From Chamaelirium japonicum (Eukaryota; Streptophyta; Magnoliopsida; Liliales; Melanthiaceae): a stretch of 64,000 nt of DNA. How positions within the stretch are numbered: position 1 is the stretch's first letter; every line of letters begins with the position of its first letter. The notes beneath the pieces were generated by a model that was not told the origin of the DNA, made no database searches, and worked only from the letters and a program-made list of their open reading frames with translations. The DNA is taken from contig CANTAL010000024.1 of the NCBI GenBank assembly GCA_947650365.1, forward strand, positions 1,893,001-1,957,000, in the 5' to 3' direction. A program made the position numbers and the translations under genes. Positions 1 through 64,000 of the stretch are shown in pieces.

Positions 1-3000
1 GAGAGAAAGAAATGAGAGATAAACGAAGAGACAAGAAGTCCTGCTTCAGTCCATTAGCCACGAGTATAGGTATAAAGTAAAAAGAAATCTAAATTTCAAA
101 ACTCCACTTCTCAATAATATAATTAAATCTCTCCGTTCTCTTCTCTCTTCTACTATGAATTAGGGTTTCCCATAGATTGCTTAGGCCCAAAGTAAGCTTA
201 CCCTTTAAATAATATACGACCCTTTTAGGGTAGGGAATATTTGATGGCTCTCTATTTCTTTTATTTTATAATACGTCATCAGCACGAACATATCGAGCCC
301 AACCAACAAGTCACAAGAAAATGGAGAGAGAAACGAAGACAGAACAGGGAGAAGAAGAGAGAAGAGAATAAATAGATAAATGAAGAGAGAAAAAAGAAGA
401 AGCCCTGCTCCAGTCCATTGGCCACGGGTATAGGTGTGACGTAAGAAGGAATCTAAATTCCAAAACTTCACTTCTCAATAATATAATTAAATTTCTTCAT
501 TTTCTTCTCTCTTCTCCCATAGATTAGGGCTTGACATAGATCAATTAGGCACTAACTAAGCTACCTTATAAATAATATACAACCCCTTTCTGGTGGGGGC
601 ATATTTGACGGTTCTCTCTTTCTCCCATCTCACAACACGTTATCAGCACGAATATGTTGAGCCTAGCCAACCAGTCGCAAGAAAACAAAGAGAGAAATGA
701 AGACAAAACAAGAGAGAAGAGATAAGATGTAGTACTCTATTCCATTGACCATGGGTATAGGTGTGAAGTAAGAAGGAATCTACATTTTAAAACTCCACTT
801 CTGTCTTCGTTTTTCTCCCCGTTTTCTTATGACTGGTCGGCTGGGCTTGATATGTTTGTGCAGATAACGTGTTATGAAATGGGAGAAAGAGAGAGTCGTC
901 AAACATACCCCACCCTAAAGAGGTCGTATATTATTTATAGGGTAAGCTTACTTAAGGCCTAAACAATCTATAGGAAACTCTAATCCATACGAGAAGAAAT
1001 AAAAGAATAGAAAGATTAATTATATTATTGAGAAGTGGAGTTTTAGAATTTAGATTTTTTCTTACTTCACATCTATACCCATGGCCAATGGACTGCATCA
1101 GGACTTCTTCTCTCTTTTCTCTTCGTTTATCTCTCTGTCCTCTTCACCCTTCTTCTCTCTCTTCTGTCATCGTTTCTATCTCCTTTTTCTTGTCTTGTCT
1201 AGGCACGACATGTTCGTGTTGATAACGTATTGTGAGATGGGAGAAAAAGAGGGCCATCACATGTGCCGCACCCTAAAGAGGTTATATAAATATTAAGAAG
1301 TAGAGTTTTTGAATTTAGATTCCTTCTTACTTTATACCTATACCAGTGGCGAATAGACTGGAGTAAGACTTCTACTATCTTCTCTCTTCATTTATCTCTT
1401 TATTCTCTTCTCTCTTTTATCTTCGTTTCTCTATTAATTAAATAATTATATTATTTAATTAAATTATTTAGGTAGAAGAGAGAACAGAACAGAGAGATAA
1501 ACAAAGAGTGAAGAGGAGAAGAAGTCCTGCTCCAGTCCATTGGCCACGGGTATAGGTGTGGAGTAAGAAAGAATCTTAATTCCAAAACTCTACAGACGAG
1601 AGAGAAGAAGAGAGAAGAGAAGAGAGAAGAGAATGTAAAGATAAACAAAAAGAGAAGATAGCAGAAGTCCTGCTCCAATCCATTGGCCACGGGTATAAGT
1701 GTGAAGTAATAAGGAATCTAAATTCCAAAACTCCATAAAAGAGAAAGAAGATAAGAACAGACTTCTATTTAATTATTAAAACTAGAGGTATTTATATTAT
1801 TTTATTTAGGTTCTTTACTCTCTTCTCATAACACATTATCAGTACGAACATGTCGAGCCCAACCAACTAGTCACAAGAAAACGGAGAGAGAAATAAAGAG
1901 AGAAGAGAGAGAAAAAGAGAGAAAAGAACGAAGAGATAAGAGATTAGAAGTCCTGCTCCAGTCCATTTTCCACGGGTATAGGTGTGAAGTAAAAAGGAAT
2001 CTAAATTCCAAAACTCCACTTCTCAATATTTATACGACCCCTTTAGGGTACGGCACGTGTGCCGGCTCTCTATTTCTCCCATCTCATAACACGTTATCAA
2101 CACAAACATGTCATGCCCAACCGACCAGTCACAAGAAAACGGAGAGAGAAACAAAGACAGAAGAGAGAAGAGAACAAATAGATAAACGAAGAGATAATAA
2201 AGAAGAAGTCCTGCTCAAGATCATTGGCCACGGGTATAGGTGTGAAGTAAGAAGGAATCTAAATTCAAAAACTCCATAGAAGAAAGAGAAGAAGAGAGAA
2301 GAGAACGAAGAGATAAATAAAGAGAGAAGAGAGAAGAAGTCCTACTCCAATCCTTTGGCCATGGGTATATGTGTAAAGTAAGAAGGAATCTAAATTCCAA
2401 AACTTCACTTCTGTCCTCGTTTCTCTCTCTGTTTTCTCACGACTGGTCAGCTGGGCTCGACATATTCGTACTGATAATGTGTTGTGAGATAAGAAAAAGA
2501 GAGAGCGTCAAATATGCCCCACCCTAAAGGGGTCATAAATTATTTATTATTTATAGGGTAAGCATACTTAAGGCCTAAGCAATCTATGGGAAACCCTAAT
2601 CCATAGGAAAGAGAGAAGAGAATGGCGAGTGTAAATTATATTATTGAGAAGTGGAGTTTTAGAATTTAGATTACTTCTTACTTCACACCTAGACCCGTGG
2701 TTAATGGACTAGAGCAGGACTTTTTCTCTCTTCTATCTTCGTTTATCTCTCCGTTCTCTTCTTTCTTGTTCTTTCTCCTCTGCCTTCATTTCTCTCTCCG
2801 TTTTCTTATGACTGATCGGCTGGGCTCGACATATTCATGCTGATAACGTATTATGAGATAGGAGAAAGAGGGAGACATCAAATGTGCTCCACCCTAAAGG
2901 GGTCGTATAAATATTGAGAAGTTGAGTATTAGAATTTAGATTCCTTCTTACTTCACACCTATATCCGTAGCCAATGGCCTGGAGTAGGACTTCTTCTCTC

Positions 3001-4045
3001 TTCGTTTATCTTTCCATTCTTTTTTCTCTTTTTCTCTCTCTTCTGTCTTCGTTTCTCTCTCTATTTTCTCTTCTCTCTTTTTCTCTCTCTTCTGTCTTTG
3101 TTTCTCTTTTCGTTTTCTTATAACTGGTAGGTTGTGCTCGACATGTTCGTGCTGATAACATATTGTGAGGTAGAAGAAAGAAAGATCCATCAAATGTGCC
3201 CCACCCTAAAGGTATCATATAAATATTGAGAAATAGAGTTTTGTAATTTAGATTCCTTCTTACTTTACACCTATACCCGTGGCTAATGGACTGGAGCATA
3301 ACTTTTTCTCTTTTCGTGCTGATAATATTACTATAATTTTTTTAATTAAATTAATTATTTAATTAAAATAAAGAGAGTTTTGGAATTTACTATGATAATC
3401 ATAATAATATTGAGATGATACTATTAAGAAGTGGAGTTTTGAAATTTAGATTCCTTCTTACTTCACACCTATTCCCATGGTGAATAAACTAGAGCATGAC
3501 TTCTTATCTTTTCTCTCTTTATTTATCTCTCTGTTTTCTTCTTTTTTCTTCTCTCTTTTGTCTTCGTTTCTCTCTCCGTTTTCTTGCGATTGGTTGGCTG
3601 GGCTCGACATGTTCGTGCTGATAATGTATTGTGAGTTAGGAGAAAGAAAGAGCCGTCAAACATGCCCCACCCTAAAGGGGTCGTATATTATTTATAGGGT
3701 ATGCTTACTTAGGACCTTAGCAATCTATGGGAAACCCTAATCCATGCGAAAAGAAAGAAGAGAACGGAGAGATTTAATTATATTATTGAGAAGTAGAGTT
3801 TTGGAATTTAGATTCCTTCTTACTTCACACCAATACCCTTGGCGAGTGGACTGGAGTAAGACTTCTCTCTTCTCTCTTCATTTATCTCTCTATTCTCTTC
3901 TCTCTTCTCACAACACGTTATCAGCACGAACATATCGAGCCCAACCGACCAGTCACAAGAAAACTGTGCGAGAAATGAAGACAGAAGAGAGAGAAGAAGA
4001 GAGAAGAGAACGGAGAGATAAATAAAGAGAGAAGACAAAAAATAA

Positions 4046-4212
4046 AATATTTTTCATGCTCATAAATTTATATAAATTATTTAATAGTTATGTAATATTT
4101 TATAATTAAATATTTAAATAATAACATTAAGATGATACTATTTAAATATTTAAAGAAAATATATTCTTTATAATATTTAAAGAAATATTAATTAAAATAA
4201 ATAAAATAAATA
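4046..4212 (+). repeat. AT box (second AT-rich family), copy 1
   Basis: A 170-bp AT segment running from AATAAAATATTTTTCATGC to TAAATAAGTAATCTCCC. It replaces the usual module end and runs straight into the motif CCCATCTCACAAC. Confidence 0.7.
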
Positions 4213-4920
4213 AGTAATCTCCCATCTCACAACACATTATCAGCATGAACATGTCGAGCCCAGCAGACCAGTCACCAAAAAACAAAGACAGAAAAGAGAG
4301 AAGGAGAGAGAAGAGAACGCAGAGATAAACAAAGAGAGAAGAGAGAAGAAGTCCTGCTTCAGTCCATTCACCACGGGTATAGGTGTGAAGTAAGAAGGAA
4401 TCTAAATTCCAAAACTTCACTTCTTAATAATATAATAAATCTCTCCATTCTCTTCTCTCTTCTCCCATGGATTACGGTTTCCTATAGATTGCTTAGACAT
4501 TAAGTAAGCTTACTCTATAAATAATATATGACTTCTTTAGGGTGCGACACATATGATGGCTCTCTTTTTCTCCCATCACATAATATCTTAACAGTACGAA
4601 CATATCGAGCCCAGCCAACCAATTACAAGAAACTGGTGAGAGAAATGAAGACAGAAGAGAGAGAAGAAGAGAGAAGAGAACGAAGAGATAAATAAAGAGA
4701 GAAAAGATAAGAAGTCCTGCTCCAGTCCATTCACCATAGGTATAGATGTGAAGTATGAAGGAATCTAAATTCCAAAACTCCATAGAAGAGAGAAAATAAG
4801 ATAGAAGAGAACAGAGTGATAAATGAAGAGAGAAGAAAGAAGAAGTCCTACTCAAGTCCATTGGCCATGGGTATTGGTGTGAAGTAAGAAGGAATCTAAA
4901 TTTCAAAACTCCACTTCTCA

Positions 4921-5845
4921 ATAGTATCATCTCAACATTATTATGATTATCATAGTAATATTATTATAAATTTTTTTAATTAAATTAATTAATTATTTAA
5001 TTATTAAATTATTTAAATAATTTAATAATTATATTTTTTGTAAAATAATTAATTTTTTTAACATATTTAATTATTTTAATTATTTATTTTTTATTATTTT
5101 ATTAAATAATTAAATTATATACCGATTTAATTATTTAAATTATTAAATAAAAAAATATTGATTTAATTATATAATTAAATAATTATTTTATTTTATTAGT
5201 TATTTCTTAAAATATTATTTTATTTTTAAATAGTTAAATAATTAGTTAATTATTTAAATATTGAAAAACTCATTTAGTGAAGAAATATATTAAATAGATT
5301 ATTTACAAAAATAAATAAATAATTTAAATATTAAATAATTTTATAGTTAAATAAATAATAATAAAATAAATTATTTTGAAATTAAATAATTAAATAATAA
5401 TTTTATTAAATTATAAAATATATATTGAAATTAATAAAAAAATTAATTATTTAATTAAGTAATAAAATTTAAAATAAATTATATAACTATTTACTTATTA
5501 TTTAAATAATTAGTTAATTATTTGAATATAAAAATAATAAAATATTTTTTTAAATAACTTAATATTTTTTATAGTAATCAAATAAATATTTATTTATTTT
5601 AATATTTAAATAATAAATAAATTATTTAAATAATTTAGTTATTTAATTATATAAATAATTAAATATTTATTTAACTATTTAATTTATTAAACTAATTAAA
5701 TTAGTTAAATAATAGGAAGTAAAGAAGGAAGATGAGGTAATCTGAATTTTTTATTTTAAAAATAATTTATATTTTTCTTTAAAAAAATTTAAAACATTAC
5801 AACTGTTCTAAGATCGTTCGATAGGATGGTTATCCACCGTTTGAT
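4921..5845 (+). repeat. AT-rich block A
   Basis: About 0.9 kb of almost pure A/T built from short AATTA/TTAAAT words. One end carries a conserved piece near TTATTATGATTATCATAGTA; the other carries GAAGGAAGATGAGG, then AACTGTTCTAAGATCG and a TATCCACCG end. No open frame, target duplication or terminal inverted repeat is obvious. It is the reference copy for the other blocks. Confidence 0.8.
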
Positions 5846-8800
5846 CTCTCCCATGGATTATGGTTTCCTATATATTGCTTTGGCCTTAAGTAAGGTTACC
5901 CTATAAATAATATACGACCCATTTCCCATAGATTACTTAGGCCCTAAGTAAGCTTACTCTATAAATAATATATGACCCTTTTAGGGTGGGACACGTTTGA
6001 CGACTCTTTTTTTTCCTATCTCATAACAAGTTATCAGCACGAACATATCGAGCCCAACCGACCAGTCATAAGAAAACGGAGAGAGAAATGAAGACAGAAG
6101 AGAAAGAAGAAGAGAGAAGATAAGAAAGGGAGAAAAGAGAAGAAGTCCTGCTCTAGTCCATTGGCCACGGGGATAGGTGTGAAGTAAGAAGGAATCTAAA
6201 TTCTGAAACTCCACTTCTCAATAATATAATTAAATCTCTCTGTTCACTTCTTTCTTCCACCTCATAATATTTTATCAGCACAAAAATATCGAGCCCAACA
6301 GACCAGTCATATGAAAACGAAGAGAGAAACGAAGATCGAAGAGAAAGAAGAAGAAAAAAAAGAACGGAGAGATAAACGAAGAGAGAAGAGAGAAGAAGTT
6401 CTGCTCCAGTCCATTGGCCATGGGTATAGGTGTAAAGTAAGAAGGAATCTAAATTCCAAAACTCTACAAAAAAGAAAGAAGAAAAGAGAAGAGAACAGAG
6501 AGATAAATGGAGAGAGAAGAGAGAAGAAGTTCGGCTCCAGTCCATTGTCCACGGGTATAGGTGTGAAGTAAGAAGGAATCAAAATTCCAAAACTCCACTT
6601 ATATCTTTAAATATCTCTCCGTTATCTTTTCTCTTCTTTTCTCTCTTCTGTATAGTTTTAGAATTTAGATTCCTTCTTACTTCACACTATACCCAAGGCT
6701 AATGGACTGGAGTAAGACTTCTTCTCTCTTCTCTCTTTATTTATCTCTCTATTCTCTTCTCTCTTCTTTTTTCTCTTCTATCTTAGTTTCTCCCTCAATT
6801 AAATAATTATATTATTTAATTAAATTATTTATGTAGAAAAGAGAAGAGAATAGAGAAATAAACGAAGAGAGAAAGGCAAAAGTAGTCTTGCTCCAATCCA
6901 TTGGCCAAGGGTATAGGTGTGAAGTAAGAAGGAATCTAAATTCCAAAACTCCATAGAAGAGAGAGAAGAAGAGAGAAGAGAATGGAGAATGGAGAAGAGA
7001 GAGAAGAATCAAGAAGAGAACGTAGAGATTAATAAAGAGAGAAGAAGTATTGCTCCAGTCCATTAGCTACAGGTATAGGTGTGAAGTAATAAGGAATCTT
7101 AATTCCATAACTCCACAGAAGAGAGAGAAGATAAGGACAGACTTCTATTTAATTATTAAAACTAGAGATATTTATATTAATTTATTTAGGTCCTCTTCTT
7201 TTTTCTCACAATACGTTATCAACATGAACATATTAAGCCCAATCGACTAGTCACAAGAAAACGGAGAGAGAAACAAAGATAAAAGAAAGAGAAAAAGATA
7301 GAAGAGAACGGAGAGATAAACGAAGAGAAAAGAGAAAAGAAGTCCTGCTCCAATCCATTGGCCATGGGTATAAGTGTGAAGTAAGAAAGAATCTAAATTC
7401 CAAAACTCCACTTCTTAATATTTATATGACCCCTTTAGGGTATGGCACATATAATGGCTCTCTCTTTCTTCCATCTCATAACACGTTATCAGCACGAATA
7501 TATCGAGCCCAGTCGACCAGTTATAAGAAAATAGAGTGAGAAACGAAGACAGAAGAGAGAGAAGAAGAGAGAAGTGAACAGAGAGATAAACAAAAAGAGA
7601 AGAGAGAAGAAGTCTATCTCCAATCCATTGGCCACGGGTATAGGTGTAAAGTAAGAAGGAATCTAAATTCAAAAACTCAACAGAAGAGAGAGAAGAAGAG
7701 GAAAGAGAATCGAGAGATAAATAAAGAGAGAAGAAAGAAGAAGTCCTACTCTAATCCAAAACTTCACTTATGTCTTCGTTTCTTTCTCCATTTTCTTACG
7801 ACTGGTCAGTTGGGCTCAACATGTTCGTCCTGATAATATGTTGTGAGATGGGAGAAAGAGAAAGCTATCAAACATGCACCACCCTAAAGGGGTCGTATAT
7901 TATTTATTATTTATAGAGTAAGCTTACTTAGGGTCTAAGCAGTCTATGGGGAACCCTAATCCATAGGAGAAGAGAGAAAAGAATAGAGAGATTTAATTAT
8001 ATTATTGAGAAGTTAAGTTTTGGAATTTAGATTACTTCTTACTTCATACCTAGACCCGTGGCCAATGGACTGTAGTAGGACTTCTTCTCTCTTTTCTCTT
8101 CGTTTATCTCTCCGTTCTTTTCTATATTGTTCTCTCTCTTCTGTTTTTTCTCTTTCTCTGTTTTCTTATAACTGATCGGCTAGGCTCGACATGTTCATAC
8201 TGATAACGTGTTGTGAGATAAGAGAAAGAGAGAGCCATCAAATATGCACCACCCTAAAGGGGTCGTATAAATATTGAGAAGTTGAGTTTTTAAATTTAGA
8301 TTCCATCGTACTTCACACCTATACTCATGGCTAATGGACTAGAGCAGGACTTCTTCTCTCTTCATTTATCTCTTTATTCTCTTCTCTCTTCTTTTTTCTC
8401 TTCTGTCTTTGTTTCTTTCTTCATTTTCTCTTTTCTCTTCTTCTCTCTCTTTTGTGTTCGTTTCTCTCTCCGTTTTTACTTGACTGGTAGACTAGGCTCA
8501 ATATGTTCATTCTGATAATGTATTGTGAGGTGGAAGAAAGAGAGAGCCATCAAACGTGTCCCACCCTAAAGGGGTCATATAAATATTGAGAAGTAGAGTT
8601 TTGTAATTTAGATTCCTTCTTACTTCATACGTATACCCATGGCCAATGGACTAGAGCAGGATTTCTTCTCTTTTCTTATTAATAATGTTACTATAATTTT
8701 TTTAATTAAATTAATTATTTAATTAAAATGAAGAGAGTTTTGGAATTTACTATGATAATCATAATAACTTTGAGATGATGCTCTTGAGAAGTGGAGTTTT

Positions 8801-9415
8801 GGAATTTAGATTCCTTCTTACTTCACACTTATACCCATGGCGAATGGACTAGAGCAGAACTTCTTTTATCTTTTCTCTTTATTTATTTCTTCGTTCTTTT
8901 CTCTTTTCTTCTCTCTTTTCTGTCTTTGTTTCTCTCTTCCTTTTCTTACGACTGGTCGGCTGGGCTCGACATGTTCATACTAATAACGAATTGTGAGATA
9001 CGAGAAAGAAAGAGCTATCAAACATTCCCCACTATAAAGGGATCGTATTTATTTATAGGGTAAGCTTACTTAGGACCTAAGCAATTTATAGAAAACCCTA
9101 ATCCATGGGAGAATAGGGAAAAGAACGGAGATATTTAATTATATTATTGAGACGTGGAGTTTTGGAATTTAAATTCCTTCTTACTTCACTCTTATACCCG
9201 TGTTGAATGGACTGGAGTAAGGCTTTTTCTCTTTTCTCTCTTTATTGTTCTTTTCGTTCTCTTTTCTCTTCTTCTCTCCTCTCACAACACGTTATCAGCA
9301 CGAACATGTCGAGCCTAGCCGACCAGTCACCAGAAAATGGTGTAAGAAACGAAGACAGAAGAGAGAAAAGAAGAGAGAAGAGAACAAAGAGATAAATAAA
9401 GAAAGAAGAAGAGAA

Positions 9416-9596
9416 ATAAAATATTTTTTTTGCTTATAAATTTATATAAATTATTTAGTAAATATATAATATTTAATAATTAAATATTTAAATAATAATA
9501 TTGAAATAATACTATTTAAATATTTAAAGAAATGATACACTTTATAATATTTAAATAAATATTAATTGAAATAAATAAAATAAATAAGCAATCTCC
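9416..9596 (+). repeat. AT box, copy 2
   Basis: Direct copy of the 4,046 box, about 5,370 bp downstream, in higher-order unit 2. Confidence 0.7.
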
Positions 9597-9858
9597 CATC
9601 TCATAACATATTATCAGCACGAACATGTCGAGCCCAATGGACCAGTCATAAAAAAACGGAGAGAAAAATAAAGACAGAAGAGAGAGAAGGAGAGAGAAGA
9701 GAATGGAGAGATAAATGAAGAGATAAGAGAGAAGAAGTCTTGCTCCAGTCCATTCGCCACGGGTATAGTTATTAAGTAAGAAGGAATCAAAATTCCAAAA
9801 CTCCACTTTTCAATAATATAATTAAATCTCTCCATTCTCTTCTCTCTTTTCCCATGGA

Positions 9859-9910
9859 TTAGGGTTTCCTATAGATTGCTTAGGCCCAAAGTAAACTTAC
9901 CTTATAAATA
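9859..9910 (+). promoter_or_regulatory. Representative module promoter: telo-box, GGCCC box and TATA box
   Basis: TTAGGGTTT (telo-box, 9,859-9,867) is followed by GCTTAGGCCC and TATAAATA (9,903-9,910). The same order is found in nearly every full module, in both orientations, for example at 14,720, 16,710, 42,480 (inverted-arm copies) and 57,410. Telo-box plus GGCCC-type elements are typical of growth-related plant promoters. Activity is inferred only. Confidence 0.5.
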
Positions 9911-10300
9911 ATATACGACCCCTTTAGGGTGGGGCATGTTTGACGGCTCTCTCTTCTTCCTATCTCATAATATATTATCAGCACGAATATTTCGAGCCCA
10001 ACCAACCAGTCACAAGAAAATAGAATGGGAAACGAAGAGAGAAAAGAAAGAAGACGAGAGAAGAGAACGAAGAGATAAACATAGAGAGAAGAGAGAACAA
10101 GTTCTACTCCAGTCCATTGGCCATATGTATAGGTATAAAGTAAGAAGGAATCTAAATTCCAAAACTCCCCAGAAGAGAGATAAGAAGAGAGAAGAGAACG
10201 GAGAGATAAATGAAGAGAGAAGAAGTCATGCTCAAATCCATCAGCCACGGGTAAAGGTGTGAAGTAAGAAGGAATCTAAATTCCAAAACTCCACTTCTCA

Positions 10301-11260
10301 ATAGTATTATGTCAACGTTATTATGATTATCATAGTAATGTTACTAATTTTTTTTTAATTAAATTAATAATTTATTTAATTATTAAATAATTTAAAAATT
10401 AAATTTTTAATAAAATAATTAATTTATTTACTTATTTAATTATATTTTTATTTAATTAAATTTATTTATTATTATTATTATTAAATTATTAAATATTTAA
10501 ATTAGGTAACTATTTAATTATTTAAATTATTAAATAAAGAAATAATAGTTTAATTATATACATATTTAATTTATTTATTTTAATTGGTATTTCTTAAAAT
10601 ATTATTTTATTATTAAATAATTAAAAAATTAGTCTATTATTTAAATATTTAAAAACTTATTTAGTGAATAAATATAATAAATATATTATTTACAAAAACA
10701 AATAAATAATTTAATTATTAAATAATTTTATAGTTAAGTAAATCATAATGAAATAAATTATTATATAATTAAATCATTAAAACAATAAATAATTATTTTA
10801 TTAAATTATGAAATTTTAATTAAAATTAATAAAAAAATTAATTATTTAATTAAGTAATAAATTAAAAAATAATATAATAACTATTTACTTGTTATTTAAA
10901 TAATTAGTTAATTATTTGAATATATAAATAATAAAATAATTTTTAAATAATCTAATAGTTTTTTTAAATAATCAAATAAATATTTATTTATTTTAATGTT
11001 TAAATAAAAATAAATTATTTAAATAATTTAGTTATTTATTTGTATAGATAAATAAATATTTATTTATTTATATAATTATTTTAAAATTTAATTTATTAAA
11101 CTAATTAAATTAATTAAATAATAAGAAGTAAAGAAGGAAGATAAGGTACACCCGAATTTTTTACTTTAAAAATAATTTATATTTTTCTTTAAAAAAATTT
11201 AAAACATTATAACTGTTATAAGATCGTTTGATGGGATGGCGATCCACCGTCGGTCATCTC
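10301..11260 (+). repeat. AT-rich block B
   Basis: Direct copy of block A inside higher-order unit 2. It has the same conserved ends (ATCATAGTAATG, then GAAGGAAGATAAGG and GATCCACCGTCGG). Its interior has many small length changes relative to block A. Confidence 0.78.
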
Positions 11261-13539
11261 CCATGGATTAGGCTTTCCTATAGATTGCTTAGGCCCTAAG
11301 TAAGCTTACCCTATAAATATTATACGACCCCTTTCTCATAGATTACTTAGGCCCTAAGTAAGCTTACCCTATAAATAATATACGACCCCTTAAGGATAGG
11401 ACACGTTTGATGGCTCTCTCATTTTCCTATCTCACAATATGTTATCAGTACAAATATATCGAGCCCAGCTAACCAATCACAAGAAAATGAAGAGTGAAAT
11501 GAAGACAGAAGAGAGAAAAGAAGAGAGAAGAAAACAGAGAGATAAACGAAGAGAGAAGAGAGAAGAAGTCCTGCTCCAGTCCATTGGCCACGGGTATAGG
11601 TGTAAAGTAAGAAGGAATCTAAATTCCAAAACTCCACTTCTCATAAGAAGTGGAGTTTTGGATTTTAGATTCCTTTTTACTTCACACCTATACCCGTGGC
11701 CAATGCACTAAAGCAGGTCTTTTTCTCTCTTCTCTCTTTATTTATCTCTCTGTTCTTTCTGTTCTTTTTTCTCTTCTTCTCTCTCTTCTGTGTTCGTTTC
11801 TCTCTCTGTTTTTTTGCGACTGGTCGGTTGGGGTTGACATATTTATACTGATAACGTGTTGTAAGAAGAGAGAAGAAGAGAGAAGAGAACGGAGAGATAA
11901 ATGAAGAGAGAAGTTCTGTTCATGTCCATTTACCAAGGGTATAGGTATGAAGTAAGAAGGAACCTAAATTCCAAAACTCTATTTCTCAATAATACAATTA
12001 AATCTCTCTATTCTCTTCTTGATCTCTTATATGGATTAGAATTTCTTATAGATTGCTTAGGCCCTAAGTAAGCTAACCTTATAAATAATATACGACCCCT
12101 TTGGGGTGGGGAACGTTTGACGGCTCTCTCTTTCTCCTATCGCACAACACATTATCAGCACAAACATATCGAGCCCAGCCGACCAGTCGCAAGAAAACGG
12201 AGAGAGAAACAAAGACAGAAGTGGAGTTTTAAAATTTAGATTCCTTCTAACTTCACACCTATACCTGTGGTCAATGGAGTGGAGCAGGACTTCTTCTCTA
12301 TTCTCTCTTTGTTTATTTCTCTGTTCTTTTCTATCTTCTCCCATAAATTAGGGTTTCACATAGATTACTTAGGCCCTAAGTAAGCTTACCCTATAAATAA
12401 TATATGACCCCTTTAGGGTGGGGCATGTTTGACGACTTTTTCTTTCTCCTATCTCATAACACGTTATCAGCATAAAAATATCGAGCCCATCTGACCAGTC
12501 GTATGAAAACGGAGAGAGAAACGAAAACAGAAGTAAAGTTTTGGAATTTAGATTCCTTCTTAATTCACACCTATATTCGTGGCCAATGGACTGGAGTATG
12601 ACTTCTTCTATTTTCTCTCTTTATTTATCTCTTTATTCTCTTCTCTCTTCTTCTCTCTCTTCTGTGGAGTTTTGGAATTTAGATTCCTTCTTACTTCACA
12701 CCTATACCCGTGACAAATGGACTGGAGTAGGACTTATTCTCCCTTCTATCTTCATTTATATCTCCGTTCTCTTCTCTCTTCTTCTCTCTCCTCTATCTTT
12801 GTTTCTCTCTCTGTTTTCTTACGACTGGTCGGTTGGGCTCGACATATTCGTCCTGATAACGTATTATGAGATGGGAGAAAGAGCGAGCCATCAAACGTGC
12901 CTCACCCTAAAGGGGTCATATATTTTTTATAGGGTAAGCTTACTTAGGGCCTAAGCAATCTATGAGAAACCCTAATCCATGAAAGAAGAGAGAAAAGAAT
13001 GGGGAGATTTAATTATATTATTGAGAAGTGGAGTTTTGGAATTTAGATTCCTTCTTACTTCAAACCTATACCCGTGACGAATAGAGTGGAGCAGGACTTC
13101 TTCTCTATTCTCTCTTTGTTTATCTCTCCGTTCTCTTCTTTCTTCTTTTCTCTTCTCACAACGCATTATCAGTACGAACATGTCGAGCCCTGCCAACCTG
13201 TCGCAAGAAAACGGAGAGAGAAACAAAGACTAAAGAGAGAGAATAAGAGAGAAGAGAATGGAGAGATAAATGAAGAGAGAAGAAGCCCTGCTCTAGTCCA
13301 TTGGCCACGGGTATAGGTGTGAATTAAAAAGGAATCTAAATTCTAAAACTCTACTTCTCAATATTTATACGACCCCTGTATGGTTGGGCATGTTTAACGG
13401 GTCTCTCTTTGTCCTAGCTCATAACACATTATCAGCATTAACATGTCGAGCCCAGCCGACCAGTCGTAAAAAAATAGAGAGAGAAACACAGACAGAAGTG
13501 GAGTTTTTGATTTTAGATTTCTTCTTACTTCACACCTAT

Positions 13540-14990
13540 ACACGTGGCTAATAGACTGGAGCAGTACTTCTTTTCTCTTCTCTCTTTATTTATCTCTTTG
13601 TTCTATTTTCTTTTCTTCTCTCTTCTATGGAGTTTTGGACTAGAGCAGAACTTTTCCTCCCTTCTATTTTCATTTATCTCTCTGTTCTCTTCTCTATTAT
13701 GTCTTTGTTTCTCTCTCCATTTTCTTATGACTTGTCGGCTGGGATCAACATGTTCATGCTGATAATGTGCTGTGAGATGGGAGAGAGAGAAAGAGCCGTC
13801 AAATATGCCCCACCTTAAAGGGGTTGTATAAATATTCAGAAGTGGAGTTTTTGAATTTAGATTCCTTCTTACTTCACAGCTATACCCGTGACCAATGGCC
13901 TAGAGCAGGACTTCTTCTCTCTTCACTGTTTTTTTATATCTTCGTTCTCTTTTCTCTTCTTCTCTCTCTTCTGTCTTTATTTCTCTCTCTGTTTTCTTGT
14001 GACTGGTCGACTGGGCTTGACATGTTCATGCTGATAACGTGTTATGAGAAGAGAGAAGAGAGAAGAGAAGGGAGAGATAAATAAATTATTTAACGGCTGG
14101 GCTCGATATGTTCATTCTGATAATGTGTTGTAGGATGGGATAAAGAGAGAGCCGTCATATGTACCCCAACCTTTATATTATTTATATGGTAAGCTTACTT
14201 AGGGCTTAAGCAATCTATAAGAAACCCTATTCCAAAAGAAAGATCCGACAGGGGATAATGAACTAGAGTAGGTCTTCTTCTCTCTTCTCTCTTTATTTAT
14301 GTCTCTGTTCTCTTCTCTCTTTTTTTTAATCTTCTGTGGAGTTTTGGAATTTACATTCTTTCCTACTTCACACCTTTACCCGTGGTCAATGGACTAGACC
14401 AGGACTTCTTCTCTGTTCTTTCTTCGTTTATTCCCTCTTTTTCTCTCTCTTCTGTCTTCATTTCTCTCTCTCTCTCTTCTATCTTTGTTTTTTTCTTCGT
14501 TTTCTTGTGACTTGTTGGCTGGGCTCGACATGTTCGTGTTGATAACGTGTTTTGAGAAGAGAGAAAAGAATAGAAAGATAAACGAAGAGAGAAGAAATCC
14601 TGCTCCAATCCATTCGCCATAGGTATAGGTATGAAGTAAGAAGGAATCTAAATTCTAAAGCTCCACTTCTCAATAATATAATTATAATCTCTCCGTTCTT
14701 TTCTCTCTTCTCCCATGGATTAGGGTTTCCTATAGATTGCTTAGGCCCTAAGTAAGCTTACACCATAAATAATATACGACCCCTTTTGGATGGGGCACGT
14801 TTGACGGCTATTTCTTTCTCCCATCTTACAACACGTTGTCGGATTTTTTCTGACTTCACACCTATACCCATGGCCAATGGAATAGAGCTGGACTTCTTCT
14901 CTCTTCTCTCTTTGTTTATCTCTCTGATCTCTTCTCTCTTCTTCTATCTCTTCTGTCTTTGTTTATCTCTCCGTTTTCTTGTGACAGGTC
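13540..14990 (+). repeat. Arm 1 of a second, smaller inverted repeat
   Basis: This segment reappears in reverse complement at about 18,130-19,600; positions sum to about 33,130, giving a centre near 16,565. Matching segments are 13,544-13,762 with 19,363-19,602, 13,824-14,084 with 19,053-19,295, 14,336-14,542 with 18,556-18,801, and 14,786-15,007 with 18,128-18,343. The last pair shares an unusual deletion that joins ACACGTTGTCGGA directly to a module end. Confidence 0.75.
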
Positions 14991-17900
14991 GGTTGAGCTC
15001 GAAATGATCGTGCTGATAACGTGTTGTGAGATGAGTCAAAAAGAGAGCCGTCAAACAAACCCTACCTTAAAGGGATCGTATAAATATTGAGAAGTGGAGT
15101 TTTGGATTTTAGATTCCTTTTTACATCACACCTATACCCGTGGATTTTAGAGAGGTAAAAGAGAGAAGAAGAGAAAAGAAGTCATGCTCTATTCTCTTCG
15201 TTTATCTCTCCGTTCTATTCTCTCTTCTTCTCTCTCTTCTGTCTTTGTTTCTCTCTCTGTTTTTTTCACAATCATATATTAGTTAAATATATAGAGCATG
15301 ACTTCTTTTCTCTTTTCTTTTTATTTATCTCTCCATTCTCTTCTTTCTTCTCATAACACGATATCAACACGAACATGTCGAGCCCAGCAGACCCGTCATA
15401 AGGAAATAGAGAAAGAAACGAAGAGAGAAGAGAGAAAAGAAGAGAAAAGAGAATGAAGAGATAAATGAAGAGAGAAGAGAAAAGAAGTCATATTCCAGTC
15501 CATTGGCCATGGGTATAGCTGTGAAGTAAGAAGGAATCTAAATTCTAAAACTCTACTTCGTAATATTTATACGATCGTTTTAGGGTGGGGCATATTTGAC
15601 GGCTCTCTCTCTTTCCCATCTCACAACACGTTATCAGCACGAACATGTCGATCCCAGTCGACCAGTCATAAGAAAATGAAGAGAGAAAAAAAGACAAAAG
15701 AGAGAAGAAGAGAGAAGAGAACGGAGAGATAAATAAAGATAGAAGGGAGAAGAAGTCTTACTCCAGTCGAAAACTCTATGGAATAGAGAAAAGAAAAGAG
15801 AATAGAATAGAGAGATAAATGAAGATAGAAGAGAGAAGAAGTCCTGCTCTAATCCATTGGCCACGGGTATATGTGTGAAGTAAGAAGAAATCTAAATTCA
15901 AAAACTCCACTTCTGTCTTTATTTCTCTCTCCGTTTTCTTGGGACAGGTCGGTTGGGCTTGATATATTCGCGTTGATAACATGTTATGAGATAGGACAAA
16001 GAGAGACCCGTCAAACATGCCCCACCATAAAGGGGTCTTATAAATATTGAGAAGTAGAGTTTTAGAATTTAGATTCCTACTTACTTCGCACCTATACTCA
16101 TGGCCAAAGGACTGGAGTAGGGCTTCTTCTCTCTTCTCTCTTTATTTATCTCTTTGTTCTCTTCTCTATTCTTCTCTCTCTTCGGTCTTTGTTTCTCTTT
16201 CTGTTTTTTTGTGACTGGTCGGCTGGGCTCGACATGTTCATGCTGATAACGTGTTGTGAGAAGAGAGAAGAAGAGAGAATAGAGAAGAAGTCAAAAACTC
16301 CACTTATTAATAATATAATTAAATCTACACATTCTTTTCTCTTTTCTCCCATGGATTAGGGTTTCCCAAAGATTGCTTAGGCCTTAAGTAAGCTTACCCT
16401 ATAAATATTATACGATCCTTTTAGGGTGGGTCACATTTGATGGCTCTCTCTTTCTCCCATCTTATAACACGTTATCAGTACGAACATGTCGAGCCCAACC
16501 GACCAGTCACAAGAAAACGGAAAGAGAAACAAAGACAGAGGAGAGAGAAGAGAACGGAGATATAAACGAAGATAGAAGATAGAAGAAGACCTATTCCAGT
16601 TCATTGGCCACGGGTATAGGAATAAAGTAAGAAGGAATATAAATTCTAAAACTCCACTTCTCAATAATATAATTAAATCTCACTATTCTTTTCTCTCTTT
16701 TCCCATGGATTAGGGTTTCCCATAGATTGCTTAGGCCCTAAGTAAGCATACCCTATAAATAATACACAACTCCTTTATGGTGGAGCACGTTTGATGGTGC
16801 TCACTTTCTTCTATCTCACAATACGTTATCAGCACGAATATGTCGAGCCCAACCGACCAATTACAAGAAAACAGAGAGAGAAATGAAGACAAAAGAGAGA
16901 GATGAAAAGAGAAAAGAACGAAGAGATAAACAAAGAGAGAAGAGAGAAGAAGTCCTGCTCCAGTCCATTGGCCACAAGTATATGTGTGAAGTAAGAAGGA
17001 ATCTAAATTCCAAAACTCCACAAAAGAGAGAGAAGTAGAGAGAAGAGAATAGAGAGGTAAATAAAGAGAGAAAAGAGAAGAAGTCCTACTCCAGTCCATT
17101 GGCCACGAGTATAGGTGTGAAGTAAGAAGGAATCTAAATTTTAAAACTCCACTTTGTCTTTGTTTCTCTCTATATTTTCTTACGACTGGTCGGATGGGCT
17201 CGACATGTTCGTGCTAATAACGTGTCATGAGATGGGAGAAAGAAAAAGTCGTCAAACATGCCCTACCCTAAAGGGGTCATATATTATTTATAAGGAAAGC
17301 TTACTTAGGGCCTAAGCAATCTATGAGAAACCCAAATCCATGGGAGAAGATAGAAGAGAACGGAGAAATAAATGAAGATAGAAGAGAGAAGAAGTCATGC
17401 TCCAGTCCATTGGCTACAGGTATAGGTGTAAAGTTAAAAGGAATCTATATTCCAAAACTCCACTTCTGTCTTCATTTCTCTCTCTGTTTTTTTACGACTG
17501 GTCGGCTGGGCTTGACATGTTCGTGCTGATAATGTGTTGTGAGATGGGAGAAAGAGAGAGCCGTCAAACATTCCCAACCCTAAGAGGGTCGTATATTATT
17601 TAAAAGGTAAGATTATATAGGGCCTAAGCAATCTATAGGAAACCCTAATCCATATGAGAGATAAAAAAGAGAACGAAGAGATTTAATTATATTATTGAGA
17701 AATAGAGTTTTGGAATTTATGTTCCTTCTTACTTCGTACCTATACCCGTGGTAAATGGACATGAGCAGGACTTCTTCTCTTTTCGTTTATCTCTCTATTC
17801 TCTTCTCTCTTCATTTATCTCTATGTTCTTTTCTCTCTTCTCACAACATGTTATCAGCATGAACATGCCAACCCCAACCGACCAGTCACAAAAAAACAGA

Positions 17901-18129
17901 GAGAGAAACAAAGACAGAAGAGAGAAAAGAACGGAGAGATAAATGATGTGAGAAGAGAGAAGAGAGAAGAAGACCTACTCCAGTGCATTGGCCATGGGTA
18001 TAGGTGTGATGTAAAAAGGAATCTAAAATCTAAAACTCCACTTCTCAATATTTATACGATCCCTTTAAGGTAGGACACATTTGACGGCTCTCTTTTTGAC
18101 TCATCTCACAACACGTTATCAGCACGATC

Positions 18130-19600
18130 ATTTCGAACTCAACCGACCAGTTACAAGAAAACGGAGAGATAAACGAAGACAGAAGAGATAGAGAGAAGAG
18201 ATCAGAGAGATAAACAAAGAGAGAAAAGAGAAGAAGTCCAGCTCTATTCCATTGGCCACGGGTATAGGTGTAAAGTCAGAAAAAATCCGATAACGTGTTG
18301 TAAGATGGGAGAAAGAGAGAGCCGTCAAACGTGCCCCATCCAAAAGGGGTCGTATATTATTTATGGTGTAAGCTTACTTAGGGTCTAAGCAATCTATGGG
18401 AAACCCTAATCCATGGGAGAAGAGAGAAGAGAACAGAGAGATTATAATTATATTATTGAGAAGTGGTGTTTTAGAATTTAGATTCCTTCTTACTTCATAC
18501 CTATACCCATGGCGAATGGATTGGAGCAGGACTTCTTCTCTCTTCGTTTATTTTTCTATTCTCTTCTCTCTTCTTCTCTCTTCTCAAAACACGTTATCAG
18601 CACGAACATGTCGAGCCCAGCTGACCAGTCACAAGAAAACAAAGAGAAAAACAAAGATAGAAGAGAGAGAGAGAAACAAAAACAGAAAAGAGAGAAGAAG
18701 AGGGAATAAATGAAGAAAAAAAAGAGAAGAAGTCCTGGTCCAATCCATTGACCACGAGTAAAGGTGTGAAGTAGGAAGGAATGTAAATTCCAAAACTCCA
18801 CAGAAGATTAAAAAGAAGAGAGAAGAGAACTGAGAGATAAATGAAGAGAGAAGAGTGAAGAAGACCTACTCTAGTTCATTATCCACCGTCGGATCTTTCT
18901 TTTGGAATAGGGTTTCTCATAGATTGCGTAAGCCCTAAGTAAGCTTACCATATAAATAATATAAAGGGTGGGGCACATATGACGGCTCTCTCTTTATCCC
19001 ATCTTACAACACGTTATCAGTATAAACATATCGAGCCCAGTCGTTAAATAATTCATTTATCTCTCCCTTCTCTTGTCTCTTTTCTCTTCTCATAAAACAT
19101 TATCAGCATGAACATGTCAAGCCCAGTCGACCAGTCATAAGAAAACAGAGAGAGAAATAAAGATAGAAGAGAGAGAAGAAAAGAAAAGAGAATGAAGAGA
19201 TAAACAAATAAAGAAGAGAGAAGAAGTCCTGCTCCAAGCCATTGGTCACGGGTATAGCTGTGAAGTAAGAAGGAATCTAAATTCCAAAACTCCACTTCTA
19301 AATATTTATACGACCCCCTTTAGGGTGGGGCATATTTGACGGCTCTCTCTCTCTCTCCCATCTCACAACATATTATCAGCACGAAATGTTGATCCCAGCC
19401 GACAAGTCATAAGAAAATGGAGAAAGAAACAAAGACAGAATAGAGAAGAGAACAGAGAGATAAACAAAGATATAAGGGAGAAAAAGTTCTGCTCTAGTCC
19501 AAAACCCCATAGAAGAGAGAGAAGAAAAGAAAAGAGAATAGAAAGATAAATAAAAAGAGAAGAGCGAAGAGAGAAGAAGTCATGCTCCAGTCTATTAGCC
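18130..19600 (-). repeat. Arm 2 of the smaller inverted repeat, replacing part of the big right arm
   Basis: This is the reverse complement of 13,540-14,990. It sits where the giant inverted repeat would predict an inverted copy of AT block B and its flanks. A later copy, exchange or conversion from the centre of the palindrome appears to have overwritten that segment. Both copies hold the TCCACCGTCGGATCTTTC-type junction (18,880-18,900, and its complement near 14,240-14,260). Confidence 0.68.
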
Positions 19601-22600
19601 ACAGGTATAGGTGTGAAGTAAGAAGAAATCTAAAATCAAAAACTCAACTTCTGTCTTCATTTCTCTCTCTGTTTTTTTATGACTGGTCTATTGGGCTAGA
19701 CATGTTCGTGCTGATAACGTGTTGTGAGATGGGAGATTGCTTATTTATTTTATTTATTTTATTTATTTTATTTATTTCAATTAATATTTCTTTAATTATT
19801 ATAAAGTGTATCGTTTCTTTAAAAATTTAAATAGTATTATTTTAATATTATTATTTAAATATTTAATTATAAAACATTATATATTTATTAAATAATTTAT
19901 ATAAATTTATAAGCACAAAAAATATTTTATTTCTCTACTTCTCTCTTTATTTATCTCTCCGTTCTCTTTTCTCTTCTTCTCTCTCTTCTGTCTTTGTTTA
20001 TTGCACCGTTTTTTTGTGACTGGTGGCTAGGCTCGATATGTTCGTGCTGATAACGTGTTGTGAGAAGAGAGAAGAGAATGGAAAGAACAATAAAGAGAGA
20101 AAAGAGAAGAAGTCTTACTCCAGTCCATTCACCACGGGTATAGGAGTGAAGTAAGAAGGAATCTAAATTCCAAAACTCCACTTCTCAATAATATAATTAA
20201 ATATCTCCATTCTTTTTCCTATTCTCCTATGGATTAGGGTTTCCTATAGATTGCTTAGGCCCTAAGTATGCTTACCCTATAAATAAATATGATCTATTTA
20301 TAGTGTGGCATGTTTGATGGCTCTCTCTTTGTCCCATCTCACAATTCGTTATCAGTATGAACATGTCGAGCCCAGTCGACCAATCGTAAGAAAACGAAGA
20401 GAGAAACGAAGACAGAAAAGAGAGAAGAAAAGAGAAAAGAATGGAGAGATAAAAAAAGAGAAAAGAGAAAAGAAGTCCGGCTCCAGTCCATTCGCCATGG
20501 GTATAAGTGTGAGGTAAGAAGGAATCTAAATTCCAAAACTCTACTTCTCAATAGCATCATCTCAAAGTTATTATGATTATCATAGTAAATTCCAAAACTC
20601 TCTTCATTTTAATTAAATAATTAATTTAATTAAAAAAATTATAGTAATATTATCAATACAAAAAGAGAAGAAATCCTGCTCCAGTCCATTGGCCATGGGT
20701 ATACGTATGAAGTAAGAAGAAATCTAAATTACAAAACTCTACTTCTCAATATTTATATGACCCCTTTAGGGTGGGGCATATTTGATGGCTCTCTCTTTCT
20801 TCCACCTCACAATACGTTATTAGAATAAACATATTGAGCCCAGCCTACCAGTCAAGTGAAAACGGAGAGAGAAACGAACATAGAAGAGAAAGAAGAAGAA
20901 AGAAGAGAAAATGAAGAGAGAAACAAAGACAGAAGAGAGAAAAGAAGAGAGAAGAGAATGAAGAGATAAACGAAGAAAGAAAAAGTCCTGCTCTAGTCCA
21001 TTAGCCATGAGTATAGGTGTGAAGTAAGATGGAATCTAAATTTAAAAACTCAACTTCTAAATATTTATACGACCCCTTTAGGGTGGTGCATATTTGACGG
21101 CTTTCTCTTTCTCCTATCTCACAACACGTTATCAGTATGAACATGTCGAGCCTAGCCGATCAGTTATAAGAAAACGGAGATAGAGAAAAAACAAAAAAGA
21201 GAGAACAAGATAAAAGAGAACGGAGACATAAACAAAGAGAAAATAGAGAAGAAGTCCTACTACAGTCCATTGGCCATGGGTCTAGGTATGAAGTAAGAAG
21301 TAATCTAAATTCCAAAACTCTACTTCTCAATAATATAATTAAATCTCTCCATTCTCTTCTCTCTTGTCCTATGGATTAGGGTTTCCCATAGACGGCTTAG
21401 ACCCTAAGTAAGCTTACTCTATAAAAAAAAAAAATTATACGACCCCTTTAGGGTGGTGCATGTTTGACAGCTCTCTCTTTCTCCCATCTCACAACATATT
21501 ATCAATACGAACATGTCGAGCCCAGCTGACCAGTCATAAGAAAACGGAGAAAGAAACGAAAATATAAGTGAAGTTTTGGATTAGAGTAGGACTTCTTCTT
21601 TCTTCTCTCTTTATTTATCTCTCTATTCTCTTCCCTCTTGTTCTCTCTCTTCTGTTGAGTTTTTGAATTTAGATTCCTTCTTACTTTACACCTATACACG
21701 TGGCCAATGGATTGGAGCAAGACTTCTTCTCTCTTCTCTTTTCGTTTATCTCTTCATTCACTTCTCTCTTCTTCTCTCTCTTCTATCTTCGTTTCTCATT
21801 CTATTTTTTTATAACTGGTCGACTGGGCTTGATATATTCGTGCTGATAACGTATTATGAGATGGGAGAAAGAGAGATCCATCACACATGCCCTACCATAA
21901 AGGGGTCATATAAATATTAAAAAGTGGAGTTTTGGAATTTAGATTCTTTCTTACTTCACACTTATACTCATGGCCAATGGATTGGAGCAGGACTTCTTTT
22001 CTCTTCTCTCTTCGTTTACCTCTCCGTTCTCTTCTATCTTTTTCTCTTTCTTTTATTTTTGTTTCTCTCTCCGCTTTCTTGTGACTAGTCGGTTGGGCTC
22101 AATATGTTCGTGCTGATAACGTGTTGTGAGAAAAGAGAAGAGGACCTAAATAAATTAATATAAATCTCTCTAGTTTTAATAATTAAATAGAAGTCTGTCA
22201 TTATCTTCTCTCTCTTTTGTGGAGTTTTGGAAATAAGATTCCTTATTACTTCACACCTATACCTGTGGCCAATGGACTGGAGCAATACTTCTTCTCTCTT
22301 CTCTCTTCGTTAATCTCTATATTCTCTTCTCGATTCTTCTCTCTCTTCTCCATTCTCCATTCTCTTCTCTCTTCTTCTCTTTCTTCTATGGAGTTTTGGA
22401 ATTTAGATTCCTTCTTAATTCACACCTATACCCTTGGCCAATGGATTGGAGCAAGACTACTTTTACCCTTCTCTCTTCGTTTATCTCTCCGTTTTCTTCT
22501 CTCTTCTACCTAAATAATTTAATTAAATAATATAATTATTTAATTGAGGGAGAAACTAAGACAAAAGAGAAAGAAGAGAACAGAGAGATAAATAAAGAGC

Positions 22601-23100
22601 GAAGAGAGAAGAAGACCTGCTCCAGTTCATTAGCCATGGGTATAGGTGTGAAGTAAGAAGGAATCTAAATTCTAAAACTATAGAGAAAAGAGAAAAGAAG
22701 AGAAAAGATAATGGAGAGATATATAAAGATATAAGTAGAGTTTTGGAATTTAGATTCCTTCTTACTTCACACCTATACCCATGGATAATGGACTGGAGTA
22801 GGACTTCTTCTCTCTTCTCTCTTTATTTTTCTCTCTTTTCTTTTCTCTTTTCAGTGGAGTTTTGGAATTTAGATTCCTTCTTACTTTACACCTATACCCA
22901 TGGCCAATGGACTGGAGCAGGACTTCTTCACTCTTTTCTCTTCATTTATCTCTCTGTTCTCTTCTTTCTTCTTCTCTCTCTTCGATCTTCGTTTCTCTTT
23001 CCGTTTTCTTATGACTGGTCGGTTGGGCACGATATTTTCGTGCTGATAAAATTTTATAAGGTGGAAAAAAGAAGAGAACGGAGAGATTTTATTATATTAT
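19600..23100 (-). repeat. Inverted copy of part of higher-order unit 2
   Basis: This is the reverse complement of about 6,215-9,760. It carries the AT box at 19,736-19,931, the short AT derivative at 20,560-20,660, the AAACTAGAG-type segment near 22,150, and the AT palindrome near 22,512. It stops before the AT block that unit 2 carries next, so the copy is truncated at about 19,600. Confidence 0.7.
19736..19931 (-). repeat. AT box, inverted, copy 3
   Basis: Reverse complement of the 9,416 box. It carries extra repeats of the five-base word TTTTA (19,740-19,775). Confidence 0.7.
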
Positions 23101-23484
23101 TGAGAAGTGGAGTTTTAGAATTTAGATTCCTTCTTACTTCACACCTATCCCCGTGGCCAATGGACTAGAGCAAGACTTCTTCTCTTTTCTCTCTTCATTT
23201 ATCTCTTCGTTATCTTCTCTCTTCTTCTCTCTTTTCTGTCTTTATTTCTCTATCTATTTTCTTATGACTGGTCGGCTGGGCTCGATATGTTCGTGCTGAT
23301 AACGTGTTATGAGATAGGAAAAAAAACAGTCGTCAAACGGTCCCACCCTAAAAGGGTCATAGATTATTTATAGAGTAAGCTTACTTAGGGCCTAAACAAT
23401 CTATGGGAAAGGGGTCGTATATTATTTATAGGGTAACCTTACTTAAGGCCTAAGCAATATATAGGAAACCATAATCCATGGGAG

Positions 23485-24410
23485 AGATCAGACGGTGGAT
23501 AGCCATCCCATCGAACGATCTTAGAACAGTTATAATGTTTTAAATTTTTTTAAAGAAAAATATAAATTATTTTTAAAATAAAAAATTCAGATTACCTCAT
23601 CTTCCTTCTTTACTTCCTATTATTTAATTAATTTAATTAGTTTAATAAATTAAATAATTATATAATTAAATAAATATTTAATTATTTATATAATTAAATA
23701 ACTAAATTATATAAATAATTTATTTATTATTTAAATATTAAAATAAAAAAATATTTATTTGATTACTTCAAAAAATACTAAGTTATTTAAAAAAATAATT
23801 TATTATTTATATATTCAAATAATTAACTAATTGTTTCAATAATAAGTAAATAGTTATATAATTTATTTTTAATTTTATTATATAATTAAATAATTAATTT
23901 TTTTATTAATTTCAATATATATTTTATAATTTAATAAAATAATTATTTAATTATTTAATTGAATAATAATTTATTTTATTATTATTTATTTAACTATAAA
24001 ATTATTTAATATTTAAACTATTTATTTTTTTTAGTAAATAATCTATTTAATATATTTTTTCACTAAATGAGTTTTTAAATATTTAAATAATTTACTAATT
24101 ATTTAATAATTTAAAAATAAAATAATATTTTAAGAAATAACTAATAAAATAAAATAATTAATTAATTTTATAATAAAATCAATATTCTTTATTTAATAAT
24201 TTAAATAATTAAATATATATATAATTAATTATTTAATAATATAATAAATAATAAATAATTAAAATAATTAAATAAGTTAAAAAATTAATTATTTTATAAA
24301 AAAAATAATTATTAAATTATTTAAATAATTAAATAAATGATTAATTTAATTAAAAAATATTATAATAATATTACTATGATAATCATAATAACGTTGAGAT
24401 GATACTATTG
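23485..24410 (-). repeat. AT-rich block C (inverted)
   Basis: Reverse-complement copy of block A, beginning with GATCAGACGGTGGATAGCC and ending near CTATGATAATCATAATAACG. It lies at the position predicted by the giant inverted repeat. Confidence 0.78.
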
Positions 24411-25127
24411 AGAAGTGGAGTTTTGTAATTTAGATTCCTTCTTACTTCATACCTATACCCGTGGCCAATGGACTTGAGCATGACTTCTTCTCTCTTCTCT
24501 CTTCATTTATTACTCCCTTCTCTTCTCTCTTATTCTCTCTCTTCTATGAAGTTTTGGAATTTAGATTCCTTCTCACTTCACACCTATACCTATGGCGAAT
24601 GGACTGCAGTAGCACTTCTTATCCTTTCTCTTTTTATTTATCTCTTCGTTCTCTTCTCTCTTCTTATCTCTCTTCTGTCTTCGTTTCTCTTACTATTTTT
24701 TTGTAATTGGTCGGCTGGGCTCGACGTATTCGTACTGATAATATATTATATGATGGAGAAAAAGAGAGCCGTCATATGTGTCGCACCCTAAAGGGGTCAG
24801 ATATTATTTATAGAGTAAGCTTACTTAATGCCTAAGCAATCTATAGGAAACCCTAATCCATGGGAGAAGAGAGAAGAGAATTAAGAGATTTAATTATATT
24901 ATTAAGAAGTGGAGTTTTGGAATTTAGATTCCTTCTTACTTCACACCTATAGCCGTGGGGAATGGACTGGAGCAGGACTTCTTCTCTCTTCTCTCTTTGG
25001 TTATCTCTCCGTTCTCTTTTTTCTCCTTCTCTCTCTTCTGTCTTCGTTTCTCTTTTTGTTTTTTGGTGACTGGTCTGCTGGGCTCGATATGTTCATGCTG
25101 ATAACGTGTTGTGAGATGGGAGATTAC

Positions 25128-25310
25128 TTATTTATTTTATTTATTTTAATTAATATTTCTTCAAATATTATAAAGAATATCATTTTTTTAAATATTTAAA
25201 TAGTATCATCTCAATGTTATTATTTAAATATTTAATTATAAAATATTACATAATTATTAAATAATTTATATCAATTTATGAGCATAAAAAATATTTTATT
25301 TCTCTTCTTC
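25128..25310 (-). repeat. AT box, inverted, copy 4
   Basis: Reverse complement of the 4,046 box, at the place predicted by the giant inverted repeat. Confidence 0.7.
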
Positions 25311-27252
25311 TCTCTTTATTTATCTCTTCGTTCTCTTCTCTCTATTCTGTCTTCGTTTCTCGCACCGTTTACTTGTGACTAGTCGGCTGGGCTCGATATG
25401 TTTATGCTGATAACGTGTTGTGAGAAGAGAAAAGAGAACAGAGAGATAAATGAAGAAAGAAGAGAGAAGTCTTACTCCAGTCCACTCGCCAAGGGTATTG
25501 GTGTGAAGTAAGAAGGAATCTAAATTCCAAAACTCTACTTCTCAATAATATAATTAAATCTCTCCGTTCTCTTCTTTCTTTTCCTATGGATTAGGGTTTC
25601 CCATAGATTGCTAAGGCCCTAAGTAACCAGACCCTATAAATAATATACGACCCCTTTAGGGTAGGGCATATTTGACGGCTCTCTCTTTCTTCTAACTCAC
25701 AATACATTATCAGCACGAACATGTCGAGCCCAGCCGACCAGTCGTAAGAAAACGGAGAGAGAAACGAATACAAAAGAGAGAAGAAAATGGAGAAATAAAT
25801 AAAGTGAGAAAAGATAAGAAGTCATGCTCCAGTCCATTCGCCATGGGAATTGGTATGAAGTAAGAAGGAATCTAAATTCCAAAACTTCACTTCTCAATAG
25901 TATCATCTCAATGTTATTATGATTATCATAGTAAATTCCAAAACTTTCTTTATTTTAATTAAATAATTAATTTAATTAAAAAAATTATAGTAACATTATC
26001 AGCACGAAAAGAGAAAAAGTCCTGCTCCAGTCCATTAGCCATGGGTATAGGTGTAAAGTAAGAAGGAATCTAAATTACAAAACTCTATTTCTCAATATTT
26101 ATATGACACCTTTAGGGTGGGGCACATTTGATGGATCTTTCTTTCTTCTACCTCACAACATGTTATCAGTACGAACATATTGAGCACAGCCTACCAGTCA
26201 CAAGAAAACGGAGAGAGAGACGAAGACAGAAGATAAAGAAAAAGAGAGAAGAGAAAACGGAGAGAGAAATGAAGACAAAAAAGAGAAAAAAAGATAGGAG
26301 AATGAAAAGATAAACGAAGAGAGAAGAAGTCATGCTCCAGGCCATTAGCTATGGATATAGGTGTGAAGTAAGAAGGAATCTAAATTCCAATACTCAACTT
26401 CTTAATATTTATACGACCCCTTTAGGGTGGAGCACATTTAACGTCTCTCTCTTTCTCCTATCTCACAATACGTTATCAGCATGAACATGTCGAACCCAGC
26501 CGATCAGTCACAAGAAAACGGAGAGAGAAATAATAGCAGAGGAGAAAGAACAAGAACGGAGAGATAAACAGAGACGGAAGAGAGAAGAATTCATGCTCTA
26601 GCCCATTAACCACGGGTCTAGGTGTGAAGTAAAATGTAATCTAAATTCCAAAACTCTACTTCTCAATAATATAATTTACACTCTCCATTCTCTTCTCTCT
26701 TTTCCCATAGATTAGGGTTTCCCATAGATTGCTTAGGCCCTAAGTATGCTTACCCTATAAATAATAAATAATTTATGACCCATTTAGGGTGGGGCACGTT
26801 TGACGCTCTATCTTTCTCTTATCTCACAATACGTAATCAGCACGAATATGGTAAGCCCAGCTGACCAGTCGTAAGAAAATAGAGAGAGAAACGAGGCCTG
26901 AAGTAAAGTTTTGGAATTTAGATTCCTTCTTACTTCACACCTATACCCATGGCCAAAGGATTAGAGTAGAACTTTTTCTCTCTTCTCTCTTTATTTATCT
27001 CTTTATTCTCTTCTCTCTTCTTCTCTTTCTTCTATGGAGTTTTTGAATTTAGATTCCTTCTTACTTCACACCTATACCCGTGGCCAATGGACTTGAGCAG
27101 GTCTTCTTCTTTATTGTCTCTTCATTTATCTCTTTGTCCTCTTATCTCTTTTGTCTTTATTTCTTTCTCCGTTTTCTTGTGACTGGTCGGCTGGGCATGA
27201 TATGTTCGTGTTGATAATGTGTTGTGAGATGGGAGAAATAGAGAGCCAGCAC

Positions 27253-27257
27253 ATGTG
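27253..27257. other. Target-site duplication, left (ATGTG)
   Basis: The five bases before the 5' LTR read ATGTG; those after the 3' LTR read ACGTG. The single C/T difference lies at a CpG. Joining the flanks restores a module sequence like the one at 1,250-1,280. Confidence 0.8.
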
Positions 27258-27288
27258 TGTGGGTGCAAATTTTGGCATAAATCTACCA

Positions 27289-27546
27289 CGGGACCCACCG
27301 GCCCTGCCTAGTGGGCCCACGAGGACTATAGCGGGACCCACCGGCCCTGCTTGGTGGGCCCACGAGGGCTACAGCGGGACCCACCGGCCCTGCTTGGTGG
27401 GCCCACGAGGGTTACAGCGGGACCCACCGGCCCTACCTGATGGGCCCACGAGGATTACAGCGGGACCCACCGGCCCTGCCTGGTGGGCCCACGAGGACTA
27501 CAGCGGGACCCACCAGCCCTGCCTGGTGGACCCCCGAAGACAACCG
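27289..27546 (+). promoter_or_regulatory. Six 43-bp U3 repeats with TCP-type sites (5' LTR)
   Basis: Units start at 27,289, 27,332, 27,375, 27,418, 27,461 and 27,504, exactly 43 bp apart. Most units carry GGACCCAC, which fits the class I TCP consensus GGNCCCAC, and GTGGGCCCAC, which contains both class I (GGNCCCAC) and class II (GTGGNCCC) sites. The sixth unit is degenerate. The array lies 70-330 bp upstream of the TATA box, the usual place for an LTR enhancer. Binding by TCP factors is inferred from motif match only. Confidence 0.75.
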
Positions 27547-27618
27547 CAGGGCCCGCAACTTTACCTGGAGAATCCCCAGATACTACAGCAGAAACCGCCA
27601 TTCGCCACCCGGAATGCC

Positions 27619-27626
27619 TATAAATA
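27619..27626 (+). promoter_or_regulatory. TATA box of the 5' LTR
   Basis: TATAAATA preceded by GAATGCC, downstream of the U3 repeats. It is the best core promoter in the LTR and would drive the genomic and gag-pol RNA. Confidence 0.8.
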
Positions 27627-28039
27627 GCAGAGCCTTCGAATGTAAAAGGGATCCCCGATCCACAAATCTGATTTCCACTCTGAGATCTGACTTTCAGAAC
27701 CAGAGCTCTGGGATTTCAAACTTCCGATCTACCATCTCCCTTTGATCTTCTTTCAGAAAGATCAGTGTTTACAGTGATACTCGGCCTGTCGAGATCACTT
27801 CAACATAAGTGTTAGTGAATTCGGGTTGCACCCTATAGCACGGAGACGTAGGCTTCGGCTGAACTCCGAGATCACTTCTCGTGTCAAACTCTCTCTCTGA
27901 TTGCATCTCTCTGTTTACAAATCAAAAGCTTCAACTTCGATCAACAGATCGACCAACGATCTTCGACGTCAACACGAACATTCAATTGACTGGTGCTGCG
28001 AGAGTCTTCGGGTCGGCACGAAGATTTTCCCCTACAGTT

Positions 28040-28057
28040 TGGCGCCGTCTGTGGGAT
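28040..28057 (+). other. Primer-binding site
   Basis: TGGCGCCGTCTGTGGG starts three bases after the LTR end. The leading TGG pairs with the CCA end of a tRNA, and TGGCGCC is common in plant gypsy elements. I do not assign the tRNA species. Confidence 0.8.
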
Positions 28058-28183
28058 CCGAGCGAGAAGCTGTGTTCTCTCTTTACTTCAACTACCAGAT
28101 CAATAGCCAAACTTCCTCGCCCCCTCGGTTGATCAGACAACTGATCGGACGTCGGCAATCTCGTTGTACCCTTCGCACTCTGA

Positions 28184-30652
28184 ATGGCGAGAACCAAACA
28201 TCAGGGCCAACCAGAAGGAAGTAACACTCAACATCAACCTCGTCCTGAGACTCGTTCAATGAGTCAAAGGCTCAACTTCGGGCAACCCCTTGCTGTTCCC
28301 GAGATGGGGGTTCATTCAGGAAGCGGGAGATCGGTCGATCGACCGATCGCCCCTCATCCTCATCAATCAATTGGGCAGACTGTCCCTGCTCCTGCTGAAG
28401 ATCCTCCATCGACTTACCAGATCTCTGCAATCGATTTCCAACTACTCCAATTGGCGAAGCAAAACGCCACCCTCACTGCTGAGAGGGATGCTCTGAAGAA
28501 GGCAGCTTCCGAAGCTGGAATTGCTATTCCGATCCCCTCCGCAAGTGAGAGGGTTGATCCTCCTCGACATTCAATTTACTCCGAACAACGGAGGTCAATG
28601 GGCACTGATGCTCTCGAGAGAATTCGACGCGACCCAACTCCCTCTGCTGCTCCTTGGAAGCAGAGTGTTTGGGATCGTCTTGAAGACGAGTCCTCCCAAT
28701 CTTCATCTGGTCGTAACTGCGACAAAAGAGCACCATCGAAGCTCAACCTGCCAAGGAAGCACCAAATGAAAGGCGCTCCTTCAAAGAGTAGAGTCTCCCC
28801 TTCCATTCCACTCCAACGTGGACTTGGATCGGACCTTCGACATCGACTTCGACCGGCAAACACTTCAATACCAGAGCAAGACCTTACGATCTTGCCTCTT
28901 GACCCACCTCTAGGTCGAGGACATGGTCGTAGGGATGGGTATTCCTCTGCCGGACCTCTACATCGAAGTCTCTTCGATACCACCTTTCCAAGAGGATGGA
29001 GAACTCCTATCCTCCCCAAATTCAACTGTATCAGAGGAGATCCAAGCCTCCATATACTTGCCTTCAAGCAAGCTCTAACGCCACACGAAGAGGAAAACAA
29101 CGTGCTCTGCCGCACCTTCGCGGGAAGTCTCGACGAGCCTTCACTCGACTGGTATCACAACCTCCGAGCTGGATCCATTACCCAGTTCGGTGTTTTGGCT
29201 AACCTCTTTGTGCAGCATTACCAGCTCAACCTGAAACCCGAGAAGAAGCTCGACTCTCTATATCGACTAAGGATGGGTGCAGATGAGACTCTCCGCAGCT
29301 TCACGAGGAGGTTTCGCAACGAGCATGCTGCTCTCTCTGGAAGGCATCTGGATGATGAAGCCATCATGTTGGCTTTCCAGAACGCTCTCCGCTTCGATCT
29401 ACACATCTACAACGACTTCATCCGCAATCCCCCTCCTTCTCTGGGAGCTATGTTCGATCGAATTCAGAGGGAGATTGAGGTGGAAGACGATCAAGTCGCT
29501 CGAAAAGGGCGAGAAACTAAGAGAAGGCCTGCTGAAAGAGAAGCACCTAAATATGCTGCAAAGGCTCACAACACTGAAGCAGCAGCCCCTCCGGCCAACA
29601 AAAGATCAAAGAATGATGGGCGTCGATCTCCAACGAAGACCACTTTCACCGAGTGGAACATGCCAGTCGAGCAGATACTCGACCGCATTCAACACGAAGA
29701 GTTCGTTCGGAGGCCTAATCCTCTTCAGCCGAATTCCAAATTCACAGCAGACAAGACAGTCTACTGTGACTTCCATCGAAGTCATGGCCATTCCACCGAT
29801 CGGTATTTTCGGCTGAAATTCCATCTTGAAGACCTATTGCGAGAAGGCCATCTTCAAGAGTTCGTTAGAGGCGGACACAATCAACATCGGACCTCTGCAA
29901 AGGGGAAAGAAGTGTGTTGGATACATCAAATCTCCTCTAACCGGCAAACTATCTCTGTGAATGCCAATGTTTTTGGTATTCATGGAACGTTGCACAATCA
30001 AAGTCTGACTGGGAAAGAGGTGGATCGCCAAGTTCGACGCATCTTCCACGTTCGTTCTACTGCGAGCAAAGAAGATACCTGGATCGAGAAACCCATCGAA
30101 GGTCTTTCTTGGCCATCAATCGTCTTCAACGACACTGATCTTCAAGGAGTCCATACTCCACATCGAGACCCTCTGGTCTTGAAACTCATTATCGACGGCA
30201 GCACTGTCAACCGGATCCTCATCGACACCGGAAGCTCCATCGATATTATGTTCTCAGACTGTTTCAAACGTCTGGGACATAAGTATCAAAGCCTCGACGT
30301 CGTCCCGACTGTGATCACCGGCTTCAATGGTGAACAGAGCATCACAGTGGGCGAATCCAGATTTACTATCGACCTCAGCCGAGAGACTCGAGTCTCGGTG
30401 AGGTTTGCAATCGTCGAAGGAATGTCTAGTTACAACGCCATTCTTGGGCGACCATTCCTCCATCAGATCAATGCCATCTCCTCCTCTTACCATCAACTAC
30501 TCAAGTTTGCAACTGGAGAAGGCATCGTCTGCATTCGAGGCGATCAGCAAGCTGGAAGATCTTGTGAAGCTGCTGCTGCTAAAACAGATCGAAAGATCAA
30601 TATTGCTCCTCCAAAGCGGCCACGAGATGAAGCTGGTCCCTCTTCTAAATAG
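28184..30652 (+). CDS. gag-pro: Gag-protease part of the Tat polyprotein
   Basis: 822 residues from the first good ATG after the primer site to a TAG. Residues about 285-402 form the retrotransposon Gag region (FAGSLDEPSLDWYHNL and surroundings), which builds the particle. A short coiled-coil-like stretch lies near residues 87-110. A zinc-knuckle-like motif of the Tat type (C-x2-H-x3-HGH) lies near 527-541, but the last expected Cys is Tyr (541, TAT). The aspartic protease shows the active-site DTGSS at residues 681-685 and the conserved ILGRPFLH near 769-776. The frame continues directly into reverse transcriptase after the stop, in the same phase. The stop context UAG CAA UCA fits the readthrough consensus, so Gag-Pro could be the major product and Gag-Pro-Pol the minor one. 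Simple decay of a Gln codon is the alternative. Confidence 0.93.
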   Translation: MARTKHQGQPEGSNTQHQPRPETRSMSQRLNFGQPLAVPEMGVHSGSGRSVDRPIAPHPHQSIGQTVPAPAEDPPSTYQISAIDFQLLQLAKQNATLTAERDALKKAASEAGIAIPIPSASERVDPPRHSIYSEQRRSMGTDALERIRRDPTPSAAPWKQSVWDRLEDESSQSSSGRNCDKRAPSKLNLPRKHQMKGAPSKSRVSPSIPLQRGLGSDLRHRLRPANTSIPEQDLTILPLDPPLGRGHGRRDGYSSAGPLHRSLFDTTFPRGWRTPILPKFNCIRGDPSLHILAFKQALTPHEEENNVLCRTFAGSLDEPSLDWYHNLRAGSITQFGVLANLFVQHYQLNLKPEKKLDSLYRLRMGADETLRSFTRRFRNEHAALSGRHLDDEAIMLAFQNALRFDLHIYNDFIRNPPPSLGAMFDRIQREIEVEDDQVARKGRETKRRPAEREAPKYAAKAHNTEAAAPPANKRSKNDGRRSPTKTTFTEWNMPVEQILDRIQHEEFVRRPNPLQPNSKFTADKTVYCDFHRSHGHSTDRYFRLKFHLEDLLREGHLQEFVRGGHNQHRTSAKGKEVCWIHQISSNRQTISVNANVFGIHGTLHNQSLTGKEVDRQVRRIFHVRSTASKEDTWIEKPIEGLSWPSIVFNDTDLQGVHTPHRDPLVLKLIIDGSTVNRILIDTGSSIDIMFSDCFKRLGHKYQSLDVVPTVITGFNGEQSITVGESRFTIDLSRETRVSVRFAIVEGMSSYNAILGRPFLHQINAISSSYHQLLKFATGEGIVCIRGDQQAGRSCEAAAAKTDRKINIAPPKRPRDEAGPSSK

Positions 30653-30658
30653 CAATCA
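30650..30658 (+). promoter_or_regulatory. Possible leaky stop codon (UAG CAA UCA)
   Basis: The in-frame TAG between protease and reverse transcriptase is followed by CAA TCA. This matches the UAG-CAR-YYA context known from tobamovirus replicase readthrough and described for the plant retroelement SIRE1. No frame change is needed to enter pol. Readthrough here is inferred, not shown; a C-to-T change in an ancestral CAG would give the same picture. Confidence 0.5.
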
Positions 30659-31702
30659 AAGGAGATTCCGCTGACCGAACCTCCGCCAATCGAATGGGAA
30701 GCATCACCTTCAATTGAAGAAATCATCCCGATCAACATAGGCAGCGGAGATCTCCCTCGACAAACATTTATTGGTACCGGTCTTAGCGACGTAGAAGCGC
30801 AAGACATGGTATCCTTCCTCCAGTCCAATATCGACGTCTTCGCATGGTGCTTCGAAGACATGCCTGGGATCAATCCAGATGACGCTTGTCACCGACTTGC
30901 AATCAAAGAAGAGGTGAAGCCCATCAAGCAAAAGCCTCGCACCATTCGACCAGAGCTGCAAGTTGCTGTTCAAGAAGAAATTACCAAGCTACTCGCAGCC
31001 GGATTCATCCGAGAAATAGAGTATCCAACTTGGATCTCTAATATAGTGGCTGTTCCAAAGAAGAATGGGAAAGTCAGAGTCTGCATCGACTTTACCAATC
31101 TCAACAAGGCTTGCCCCAAAGATCCTTTTCCCATGCCAAGGATAGATAGACTCGTCGACGCCACTGCTGGCCACGAGCTGTTGTCTTTCATGGATGGGTA
31201 TTCTGGGTACAATCAAATTCCTCTTCACGCCGATGATCAAGAGAAAACGTGTTTTGTGACTAGCCGAGGTCTCTACTGTTACAATGTCATGCCATTTGGC
31301 CTCAAAAATGCTGGTTCCACCTATCAAAGGTTAGTCACCAAAATATTCGAAGATCAGATCGGTCGCAACGTCGAAGTCTATGTCGATGATCTCCTCACCA
31401 AGAGTTCCGTTCGGAGCAAACATCTATCTGATCTGGCTGAAACCTTCCAAGTCCTTCGAAAGTATCGAATGAAGCTCAATCCAGCCAAGTGCGCCTTCGG
31501 AGTTCAATCTGGCAAATTCCTGGGTCATCTTGTGACCAGGAGAGGTATTGAAGCCAATCCTGATCAAATTCGAGCCATCATCGATATGCCTTCACCTACA
31601 AATCGAAAAGAAGTTCAACGCCTCACTGGAAGGTTAGCAGCACTCAATCGATTCATTTCAAAATCTTCCGACAAATACAAGCCCCTCTTCGACAAATTAT
31701 GA
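30653..31702 (+). pseudogene. pol: Reverse transcriptase segment of pol, closed by a premature TGA
   Basis: 349 residues in the gag frame. All hallmarks of a gypsy reverse transcriptase are visible: the Tat-type start DVFAWCFEDMPGI, the substrate-binding stretch GKVRVCIDFTNLNKACPKD, FMDGYSGYNQIPL with the first catalytic Asp, MPFGLKNAGSTYQR, and the catalytic YVDDL at 31,379-31,393, then KCAFGV and GKFLGHLVTRRGI of the thumb and connection. The segment ends at TGA (31,700-31,702), exactly where relatives continue into the RNase H linker. One C-to-T change of a CGA codon would explain this stop. Its catalytic residues look intact. Confidence 0.93.
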
Positions 31703-32194
31703 AAGGCGGATACATCCGGCTGGAGTCCAATCTGTGAAGAGGCATTTCAAAGCATCAAGAAATATCTGGTGCAAGCTCCTATCCTGACTGCTCCACTTCC
31801 AAAAGAAGACTTGTGGCTCTACCTTGCCGTGACCGATCAAGCAATCAGCGCGGTCTTAGTCAGTAGAAGAGAAGGCATCGAACATCCAGTCTACTACATC
31901 AGCCACACACTTCTTCCGGCTGAGACTCGCTACTCAAAAACTGAGAAGGTCATCTTGGCCTTGCTCACTGCTTCGCGTCGTCTTCAACCGTACTTCGTCT
32001 CCCACCAGATTACTGTCATTTCAGAACACTCACTCAAAGATATCATTGACAAAGCTGGTCGAGCTGGTCGAATGACCAAATGGGTGATCGAAATGAGCTC
32101 CCTGGGGATTCAGTTCGAATCTCGCACTTCTATCAAAGGTCAAGCAATTGCTGATTTTCTAGCTGACTTTCCAGTTGAAGACCCCATCATTTAG
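31703..32194 (+). pseudogene. pol: First (degenerate) RNase H segment of pol
   Basis: 163 residues in frame between a TGA and a TAG. It resembles the RNase H that directly follows gypsy reverse transcriptase: APLPKEDLWLYLAVTDQAIS, then PVYYISHTLLPAETRYSKTEK and KWVIEMSSLGIQF. The usual first catalytic Asp of the L-x-TDAS-type motif is replaced in LYLAVTDQ, as is typical of Tat elements that gained a second RNase H. It probably acts as a structural connection domain. The closing TAG (32,192-32,194) is followed by GAAGAG, which is not a readthrough context, so it is most likely a loss-of-function change. Confidence 0.85.
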
Positions 32195-34033
32195 GAAGAG
32201 GATGTCGACATGCGCTTGGAAGATGAGGATACTCCTCCGATCAATCCTGCAACAAAAATTGATCCAAGTCTTGAAGTTATTTCTGCAACTCCTCCATGGA
32301 AGCTTTATACTGATGGAGCATCAAGTTCGATCGGTTCGGGAACTGGGATATTCTTAATATCCCCCGAACTCGATCATCTCCAGAAGGCCACTCTCCTTGG
32401 GTTTAATGCCACCAACAACGAAGCTGAATATGAAGCACTCATTTCCGGACTCGAAATGGCAGAATCTCTGGGGGTAGATCGGATCATCATATACAGCGAC
32501 TCCCAACTGATCATAAGGCAAATCAATGGAGAGTACACAGCTCGAGAAGAAAGAATGCAACTCTACTTGGCCTTAGTACGACGTCTTCAACAACGTTTTA
32601 CTAGCGCTGAATTCATTCAAATCCCCAGAGCAGAGAACCGAGAAGCAGATGCCTTAGCTAATGCTGCCTCAGTTCTTGGAGACTCACTCGGAGGAAGGCA
32701 AATACAGATCGATTATCAAGAAGTACCCAAGACCATCCCCGATCAACAGATTCTTACTACTACAAAAGGATCTGGGGGTGGAGATCAGCTTGAAGATTGG
32801 AGACGACCAATTCTTGACTTCTTCAAACATGGCAAAATGCCAGAAGATCCAAATCAAGCCCGAAGGCTTCAAAGGAAGCTCCCATGCTACACTTTACAAG
32901 GTGAAGATTTATATTTCAAATCTCACAGCGGGATGTTACTCAAGTGCCTTGGTCCTGAACAAGCACAGGCAATCCTGATTGATATCCACTCCGGAGCTTG
33001 TGGAAATCATTCAGGAGGAAGATCCCTTGAAGCCAAGACGAAGCTACAAGGGTACTACTGGCCAACAATGGCAAAGGATGCTCAACAAGTCGTTCAAAGA
33101 TGCGAGCCTTGCCAACGACACGCTCGAGCTATCCATCTCCCTGCAGATGAACTTCATCAATTATCAAGTCCTTGGCCTTTCCATCAATGGGGGTTAGATT
33201 TCTTGGGTCCTTTCCCTCCAACTCCAAGCAAGAAGAAATATCTACTGCTGGCTACTGATTACTTCACCAAATGGGTAGAAGCTGTGCCCCTCTTTCGAGA
33301 GACTGACGACGAAGTGATCAAATTCATTCGGCACAACATCTTCTCAAGATTTGGCACACCTCAAGTTCTTGTTGCTGATAATGGAGCTCAATTTGACTCA
33401 GACAAATTCCGAGAGTTCTGTCTGAACAACGGTATCAAGTTATTCTATTCAACTCCAAGATATCCTCAATGCAATGGTCAAGTTGAAGCCTCAAAAAGAT
33501 CTATACTTGATATACTCAAGAAGAAACTCAACGACAAGAAAGGATTGTGGGAGCAAGTCCTACCTGAAGTTCTTTGGGGGTATCGCACAACTCCGAGAAG
33601 ATCAACAGGGTTCTCACCCTTCCGTCTAACATATGGATCAGAAGCAATACTCCCAACAGAAAATATATCTAGTACTTTGAAGACCAAAGCTGTTGAAGAA
33701 GGAGTCAATGAAGAACTTCGGATCAATGATCTAGACTTCTCTGAAGAACTACGAGATCTAGCATCACTTCGTGTGGCCAAATATCAACAGAAGATCAAAA
33801 GAGCCTATGACAAGAAAGTCCACAAGAGACAGTTCCCAGTGGGTAGTTTAGTTCTCAGAGCAGTTTTCTACAATACCAAAGAGCACAGCAGTGGAAAGCT
33901 TGCTCCCAACTGGGAAGGTCCATATATCATTGAGTCAGTTGGAGGCAAAGGTTCTTACAGACTGATCACACCAGAAGGAGATAGATTGCCTCGAGCTTGG
34001 AATTCTAGACACCTCAAGTTGTTCTATCCATAA
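32195..34033 (+). pseudogene. pol: Archaeal-type RNase H and integrase segment of pol
   Basis: 612 residues, same frame as gag. The RNase H keeps all four acidic catalytic residues: Asp in LYTDGASS (32,312), Glu in NNEAEYEAL (32,426), Asp in YSDSQL (32,498) and Asp in READALA (32,648). The integrase follows. It has an HHCC zinc finger (His pair in HSGACGNHSGG, Cys pair in CEPC), and a catalytic triad of Asp in WGLDFLGP (33,197), Asp in VADNGAQF (33,377) and Glu in GQVEAS (33,485). The last two are separated by exactly 35 residues, the classic D,D35E. A GPY/F-type C-terminal module (WEGPYII) ends the frame at TAA. It lacks its own start and can only be made as part of the polyprotein. Confidence 0.93.
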
Positions 34034-34049
34034 TGTAAATTCTGTGATG

Positions 34050-34055
34050 AATAAA
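34050..34055 (+). terminator. AATAAA shortly behind pol
   Basis: A canonical-looking polyadenylation hexamer lies 17 bases after the pol stop. It may end short sense transcripts before the antisense region; full-length RNA would have to ignore it and end in the 3' LTR. Confidence 0.3.
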
Positions 34056-34157
34056 AATCTCTTTCAAATGTTCAAGTGTACAAGTGTTCTGATTTTCAAT
34101 CCAAGTTCTGAAGCAGTTTCAAGTTATCCATATTCAAATTACCAGGTCTTTTAACAA

Positions 34158-34452
34158 GTTTGGGTGTTAGGGTTGCGACCCAACCCCTTACTAGCAAATG
34201 TTAAAAACTGACCATTTTCAAGTTACCAGGTCTTAACATGTTTGGGTGTTAGAGTTGCGACTCGACCCCTTACTAGCGAATGTTAAACTGACCTTCGAAA
34301 TTCAATATCCAATTTCAATCAATTCGATATCGTCTAACAGGTTTGGGAGTTTGAGTTGCGACTCGACCCCTTACATTCAAAAGTTATTCGAATTCAAATT
34401 CAATTTTCAAAGTTACAAGTTTGGGTGATTGAGTAGCGACTCAACCCCTTAC
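34158..34452 (+). repeat. Four diverged spacer repeats behind pol
   Basis: The word GTTTGGGTGTTAG followed by TTGCGACTCGACCCCTTAC recurs at about 34,158, 34,239, 34,339 and 34,418, with spacings of 81, 100 and 79 bp. Copies differ by a few bases. The spacer 34,034-34,671 contains no credible reading frame. Confidence 0.75.
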
Positions 34453-34671
34453 ATTCAAGTATATGCGTATTCAAATTACGTTCAAATTTATGAATACTCA
34501 ATCATGTCAAATAGCATTCCAGAACTCAACATTCAAAGACATTCAACTCAAAAGAAGTGCAAGTTTCAAATACCAAAAAGATGTCTTCTATTATCATCAA
34601 AATATGTCAGATACAAGGAGCTGTTACATTTCAAAAATTCACAAGTACAACAACAAAGAAGAAGAAAAGTC

Positions 34672-37417
34672 TCAGGGCTTGGCCACACTCTTTGCATGCG
34701 ACTTCTCCCCTTCAGATCCAGGACGAGCTTTACTCGCCACTGATGCCTTGGAGGATCGGACGCTAGCTACATGAGTCCTGAGCGCTTCTGCTGCCTTCTC
34801 TGCTGTTTCCTTGTAAACCTTGCACTCTGACAGCGCATGCTCCAGTGCCTTCTTGGATGTCTCCTCTCTGGCAGAGAAGGCAGCGTGCTGAGTAGCAAGT
34901 TGTTGCTTCAGCTCTTGAATCTCGATGGTGCGGCCACAGGACACGTCCTCAACCTTGGAGAGTCGAGTCTTCAAGGATTCGAGCTCGTGACTCTGTGCCT
35001 CACACCGATCCTTCAGCCCCTTGATCTCCAGCTTTCCCTTGCGAAGTTCCTCAATCTTGGATTTGAGAGAGGCTTTCTTCGAAGTCAGGAGCTCTCTCAG
35101 CTCATCTCTCTCCGCGGTCAACTGATTTATTTCAGCTACAGCTTCTTTTGCTCCCGCCCTCAAGGAGAGTTTGGTTGCAACATTCATAAGTGCTGAGTTC
35201 TGCAAAAGAACAAAAGAGTTGAATTATTCTGAAGAAAGATACGATTCAAATGATCGATCAAGCAGATGCACCTACCAACAGGTTAATTCTATCGAAAGCT
35301 TCATCCAAAGTGGCACTCGGAAGGTTGATGAGTTTTCTGATCGCAGCAGTGGGGCGGTTGATATCAACGTCACCCAAGCTCCTTATTGTTGGAGTCAATC
35401 CAGCAGGCGCACCTGCAATCAAAGGGAATCAAAGTGTTAGATTATTTTCGAACTTCAGAGACAAGACATTCAAAGCAAGTTAAGTTCAAATACCTGATGT
35501 TTCGACCCTCGGCTCTTTGCCCTTCCGACGATCAGAGCCACTCTGAGGAGTCGATTTCTCCTGAATCAGTGTTGGCGCTGGTTGAGGTTGAGGAGCCCCA
35601 TCGCCCACTCGACTTCCCCTCTCCAAATTAGGAGGGGGGGAAGCATTCCTGGGAGGTGAGGCTCTCTCTTCTTGCGACCCGCCTGGCTGGATGAGCCCGG
35701 CCAACATGGCCTCCACCTCGTTGAGCAGAGAGTGAGAGGGGGGAGGGGGTTGCTCAACCTCTACACCCCCACTCATTGTTGCTCCCTCAATACGAAGAGC
35801 GTCGGGGGGGATTTGATCAAGAGGCATGGGGTTGCTTCCAACCCCAGCACTCTTCGATAGTTTAATTTTGAAGCGCATCGGCCTCTTCAATTCGTCAAAT
35901 TTGTAGGTGGGAACCACCTTTTTGCCGTCGCCTTCTGTGTCGAGAATTTCCTCCATCTGACGGGCTTTAACCTCGTCAATGGGAATAGGGATCGAGTCCT
36001 CCCCCGTTGCACCACCAGTGGGGGTGGGAGGAATTTCTTCCTCACCACCCCCATTCTCATCATCCCCACTGGAGGGGGTAGAAGACGGATCGTCCTCGCC
36101 GTCCCCGTCCTCATCTTCGCCATTGCCACTGTTGTCGTGGCTGGCATTCTCAGTTTCTTCTTCTTCATTCTTCTTTTCTTCTTCTTCATCTTCATTCTTC
36201 TTGTCTTGGTCTTCATCTTCCTTAGGCTTGACGAGAGTTTTTCGCTTCTTCTTCACTGGGCCTCTTTGGAGCACCAGTTTCTCATCCATGGTAGGTAACC
36301 GGCGCCTCGCAGTGTAGATTTTCTTCTCGGCCCGAACCTTCCGGATGACCTTGCCCGAGTTGGGATCCTCTTCATAGTCAGAGTATAGGACTTCGTTGTC
36401 CTCGTACCTGTCTTTTGATCTGTGGAGGAGATTGGCCTTGCCATATCTCACAGGACAGTTAGAAAACTGTTTCCATGATCTGGTTCCACAGGTCAGCTCG
36501 AGGAACAAGTTATCTATGGCTCCCGCCCTCTCAGAATTCCAGGCGAAGATACCTCCAGTGCTGTACATCTTAACCGCCTCGTGCACGCTGTCTCGGGGGG
36601 TGTCAGGCACAGACATGGATGTCCAGGCGCCAGATACAGAAATAGGCCAGTCCGTGTACAACTTGTCCGAAGGGACTGTATCGGTGAGCGGGCGCAGGGG
36701 AGATACTCCAGTCAAATTATAGAAAGGGCTGTCCTTCCTGTAATTCCATCGATAATGAAAGAAGAAGTATCCGAGCTCAATCCTGGCAGGTTCACCTTCC
36801 GGGATACTGGAGTAACAGGCCCTCAAGTCCTCTTGAAAATCTGATTCCACCCGGCAGAACGCATAGATGATTCGCCAGGCATTCCCTGTAACTTGCCCCG
36901 GGCAAAGGCCAGATGTATTCAGTAGTCTTGCAGCGAAGGGTGGCAGAGGCAGACGTAGGCCGCAGTTCATTTGGCCGATGGTCACGATGGTTCCCATGAC
37001 CTTCTCGTTGCTGGCAAAATTGGTGAAGACGGTCTTCTTGTCGATGCCGAAAGCCGTCTGGATGCTAGGGAGTGAAGGCTGCGCTCCCTTCCCTTCAGTG
37101 AAATAAGAGAGAAGTGCTTGCCACTTCTTTCTCTTCGTATCTGTGAACTCACCACCAACATTGTACATGTACTCCGTCTCCTCTGTTAGGGGCATAAGCG
37201 GACCCAGAACAAACTTCACTTTGGGGATGAATTCTGGCCTTGATGGCGCTGAGGCAAAACCTACCCCTTGGTGCCTCTTGCCCAGTTGGCCAAGTTCAGT
37301 GAGAGCAGCCTTGCCTTTGCCACGGCCCCTCGGAGGAGATTGAACCTCGACAATTTCCTTCCCCTTTCTCTTCGAGGGAGCTGTACCGGACTTCTTCGAA
37401 CTGCCAGATGAAGCCAT
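34672..37417 (-). CDS. Spliced antisense gene of the Tat element, predicted 862 residues
   Basis: Predicted exons are 37,417-35,494, 35,412-35,276 and 35,199-34,672. Introns of 81 and 76 nt have GT...AG ends, and the joined frame is open throughout. The start is the first ATG of the frame; the frame also runs 50 codons further up without an ATG. A basic N-terminus (SKRKGK) is followed by a region near residues 130-260 with LPLPPFAARLLN and GNAWRIIYAF, resembling the plant 'putative gypsy type transposon' domain (Pfam PF04195, from memory). A KKKRK nuclear-localisation-like motif lies near 389. A very acidic stretch spans about 399-462, a Pro-rich part follows, and exon 3 is a long coiled coil. 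Antisense extra genes behind pol are known in Tat elements such as Grande; their function is unknown. The frame is intact while gag-pol is broken. Confidence 0.82.
35200..35275 (-). other. Predicted intron 2 of the antisense gene (76 nt)
   Basis: Donor CTGTTG|GTAGGTGC and acceptor CTTTTGTTCTTTTGCAG|AAC on the minus strand, with a good pyrimidine tract. It lies between codons (phase 0). Removal joins a 45-codon middle exon to the coiled-coil exon. Confidence 0.78.
35413..35493 (-). other. Predicted intron 1 of the antisense gene (81 nt)
   Basis: Donor TCAG|GTATTTG and acceptor TTTGATTGCAG|GTGCGCC on the minus strand, with a CTAAC branch-point-like word (35,440-35,436) about 23 bases before the acceptor. 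Without splicing, the frame ends two codons after the donor. Removal joins a split Gly codon and keeps the frame open. Confidence 0.78.
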
Positions 37418-37559
37418 TCGACCGATCGAACGAGAACAAGAACAAGAGCAGAAAATCAAGAGAACAAGGGTCTGGACTTCGAAAAATTTTGGAAGCGTGA
37501 GGCAAAATGACAGCCGGTGAAAGCTTTTGTACCCAGGGTAAAACAGGTGCGCAAATCGA

Positions 37560-37575
37560 GAAGACACGTGTCTTC
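37560..37575. promoter_or_regulatory. Perfect 16-bp G-box palindrome
   Basis: GAAGACACGTGTCTTC reads the same on both strands and has the G-box core CACGTG. It lies 143 bp upstream of the antisense ATG. The motif is typical of bZIP or bHLH factor binding. Confidence 0.6.
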
Positions 37576-37603
37576 ACCATATCAAATCGCGTGTTTTTGT
37601 AGG

Positions 37604-37613
37604 TACACGTGGC
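37604..37613 (+). promoter_or_regulatory. ABRE-like site
   Basis: TACACGTGGC contains CACGTGGC, the abscisic-acid-response consensus (C/T)ACGTGGC. It is the second ACGT-core site within 55 bp upstream of the antisense gene. Confidence 0.5.
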
Positions 37614-37888
37614 ATCCATCCGTAGCAAGCGCAAAACCAGGCGAACAGTCGCGACCAGGCGGAACGTCGGACCTACCGGTCCACATGAACCAACGGTCCA
37701 ATCAAGCCACCGGTCTGGGTAAACCGGACCGCCGGTTCAAAGCAACCATCAAGCCAACCAAGGATTCAAAAACAAGAAGAATCAAGCTCCATCAATGTTC
37801 AAAACTCTGCCAAAATATCGAAGAACAAAGCAGTAAATCTTCTCTGAAGGGCAGGTTCAAAACTTTACTTCGATCAGTCCAATCCCTA

Positions 37889-40132
37889 CTGGATCTGGCA
37901 AAAAACCAAGGTTTTTTGCCGATCACTCGAACCTTGACCGGATATTTTTCACCGATCGGACAAACATGCCCGATCGGCGAAAGTTATCTGATCGGTCAAA
38001 TTTCTACTGGATCTGGCAAAAAACCAAGGTTTTTTGCCGATCACTCGAACCTTGACCGGATATTTTTCACCGATCGGACAAACATGTCCGATCGGCGAAA
38101 GTTATCTGATCGGTCAAATTTCTACGGGATCTGGCAAAAAACCAAGGTTTTTTGCCGATCACTCGAACCTTGACCGGATATTTTTCACCGATCGGACAAA
38201 CATGCCCGATCGGCGAAAGTTATCTGATCGGTCAAATTTCTACTAGATCTGGCAAAAAACCAAGGTTTTTTGCCGATCACTCGAACCTTGACCGGATATT
38301 TATCACCGATCGGACAAACATGTCCGATCGGCGAAAGTTATCTGATCGGTCAAATTTCTACTGGATCTGGCAAAAAACCAAGGTTTTTTGCCGATCACTC
38401 AAACCTTGACCGGATATTTTTCACCGATCGGACAAACATGTCCGATCGGCGAAAGTTATCTGATCGGTCAAATTTCTACTGGATCTGGCAAAAAACCAAG
38501 GTTTTTTGCCGATCACTCGAACCTTGACCGGATATTTTTCACCGATCGGACAAACATGTCCGATCGGCGAAAGTTATCTGATCGGTCAAATTTCTACTGG
38601 ATCTGGCAAAAAACCAAGGTTTTTTGCCGATCACTCGAACCTTGATCGGATATTTATCACCGATCGGACAAACATGTCCGATCGGCGAAAGTTATCTGAT
38701 CGGTCAAATTTCTACGGGATCTGGCAAAAAACCAAGGTTTTTTGCCGATCACTCGAACCTTGACCGGATATTTTTCACCGATCGGACAAACATGCCCGAT
38801 CGGCGAAAGTTATCTGATCGGTCAAATTTCTACTAGATCTGGCAAAAAACCAAGGTTTTTTGCCGATCACTCGAACCTTGACCGGATATTTATCACCGAT
38901 CGGACAAACATGTCCGATCGGCGAAAGTTATCTGATCGGTCAAATTTCTACTGGATCTGGCAAAAAACCAAGGTTTTTTGCCGATCACTCGAACCTTGAC
39001 CGGATATTTTTCACCGATCGGACAAACATGTCCGATCGGCGAAAGTTATCTGATCGGTCAAATTTCTACTGGATCTGGCAAAAAACCAAGGTTTTTTGCC
39101 GATCACTCGAACCTTGACCGGATATTTTTCACCGATCGGACAAACATGTCCGATCGGCGAAAGTTATCTGATCGGTCAAATTTCTACTGGATCTGGCAAA
39201 AAACCAAGGTTTTTTGCCGATCACTCGAACCTTGACCGGATATTTTTCACCGATCGGACAAACATGTCCGATCGGCGAAAGTTATCTGATCGGTCAAATT
39301 TCTACTGGATCTGGCAAAAAACCAAGGTTTTTTGCCGATCACTCGAACCTTGACCGGATATTTATCACCGATCGGACAAACATGTCCGATCGGCGAAAGT
39401 TATCTGATCGGTCAAATTTCTACGGGATCTGGCAAAAAACCAAGGTTTTTTGCCGATCACTCGAACCTTGACCGGATATTTTTCACCGATCGGACAAACA
39501 TGCCCGATCGGCGAAAGTTATCTGATCGGTCAAATTTCTACTAGATCTGGCAAAAAACCAAGGTTTTTTGCCGATCACTCGAACCTTGACCGGATATTTA
39601 TCACCGATCGGACAAACATGTCCGATCAGCGAAAGTTATCTGATCGGTCAAATTTCTACTGGATCTGGCAAAAAACCAAGGTTTTTTACCGATCACTCGA
39701 ACCTTGACCGGATATTTTTCACCGATCGGACAAACATGTCCGATCGGCGAAAGTTATCTGATCGGTCAAATTTCTACTGGATCTGGCAAAAAACTAAGGT
39801 TTTTTGCCGATCACTCGAACCTTGACCGGATATTTTTCACCGATCGGACAAACATGTCCGATCGGCGAAAGTTATCTGATCGGTCAAATTTCTACTGGAT
39901 CTGGCAAAAAACCAAGGTTTTTTGCCGATCACTCGAACCTTGACCGGATATTTTTCACCGATCGGACAAACATGTCCGATCGGCGAAAGTTATCTGATCG
40001 GTCAAATTTCTACTGGATCTGGCAAAAAACCAAGGTTTTTTGCCGATCACTCGAACCTTGACCGGATATTTTTTCACCGATCGGACAAACATGTCCGATC
40101 GGCGAAAGTTATCTGATCGGTCAAATTTACTA
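37889..40132. repeat. Internal satellite: 19 tandem copies of a 118-bp repeat
   Basis: Units start every 118 bp from 37,889 to 40,013; the last is about 2 bp longer. Copies differ at few sites. Each unit holds two hairpins: arms GCAAAAAACC/GGTTTTTTGC with a 2-nt loop, and arms CCGATCGGACA/TGTCCGATCGG with a 4-nt loop. Almost every unit also has two W-box words (TTGACC), one per strand. Variant sites show a higher-order order: the pair of units starting CGGG then CTAG occurs at 38,125/38,243, 38,715/38,833 and 39,423/39,541, which are 590 and 708 bp apart. Tandem repeats in the 3' region of Tat and Ogre elements are known sources of plant satellites. Sense-strand open frames here are by-products. 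Confidence 0.95.
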
Positions 40133-40446
40133 CTGGATCGGTCAAAAAACACTGTTTTTTGACCGATCACCCAATTTTTGACCGGTTGAATTTTGCCCGA
40201 TCGGTCAAAATTTGACCGATCGGTCAAAAGTGACCGATCGGTCAAAATTTAACCGATCGTCCAAATTTCAGCTGATTGGTCAAAATTACTACTGGATCGG
40301 TCAAAAAACCCTGTTTTTTGACCGATCACCAGATTCTTGACCGGTTGAATTTTGACCGATCGGTCAAAATTTGACCGATCGGTCAAAATTTGACCGATCG
40401 GTCAAATTTGACCGATCGGTCCAAATTGACCGATCAGTCACTTTTT
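40133..40446. repeat. Two diverged 159-bp repeats rich in GACCGATCGGTC palindromes
   Basis: Two related units start at 40,133 and 40,292. They share the hairpin part of the 118-bp satellite (CAAAAAACNCTGTTTTTTG) and add strings of the palindrome TTTGACCGATCGGTCAAA, which carries a W-box on each strand. They may represent an older form from which the 118-bp unit was cut. Confidence 0.8.
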
Positions 40447-40546
40447 TCTCTAACATGCGACAAGTTTCTTCGTGTCCGTTTTTCAAAACAGGAAGTTGCT
40501 ATTTTTTGCACCAAGTCCAAGCCAGCTAGAATGCACTCTAGCTAAC

Positions 40547-40560
40547 TTGGAGGGGGTAAC
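40547..40560 (+). other. Polypurine tract
   Basis: TTGGAGGGGGTAAC directly precedes the TGTGGG of the 3' LTR. It is the place where plus-strand DNA synthesis would be primed. The trailing TAAC between the purines and the LTR is slightly unusual. The 100 bp before it (40,447-40,546) hold nothing recognisable. Confidence 0.7.
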
Positions 40561-40591
40561 TGTGGGTGCAAATTTTGGCATAAATCTACCA

Positions 40592-40849
40592 CGGGACCCA
40601 CCGGCCCTGCCTAGTGGGCCCACGAGGACTATAGCGGGACCCACCGGCCCTGCTTGGTGGGCCCACGAGGGCTACAGCGGGACCCACCGGCCCTGCTTGG
40701 TGGGCCCACGAGGGTTACAGCGGGACCCACCGGCCCTACCTGATGGGCCCACGAGGATTACAGCGGGACCCACCGGCCCTGCCTGGTGGGCCCACGAGGA
40801 CTACAGCGGGACCCACCAGCCCTGCCTGGTGGACCCCCGAAGACAACCG
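40592..40849 (+). promoter_or_regulatory. Six 43-bp U3 repeats with TCP-type sites (3' LTR)
   Basis: Identical copy of the 5' LTR array, shifted by 13,303 bp. It lies about 150-450 bp from the divergent W-box repeats, so both enhancer-like arrays sit side by side at this end of the element. Confidence 0.75.
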
Positions 40850-40921
40850 CAGGGCCCGCAACTTTACCTGGAGAATCCCCAGATACTACAGCAGAAACCG
40901 CCATTCGCCACCCGGAATGCC

Positions 40922-40929
40922 TATAAATA
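40922..40929 (+). promoter_or_regulatory. TATA box of the 3' LTR
   Basis: TATAAATA at the position equivalent to 27,619. It could drive readout transcription into the array from about 40,955. Confidence 0.7.
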
Positions 40930-41339
40930 GCAGAGCCTTCGAATGTAAAAGGGATCCCCGATCCACAAATCTGATTTCCACTCTGAGATCTGACTTTCAG
41001 AACCAGAGCTCTGGGATTTCAAACTTCCGATCTACCATCTCCCTTTGATCTTCTTTCAGAAAGATCAGTGTTTACAGTGATACTCGGCCTGTCGAGATCA
41101 CTTCAACATAAGTGTTAGTGAATTCGGGTTGCACCCTATAGCACGGAGACGTAGGCTTCGGCTGAACTCCGAGATCACTTCTCGTGTCAAACTCTCTCTC
41201 TGATTGCATCTCTCTGTTTACAAATCAAAAGCTTCAACTTCGATCAACAGATCGACCAACGATCTTCGACGTCAACACGAACATTCAATTGACTGGTGCT
41301 GCGAGAGTCTTCGGGTCGGCACGAAGATTTTCCCCCACA

Positions 41340-41344
41340 ACGTG
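41340..41344. other. Target-site duplication, right (ACGTG)
   Basis: Right copy of the 5-bp duplication; the left copy has T in place of the C. Confidence 0.8.
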
Positions 41345-43426
41345 CCGCACCCTAAAGGGGTCGTATAAATATTGAGAAGTAGAGTTTTGGAATTTAGATT
41401 CTTTTTTACTTCACAGCTATACCCGTAGCGAATGGACTAAAACAGGACTTCTAATCTCTTATCTCTTCGTTTATCTCTCCGTTCTTTTCTCTATTTTTCT
41501 CTCTCTTCTGTCTTTATTTCTCTCTCCGTTTTCTTGTGACTAGTTGGTTGGGCTCGATATGTTCGTACTGATAATGTGTTATAAGAAGAGAGAAGAGAAC
41601 CTAAATAAAATAATATAAATATCTCTAGTTTTAATAATTAAATAGAAGTATGTTCTTATCTTCTTTCTCTTTTGTGAAGTTTTGGAATTTAGATTCCGTA
41701 TTACTTCATACTTATACCCGTGGCCAATGGATTTGAGCAGGACTTCTTTTATCTTCTCTTTTTGTTTATTTTTACATTCTCTTCTCTATTCTTCTCTCTT
41801 TTCTCTCTTCTCTTCTCTCTTCTTCTCTCTCGTCTGTAAAGTTTTGGAATTTCAATTCCTTCTTACTCCACACCTATACCCGTGGCCAATGGACTAGAGC
41901 AGGACTTCTTTTCCCCTTCTTTCTTTGTTTATCTCTTTGTTCTGTTCTCTCTTCTACCTAAATAATTTAATTAAATAATATAATTATTTAATTAAGAGAG
42001 AAACGAAGACAAAAGAGAGAAGAGAATAAAGAGATAAACGAAAAGAGAAGATAGTAGAAGTCTTACTCCAGTCTATTCGCCACTGGTATATGTGTAAAGT
42101 AAGAAGGAATCTAAATTCAAAAACTTAACTTCTCAATATTTATATGACCTTATTAGGGTGTGGCACGTGTGATGGCCCTCTCTTTCTCCCATCTCACAAC
42201 ACGTTATCAACACGAACATGTCGTGCCCAGGCGAGACAAGAAAACGGAGATAGAAACGATGACAGAAGAGAGAGAAGAAGAGAGAAGAGGACAGAGAGAT
42301 AAACGAAGAGAAATGAGAGAAGAAGTTCTGATGCAGTCCATTGGCCACGGGTATAGATGTGAAGTAAGAAGGAATCTAAATTCTAAAACTCCACTTCTCA
42401 ATAATATAATTAATCTCTCCATTCTCTTCTCTCTTCTCGCATGGATTAGAGTTTCCTAGAGATTGCTTAGGCCCTAAGTAAGCTTACCCTATAAATAATA
42501 CACGACCTCTTTAGGATGGGGTATATTTGACGACTCTCTCTTTCTCCCAGTTCATAACACGTTATCTGCACGAACATGTCAAGCCCAGCCGACCAGTCGT
42601 AAGAAAATGGAGAGAAAAACGAAGACAGAAGTGGAGTTTTGAAATGTAGATTCCTTCTTACTTCACACCTATACCCATGGTCAATGGAATAGAGCAGGAC
42701 ATCTTATCTCTTCTCTCTTCATTTATTTCTCTGTTCTCTTCTCTCTTCTTCTGTCTCTTCTGTCTTTGTTTCTCTCTTCATTTTCTAGCTACTGGTTGGC
42801 TGGGCTCAACATATTCATGCTGATAATGTGTTGTGAGATAGGAGAAAGAGAGAACCGTCAAACGTGCCCCACCCTAAAGGGGTCGTATATTATTTATAGG
42901 GTAGCTTAGTTAGTGCCTAATCGATCTATGTCAAACCCTAATCTATGGGAGAAGAGAGAAAAAAAAACGGAGAAATTTAATTATATTATTGAGAAGTGAA
43001 GTTTTGGAATTTAGATTCCTTCTTACGTCACACCTATACCCGTGGCCAATGGACTTGAGCAGGGCTTCTTCTTTTTTCTCTCTTCATTTATCTCTTTATT
43101 CTCTTCTCTCTTCTTCTCTCTGTTCTGTCTTCGTTTCTCTCTCCGTTTTCTTGTGACTTGTCGGCTGGGCTCGATATGTTTGTGCTGATAACGTATTATG
43201 AAATGGGAGAAATAGAGAGCCGTCAAATATTCCCCACCCTAAAAGGGTCGTATATTATTTAAAGGGTAAGCTCACTTTGGGCCTAAGCAATCTATGGGAA
43301 ACCCTAATCCATAGTAGAAGAGAGAAGAGAATGGAGAGATTTAATTATATTATTGAGAAGTGGAGTTTTGAAATTTAGATTCCTTTTTACTTTATACCTA
43401 TACCCGTGGCTAATGGACTGGAGCAG
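41340..43426. repeat. Right arm of the giant inverted repeat, distal part beyond the gypsy element
   Basis: This continues the right arm after the gypsy insertion (subtract 14,087 to get pre-insertion coordinates). It is the reverse complement of about 1-2,090 of the window. Diagnostic matches are the rare CTTTGGGCCTAAG near 43,275 with CTTAGGCCCAAAG near 181, and the module at 42,207-42,422 with 1,028-1,222. The outer limit cannot be fixed because the partner runs off the left edge of the window. Confidence 0.75.
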
Positions 43427-43971
43427 GACTTCTTGTCTCTTCGTTTAACTCTTATTTTTTTTCTCACTTCTTCTCTCTTCTCTCTTCTCTCAACACATTA
43501 TAGCATGAACATGTCGAGCCCAGCCGACCAGTCAAAAGAAAATAGAGCGAGAAACGAACACAGAAGAGAGAGAAGAAGAGAGAAGAGAAAGAAGAAATAA
43601 ATAAAGAGAGAAGAAGAGAAATAAAATAATTTTCATGCTCATAAATTTATATAAATTATTTAATAATTTTGCAATATTTTATAATTAAATATTTAAATAA
43701 TAACATTGAGATGATACTATTTAAATATTTAAAGAAATAATATACTTTATAATATTTAAAAAATATTAATTGAAATAAATAAAATTAATAAGCATTCTCC
43801 CATCTCATAACACATTATCAGTATGAATATGTCGAGCCCAGCCAACCAGTCATAAGAAAACGGAGAGAGAAACGAAGAAAGAAGAGAGAGTAGAAGAGAG
43901 AAGATAATGGAGAGATAAACAAAGAGAGAAGAGAGAAGAAGTCCTGTTCTAGTCCATTCGCCAGGGGTTTA
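43427..43971 (+). repeat. Array segment before the first solo LTR
   Basis: Modules and an AT box in left-arm orientation, matching about 3,850-4,375. No gene is seen. Confidence 0.65.
43619..43798 (+). repeat. AT box, copy 5
   Basis: Direct copy of the 4,046 box, about 180 bp before the first solo LTR. It marks the return of the array to left-arm orientation. Confidence 0.7.
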
Positions 43972-45913
43972 TGTTGGAATTAGATCCGCTTATCAGAGTT
44001 GCAGCGGAAGCAAAAGATAGATCCAAAGATCATACGGTGTATGTTTCTTTACAATTAATTCTACAAAATAATCTACATGCAAATCTATGATCTTAGCATA
44101 TGTGCGGACACCCTAGAGGCATACTATGATCTACGGAAGACATGCATACATCTAGTTATGTGTTTAGAATCATCATACCTTTTGGATCTATGATCCAGAT
44201 AGAATGAAATAATGATGAACCGTATGTGAATTGCAAGGGAAGCTGTCGGATAGCACCTTGTCCTTTGCGAATTATGGAATCCTCGAAATCCCGTCTTTGA
44301 GTGCAAGGATTACGAGCCGACGGAGGAATTCATTGTGAAGACGATGGCAAGCCACAAGATCTCCTCCTTCTCTTTCTCTCTTCTTCCTTCTCCTTCCTTC
44401 ATCCTTCTTCTTCCTTTTCCGTCCTTGGCCGAAACCACAAAGAGGAGGAGAGGGGGAGAGGTTCGGATTTTGGTGAGGAAAGGCACTAAAGGCCAGCCCC
44501 TCCCCCTCCTCTATACATATAGGGCCGGTCTCCTAGTGCCATATGCAAGATAAGGCTGGCCCTAATTAGATTAGGATAAGGGGGGGTCGGTTTGTAGGGA
44601 TTCCAAGTGTCTATCGTGAAGCCTGAACAAAAACGCCCTTCACTAAAAGTGAAAAACTGAAAGAGAGATTGAGTGAGGTGCGCTACTCGGAATCGAGTTC
44701 CGTTAGTGCCTATGAGCTCCTGGAATTATTCCGCTCATTCTAAGATCCATATTCAACATGTTCTGAGCCATATTTCAGTATTTACCAAAATACCCCTACG
44801 GCCCGTAACACATACGAATTAGGTTCTTAGGCTCCAGGCTTGCGCTCCATCGCGCTACTTCGCATCCAACGTATCCAACCAGGTCGGGGAAACAATTTCT
44901 ATACGCAACAACATGATGGAACCTTTAGGGTTTGGGATCTCTATCTCTAACCGGATCCCTGATTAACTATTCTGGTGACACACCGAAAGTTCCGTTAATC
45001 AGTCCTAATCCGATTAACCCACGTAGCCACCCAGAGTGTGACACAAGTTGAACTCTAGATCCTAAACTTATGTTACTCCCTCGTAACCCTGTTCTTTACT
45101 ATACTCTGATAATCCTTAGTCCCTCATATTACTGGTGCCATGATACGACTCGGGCGGTGGGGAGTACCGTCAGATCCCGATCGATCATCTGACTAGGGTT
45201 TGATGACTTGTCTTCTATAACACTACATACCTTCCGGTGCTATGCCTAGCATCCGGAACATCGTCAGTCATACTGACAACCACTAGGCCTGGGTTAACTA
45301 TGTGGACAGATTGACTCATCAAAATGCACCCATCCAACACTGGACGTCGGATAACCTGTAGGGATTACATATCACTCAAGTGCTAGCCGGGTAGCCCAAC
45401 GTACCGTGGTATTGGACTATGGAAGGTCCGTACATGTTGGCACATCAAAGCACCACACAACTGGTTAGCCCAGTGTACATGGTCCCTCAGGGTTAAGGAC
45501 AGATTATCTATAGTAGTAAGACGGTTTATGCACCAGTGTCTGAATCAGTAAACTGTGCACCGTCTTGGTTCCTGTTCAACACGATCATCGTGCTTGGTCA
45601 GGTGAATGGAAATCCCATGTTCCCGTGGTGGAGACTTCACCATATCCTCTACCTGCCAACAGCTTGTTCTCGGTAAAGCGAGCAGCATCACCTAAGCTGT
45701 GAACTAGTTCTAGGTCTACACATAACTGGTCTACTGGGTCTCCCAAGCATGGATCCACCATGCGCCTCGGTGGCCTACTGTGTTCTCTAGGATCCTTTTA
45801 TTATATGTGTATAAACATATACCATAGTAGTATTCTAATTAAAGCAATAACCAAAGACATCTTTATTAATGTTAATACAGAAAATCCACGCTAAGGACAC
45901 ACGAGCTACAACA
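43972..45913 (-). mobile_element. Solo LTR of an unclassified LTR retrotransposon (1,942 bp)
   Basis: Starts TGTTGGAATTAG and ends AGCTACAACA, giving the 5-bp terminal inverted repeat TGTTG/CAACA. It is flanked by perfect GTTTA duplications (43,967-43,971 and 45,914-45,918); removing element and one GTTTA restores a module. There is no second LTR or coding interior, so it is a recombined solo LTR. On the minus strand it ends with GCTTCCGCTGC shortly before the terminus, an LTR ending I associate with Ty1/copia elements, and TATATGTATAG near 44,520 could be its TATA box. Orientation and superfamily are therefore tentative. Open frames inside are short and unsupported. Confidence 0.85.
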
Positions 45914-48900
45914 GTTTAGGTATAAAGTAAGAAGGAATTTAAATTCCAAAACTCTACTTCTCAATAATATAATTAAATCTCTCCGTTCTTTTCTCTCTTC
46001 TCCTAAAGAATAGGGTTTCCTATAGATTGGTTAGGCCCTAAGTAAGCTTACCCTATAAAGAATATACGACCCCTTTAGGGTGGGGCACATTTGACTGCTC
46101 TCTAATTCTCCTATCTCATAATATATTATCAGTATGAATATATCAAGCCCAGCCGACCAGTCATAAGAAAACGGAAAGAGAAACGAAGACAGAAGAGAGA
46201 AGAAGAGAGAAGAGAATAAAGAGATAAATGAAAAGAGAAGAGAGAAGAAGTCCTACTCCAATCCATTGGCCACAAGTATAAGTGTGAAGTAAGAAAGAAT
46301 CTAAATTCCAAAACTTCACAGAAGAAAGAAAAAAAGACAGAAGAGAACGGAGAGATAAATAAAGAGAGAAGAAGTCATGCTCCAGTCCATTGGCCACGGG
46401 TATAGGTGTGAAGTAAAAAAGAATCTAAATTTTAAAACTCCACTTCTCAATAGTATCATCTCAACGTTATTATAATTATCATAGTAAAGTTACTATAATT
46501 TTTTTAATTAAATTAATCATTTATTAAATTATTAAATAATTTAATAATTTAAATAATATAATAATTAAGATTTTAGTAAATTAATTAATTTATTTAATTA
46601 TTTAATTATTTATTTATTTAATTAAATTTATTATTTTATTTATTTATTATTATTATATTATAAAATAATTAAATTAGGTAACTATTAAATTATTTAAATT
46701 ATTAAATAAAAAAATAATTATTTAATTATATAATTACTTTATTGATTTATTTTATTAGAAATTTCATAAAATATTATTTTATTATGAAATAATTAAATAA
46801 TTAGTCAATTATTTAAATATTTAAAAACTTATTTAGTAAAGAAATATATTAAATAGATTATTTAATTAATCAAATAAATAATTTAATTATTAAATAATTT
46901 TATAATTAACTAAATAATAATTAAAATAAATTATTATATAATTATTTGAATATATAGATAATAAAATATTTTTTAAAATAATTTAATATTATTTTAAATA
47001 ATCAATTAAATATTTATTTATTTTACTATTTAAATAATAAATAAATTATTAAAATTATTTAGTTATTTAATTATATAGATAATTAAATATTTATTTATTT
47101 ATTTAAAAATTCAATTTATTAAACTAATTAAATTAATTAAATAATAGAAAGTAAAGAAGGAATATGAGGCATACCTGAATTTTTTTGCTTTAAAAATAAT
47201 TTATAATTTTCTTTATAAAATTTTAAAATATTACAACTGTTATACGATCGGATGGATATCCACCGTCGGATCTCTCCCATGGATCAGGGTTTCCTATAGA
47301 TTGCTTAGGCCCTAAGTAAGCTTGCCCTATAAATAATATACAACCCCTTTAGGGTGGGGCATGTTTGATGGCTTTCTCTTTCTCCCATCTCATAATACAT
47401 TACCAGCACAAACATGTCGAGCCCAGCCGACCAGTCACAAGAAAACAGAGAGAGAAATGAAGAAAGAAGAGAGAGAAGAGAATAGAGAGATAAACGAAGA
47501 AAAAATAGAGAAAAAGTCATGCTCCAGTCCATTGGCCATGGGTATAGGTGTGAAGTAAGAAGGAATCTAAATTCTAAAACTCTACTTCTCAATAATATTA
47601 TTAAATCTCTCCATTCTCTTTTTTTTGCCCATCTCATAACACGTTATCAGCACGAACATGTCAATCTTAGCCTTCCAGTCACAAGAAAATTAAGAGAAAA
47701 ACGAAGACAGAAGAGAGAGAAAAAGAAAGAAGAGAACGAAGAGATAAACGAAGAGAGAATAAAAAAGAAGTCCTACACCAGTCCATTGGCCACGGGTATA
47801 AGTGTAAAGTAAGAAGGAATCTAAATTCCAAAACTCTATTTCTTAATAGTATCATCTCAACGTTATTATGATTATCATAGTAATATTATTATAATTTTTT
47901 TAATTAAATTAATTATTATTTAATTATTAAAAAAGTGTGAAGTAAGAAGGAATCTAAATTCCAAAACTTCACTTCTTAATATTTACACAACCCCTTTAGG
48001 GTGGGATAGATTTGATGGCTCTATCTTTCTCTCATCTCACAATACGTTATCAGTACGAACATGTCGAGCCGAGCCGACTAGTCGAAAGAAAATGAAGAGA
48101 AAAACGAAGACAGAAAAGAGAGAAGAAGAGAGAAAAGAACAGAGAGATAAATGAAGATAGAAGAGAGAAGAAGTCCTGCTCTAATTCATTGGCCATAGGT
48201 ATAGGTGTGAAGTAAGAAGGAATCTAAATTCCAAAACTCCATAGAAAATAGAAGAAGAGATAAGAGGAGAGATAAATAAAGAGAGAAGAGAGAAGAAGTC
48301 CTGCTCCAGTCCATTGGCCATGGGTATAGGTGTAAAGTAAGAAGGAATCTAAATTTCAAAACTTAGTTCTGTCTTTGTTTATTTCTCCATTCTCTTCTCT
48401 CTTCTTCTCTCTCTTCTGTGTAGTATTGGAATTTAGATTCTTTCTTACTTCACACCTTTACCCGTTGCAATTAGACTAGAGCAGGACTTCTTCTGTCTTC
48501 TTTCTTTATTTATCTTTCCTTTCTCTTCTCTCTTATTCTCTCTCTTCTATTTTTGTTTCTTTCTTAATTAAATAATTATATTATTTAAATAAATTATTTA
48601 TGTAGAAGAGAGAAAAGAATGGAGAGAAAAATGAAAAGAGAAGGGGATAAGAAGTCCTGCTTTAGTCCATTGGCCACGGGTATAGGTATGAAGTAAAAAG
48701 GAATCTAAATTCCAAAACTCCAAAAAAGAGAGAGAAGGGAAAGAAGAAGAGAGAAGAAAAGAGAAGAGAACAGAAGAGAGAGAAGATAAGGATACTTCTA
48801 TTTAATTATTAAAACTAGATAGATTTAAATTATTTTAATTAGGTTCTCTTCTCTCTCCTCACAATATATTATCAGCACGAATATGTTGAGCCCAACCGAC

Positions 48901-49477
48901 CAATCACTAGAATAGAGAAAGAAACAAAGACAGAAAAGAGAAAAAAAGAGAGAAGAGAACGGAGAGATAAACGAAGAGAGAAGAAGTCATGCTCTAGTTC
49001 ATTGGCCACGGTATAGGTGTGAAGTAAGAAGGAATCTAAATTCCAAAACTTTACTTCTTAATATTTATACGAGCCCTTTAGGGTGGGGCACGTGTAACGG
49101 TTCTCTCTTTCTCCCATCTCACAACACGTTATCAGCACGAATATGTCAAGCCCAACTGACCAGTCAAAAGAAAATTGATAGATAAAAAAAGACAGAAGAA
49201 AGAGAAGAAGAGAGAAGAGAATGGAGAGATAAATGAAGAGAGAAGTAGTCCTACTCCAGTCCTTTGACCACGGATATAGGTCTGAAGTAAGAAGGAATCT
49301 AAATTCCAAAACTCTACTTCTGTCTTCGTTTCACTTTCCGTTTTCTTATGACTGGTCGGCTGAGCTCGACATGTTCGTGCTGATAACATATTGTGAGATG
49401 GGAGAAAGGGAGAGCCATCAAACGTGCCACATCCTAAAGGGATCGTATATTATTTATTATTTATAGGGTAAGCTTAC
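45914..49477 (+). repeat. Array segment between the two solo LTRs
   Basis: Continues in left-arm orientation. 45,919-47,300 matches about 4,380-5,900, including AT block D. 48,380-49,470 matches about 6,660-7,920, including the AT palindrome near 48,566 and the AAACTAGA segment near 48,820. The part near 47,850-47,940 has a short AT-block remnant fused abruptly to a module. No gene is seen. Confidence 0.68.
46451..47278 (+). repeat. AT-rich block D
   Basis: Direct copy of block A, about 100 bp shorter through internal deletions. It has conserved ends (ATCATAGTAAAG and GAAGGAATATGAGG, then TATCCACCGTCGGATC). Confidence 0.75.
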
Positions 49478-52400
49478 TGTTGAGCATCCAAATGATACGA
49501 TTTATCCCTTCTTTATCATGCATATCTCATCACTCTCTTACTTAAAACAATAATATTATAAGTAAAATGCAAAATTTTCTTTTCATTATTGCATAACCCA
49601 TTTTCATGCAACACAAACAATATATTACGTTATAATCATATATTACTTGCATGAGAAATATGGTGGCCAATATTGCAAATTATATTTTAAATTTCTATTG
49701 ATTAAGTATCATATCAAAATCTGATGGATGTTATTTTATGTTTGATTTTTAGGAAATCGACCCGGTTCTCGATGCAGTCAGCTCAAGAGCGTATGACCAA
49801 CCAAGGGATATTCTCATGGCGATTTGATAGAGGTTGTACAGCTCATTTGGAGTCCTTTTATGAAGAGCGATGGAGAATGATAATTGCACGATGATTTGGC
49901 CAAGAGAAGATTTCATTAATGAGCCAATGCAGTGCATCGAACATCGGAGAGGAGAACTACACGCATAAGCGATGATGGATTCAGATGATGATGACCAAAG
50001 CCCATCAAGCCATGTATTACCTTAGGTTCCTTAGCATTGTGCCCGATCCACTCTTGGACCCAACTATGCTTGATCACACATCTTATTCTCTCTTTAATCA
50101 TGACCTTCCATTACATCCAAATCAAAACCAATAACCCATCAGAAGATTTACACACGCACTACCCGGCGGCCAAACTTTATCTCTCTAAAACCATCCAAAC
50201 CCAAAACCCATCTCGACCGTCCATGATCCCAGCTGTACCCAGCTCATGCATGCAAACCCTCGCCGAGCCGAGCCTACAGCCATGCATCCAAAACCCAACC
50301 TAAATCCCCATCGAAAATCAGATCAGCATGCACTTGAATCTTCTTCAAATCATAACCCTCCATTACATCCGAAACCCTCAACCCATGCAAATCCATGCAT
50401 GTGTAGAACCCCACCAACCAACTCCAGCTGCTGCATGTGACTTCATCACCGGCCCACACACCTTTCCTTTTCTCCCTTTATGATCGCAGCCGTCGTTTGA
50501 AACCCAAGCCCAGCACTCCATTACACCTAACAACCCATGCATGCACCGACTTTATCTACATCACAACCGTCCCTTTCCGATTTCATACAACACCTACACC
50601 TTGCTATTAGACCTTTGTTCATGCTCATCTCATAACCGATCCCAGCTGTAACCGAAAACAAAAACCCCTTCATTCTCTCCTAATTTCTCTCTTCTTTATT
50701 TCTCTTTATCGCATTCTTTCTCTCTCTAGCTGCCACCCCGATTTCTCTCTTAAATTCTCTTGGATTCCCTCTTCGATATTAACCCAAAACCCATGCATGA
50801 TTTCAGCTATTCACAATTAACCAGTAATCCCTATATTAAATATCACTCACGAACAGCCATGCATGCGGTAATCTCTCTTCCTTAAATCTCTCTAGATTCT
50901 CACGACCTAACACCAACGTCTCTCTCTAAAATCCGATCCCAACCGTCCATGATTTGAGCCCAGCTCCTCCCTATTCTATCTAAAACCCAGCCCTCTCTCT
51001 CTAAAATCTGCACGCGACCCCGATCCTCTCTCTCAGATTTCTCTCTCCTGCTATAACCTCTTTACCCCCGAGTTCTCTCTCTAAATACCACCGAACTTCT
51101 CTCTAGATCCCCATATCTCACCCGAGATCTCTCTTTCTCTTTCCTGTTTTATCTCTCTTAAAAGTCTGCACGTCACCCTCCTCTCTCCCTTATTTCTCTC
51201 ACCCGTTCCTAATTTCTCTCTCTAACCCTTGATCAATTCCAACCGAACCAACCCAGCCATGCATGCAACCCAACCGCCCAGCCTTTCTCTAGACCTGATT
51301 GCATCACAGCCGTTTGATCTTACCCTTGTTTCTCTCACCCTTTTCTCTCTCCCAATCTATCCCCTTGTACCCGGCTCTCTCTCTCTCTAGTCCGACCCTT
51401 TCTCTCTCATTCTCTGCATAATATTTTTATTTTCCCTCATGATCACACCCTTTTACTCCATACCAATTGAAGCCACCTACCAAACCCGCCGCTGCCTTGG
51501 GATGCAAGCTGGAAAACATTATAAATGGAGGGACTTGGGCTTGAGAAGACAGAACCAACCCACCCCTCCCGCCAGGGAGGGGCATGCAGTTTTTCCAAGA
51601 GCTATCATCTATTATTTTGTAAAGAGGGTGCAAAACAAGTGTGCTATAATGTTAAATTTCTGAATTAGTTGATGTAGTTGTCTGTGTTATTTTAATAAAA
51701 ACTCTATTATCATTTTATTTTTATGCATTCGTCTTCTTTTGCTACAATATTTTTCTGTCTTTATTTTTTTCGTACTTGCATCATGCCCGGCTACATTCCC
51801 TCCCGCTAGGGAGAGGGGTTCGATGCCATAGTGAGTAGTTAGCTTTATTTTCTTACGTATTGCTCTCGATCTCGCTTAATGTATACGCCTCTCAATTAAT
51901 TGATTTTAATTATGGAGAGCTAGCTCTCCCGTGTTTCCATTCAATTGGGATTCGGGTGATACTTCACACTCCAATAGTTAATCATTGATTAAATAGGCGA
52001 ATTATTATGATTTTTTCTTATTTAATTTTTATTAGGTAAATTTTCGTAATTGAGTACTAATCTTTCTTCTTCACTATAAGAAGAATTTAGTTCTTGAGAT
52101 TGCGAGAATATTACATAATAAAATTAGATAAAATGGGTTTTAATTCTAAATTTTCCGCTTGAGATGGTAAAAATTCTGGTCTCAAGTGCAGATAAAAGAG
52201 AGTAATATTGCATAAGAAGTGACTCTATACTATGGTTTACAAATCCCTCTCCTAGGCGGGATATTTCTTCTATTTTATTTTAATTTGAAGCATTAGTTTT
52301 CTATTTTTAATTCCTAACATAAATTACTCCAAATTTCATTCACTTCAATCTAGCTTCACTTGTGATATCTTCTTTAGGCATCAAATTACGTGTGGTTCGA

Positions 52401-52506
52401 TCCTTACTTGCCCTTTACTTTCAAAATTCTCTGAGTTATAATTGCAGGTATTGGTTTTTGATAAATAGCTTTTACAACAACGACATAGCAAAAAAGCTAT
52501 CTATCA
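49478..52506 (+). mobile_element. Probable long solo LTR (3,029 bp)
   Basis: Non-modular DNA bounded by TG...CA and by perfect CTTAC duplications (49,473-49,477 and 52,507-52,511). Joining the flanks restores the standard module word GTAAGCTTACTTAGGGCC. LTR-like signals are a TATAAA at 51,520 and an AATAAA at 51,694, which would leave a U3 of about 2.05 kb and a U5 of about 0.8 kb. The U3 part from about 50,650 to 51,420 is strongly pyrimidine-rich with repeated ATTTCTCTCTC words. No coding domain is recognised. Only the first and last two bases are inverted repeats, so a fragment of another element type is possible. Confidence 0.65.
51520..51525 (+). promoter_or_regulatory. TATA box candidate in the long solo LTR
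   Basis: TATAAATGGAGGG context, 174 bp before an AATAAA hexamer. The spacing fits a short R region. Confidence 0.45.
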
Positions 52507-55170
52507 CTTACTTAGGGCCTAAGCAATCTATGGGAAACCCTAATCCATGGGAGAAGAAATAAGAGAATGGAGAGAATTAATTATATTATTGAGAAGTGGA
52601 GTTGTGAAATTTAGATTCCTTCATACTTCGCACCTATACCCGTGGCCAATAGACTAGAGCAAGACTTCTTCTCCCTTCTCCTTTCGTTTATCTCTCTATT
52701 ATCTTCTCTCTTCTTCTCTCTCTTCTGTCTACATTTCTCTCTTAGTTTTCTTGTGATTGGTCGGCTGGGCTTGACATGTTCGTACTGATAATGTGTTGTG
52801 AGATAGGAGAAAGAGAGAGCCGTCAAATATGCCCCACCCTGAAGGGGTCATATAAATATTAAGAAGTTGAGTTTTGGAATTTAGATTCCTTCTCACTTCA
52901 CACGTATACCCGTGGCCAATGGACTGGAACAGGCCTTCGTCTCTCTTCTCTTTTCGTTTATCTCTTCATTCTCTTCTCTCTCTTCTGTCTTTGTTTCTCT
53001 CTCCGTTTTATTTTCTCTCTTCTTCTGTTTTTTCTGTCTTCGTTTCTCTCTCTATTTTCTTATGACTAGTAGGCTGGGCTCGACATGTTTGCATTGATAA
53101 TGTGTTGTGATATGGAAGAAAGAGAGAGTCGTTAAACGTACCCCACCCTAAAGGGGTCGTATAAATTGAGAAGTGGAGTTTTGAAATTAAGATTCCTTCT
53201 TACTTTATACCTATACACATGGCTAATGGACTTGAGCAAGACTTCTTCTCTTTTCGGGCTGATAATGTTACTATAATTTTTTTTAATTAAATTAATTATT
53301 TAATTAAAACGAAGAGAGTTTTGGAATTTACTATGATAATCATAATAACATTGAGATAATATTATTGAGAAGTAGAGTTTTAGAATTTAGATTCCTTCTT
53401 ACTTCAAACCTATACCCATGATGAATGGACTGGAGCATGACTTCTTCTCTCTTCATTTATCTCTCCGTTCTCTTCTCTTTTCTTCTCTCTCTTCTGTCTT
53501 TGTTTCTCTCTCTGTTTTTTGTGACTGGTTGACTGGGCTCGATATGTTCGTGCTGATAATGTATTATAAGATGGGAGAAAGGGAGAGCCGTCAAACGTGC
53601 CCCACCCTAAAGGGGTCATATATTATTTATAAGGTAAGCTTACTTAGGGCCTAAGTAATCTATGGAAAACCCAAATCCATAGGAGAAGAGGGAAGAGAAT
53701 ATAGAGAGAAGAGATAGATGAAGACCTACTCCAGTCCATTGGTCATGGGTATAGATGTGAAGTAAGAAGGAATCTAAATTTCAAAACTCAACTTCTTAAT
53801 ATTTATACGACCCCGTTAGGGTGGGGCACGTTTGACGCCTCTCTCTTTCTCCCATCTCACAACACGTTATCAGTACAAACATGTCGAACCCAACCGACCA
53901 GTTGCAAGAAAACGGAGAGAGAAACAAAGACAGAAGTTGATTTTTAGAATTTAGATTCCTTCTTACTTCACACCTATACCCGTGGCCAATGGACTGGAGT
54001 AGGACTTCTTCTATCTTCTGTCTTCATTTATCTCTCTATTCTCTTCTCTCTTCTTTTCTCTTTTCTATGGAGTTTTGGAATTTAGATTCCTTCTTACTTT
54101 ACACTTATATTCGTAGCTAATAGACTGTAGCAGGACTTTTTTTCTCTTCTATCTTTGTTTATCTCTCTATTCTCTTCTCAATTCTGTCTTCATTTATAAT
54201 ATAAAATATAAGTCTATTCTACTTAATTATTTAATTATCATAAAAAATTATTTAATATATATTGAGATATTCAATTTGGTTTTTAAATTATTGAAGTCCT
54301 GATCCTGTCCATTTTTATTAATTTAAATAACTATTTAATATATTTAGATATTGAGATTATACTATTTTAAAATTATTTTAGGTTTCACATTGATTGTTTA
54401 GTACCTAAGTAAGCTTACCCTATAAATAATTTACGACCCCTTTAGGGTGGGGCACGTCTGACGGCTCTCTCTTTCTCCCATCTTATAATACAATATCAGC
54501 ACGATCATGTCGAGCCCAACCGACCAGTCGCAAGAAAACGGAGAGAGAAATGAAGATAGATAAGAGAGAATAAGAGAGAAGAGAATAGAGAGATAAATAA
54601 AGAGAGAAGTGAGAAGAAGTCATGCTCTATTCTATTGGCTACGGGTATAGGTGTGAAGTAAGAAGGAATCTAAATTTCAAAACTCCACTTCTGTTTTTGT
54701 TTTTCTGTCCATTTTCTTGCAACTAGTCGGCTGGGCTTGACATGTTCGTGCTGATAACATGTTGTGAGATAGGAGAAAAAGAGAGTCGTCAAACATACCT
54801 CACCCTAAAGGGGTCATATATTATTTATAGGGTAAGCTTACTTAGGGCCTAAGCAATCTATGGAAAACCCTAATCCTTAGGAGAAGAGAGAAGAGAACGG
54901 AGAGATTTAATTATATTATTAAGTAGTGGAGTTTTGGAATTTAGATTCATTTTTACTTTATACCAATACCCGTGGCGAATGGACTGGAGTAGGACTTCTT
55001 CTCTCTTCTCTCTTTGTTTATCTCTCCATTCTTTTCTCTTTTATTTTCTCTTCTCACAACACGTTATCAACATGAACATGTCGAGCCCAATCGACCAGTC
55101 ACAAGAAAACAGAGAGAAAAACGAAGACAGAAGAGAGAGAAGAAAAGATAAGAGAACGAAAAGATAAACG
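52507..55170 (+). repeat. Array segment continuing the interrupted unit
   Basis: Resumes exactly where 49,477 stopped. 52,507-53,700 matches about 7,918-9,110, including the short AT derivative at 53,265-53,370, and 54,934-55,167 matches the module near 9,130-9,400. A 210-bp AT-rich piece at 54,190-54,400 is not seen elsewhere in the window. No gene is seen. Confidence 0.65.
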
Positions 55171-58100
55171 AAGAGATAAGAGATAAGAAGTCATACTCCA
55201 GTCCATTAGCCACGGGTATAAATGTGAAGTAAGAACGAATCTAAATTCCAAAACTCTACTTCTCAATATTAATACGACCCCATTAGGGTGGGGCACGTTT
55301 GACGGCTATCTCTTTCTCTCATCACATAACACGTTATCAGCACGACCATGTTGAGCCTAGCCGACCAGTCATAAGAAAACAGGGAGAGACATAAAGACAG
55401 AAGTAGAGTTTTAGAATTTAGATTCCTTCTTACTTCACACCTAAAGAGATAAATAAAGAGGGAAGAGAGAAGAAGTCCTGCTCCAGTCCATTGGCCACGG
55501 GTATAGGTGTGAAGTAAGAAAAGCTAAATTCCAAAACTCTAATTCTGTCTTCGTTTCTCTCTCCATTTCCTTGCGACTGGTCGGCTGGGCACGATATGTT
55601 CGTGCTGATAACATATTGTGTGATGGGAGAAAGAGAAAGTCGTCAAACATGCCCCACCCTAAATGGGTCATATATTATTTATAGGGTAAGTGTTATGAGA
55701 TGGGAAAAAGAGAGAGCCGTCAAATGTGCCCTACCCTAAAGAGGTCGTATATTATTTATAGGGTAAGCATACTTAGGGCCTAAGCAATATATGGAAAACC
55801 CTAATCCATACAAGAAGATAGAAGAGAGCGAAGAGATTTAATTATATTAATGAGAAGTGGAGTTTTGGAATTTAGATTCTTTCTTACTTCACACCTATAC
55901 CCGTGACAACTCTCTCTTCATCCCATCTCACAACACATTATCAGCACGAACATGTCAAGCTCAGCCGACCAGTCACAATAAAATGGAAAGAGAAACGAAG
56001 ACAGAAGAAAGAGGAGAAAAGAGAAAAGAACGGAGAAATAAATAATGAGAGAACAAAAAAGAAGTCCTGCTCCAGTCCATTAGCCACGAGTATAGACATG
56101 AAGTAAGAAGGAATTTAAATTCCAAAACTCTACTTCTCAATATTTATATGACCCCTTTAGTGTGAGGCACATTTGACATCTCTCTATTTCTTTCATCTCA
56201 TAATACATTATCAGTACGAACATGTCTATCCTAACCGACTAGTCACAAGAAAACAGAAAGAAAAATAAAGATAGAAGAGAGAAAAGAAGAGAAAAGAGAA
56301 CGGAGAAATAAACAAAAAGAAAAGAAAGAAGAAGTCCTGCTCTAGTCCATTGGCCACAGGTATAGGTGTGAAGTTAGAAGGAATCTAAATTCCAAAACTT
56401 TACTTCTCAATATTTATACGACTCATTTAGGGTGGGGCACATTTGACGGCTCTATCTTTCTCCCATCTCACAACACGTTATTAGTACAAACATATCGAGC
56501 CCACCCGACCAATCACAAGAAAATAGAGAGAGAAACAAAGACAGAAGAAAGAGAGAAAGAGAGAAGAGAATGGAGAGATAAACAAAAAGAGAAAAAAGAA
56601 GAAGTCATACTCCAGTCCATTGGCCACGGGTATAGGTGTAAAGTAAGAATGAATCTAAATTCCAAAACTCCACTTCTCAATAGTATCATCAAAACGTTAT
56701 TACGATTATCATATTAAATTCCAAAACTCTCTTAAATTTAAACGATTAATTTAATTAAAAAAATTATAGTAATATTACTATGATAATCATAATAACGTTG
56801 AGATGATACTGTTAAAAAGTAGAGTTTTGGAATTTAGATTCCTTCTTACTTTACACCTATACCCGTGGCAATAATTAATTAAATAAGTTAAATATTTATA
56901 GGGTAAGCTAACTTAGAGCCTAAGCAATCTATGAGAAACCCTAATCCATAAGAGAGATCCGACGATGGCAGCCATCCGATCGAAATAAATAAAATAAATA
57001 AGTAATCTCCTATCTCATAATACTTTATCAGCACGAATCGAGCCCAGTCGACTAGTCACAAGAAAACGGAGACAGAAATGAAAACAGAAGAAAGAGAAGA
57101 AGAACGAAGAGAATGAAGAGATAAACGAAGAAAGAAGAAGTTCTGCTCCAATCCATTGGCCATGGGTATAGGTGTGAAGTAAGAAGGAATCTAAATTCCA
57201 AAACTCCACAGAAGAGAGAGAAGAAGAGAGAAGATAACGGAATGATAAATAAAGAGAGAAGAGAGAAGAAGTCCTGCTCCAGTCCATTGGCCACGGGTAT
57301 TTATGTAAAGTAAGAATGAATCTAAATTCCAAAACTCTACTTCTTAATAATATAATTAAATCACTTTGTTCTCTTATGTCTCTGTTCTCTTCTCTCTTCT
57401 CCCATGGATTAGGGTTTCCCATATATTGCTTAGGCCCTAAGTAAGTTTACCCTATAAATAATATACGACCCTTTTAGGGTGGGAAAAGTTTGACGACTCT
57501 TTCTTTCTCCTATCTCAGAACAAGTTATCAGCACGAACATATTAAGCCCAGCCAACCAGTCATAAGAAAATAGAGAGAGAAACGAAGACAGAAGAGAGAG
57601 AAGAGAGAAGAGAATGAAGAGATAAATGAAGAGAGAAAAGGGAGAAGTCCTGCTCCAGTTCATTGGCCATAGGTATAGGTGTGAAGTAAGAAAGAATCTA
57701 AATTCCAAAACTCTACTTCTCAATAATATAATTAAATCTCCCTATTCTCTTCTCTCTTCTCTCATAGATTAGGGTTTCCTATAGATTGCTTAGGCCCTAA
57801 GTAAGCTTACCCTATAAATAATATATGACCCCTTTAGGTTGGGGCATGTTTCACGGCTCTCACTTTCTTCCATCTCACAATACTTACCCTATAAATAATA
57901 TATGACCCCTTTAGGGTGGGCTACGTTTGATGGCTCTCTCTTTTTCCCATCTCATAACATATTATCAGTACGAACATGTCGAGCCCAGCCGACCAGTCGC
58001 AAGAAAATAGAAAGACAAACGAAGACAGAAGTGGAATTTTGAAAATTAGATTCCTTATTACTTCACACCTATACCCGTGGCCAATAAACTACAGCATGAC

Positions 58101-58860
58101 TTCTTCTCTCTTCTCTCTTTATTTAACTCTCCATTCTCTTCTCTCTTCTTCTCTCTCTTCTGTAGAGTTTTAGAATTTAGATTCTATCTTACTTCACACC
58201 TATACCCGTGGCTAATGGTTAGAGCATGACTTCTTCTCTTTTCTCTCTTCGTTTATCTTTTCGTTCTCTTCTCTCTACTTCCCTCTCGTCTATCTTTGTT
58301 TCTCTTTTTATTTTCTTGTGACTAATCGGCTAGGCTCGACATGTTCATGCTGATAACGTATTATAAGATGAGAGAAAGAAAGAGCCATCAAACATGTCCC
58401 ACCCTAAAGGGGTCGTATAAATATTGAGCAGTGGAGTTTTGGAATTTAGATTCCTTCTTACTTTACACCTATACCCATGGCCAATGGACTGAAACAGGAC
58501 TTTTTCTCTCTTCTCACTTCATTTATCTCTCTGTTATCTTTTCTCTTCCTCTTTCTCTTTTGTCTTTGTTTCTCTCTCCGTTTTCTTATGACTAATCGGC
58601 TGGGCTCGACATATTCGTGAAGATAACGTGTTGTAAAATGGGAGAAACAATGAGCCATCAAGCATGCCCCACCCTAAAGGGGTACTATTAATATTGAGAA
58701 GTGGAGTTTTAGAATTTAGATTCTTTTTTACTTCACACCTATACCCGTAGCCAATAGACAGGAGCGAGACTTCTTCTCTTTTATCTCTTTTTTTAACTCT
58801 CTGTTCTCTTCTCTCTCCATCTCTCTTTTCTGTCTTCATTTCTCTCTCCGTTTTTTTATG
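55171..58860. repeat. Array segment of mixed-orientation modules
   Basis: About nine modules in both orientations. Near 56,955-57,005 an AT-block end (GAGAGATCCGACGATGGC) is fused directly to an AT-box end (AATAAATAAGTAATCTCC), a junction not seen elsewhere here. 56,690-56,815 holds two short AT derivatives back to back. No gene is seen. Confidence 0.6.
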
Positions 58861-60330
58861 ACTGGTCCATTGGGCTCGACATATTCGTATTGATAACGTA
58901 TTATGAGATGGGAGATTGCTTATTTATTTTATTTATTTCAATTAATATTTCTTTAAATATTATAAAGTATATTATTTTATAAATATTTAAATAGTTCCAT
59001 CTTAATATTATTATATAAATATTTAATTATAAAACATTTCATATTTATTAAATAATTTATATAAATTTATGTGCATAAAAAATATTTTATTTCTCTTTTT
59101 CTCTCTTTATTTATCTCTTTGTTCTCTTCTCTTCTTCTCTCTCTTTTGTCTTCGTTTCTTGTACCGTTATCTTGTGACTGGTCGGCTGGGCTCGACACGT
59201 TCGTGCTGATAACGTGTTGTGAGAAGAGAGAAGAAGATAGAAGAGGACGGAGAGAACAATAAAGAGAGAAGAGAAAAAAGTCTTACTCCAGTCCATTCGC
59301 CACCGGTATAGGAGTGAAGTAAGAAGGAATCTAAATTTTAAAACTCCACTTCTCAATAATATAATTAAATATCTCTGTTCTCTTCTCTATTCTCCTATGG
59401 ATTAGGGTTTCCTATAGATTGCTTAGGCCTTAAGTAAGCTTACCCTATAAATAAATACGACCCCTTTAAGGTGGGGCATGTTTGATGGATCTCTTTTTCG
59501 CCCATCTCACAATTCGTTATCAGCATGAACATGTCGAGCCCAGCTGACCAGTCGCAAGAAAACGAAGAGAGAAATGAAGACTGAAAAGAGAAGAGAATGG
59601 AGAGATAAATAAAGAGAGAAGAAAAAAGAAATACTGCTCCAGTCCATTCGCCATGGGTATAAGTGTGAAGTAAGAATAAATCTAAATTCCAAAACTCTAC
59701 TTCTTAATAGCATCATCTCAAAGTTATTATAATTATCATAGTAAACTCCAAAACTCTCTTCGTTTTAATTAAATAATTAATTTAATTAAAAAATTATAGT
59801 AATAATATCAGTACGAAAAGAGAAGAAGTCTTGCTCCAGTCCATTGGCCATGAGTATAGGTGTGAAGTAAGAAAGAATCTAAATTACAAATCTTCACTTC
59901 TTAATATTTATATGACCCCTTTAGGGTAGGGTATATTTGATGGCTCTCTCTTTCTTCCACCTCACAACACGTTATCAGAATGAACATATTGAGCCTAGCC
60001 TACCAGTCAAGTGAAAACGAAGAGAGAAACAAAGACAGAAGAGAGAGAAGAAGAGAGAAGAGAAAACGAAGAAAAAAACAATGACAGAAGAGAGAAGAAG
60101 AGAGAAGAGAATGAAGAAATAAATGAAGGGAGAAGAAGTCCCGCTCCAGTCCATTAGCCACAAGTATAGGTGTGAAGTAAGAAGGAATCTAAATTCCAAA
60201 ACTTAACTTCTCAATATTTATACGACCCCTTTAGGGTTGGGCATATTTGATGGCTCTCTCTTTCTTCCATCTCACAACACGTTATCAGTACGAACATATC
60301 GAGCCCAACCGACTAGTCATAAGAAAATAG
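58861..60330 (-). repeat. Direct copy of 19,690-21,160
   Basis: AT box, modules and short AT derivative occur in the same order and orientation as 19,690-21,160, with a near-constant offset of about 39,160. Matching modules are 59,507-59,716 with 20,339-20,560 and 59,975-60,199 with 20,820-21,008. Confidence 0.7.
58917..59098 (-). repeat. AT box, inverted, copy 6
   Basis: Same orientation as the 19,736 copy and part of a 1.5-kb direct copy of 19,690-21,160. Confidence 0.7.
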
Positions 60331-60804
60331 AGAGAGAAACGAAGACAGAGGGAAGAGAACGGAGATATAAATAAAGAAATAAGAGAGAAGAAGTCATGTT
60401 CTAGTCTATTGACCATGGGTATAAGTATGAACTAAGAAAGAATCTAAATTCTAAAACTCCACTTCTGTCTTTGTTTCTCTCTCCGTTTTTTTGTGACTGG
60501 TCGGCTGGGCTCGATATGTTCGTGCTGATAACTTGCTGTAAGATAGGAGAAAGAGAGAGTCATCAAACGTGCCCCACCCTAAAGGGGTCGTATATAATTT
60601 ATAGGGTAAGCTTACTTAGGACCTAAGCAATCTATGAAAAACTCTAATCCATGGGAGAAGATAGAAGAGAACTGAGAGATATAATTATATTATTGAGAAG
60701 TGGAGTAGAGACGTTAAACGTGCCCCACCCCAAAGGGGTCGTATATTATTTATAGGTTAAATTTACTTAGGGCCTAAGCAATCTATAGGAAACCCTAATC
60801 CATG
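60331..60804. repeat. Modules before AT block E
   Basis: One partial module followed by an abbreviated second one (the 60,705 junction GTGGAGTAGAGACGTTAAAC joins two module fragments), then the telo-box end that leads into block E. Confidence 0.6.
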
Positions 60805-61690
60805 TTAAAGATCCGACGATGGATAGCCATCCAATCGAACGATCTTATAGCATTTGTACTATTTTAAATTTTTATAAAGAAAAATATAAATTATTTCTAA
60901 AGCAAAAAATTCAGGTGTGTCTCATCTTCCTTCTTTACTTCCTATTATTTAATTAATTTAATTAGTTTAATAAATTAAATAATTAAATAAATATTAAATT
61001 ATCTATATAATTAAATTATTTATTTATTATTTAAATATTAAAATAAATAAATATTTATTTGATTATTTAAAAAAATATTAAGTTATTTAGAAAAATATTT
61101 TATTAATTATATATTCAAATAATTAACTAATTATTTAAATAATAAGCAAATAGTTATTAAATTATTATTTTATTTTATTACTTAACTAAATAATTAATTT
61201 TTTTATTTCATTTAATATTTCATACTTTAATAAAATAATTTTTTAATTATTTAATAATATAATAATTAATTTAGAGTATTATTTATTTAACTATAAAATA
61301 ATTTAATAATTAAATTATTTATTCCTTTAAGCAAATTATCTGTTTAATATATTTTTAACTAAATAAGTTTTAAAATTTTTAAATTATTGATTAATTATTT
61401 AATTATTTTAAAATAAAATAATAATTATAAAAATAACTAATAAAAAGAATTAATAAATTAATTATATAATTAAATCATTATTTAATAATATACTAATAAT
61501 AAATAAATAAAATAATAAATTTTATTAAATAACTAGATAATTAAGTAATTAAATAAATTAATTAATTTACCAAAAATAAAATTATTAAATTATTTAAATT
61601 ATTTAATAAGTAAATAAATAATTAATTTAATTAAAAAAATTATAATAATATTACTATGATAATCATAATAACTTTGGGATGATACTATTG
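60805..61690 (-). repeat. AT-rich block E (inverted)
   Basis: Inverted copy, starting at AAAGATCCGACGATGG and ending at ACTATGATAATCATAATAAC followed by GATACTATTGAGAAG. The same flanking module ends are seen as in block C. Confidence 0.75.
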
Positions 61691-63780
61691 AGAAGTAGAG
61701 TTTTGGAATTTAGATTCTTCTTACTTCACACCTATACCGTGGCGAATGGACTAGAGTAGGACTTCTTCTCTCTTCTCTTTTCGTTTATCTCATCAGTCTC
61801 TTCTCTATTCTTCTCTCAATCGATTGTCAATAAATTTTTTGTAATAAAATTAATTTATATTTTTCTTTGAAAAATTTTAAAACAATACAACTGTTATGAG
61901 ATCGTTCGATCGGATGGCAATGAATGGAGCAGGACTTCTTTTTTCTTCTATCTTCATTTATATCTCTGTTCTCTTCTCTCTTTTTTTTTCTCTTTTGTCT
62001 TCGTTTCTCTCTTCGTTTTTTTGTGATTGATCAACTGGGCTCGACATATTCGTGCCGATAAGTATTGTAAGATGGGAAAAAAAGAGAGTCGTCAAACGTG
62101 CCACATCTAAAGGGGTCGTATATTATTTATAGGGTAAGCCTACTTAGAGCCTAAGCTATCTATGGAAAACCTTAATCTATGGGAGAAGAAAGAAGAGAAC
62201 GAAGAGACTTAATTATATTATTGAGAAGTGGAGTTTTGGAATTTAGATTCCTTCTTACTTCATACCTATACTCGTGGCCAATAGACTAGAGCAGGTCTTC
62301 TTCTCTCTTCTCTCATTGTTTATCTCTCTGTTCTCTTCTCTCTTCTTCTCTCTCTCTTTTGTCTTCGTTTCTCTCTCCATTTTTTTATAACTGGTCGGCT
62401 GGGCTCGACATGTACGTACTGACAAAGTATTGTAAGATGGGAGAAAGAGAGAGCCGTCAAATATGCCCCACCCTAAAGGGGTTATATAAATATTAAAAAA
62501 TAGAGTTTTGGAATTTAGATTCTTTCTTACTTCATACCTATACCCGTGGCCAATGGACTAGAGCAGGACCTCGTCTCTCTTCTCTCTTTATTTATTTCTT
62601 TGTTCTCTTCTCTTTTCTTCTCTCTTTTTTGTAGAGTTTTGGAATTTAGATTCCTTCTTACTTCACACCTATACCCGTATAAGAAGAGACTATTTAAATA
62701 ATTAATTCTCAGTTTTCTTCTCTCTCTTCTGTCTTTGTTTCTCTTTTTGTTTTCTTATGACTGGTTGGCTAGGCTAGACATGTTCGTGCTGATAATGTTT
62801 TGTGAGATAGGAGAAAGAGAGACCCGTCAAATGTGCCCTACCCTAAAGGGGTCGTATTTTATTTGTAGGGTATACTTACTTAGGGCCCAAGCAATCTATG
62901 GTAAACCCTAATCCATGAAAGAAGAGAGAAAAGAACGAAACAATTTAATTATTTTATTGAGAAGTAAAGTTTTATAATTTAGATTCCTTTTTACTACATA
63001 TCTATACCCATGGCAAATAGACTGGAGTAGGACTTCTACTCTCTTCTCTATTCGTTTATCTCTCTATTTTCTTCTCTCTTCTTCTCTCTCTTCTGTCTTC
63101 GTTTCTCTTTCTGTTTTCTAATAACTGGTCGGTTAGGCTTGACATATTCGTACTGATAACGTGTTGTAAGATGGGAGAAAGGGAGAGCCATCAAACATGC
63201 CCCACCCTAATTAGATTTATTCTTACTTTACACCTATACCCGTGACCAATAGGTTGGAACAGGACTTCTTCTATCTTCTCTTTTCATTTATCTCCCTGTT
63301 CTCTTCTCTTTTTTTCTCTCTCCTATCTTCTTTTCTCTCTCTGTTTTCTTATGACTGCTCAGTTGGGCTTGACATATTCGTGTTGATAACGTATTATGTA
63401 ATGGAGAAAAAGAGAGCCGTCAAATGTGCCCCACCCTAAAGGGGCCATATAAATATTGAGAAGTGGAGTTTTAGAATTTAGATGATTTCTTACTTTATAC
63501 TTATACCCGTGGTGAATGGACTGGAGCAGGACTTCTTCTCTCTTATCTCTTCATTTATCTCTCCGTTCTCTTCTTTCTTCTTCTCTCTCTTCTGTTTTTG
63601 TTTCTCTCTATGTTTTTTGTGACTGGTCGATTGGGCTCGACATATTCATGCTGATAACGTGTTATGAGATGGGAGAAAGAGAGAGCCATCAAACGTGCTC
63701 CACCCTAAAGGGGTCATATATTATTTATAGGGTAAGCTTACTTAGGGCCTAAGTAATCTATGAGAAACCCTAATCCACAG
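61691..63780. repeat. Modules between AT blocks E and F
   Basis: About five modules, mostly in minus-landmark orientation. 61,805-61,925 is a stray fragment of an AT-block end (AACTGTTATGAGATCGTTCG) fused to a module. No gene is seen. Confidence 0.6.
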
Positions 63781-64000
63781 GAGAGATCCGACGGTGGACA
63801 GCTATTCGATCGAACGATCTCATAACAGTTGTAATATTTTAAATTTTAAAAAAATATATATAAATTATTTTTAAAACAAAAAATTCAGGTGTGCCTCATC
63901 GTCCTTCTTTACTTCCTATTATTTAATTAATTTAATTAGTTTAATAAATTAAATAGTTAAATAATTAAATAAATATTTAATTATCTATATAACTAAATAT
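63781..64000 (-). repeat. AT-rich block F (inverted, cut by the window edge)
   Basis: Starts with GAGAGATCCGACGGTGGA and the AACGATCTCATAACAGTTG end piece and then enters the AT-rich interior. The window ends inside the block. Confidence 0.7.

Follow-up and report, generated by a model that had tools for sequence, protein, structure and literature searches.

A putative three-exon antisense TRP28 gene in a Retand retrotransposon of Chamaelirium japonicum

Antisense genes of Retand elements and the element in the window

Antisense genes with a TRP28 domain (PF04195) are a known family of accessory genes, typical of the Retand lineage of Ty3/gypsy retrotransposons (PMC11963269 and PMC7264820, in the parts drawn on here). 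In those parts of PMC11963269, antisense ORFs are present in all Retand clusters and TRP28 in 97% of the recently active ones, a DNA-binding capacity is predicted, and the antisense TRP28 ORFs are given as lacking similarity outside transposons. Grande GENE23 (2013), compared here by its description in an excerpt of PMC7264820 only, is a nuclear accessory protein that is encoded antisense and has a promoter of its own upstream. The deltaretroviral HBZ and APH-2, named in the same excerpts of PMC11963269, are antisense nuclear regulators encoded near the 3' end, and the likeness to them is one of how they work only.

According to the portion used of a 2025 review (PMC12786077), plant LTR retrotransposons generally have no introns, with few exceptions. 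Ogre and EVADE contain introns (PMC6317226 and PMC12786077, in part), as the element described here is predicted to do; however, theirs lie in the sense transcript, whereas those predicted here are on the strand left uncopied. The relevant section of PMC7264820 calls for a look at spliced antisense transcripts, and the word 'intron' is absent from the main texts of PMC11963269 and PMC7264820. No introns in the antisense TRP28 gene are described in the literature found by title or start of abstract, and older original papers may note them. The intron anatomy and the conserved upstream block of this gene are, as far as could be checked, new.

The window (the whole stretch analysed, 64,000 nucleotides of Chamaelirium japonicum contig CANTAL010000024.1) contains a whole LTR retrotransposon (Table 1). 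The single difference between its LTRs, at a substitution rate of 1.3e-8 per site and year, gives an insertion age of roughly 50,000 years. The element is flanked by ATGTG and ACGTG, a possible imperfect 5-bp target duplication. Its pol domains run in the order RT, RNase H, second RNase H, integrase (PF17917/PF17919, then PF13456/PF00075, then integrase), and a second RNase H between RNase H and integrase is ascribed to Ogre and Retand in the part used of PMC6317226. Because this second RNase H lies ahead of the integrase, an antisense PF04195 frame (sub-cut-off in the window copy) lies between pol and the 3' LTR, and the pol-3' LTR region is long and carries a tandem array, the element is placed in the Retand lineage of Ty3/gypsy as delimited in the excerpts of PMC6317226 and PMC11963269. 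Place, antisense strand, PF04195 and nearby array all agree with the Retand antisense TRP28 ORFs as far as they are covered in those excerpts (Vicient 2025, PMC11963269). The LTR, internal and pol-3' LTR lengths are within the ranges given there, whereas the 118-bp array unit exceeds the 8-100 bp given for such units.

Several smaller repeats were also seen. A G+C-rich 43-bp tandem unit is present in about six copies in each LTR (27289-27541 and 40592-40844), and an 82-bp unit is repeated about twice at 34128-34287, in the gap where pol and the antisense gene converge. On either side of the element (20065-27280 and 41335-54990) lie many diverged repeats of shared families, given which the element may sit inside an older repeat array.

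Table 1. Coordinates of features in the window
Feature	Position	Strand	Basis
LTR retrotransposon, whole, Retand lineage, 14,082 bp	27258..41339	+	LTR comparison and flanks
5' LTR, 779 bp	27258..28036	+	1 difference from 3' LTR
gag-protease frame, 822 aa, ending in family-fixed TAG	28184..30652	+	frame and profile matches
TAG then CAATCA, leaky-stop-like	30650..30652	+	family comparison
pol frame (RT, RNase H, second RNase H, integrase), two private stops	30653..34033	+	profile matches
Antisense gene, exon 3, coiled-coil-like, with stop codon	34672..35199	-	frame, dN/dS
Intron 2, 76 nt, phase 0, GT..AG, no CTAAC in window copy	35200..35275	-	splice-signal comparison
Exon 2, 137 nt	35276..35412	-	joined frame
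Intron 1, 81 nt, phase 1, GT..AG, CTAAC 28 nt before end	35413..35493	-	splice-signal comparison
Exon 1 (TRP28 region, KKKRK, acidic stretch)	35494..37417	-	frame, PF04195, dN/dS
TACAAAAG where many relatives have TATATAAG	37524..37531	-	TATATAAG in 13/26 rows
Second G-box, palindrome GACACGTGTC	37563..37572	-	CACGTG in 24/26 rows, full palindrome in 22/26
First G-box CACGTG, putative antisense promoter	37606..37611	-	26/26 rows
Tandem array upstream of antisense gene, 118-bp unit, 20.1 copies	37872..40246	.	repeat analysis
Clustered TGACCGATCGGTCA palindromes: five without mismatch and three with a single one, eight in all	40194..40440	.	pattern search
3' LTR, 779 bp	40561..41339	+	LTR comparison

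The earlier note had set an intact antisense gene against a gag-pol with three stops. All three in-frame stops are present (30650-30652, 31700-31702 and 32192-32194), but damage does not explain the first. A search with the stop codon given as NNN and with exact flanks, CAATCA included, had 660 matches, and TAG was read in 100 of the 100 matches listed. The gag-protease frame keeps its 822 aa in all 55 scored copies, five of which have a further TAG inside. No frame longer than 1133 aa was found in 116 scored RT copies, and a frame through the gag-pol junction would be about 1,949; the frame is exactly 1126 aa in 73 of these copies, where the stops at 31700 and 32192 are absent. Among nine stretches from relatives the junction is contained in five, reading TAG-CAATCA in four and TAG-CAATTA in one, while one further stretch ends short of the junction and three have no gag-pol match. 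What lies between gag-protease and pol is a fixed TAG followed by CARYYA, and TAG-CAATCA fits the leaky UAG-CAR-YYA stop of plant viruses. The family-fixed motif resembles a leaky stop that could allow gag-pol readthrough. For rice gypsy elements, candidate readthrough is mentioned, with citation of the RIRE2 paper, in PMC2754532.

With one stop family-wide, the contrast between an intact and a broken frame does not hold. Given two private stops in about 1,949 codons, the chance that an 862-codon frame stays open is about exp(-0.88) = 0.41, and intactness of the window copy was rejected as proof of selection because it is expected by chance in about 4 of 10 cases.

The antisense frame and its constraint

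The three-exon antisense gene of 862 residues described in the earlier note was recovered, with both introns at the predicted positions; that genes of this type were already published is not mentioned in the note. The exons join on the minus strand from an ATG at 37417 to a TGA ending at 34672, and sum to 863 codons including the stop. Read without splicing, exon 1 stays open for 642 codons from the ATG and meets a stop shortly past the exon boundary. Its antisense frame contains 0 stops, against 15, 16, 19, 26 and 34 in the other five frames, and is therefore not due to chance.

The basic N-terminus, KKKRK (at residue 389) and a net-negative stretch from about 401 to 460 are present. PF04195 matches residues 145-190 with 21.8 bits, under the cut-off of 26.2, and the profile matches of exon 3 are weak, all below cut-off, and many are to coiled-coil families. 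A PF04195 search of the host genome (1.52 Gb in 3253 contigs), in which 150 of 5979 candidates were scored, listed 137 related places above the cut-off, and 30 loci were taken for comparison. With E values up to 1 accepted, PF04195 is detected in 31 of the 34 members aligned (best 1.2e-7). The 30 loci were picked partly by PF04195 score, one of the features counted. Beyond PF04195, Pfam gave single weak matches only on the aligned members. A sequence search of the PDB returned three matches, all with E of at least 0.64, and AlphaFold models of exon 1 residues 50-345 from 18 and 34 sequences had mean pLDDT values of 36.5 and 34.6. Scans with the single protein gave two pattern matches in viral_contigs, neither of them a relative, and zero matches in plasmids.

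A comparison of relatives supports the antisense frame. Exon 1 dN/dS is 0.07-0.18 in 28 of the 30 PF04195 loci, aligned over 559-637 codons; the other two, L017 (saturated, 210 codons) and L035 (39 codons), were left unscored. Exon 1 dS exceeds 1 in all 28, and the ratios are therefore rough. A DNA search of the host genome, in which the best 40 of 5501 candidates were scored, gave 40 places matching the whole query at 98-100% identity, and in seven close copies exon 1 dN/dS is 0.15-0.28, from 14-27 changes each, with a stop in one. The pooled dN/dS of exon 2 over 14 relatives is 0.21, and that of exon 3 is 0.14-0.36 in 13 of 14 (L050 being saturated). Third codon positions of the antisense frame hold 57% of the differences in exon 1 and 51% of those in exon 3. 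The exon 3 ratios of the seven close copies (0.16-0.95) were set aside, as they come from 3 to 8 changes each.

Neutral evolution in relatives, named in the earlier note as evidence that would count against the gene, was thus looked for and was not what the relatives displayed; the ratios show strong purifying selection on the predicted antisense frame across the family. Stops occur in the aligned exon 1 codons of 14 of the 28 scored loci; these, and the lost splice signals described below, speak against the gene but are expected because the copies are old. A stop also lies within exon 1 in 11 of 69 scored copies, and in exon 3 of 4 of 14 relatives. Selection is a property of the family, and the window copy, with its two private pol stops, tells nothing by itself.

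Predicted introns, the upstream block and competing readings

Sequence beyond exon 1 was fetched for 14 loci, and in all 14 exons 2 and 3 follow beyond similar introns, with an uncertain exon 2 start in L050. Conservation of the splice sites, which had been suggested as a check on the gene, was found. In the 13 rows, window included, from which intron 1 was cut by script (L048 and L050 were not cut), the donor GT is kept in 13 and the acceptor AG in 12 (lost in L043). For intron 2, in 15 rows, GT is kept in 13 and AG in 14 (lost in L052); the donor exceptions are L050 and L043, the latter one base off through an indel in exon 2, with GT present by eye. In the distant relative L050, intron 2 is of the GC-AG form. 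CTAAC lies 15-50 nt before the intron end in 10 of 13 rows for intron 1 and 11 of 15 for intron 2, where shuffling predicts 0.33 each, although the rows are related and the comparison yields no probability. Intron lengths range over 81-95 and 70-77 nt and are not kept to a multiple of three, and both window introns are T-rich (41% and 43%). Conserved GT-AG ends with a branch-like motif, as expected of spliceosomal introns, are thus found in the relatives, with some losses.

Spliced copies were sought in the host genome with patterns spanning the first junction (34 nt) and the second (37 nt), each with up to three mismatches. Neither had a match, versus 399 matches for the unspliced first donor at the length and tolerance of the first-junction pattern; these patterns reach the close family only, and the unspliced control covers the first junction only. 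The counts fit the earlier proposal that introns removed on the minus strand survive through copying of the plus strand.

Upstream of the ATG, 25 of the 30 loci carry an 80-nt block that contains two G-boxes. Across 15 representative loci the region from -220 to -141 matches the window at 93-97% identity, and that from -50 to -1 at 36-58%; the 93-97% of the block stands against a synonymous difference of 0.58-0.73 in exon 1. The 26 rows counted in Table 1 are the window and the 25 loci recognised by matching the block itself. TATA followed by A, T or G is present in 20 of the 26; the window and its close copies read TACAAAAG, without a TATA word where relatives have one. Of the five block-less loci, the three examined (L033, L030 and L028) all lack CACGTG; a TATA word stands at -117 in L033 and at -97 in L030, and none by pattern in L028. 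The conserved block is inferred to be a putative RNA polymerase II promoter.

The frame is constrained, intron positions and splice signals are conserved, as is the upstream block, and no spliced copies were found. On these grounds the favoured reading, at a probability of about 0.85, is an antisense TRP28 accessory gene belonging to a Retand element and organised much like an ordinary plant gene, in three exons, with two spliceosomal introns and a promoter of its own. The upstream block would act as an RNA polymerase II promoter for a minus-strand transcript, and this transcript would be spliced. The introns would persist because the plus-strand RNA is copied in retrotransposition and carries them as an unspliceable complement. 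Alternatively, exon 1 alone could be the gene, with the introns not removed and exons 2 and 3 not joined. Its 642 codons are indeed open in unspliced DNA, and ORF surveys such as PMC11963269, in the part used, count single frames of this kind; however, exons 2 and 3 are themselves constrained, in separate frames that splicing alone brings together, and splice signals stay conserved even though intron lengths vary, which makes an unspliced gene very improbable. An antisense transcript acting mainly as RNA, by forming double-stranded RNA that limits the element, with the protein secondary, has been proposed for LTR elements (PMC7264820 and PMC12786077, in the passages used). The constraint at the amino acid level shows that the protein matters, so that a mainly RNA-based role is very improbable here, although such a role may exist besides.

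Host genes usually bear introns, and the window copy might in principle have captured one, once. A single capture is, however, hard to credit given 399 and 660 pattern matches in the family, relatives saturated at synonymous sites, and the lack of similarity outside transposons stated in the part used of PMC11963269. A functionless chance frame might also be considered, since intactness in the window copy alone is no evidence. Against it, the other frames hold 15-34 stops, and the dN/dS values of the relatives, which lie far under 1, refute it unless the alignments are wrong.

Should the accessory gene prove to be spliced from three exons, single-frame surveys record it as fragments without its coiled-coil end, and any assay based on exon 1 would employ a truncated protein. 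The gene would also be an example of introns that survive in an LTR retrotransposon by virtue of their place on the uncopied strand. It is conceivable, though somewhat doubtful, that the protein enters the nucleus, pairs through the exon 3 coiled coil and regulates the element.

Tandem array and mosaic history

Upstream regions were compared in the window, in 16 selected from the 25 block-bearing loci, and in three distant loci. Arrays are present in 20/20, with a period of 118-119 in 17. Allowing up to two mismatches, TGACCGATCGGTCA occurs 27 times in the window, all within 37949-40440, where 0.02 are expected, and 19 of the 27 are the two-mismatch word of the 118-bp unit; array copies are not independent of one another. 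The palindrome core CCGATCGG is found at least three times in 18 of the 20 regions, and ranks first of 256 palindromic 8-mers (next: 2/20). Non-palindromic array words, such as GGCAAAAA, are equally widespread (20/20); the array is therefore conserved as a whole, and the palindrome is not singled out. It is a speculative and rather unlikely extension that gene, promoter and array form one module, in which an element-encoded dimeric DNA-binding protein would bind the iterated palindrome TGACCGATCGGTCA next to its own promoter, such binding being a guess, and control its own transcript and perhaps the 3' LTR. Through its antisense position the gene may retain introns, and these would give its RNA the appearance of a host transcript and protect it from silencing. 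Thanks to the conserved upstream block and the array, this regulatory idea can be tested.

Exon 1 dS is greater than gag-pol dS in 15 of 15 pairs (six families) but in four of six pairs with the distant L028. An exchange of modules between antisense gene and gag-pol is not claimed, as rate differences and saturation could give the excess. Within the antisense gene, exon 1 and exon 3 group the window with different relatives, and the gene is a mosaic. The exon 1 tree joins the window with L010 (99/100), and exon 1 rejects a grouping of the window with L015-L034 (p-AU 2.6e-39). The exon 3 tree places the window among eight others, L015-L034, and exon 3 rejects the window with L010 (p-AU 2e-4); the groups tested were named after the trees had been seen. 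Template switching is a likely cause of this mosaic.
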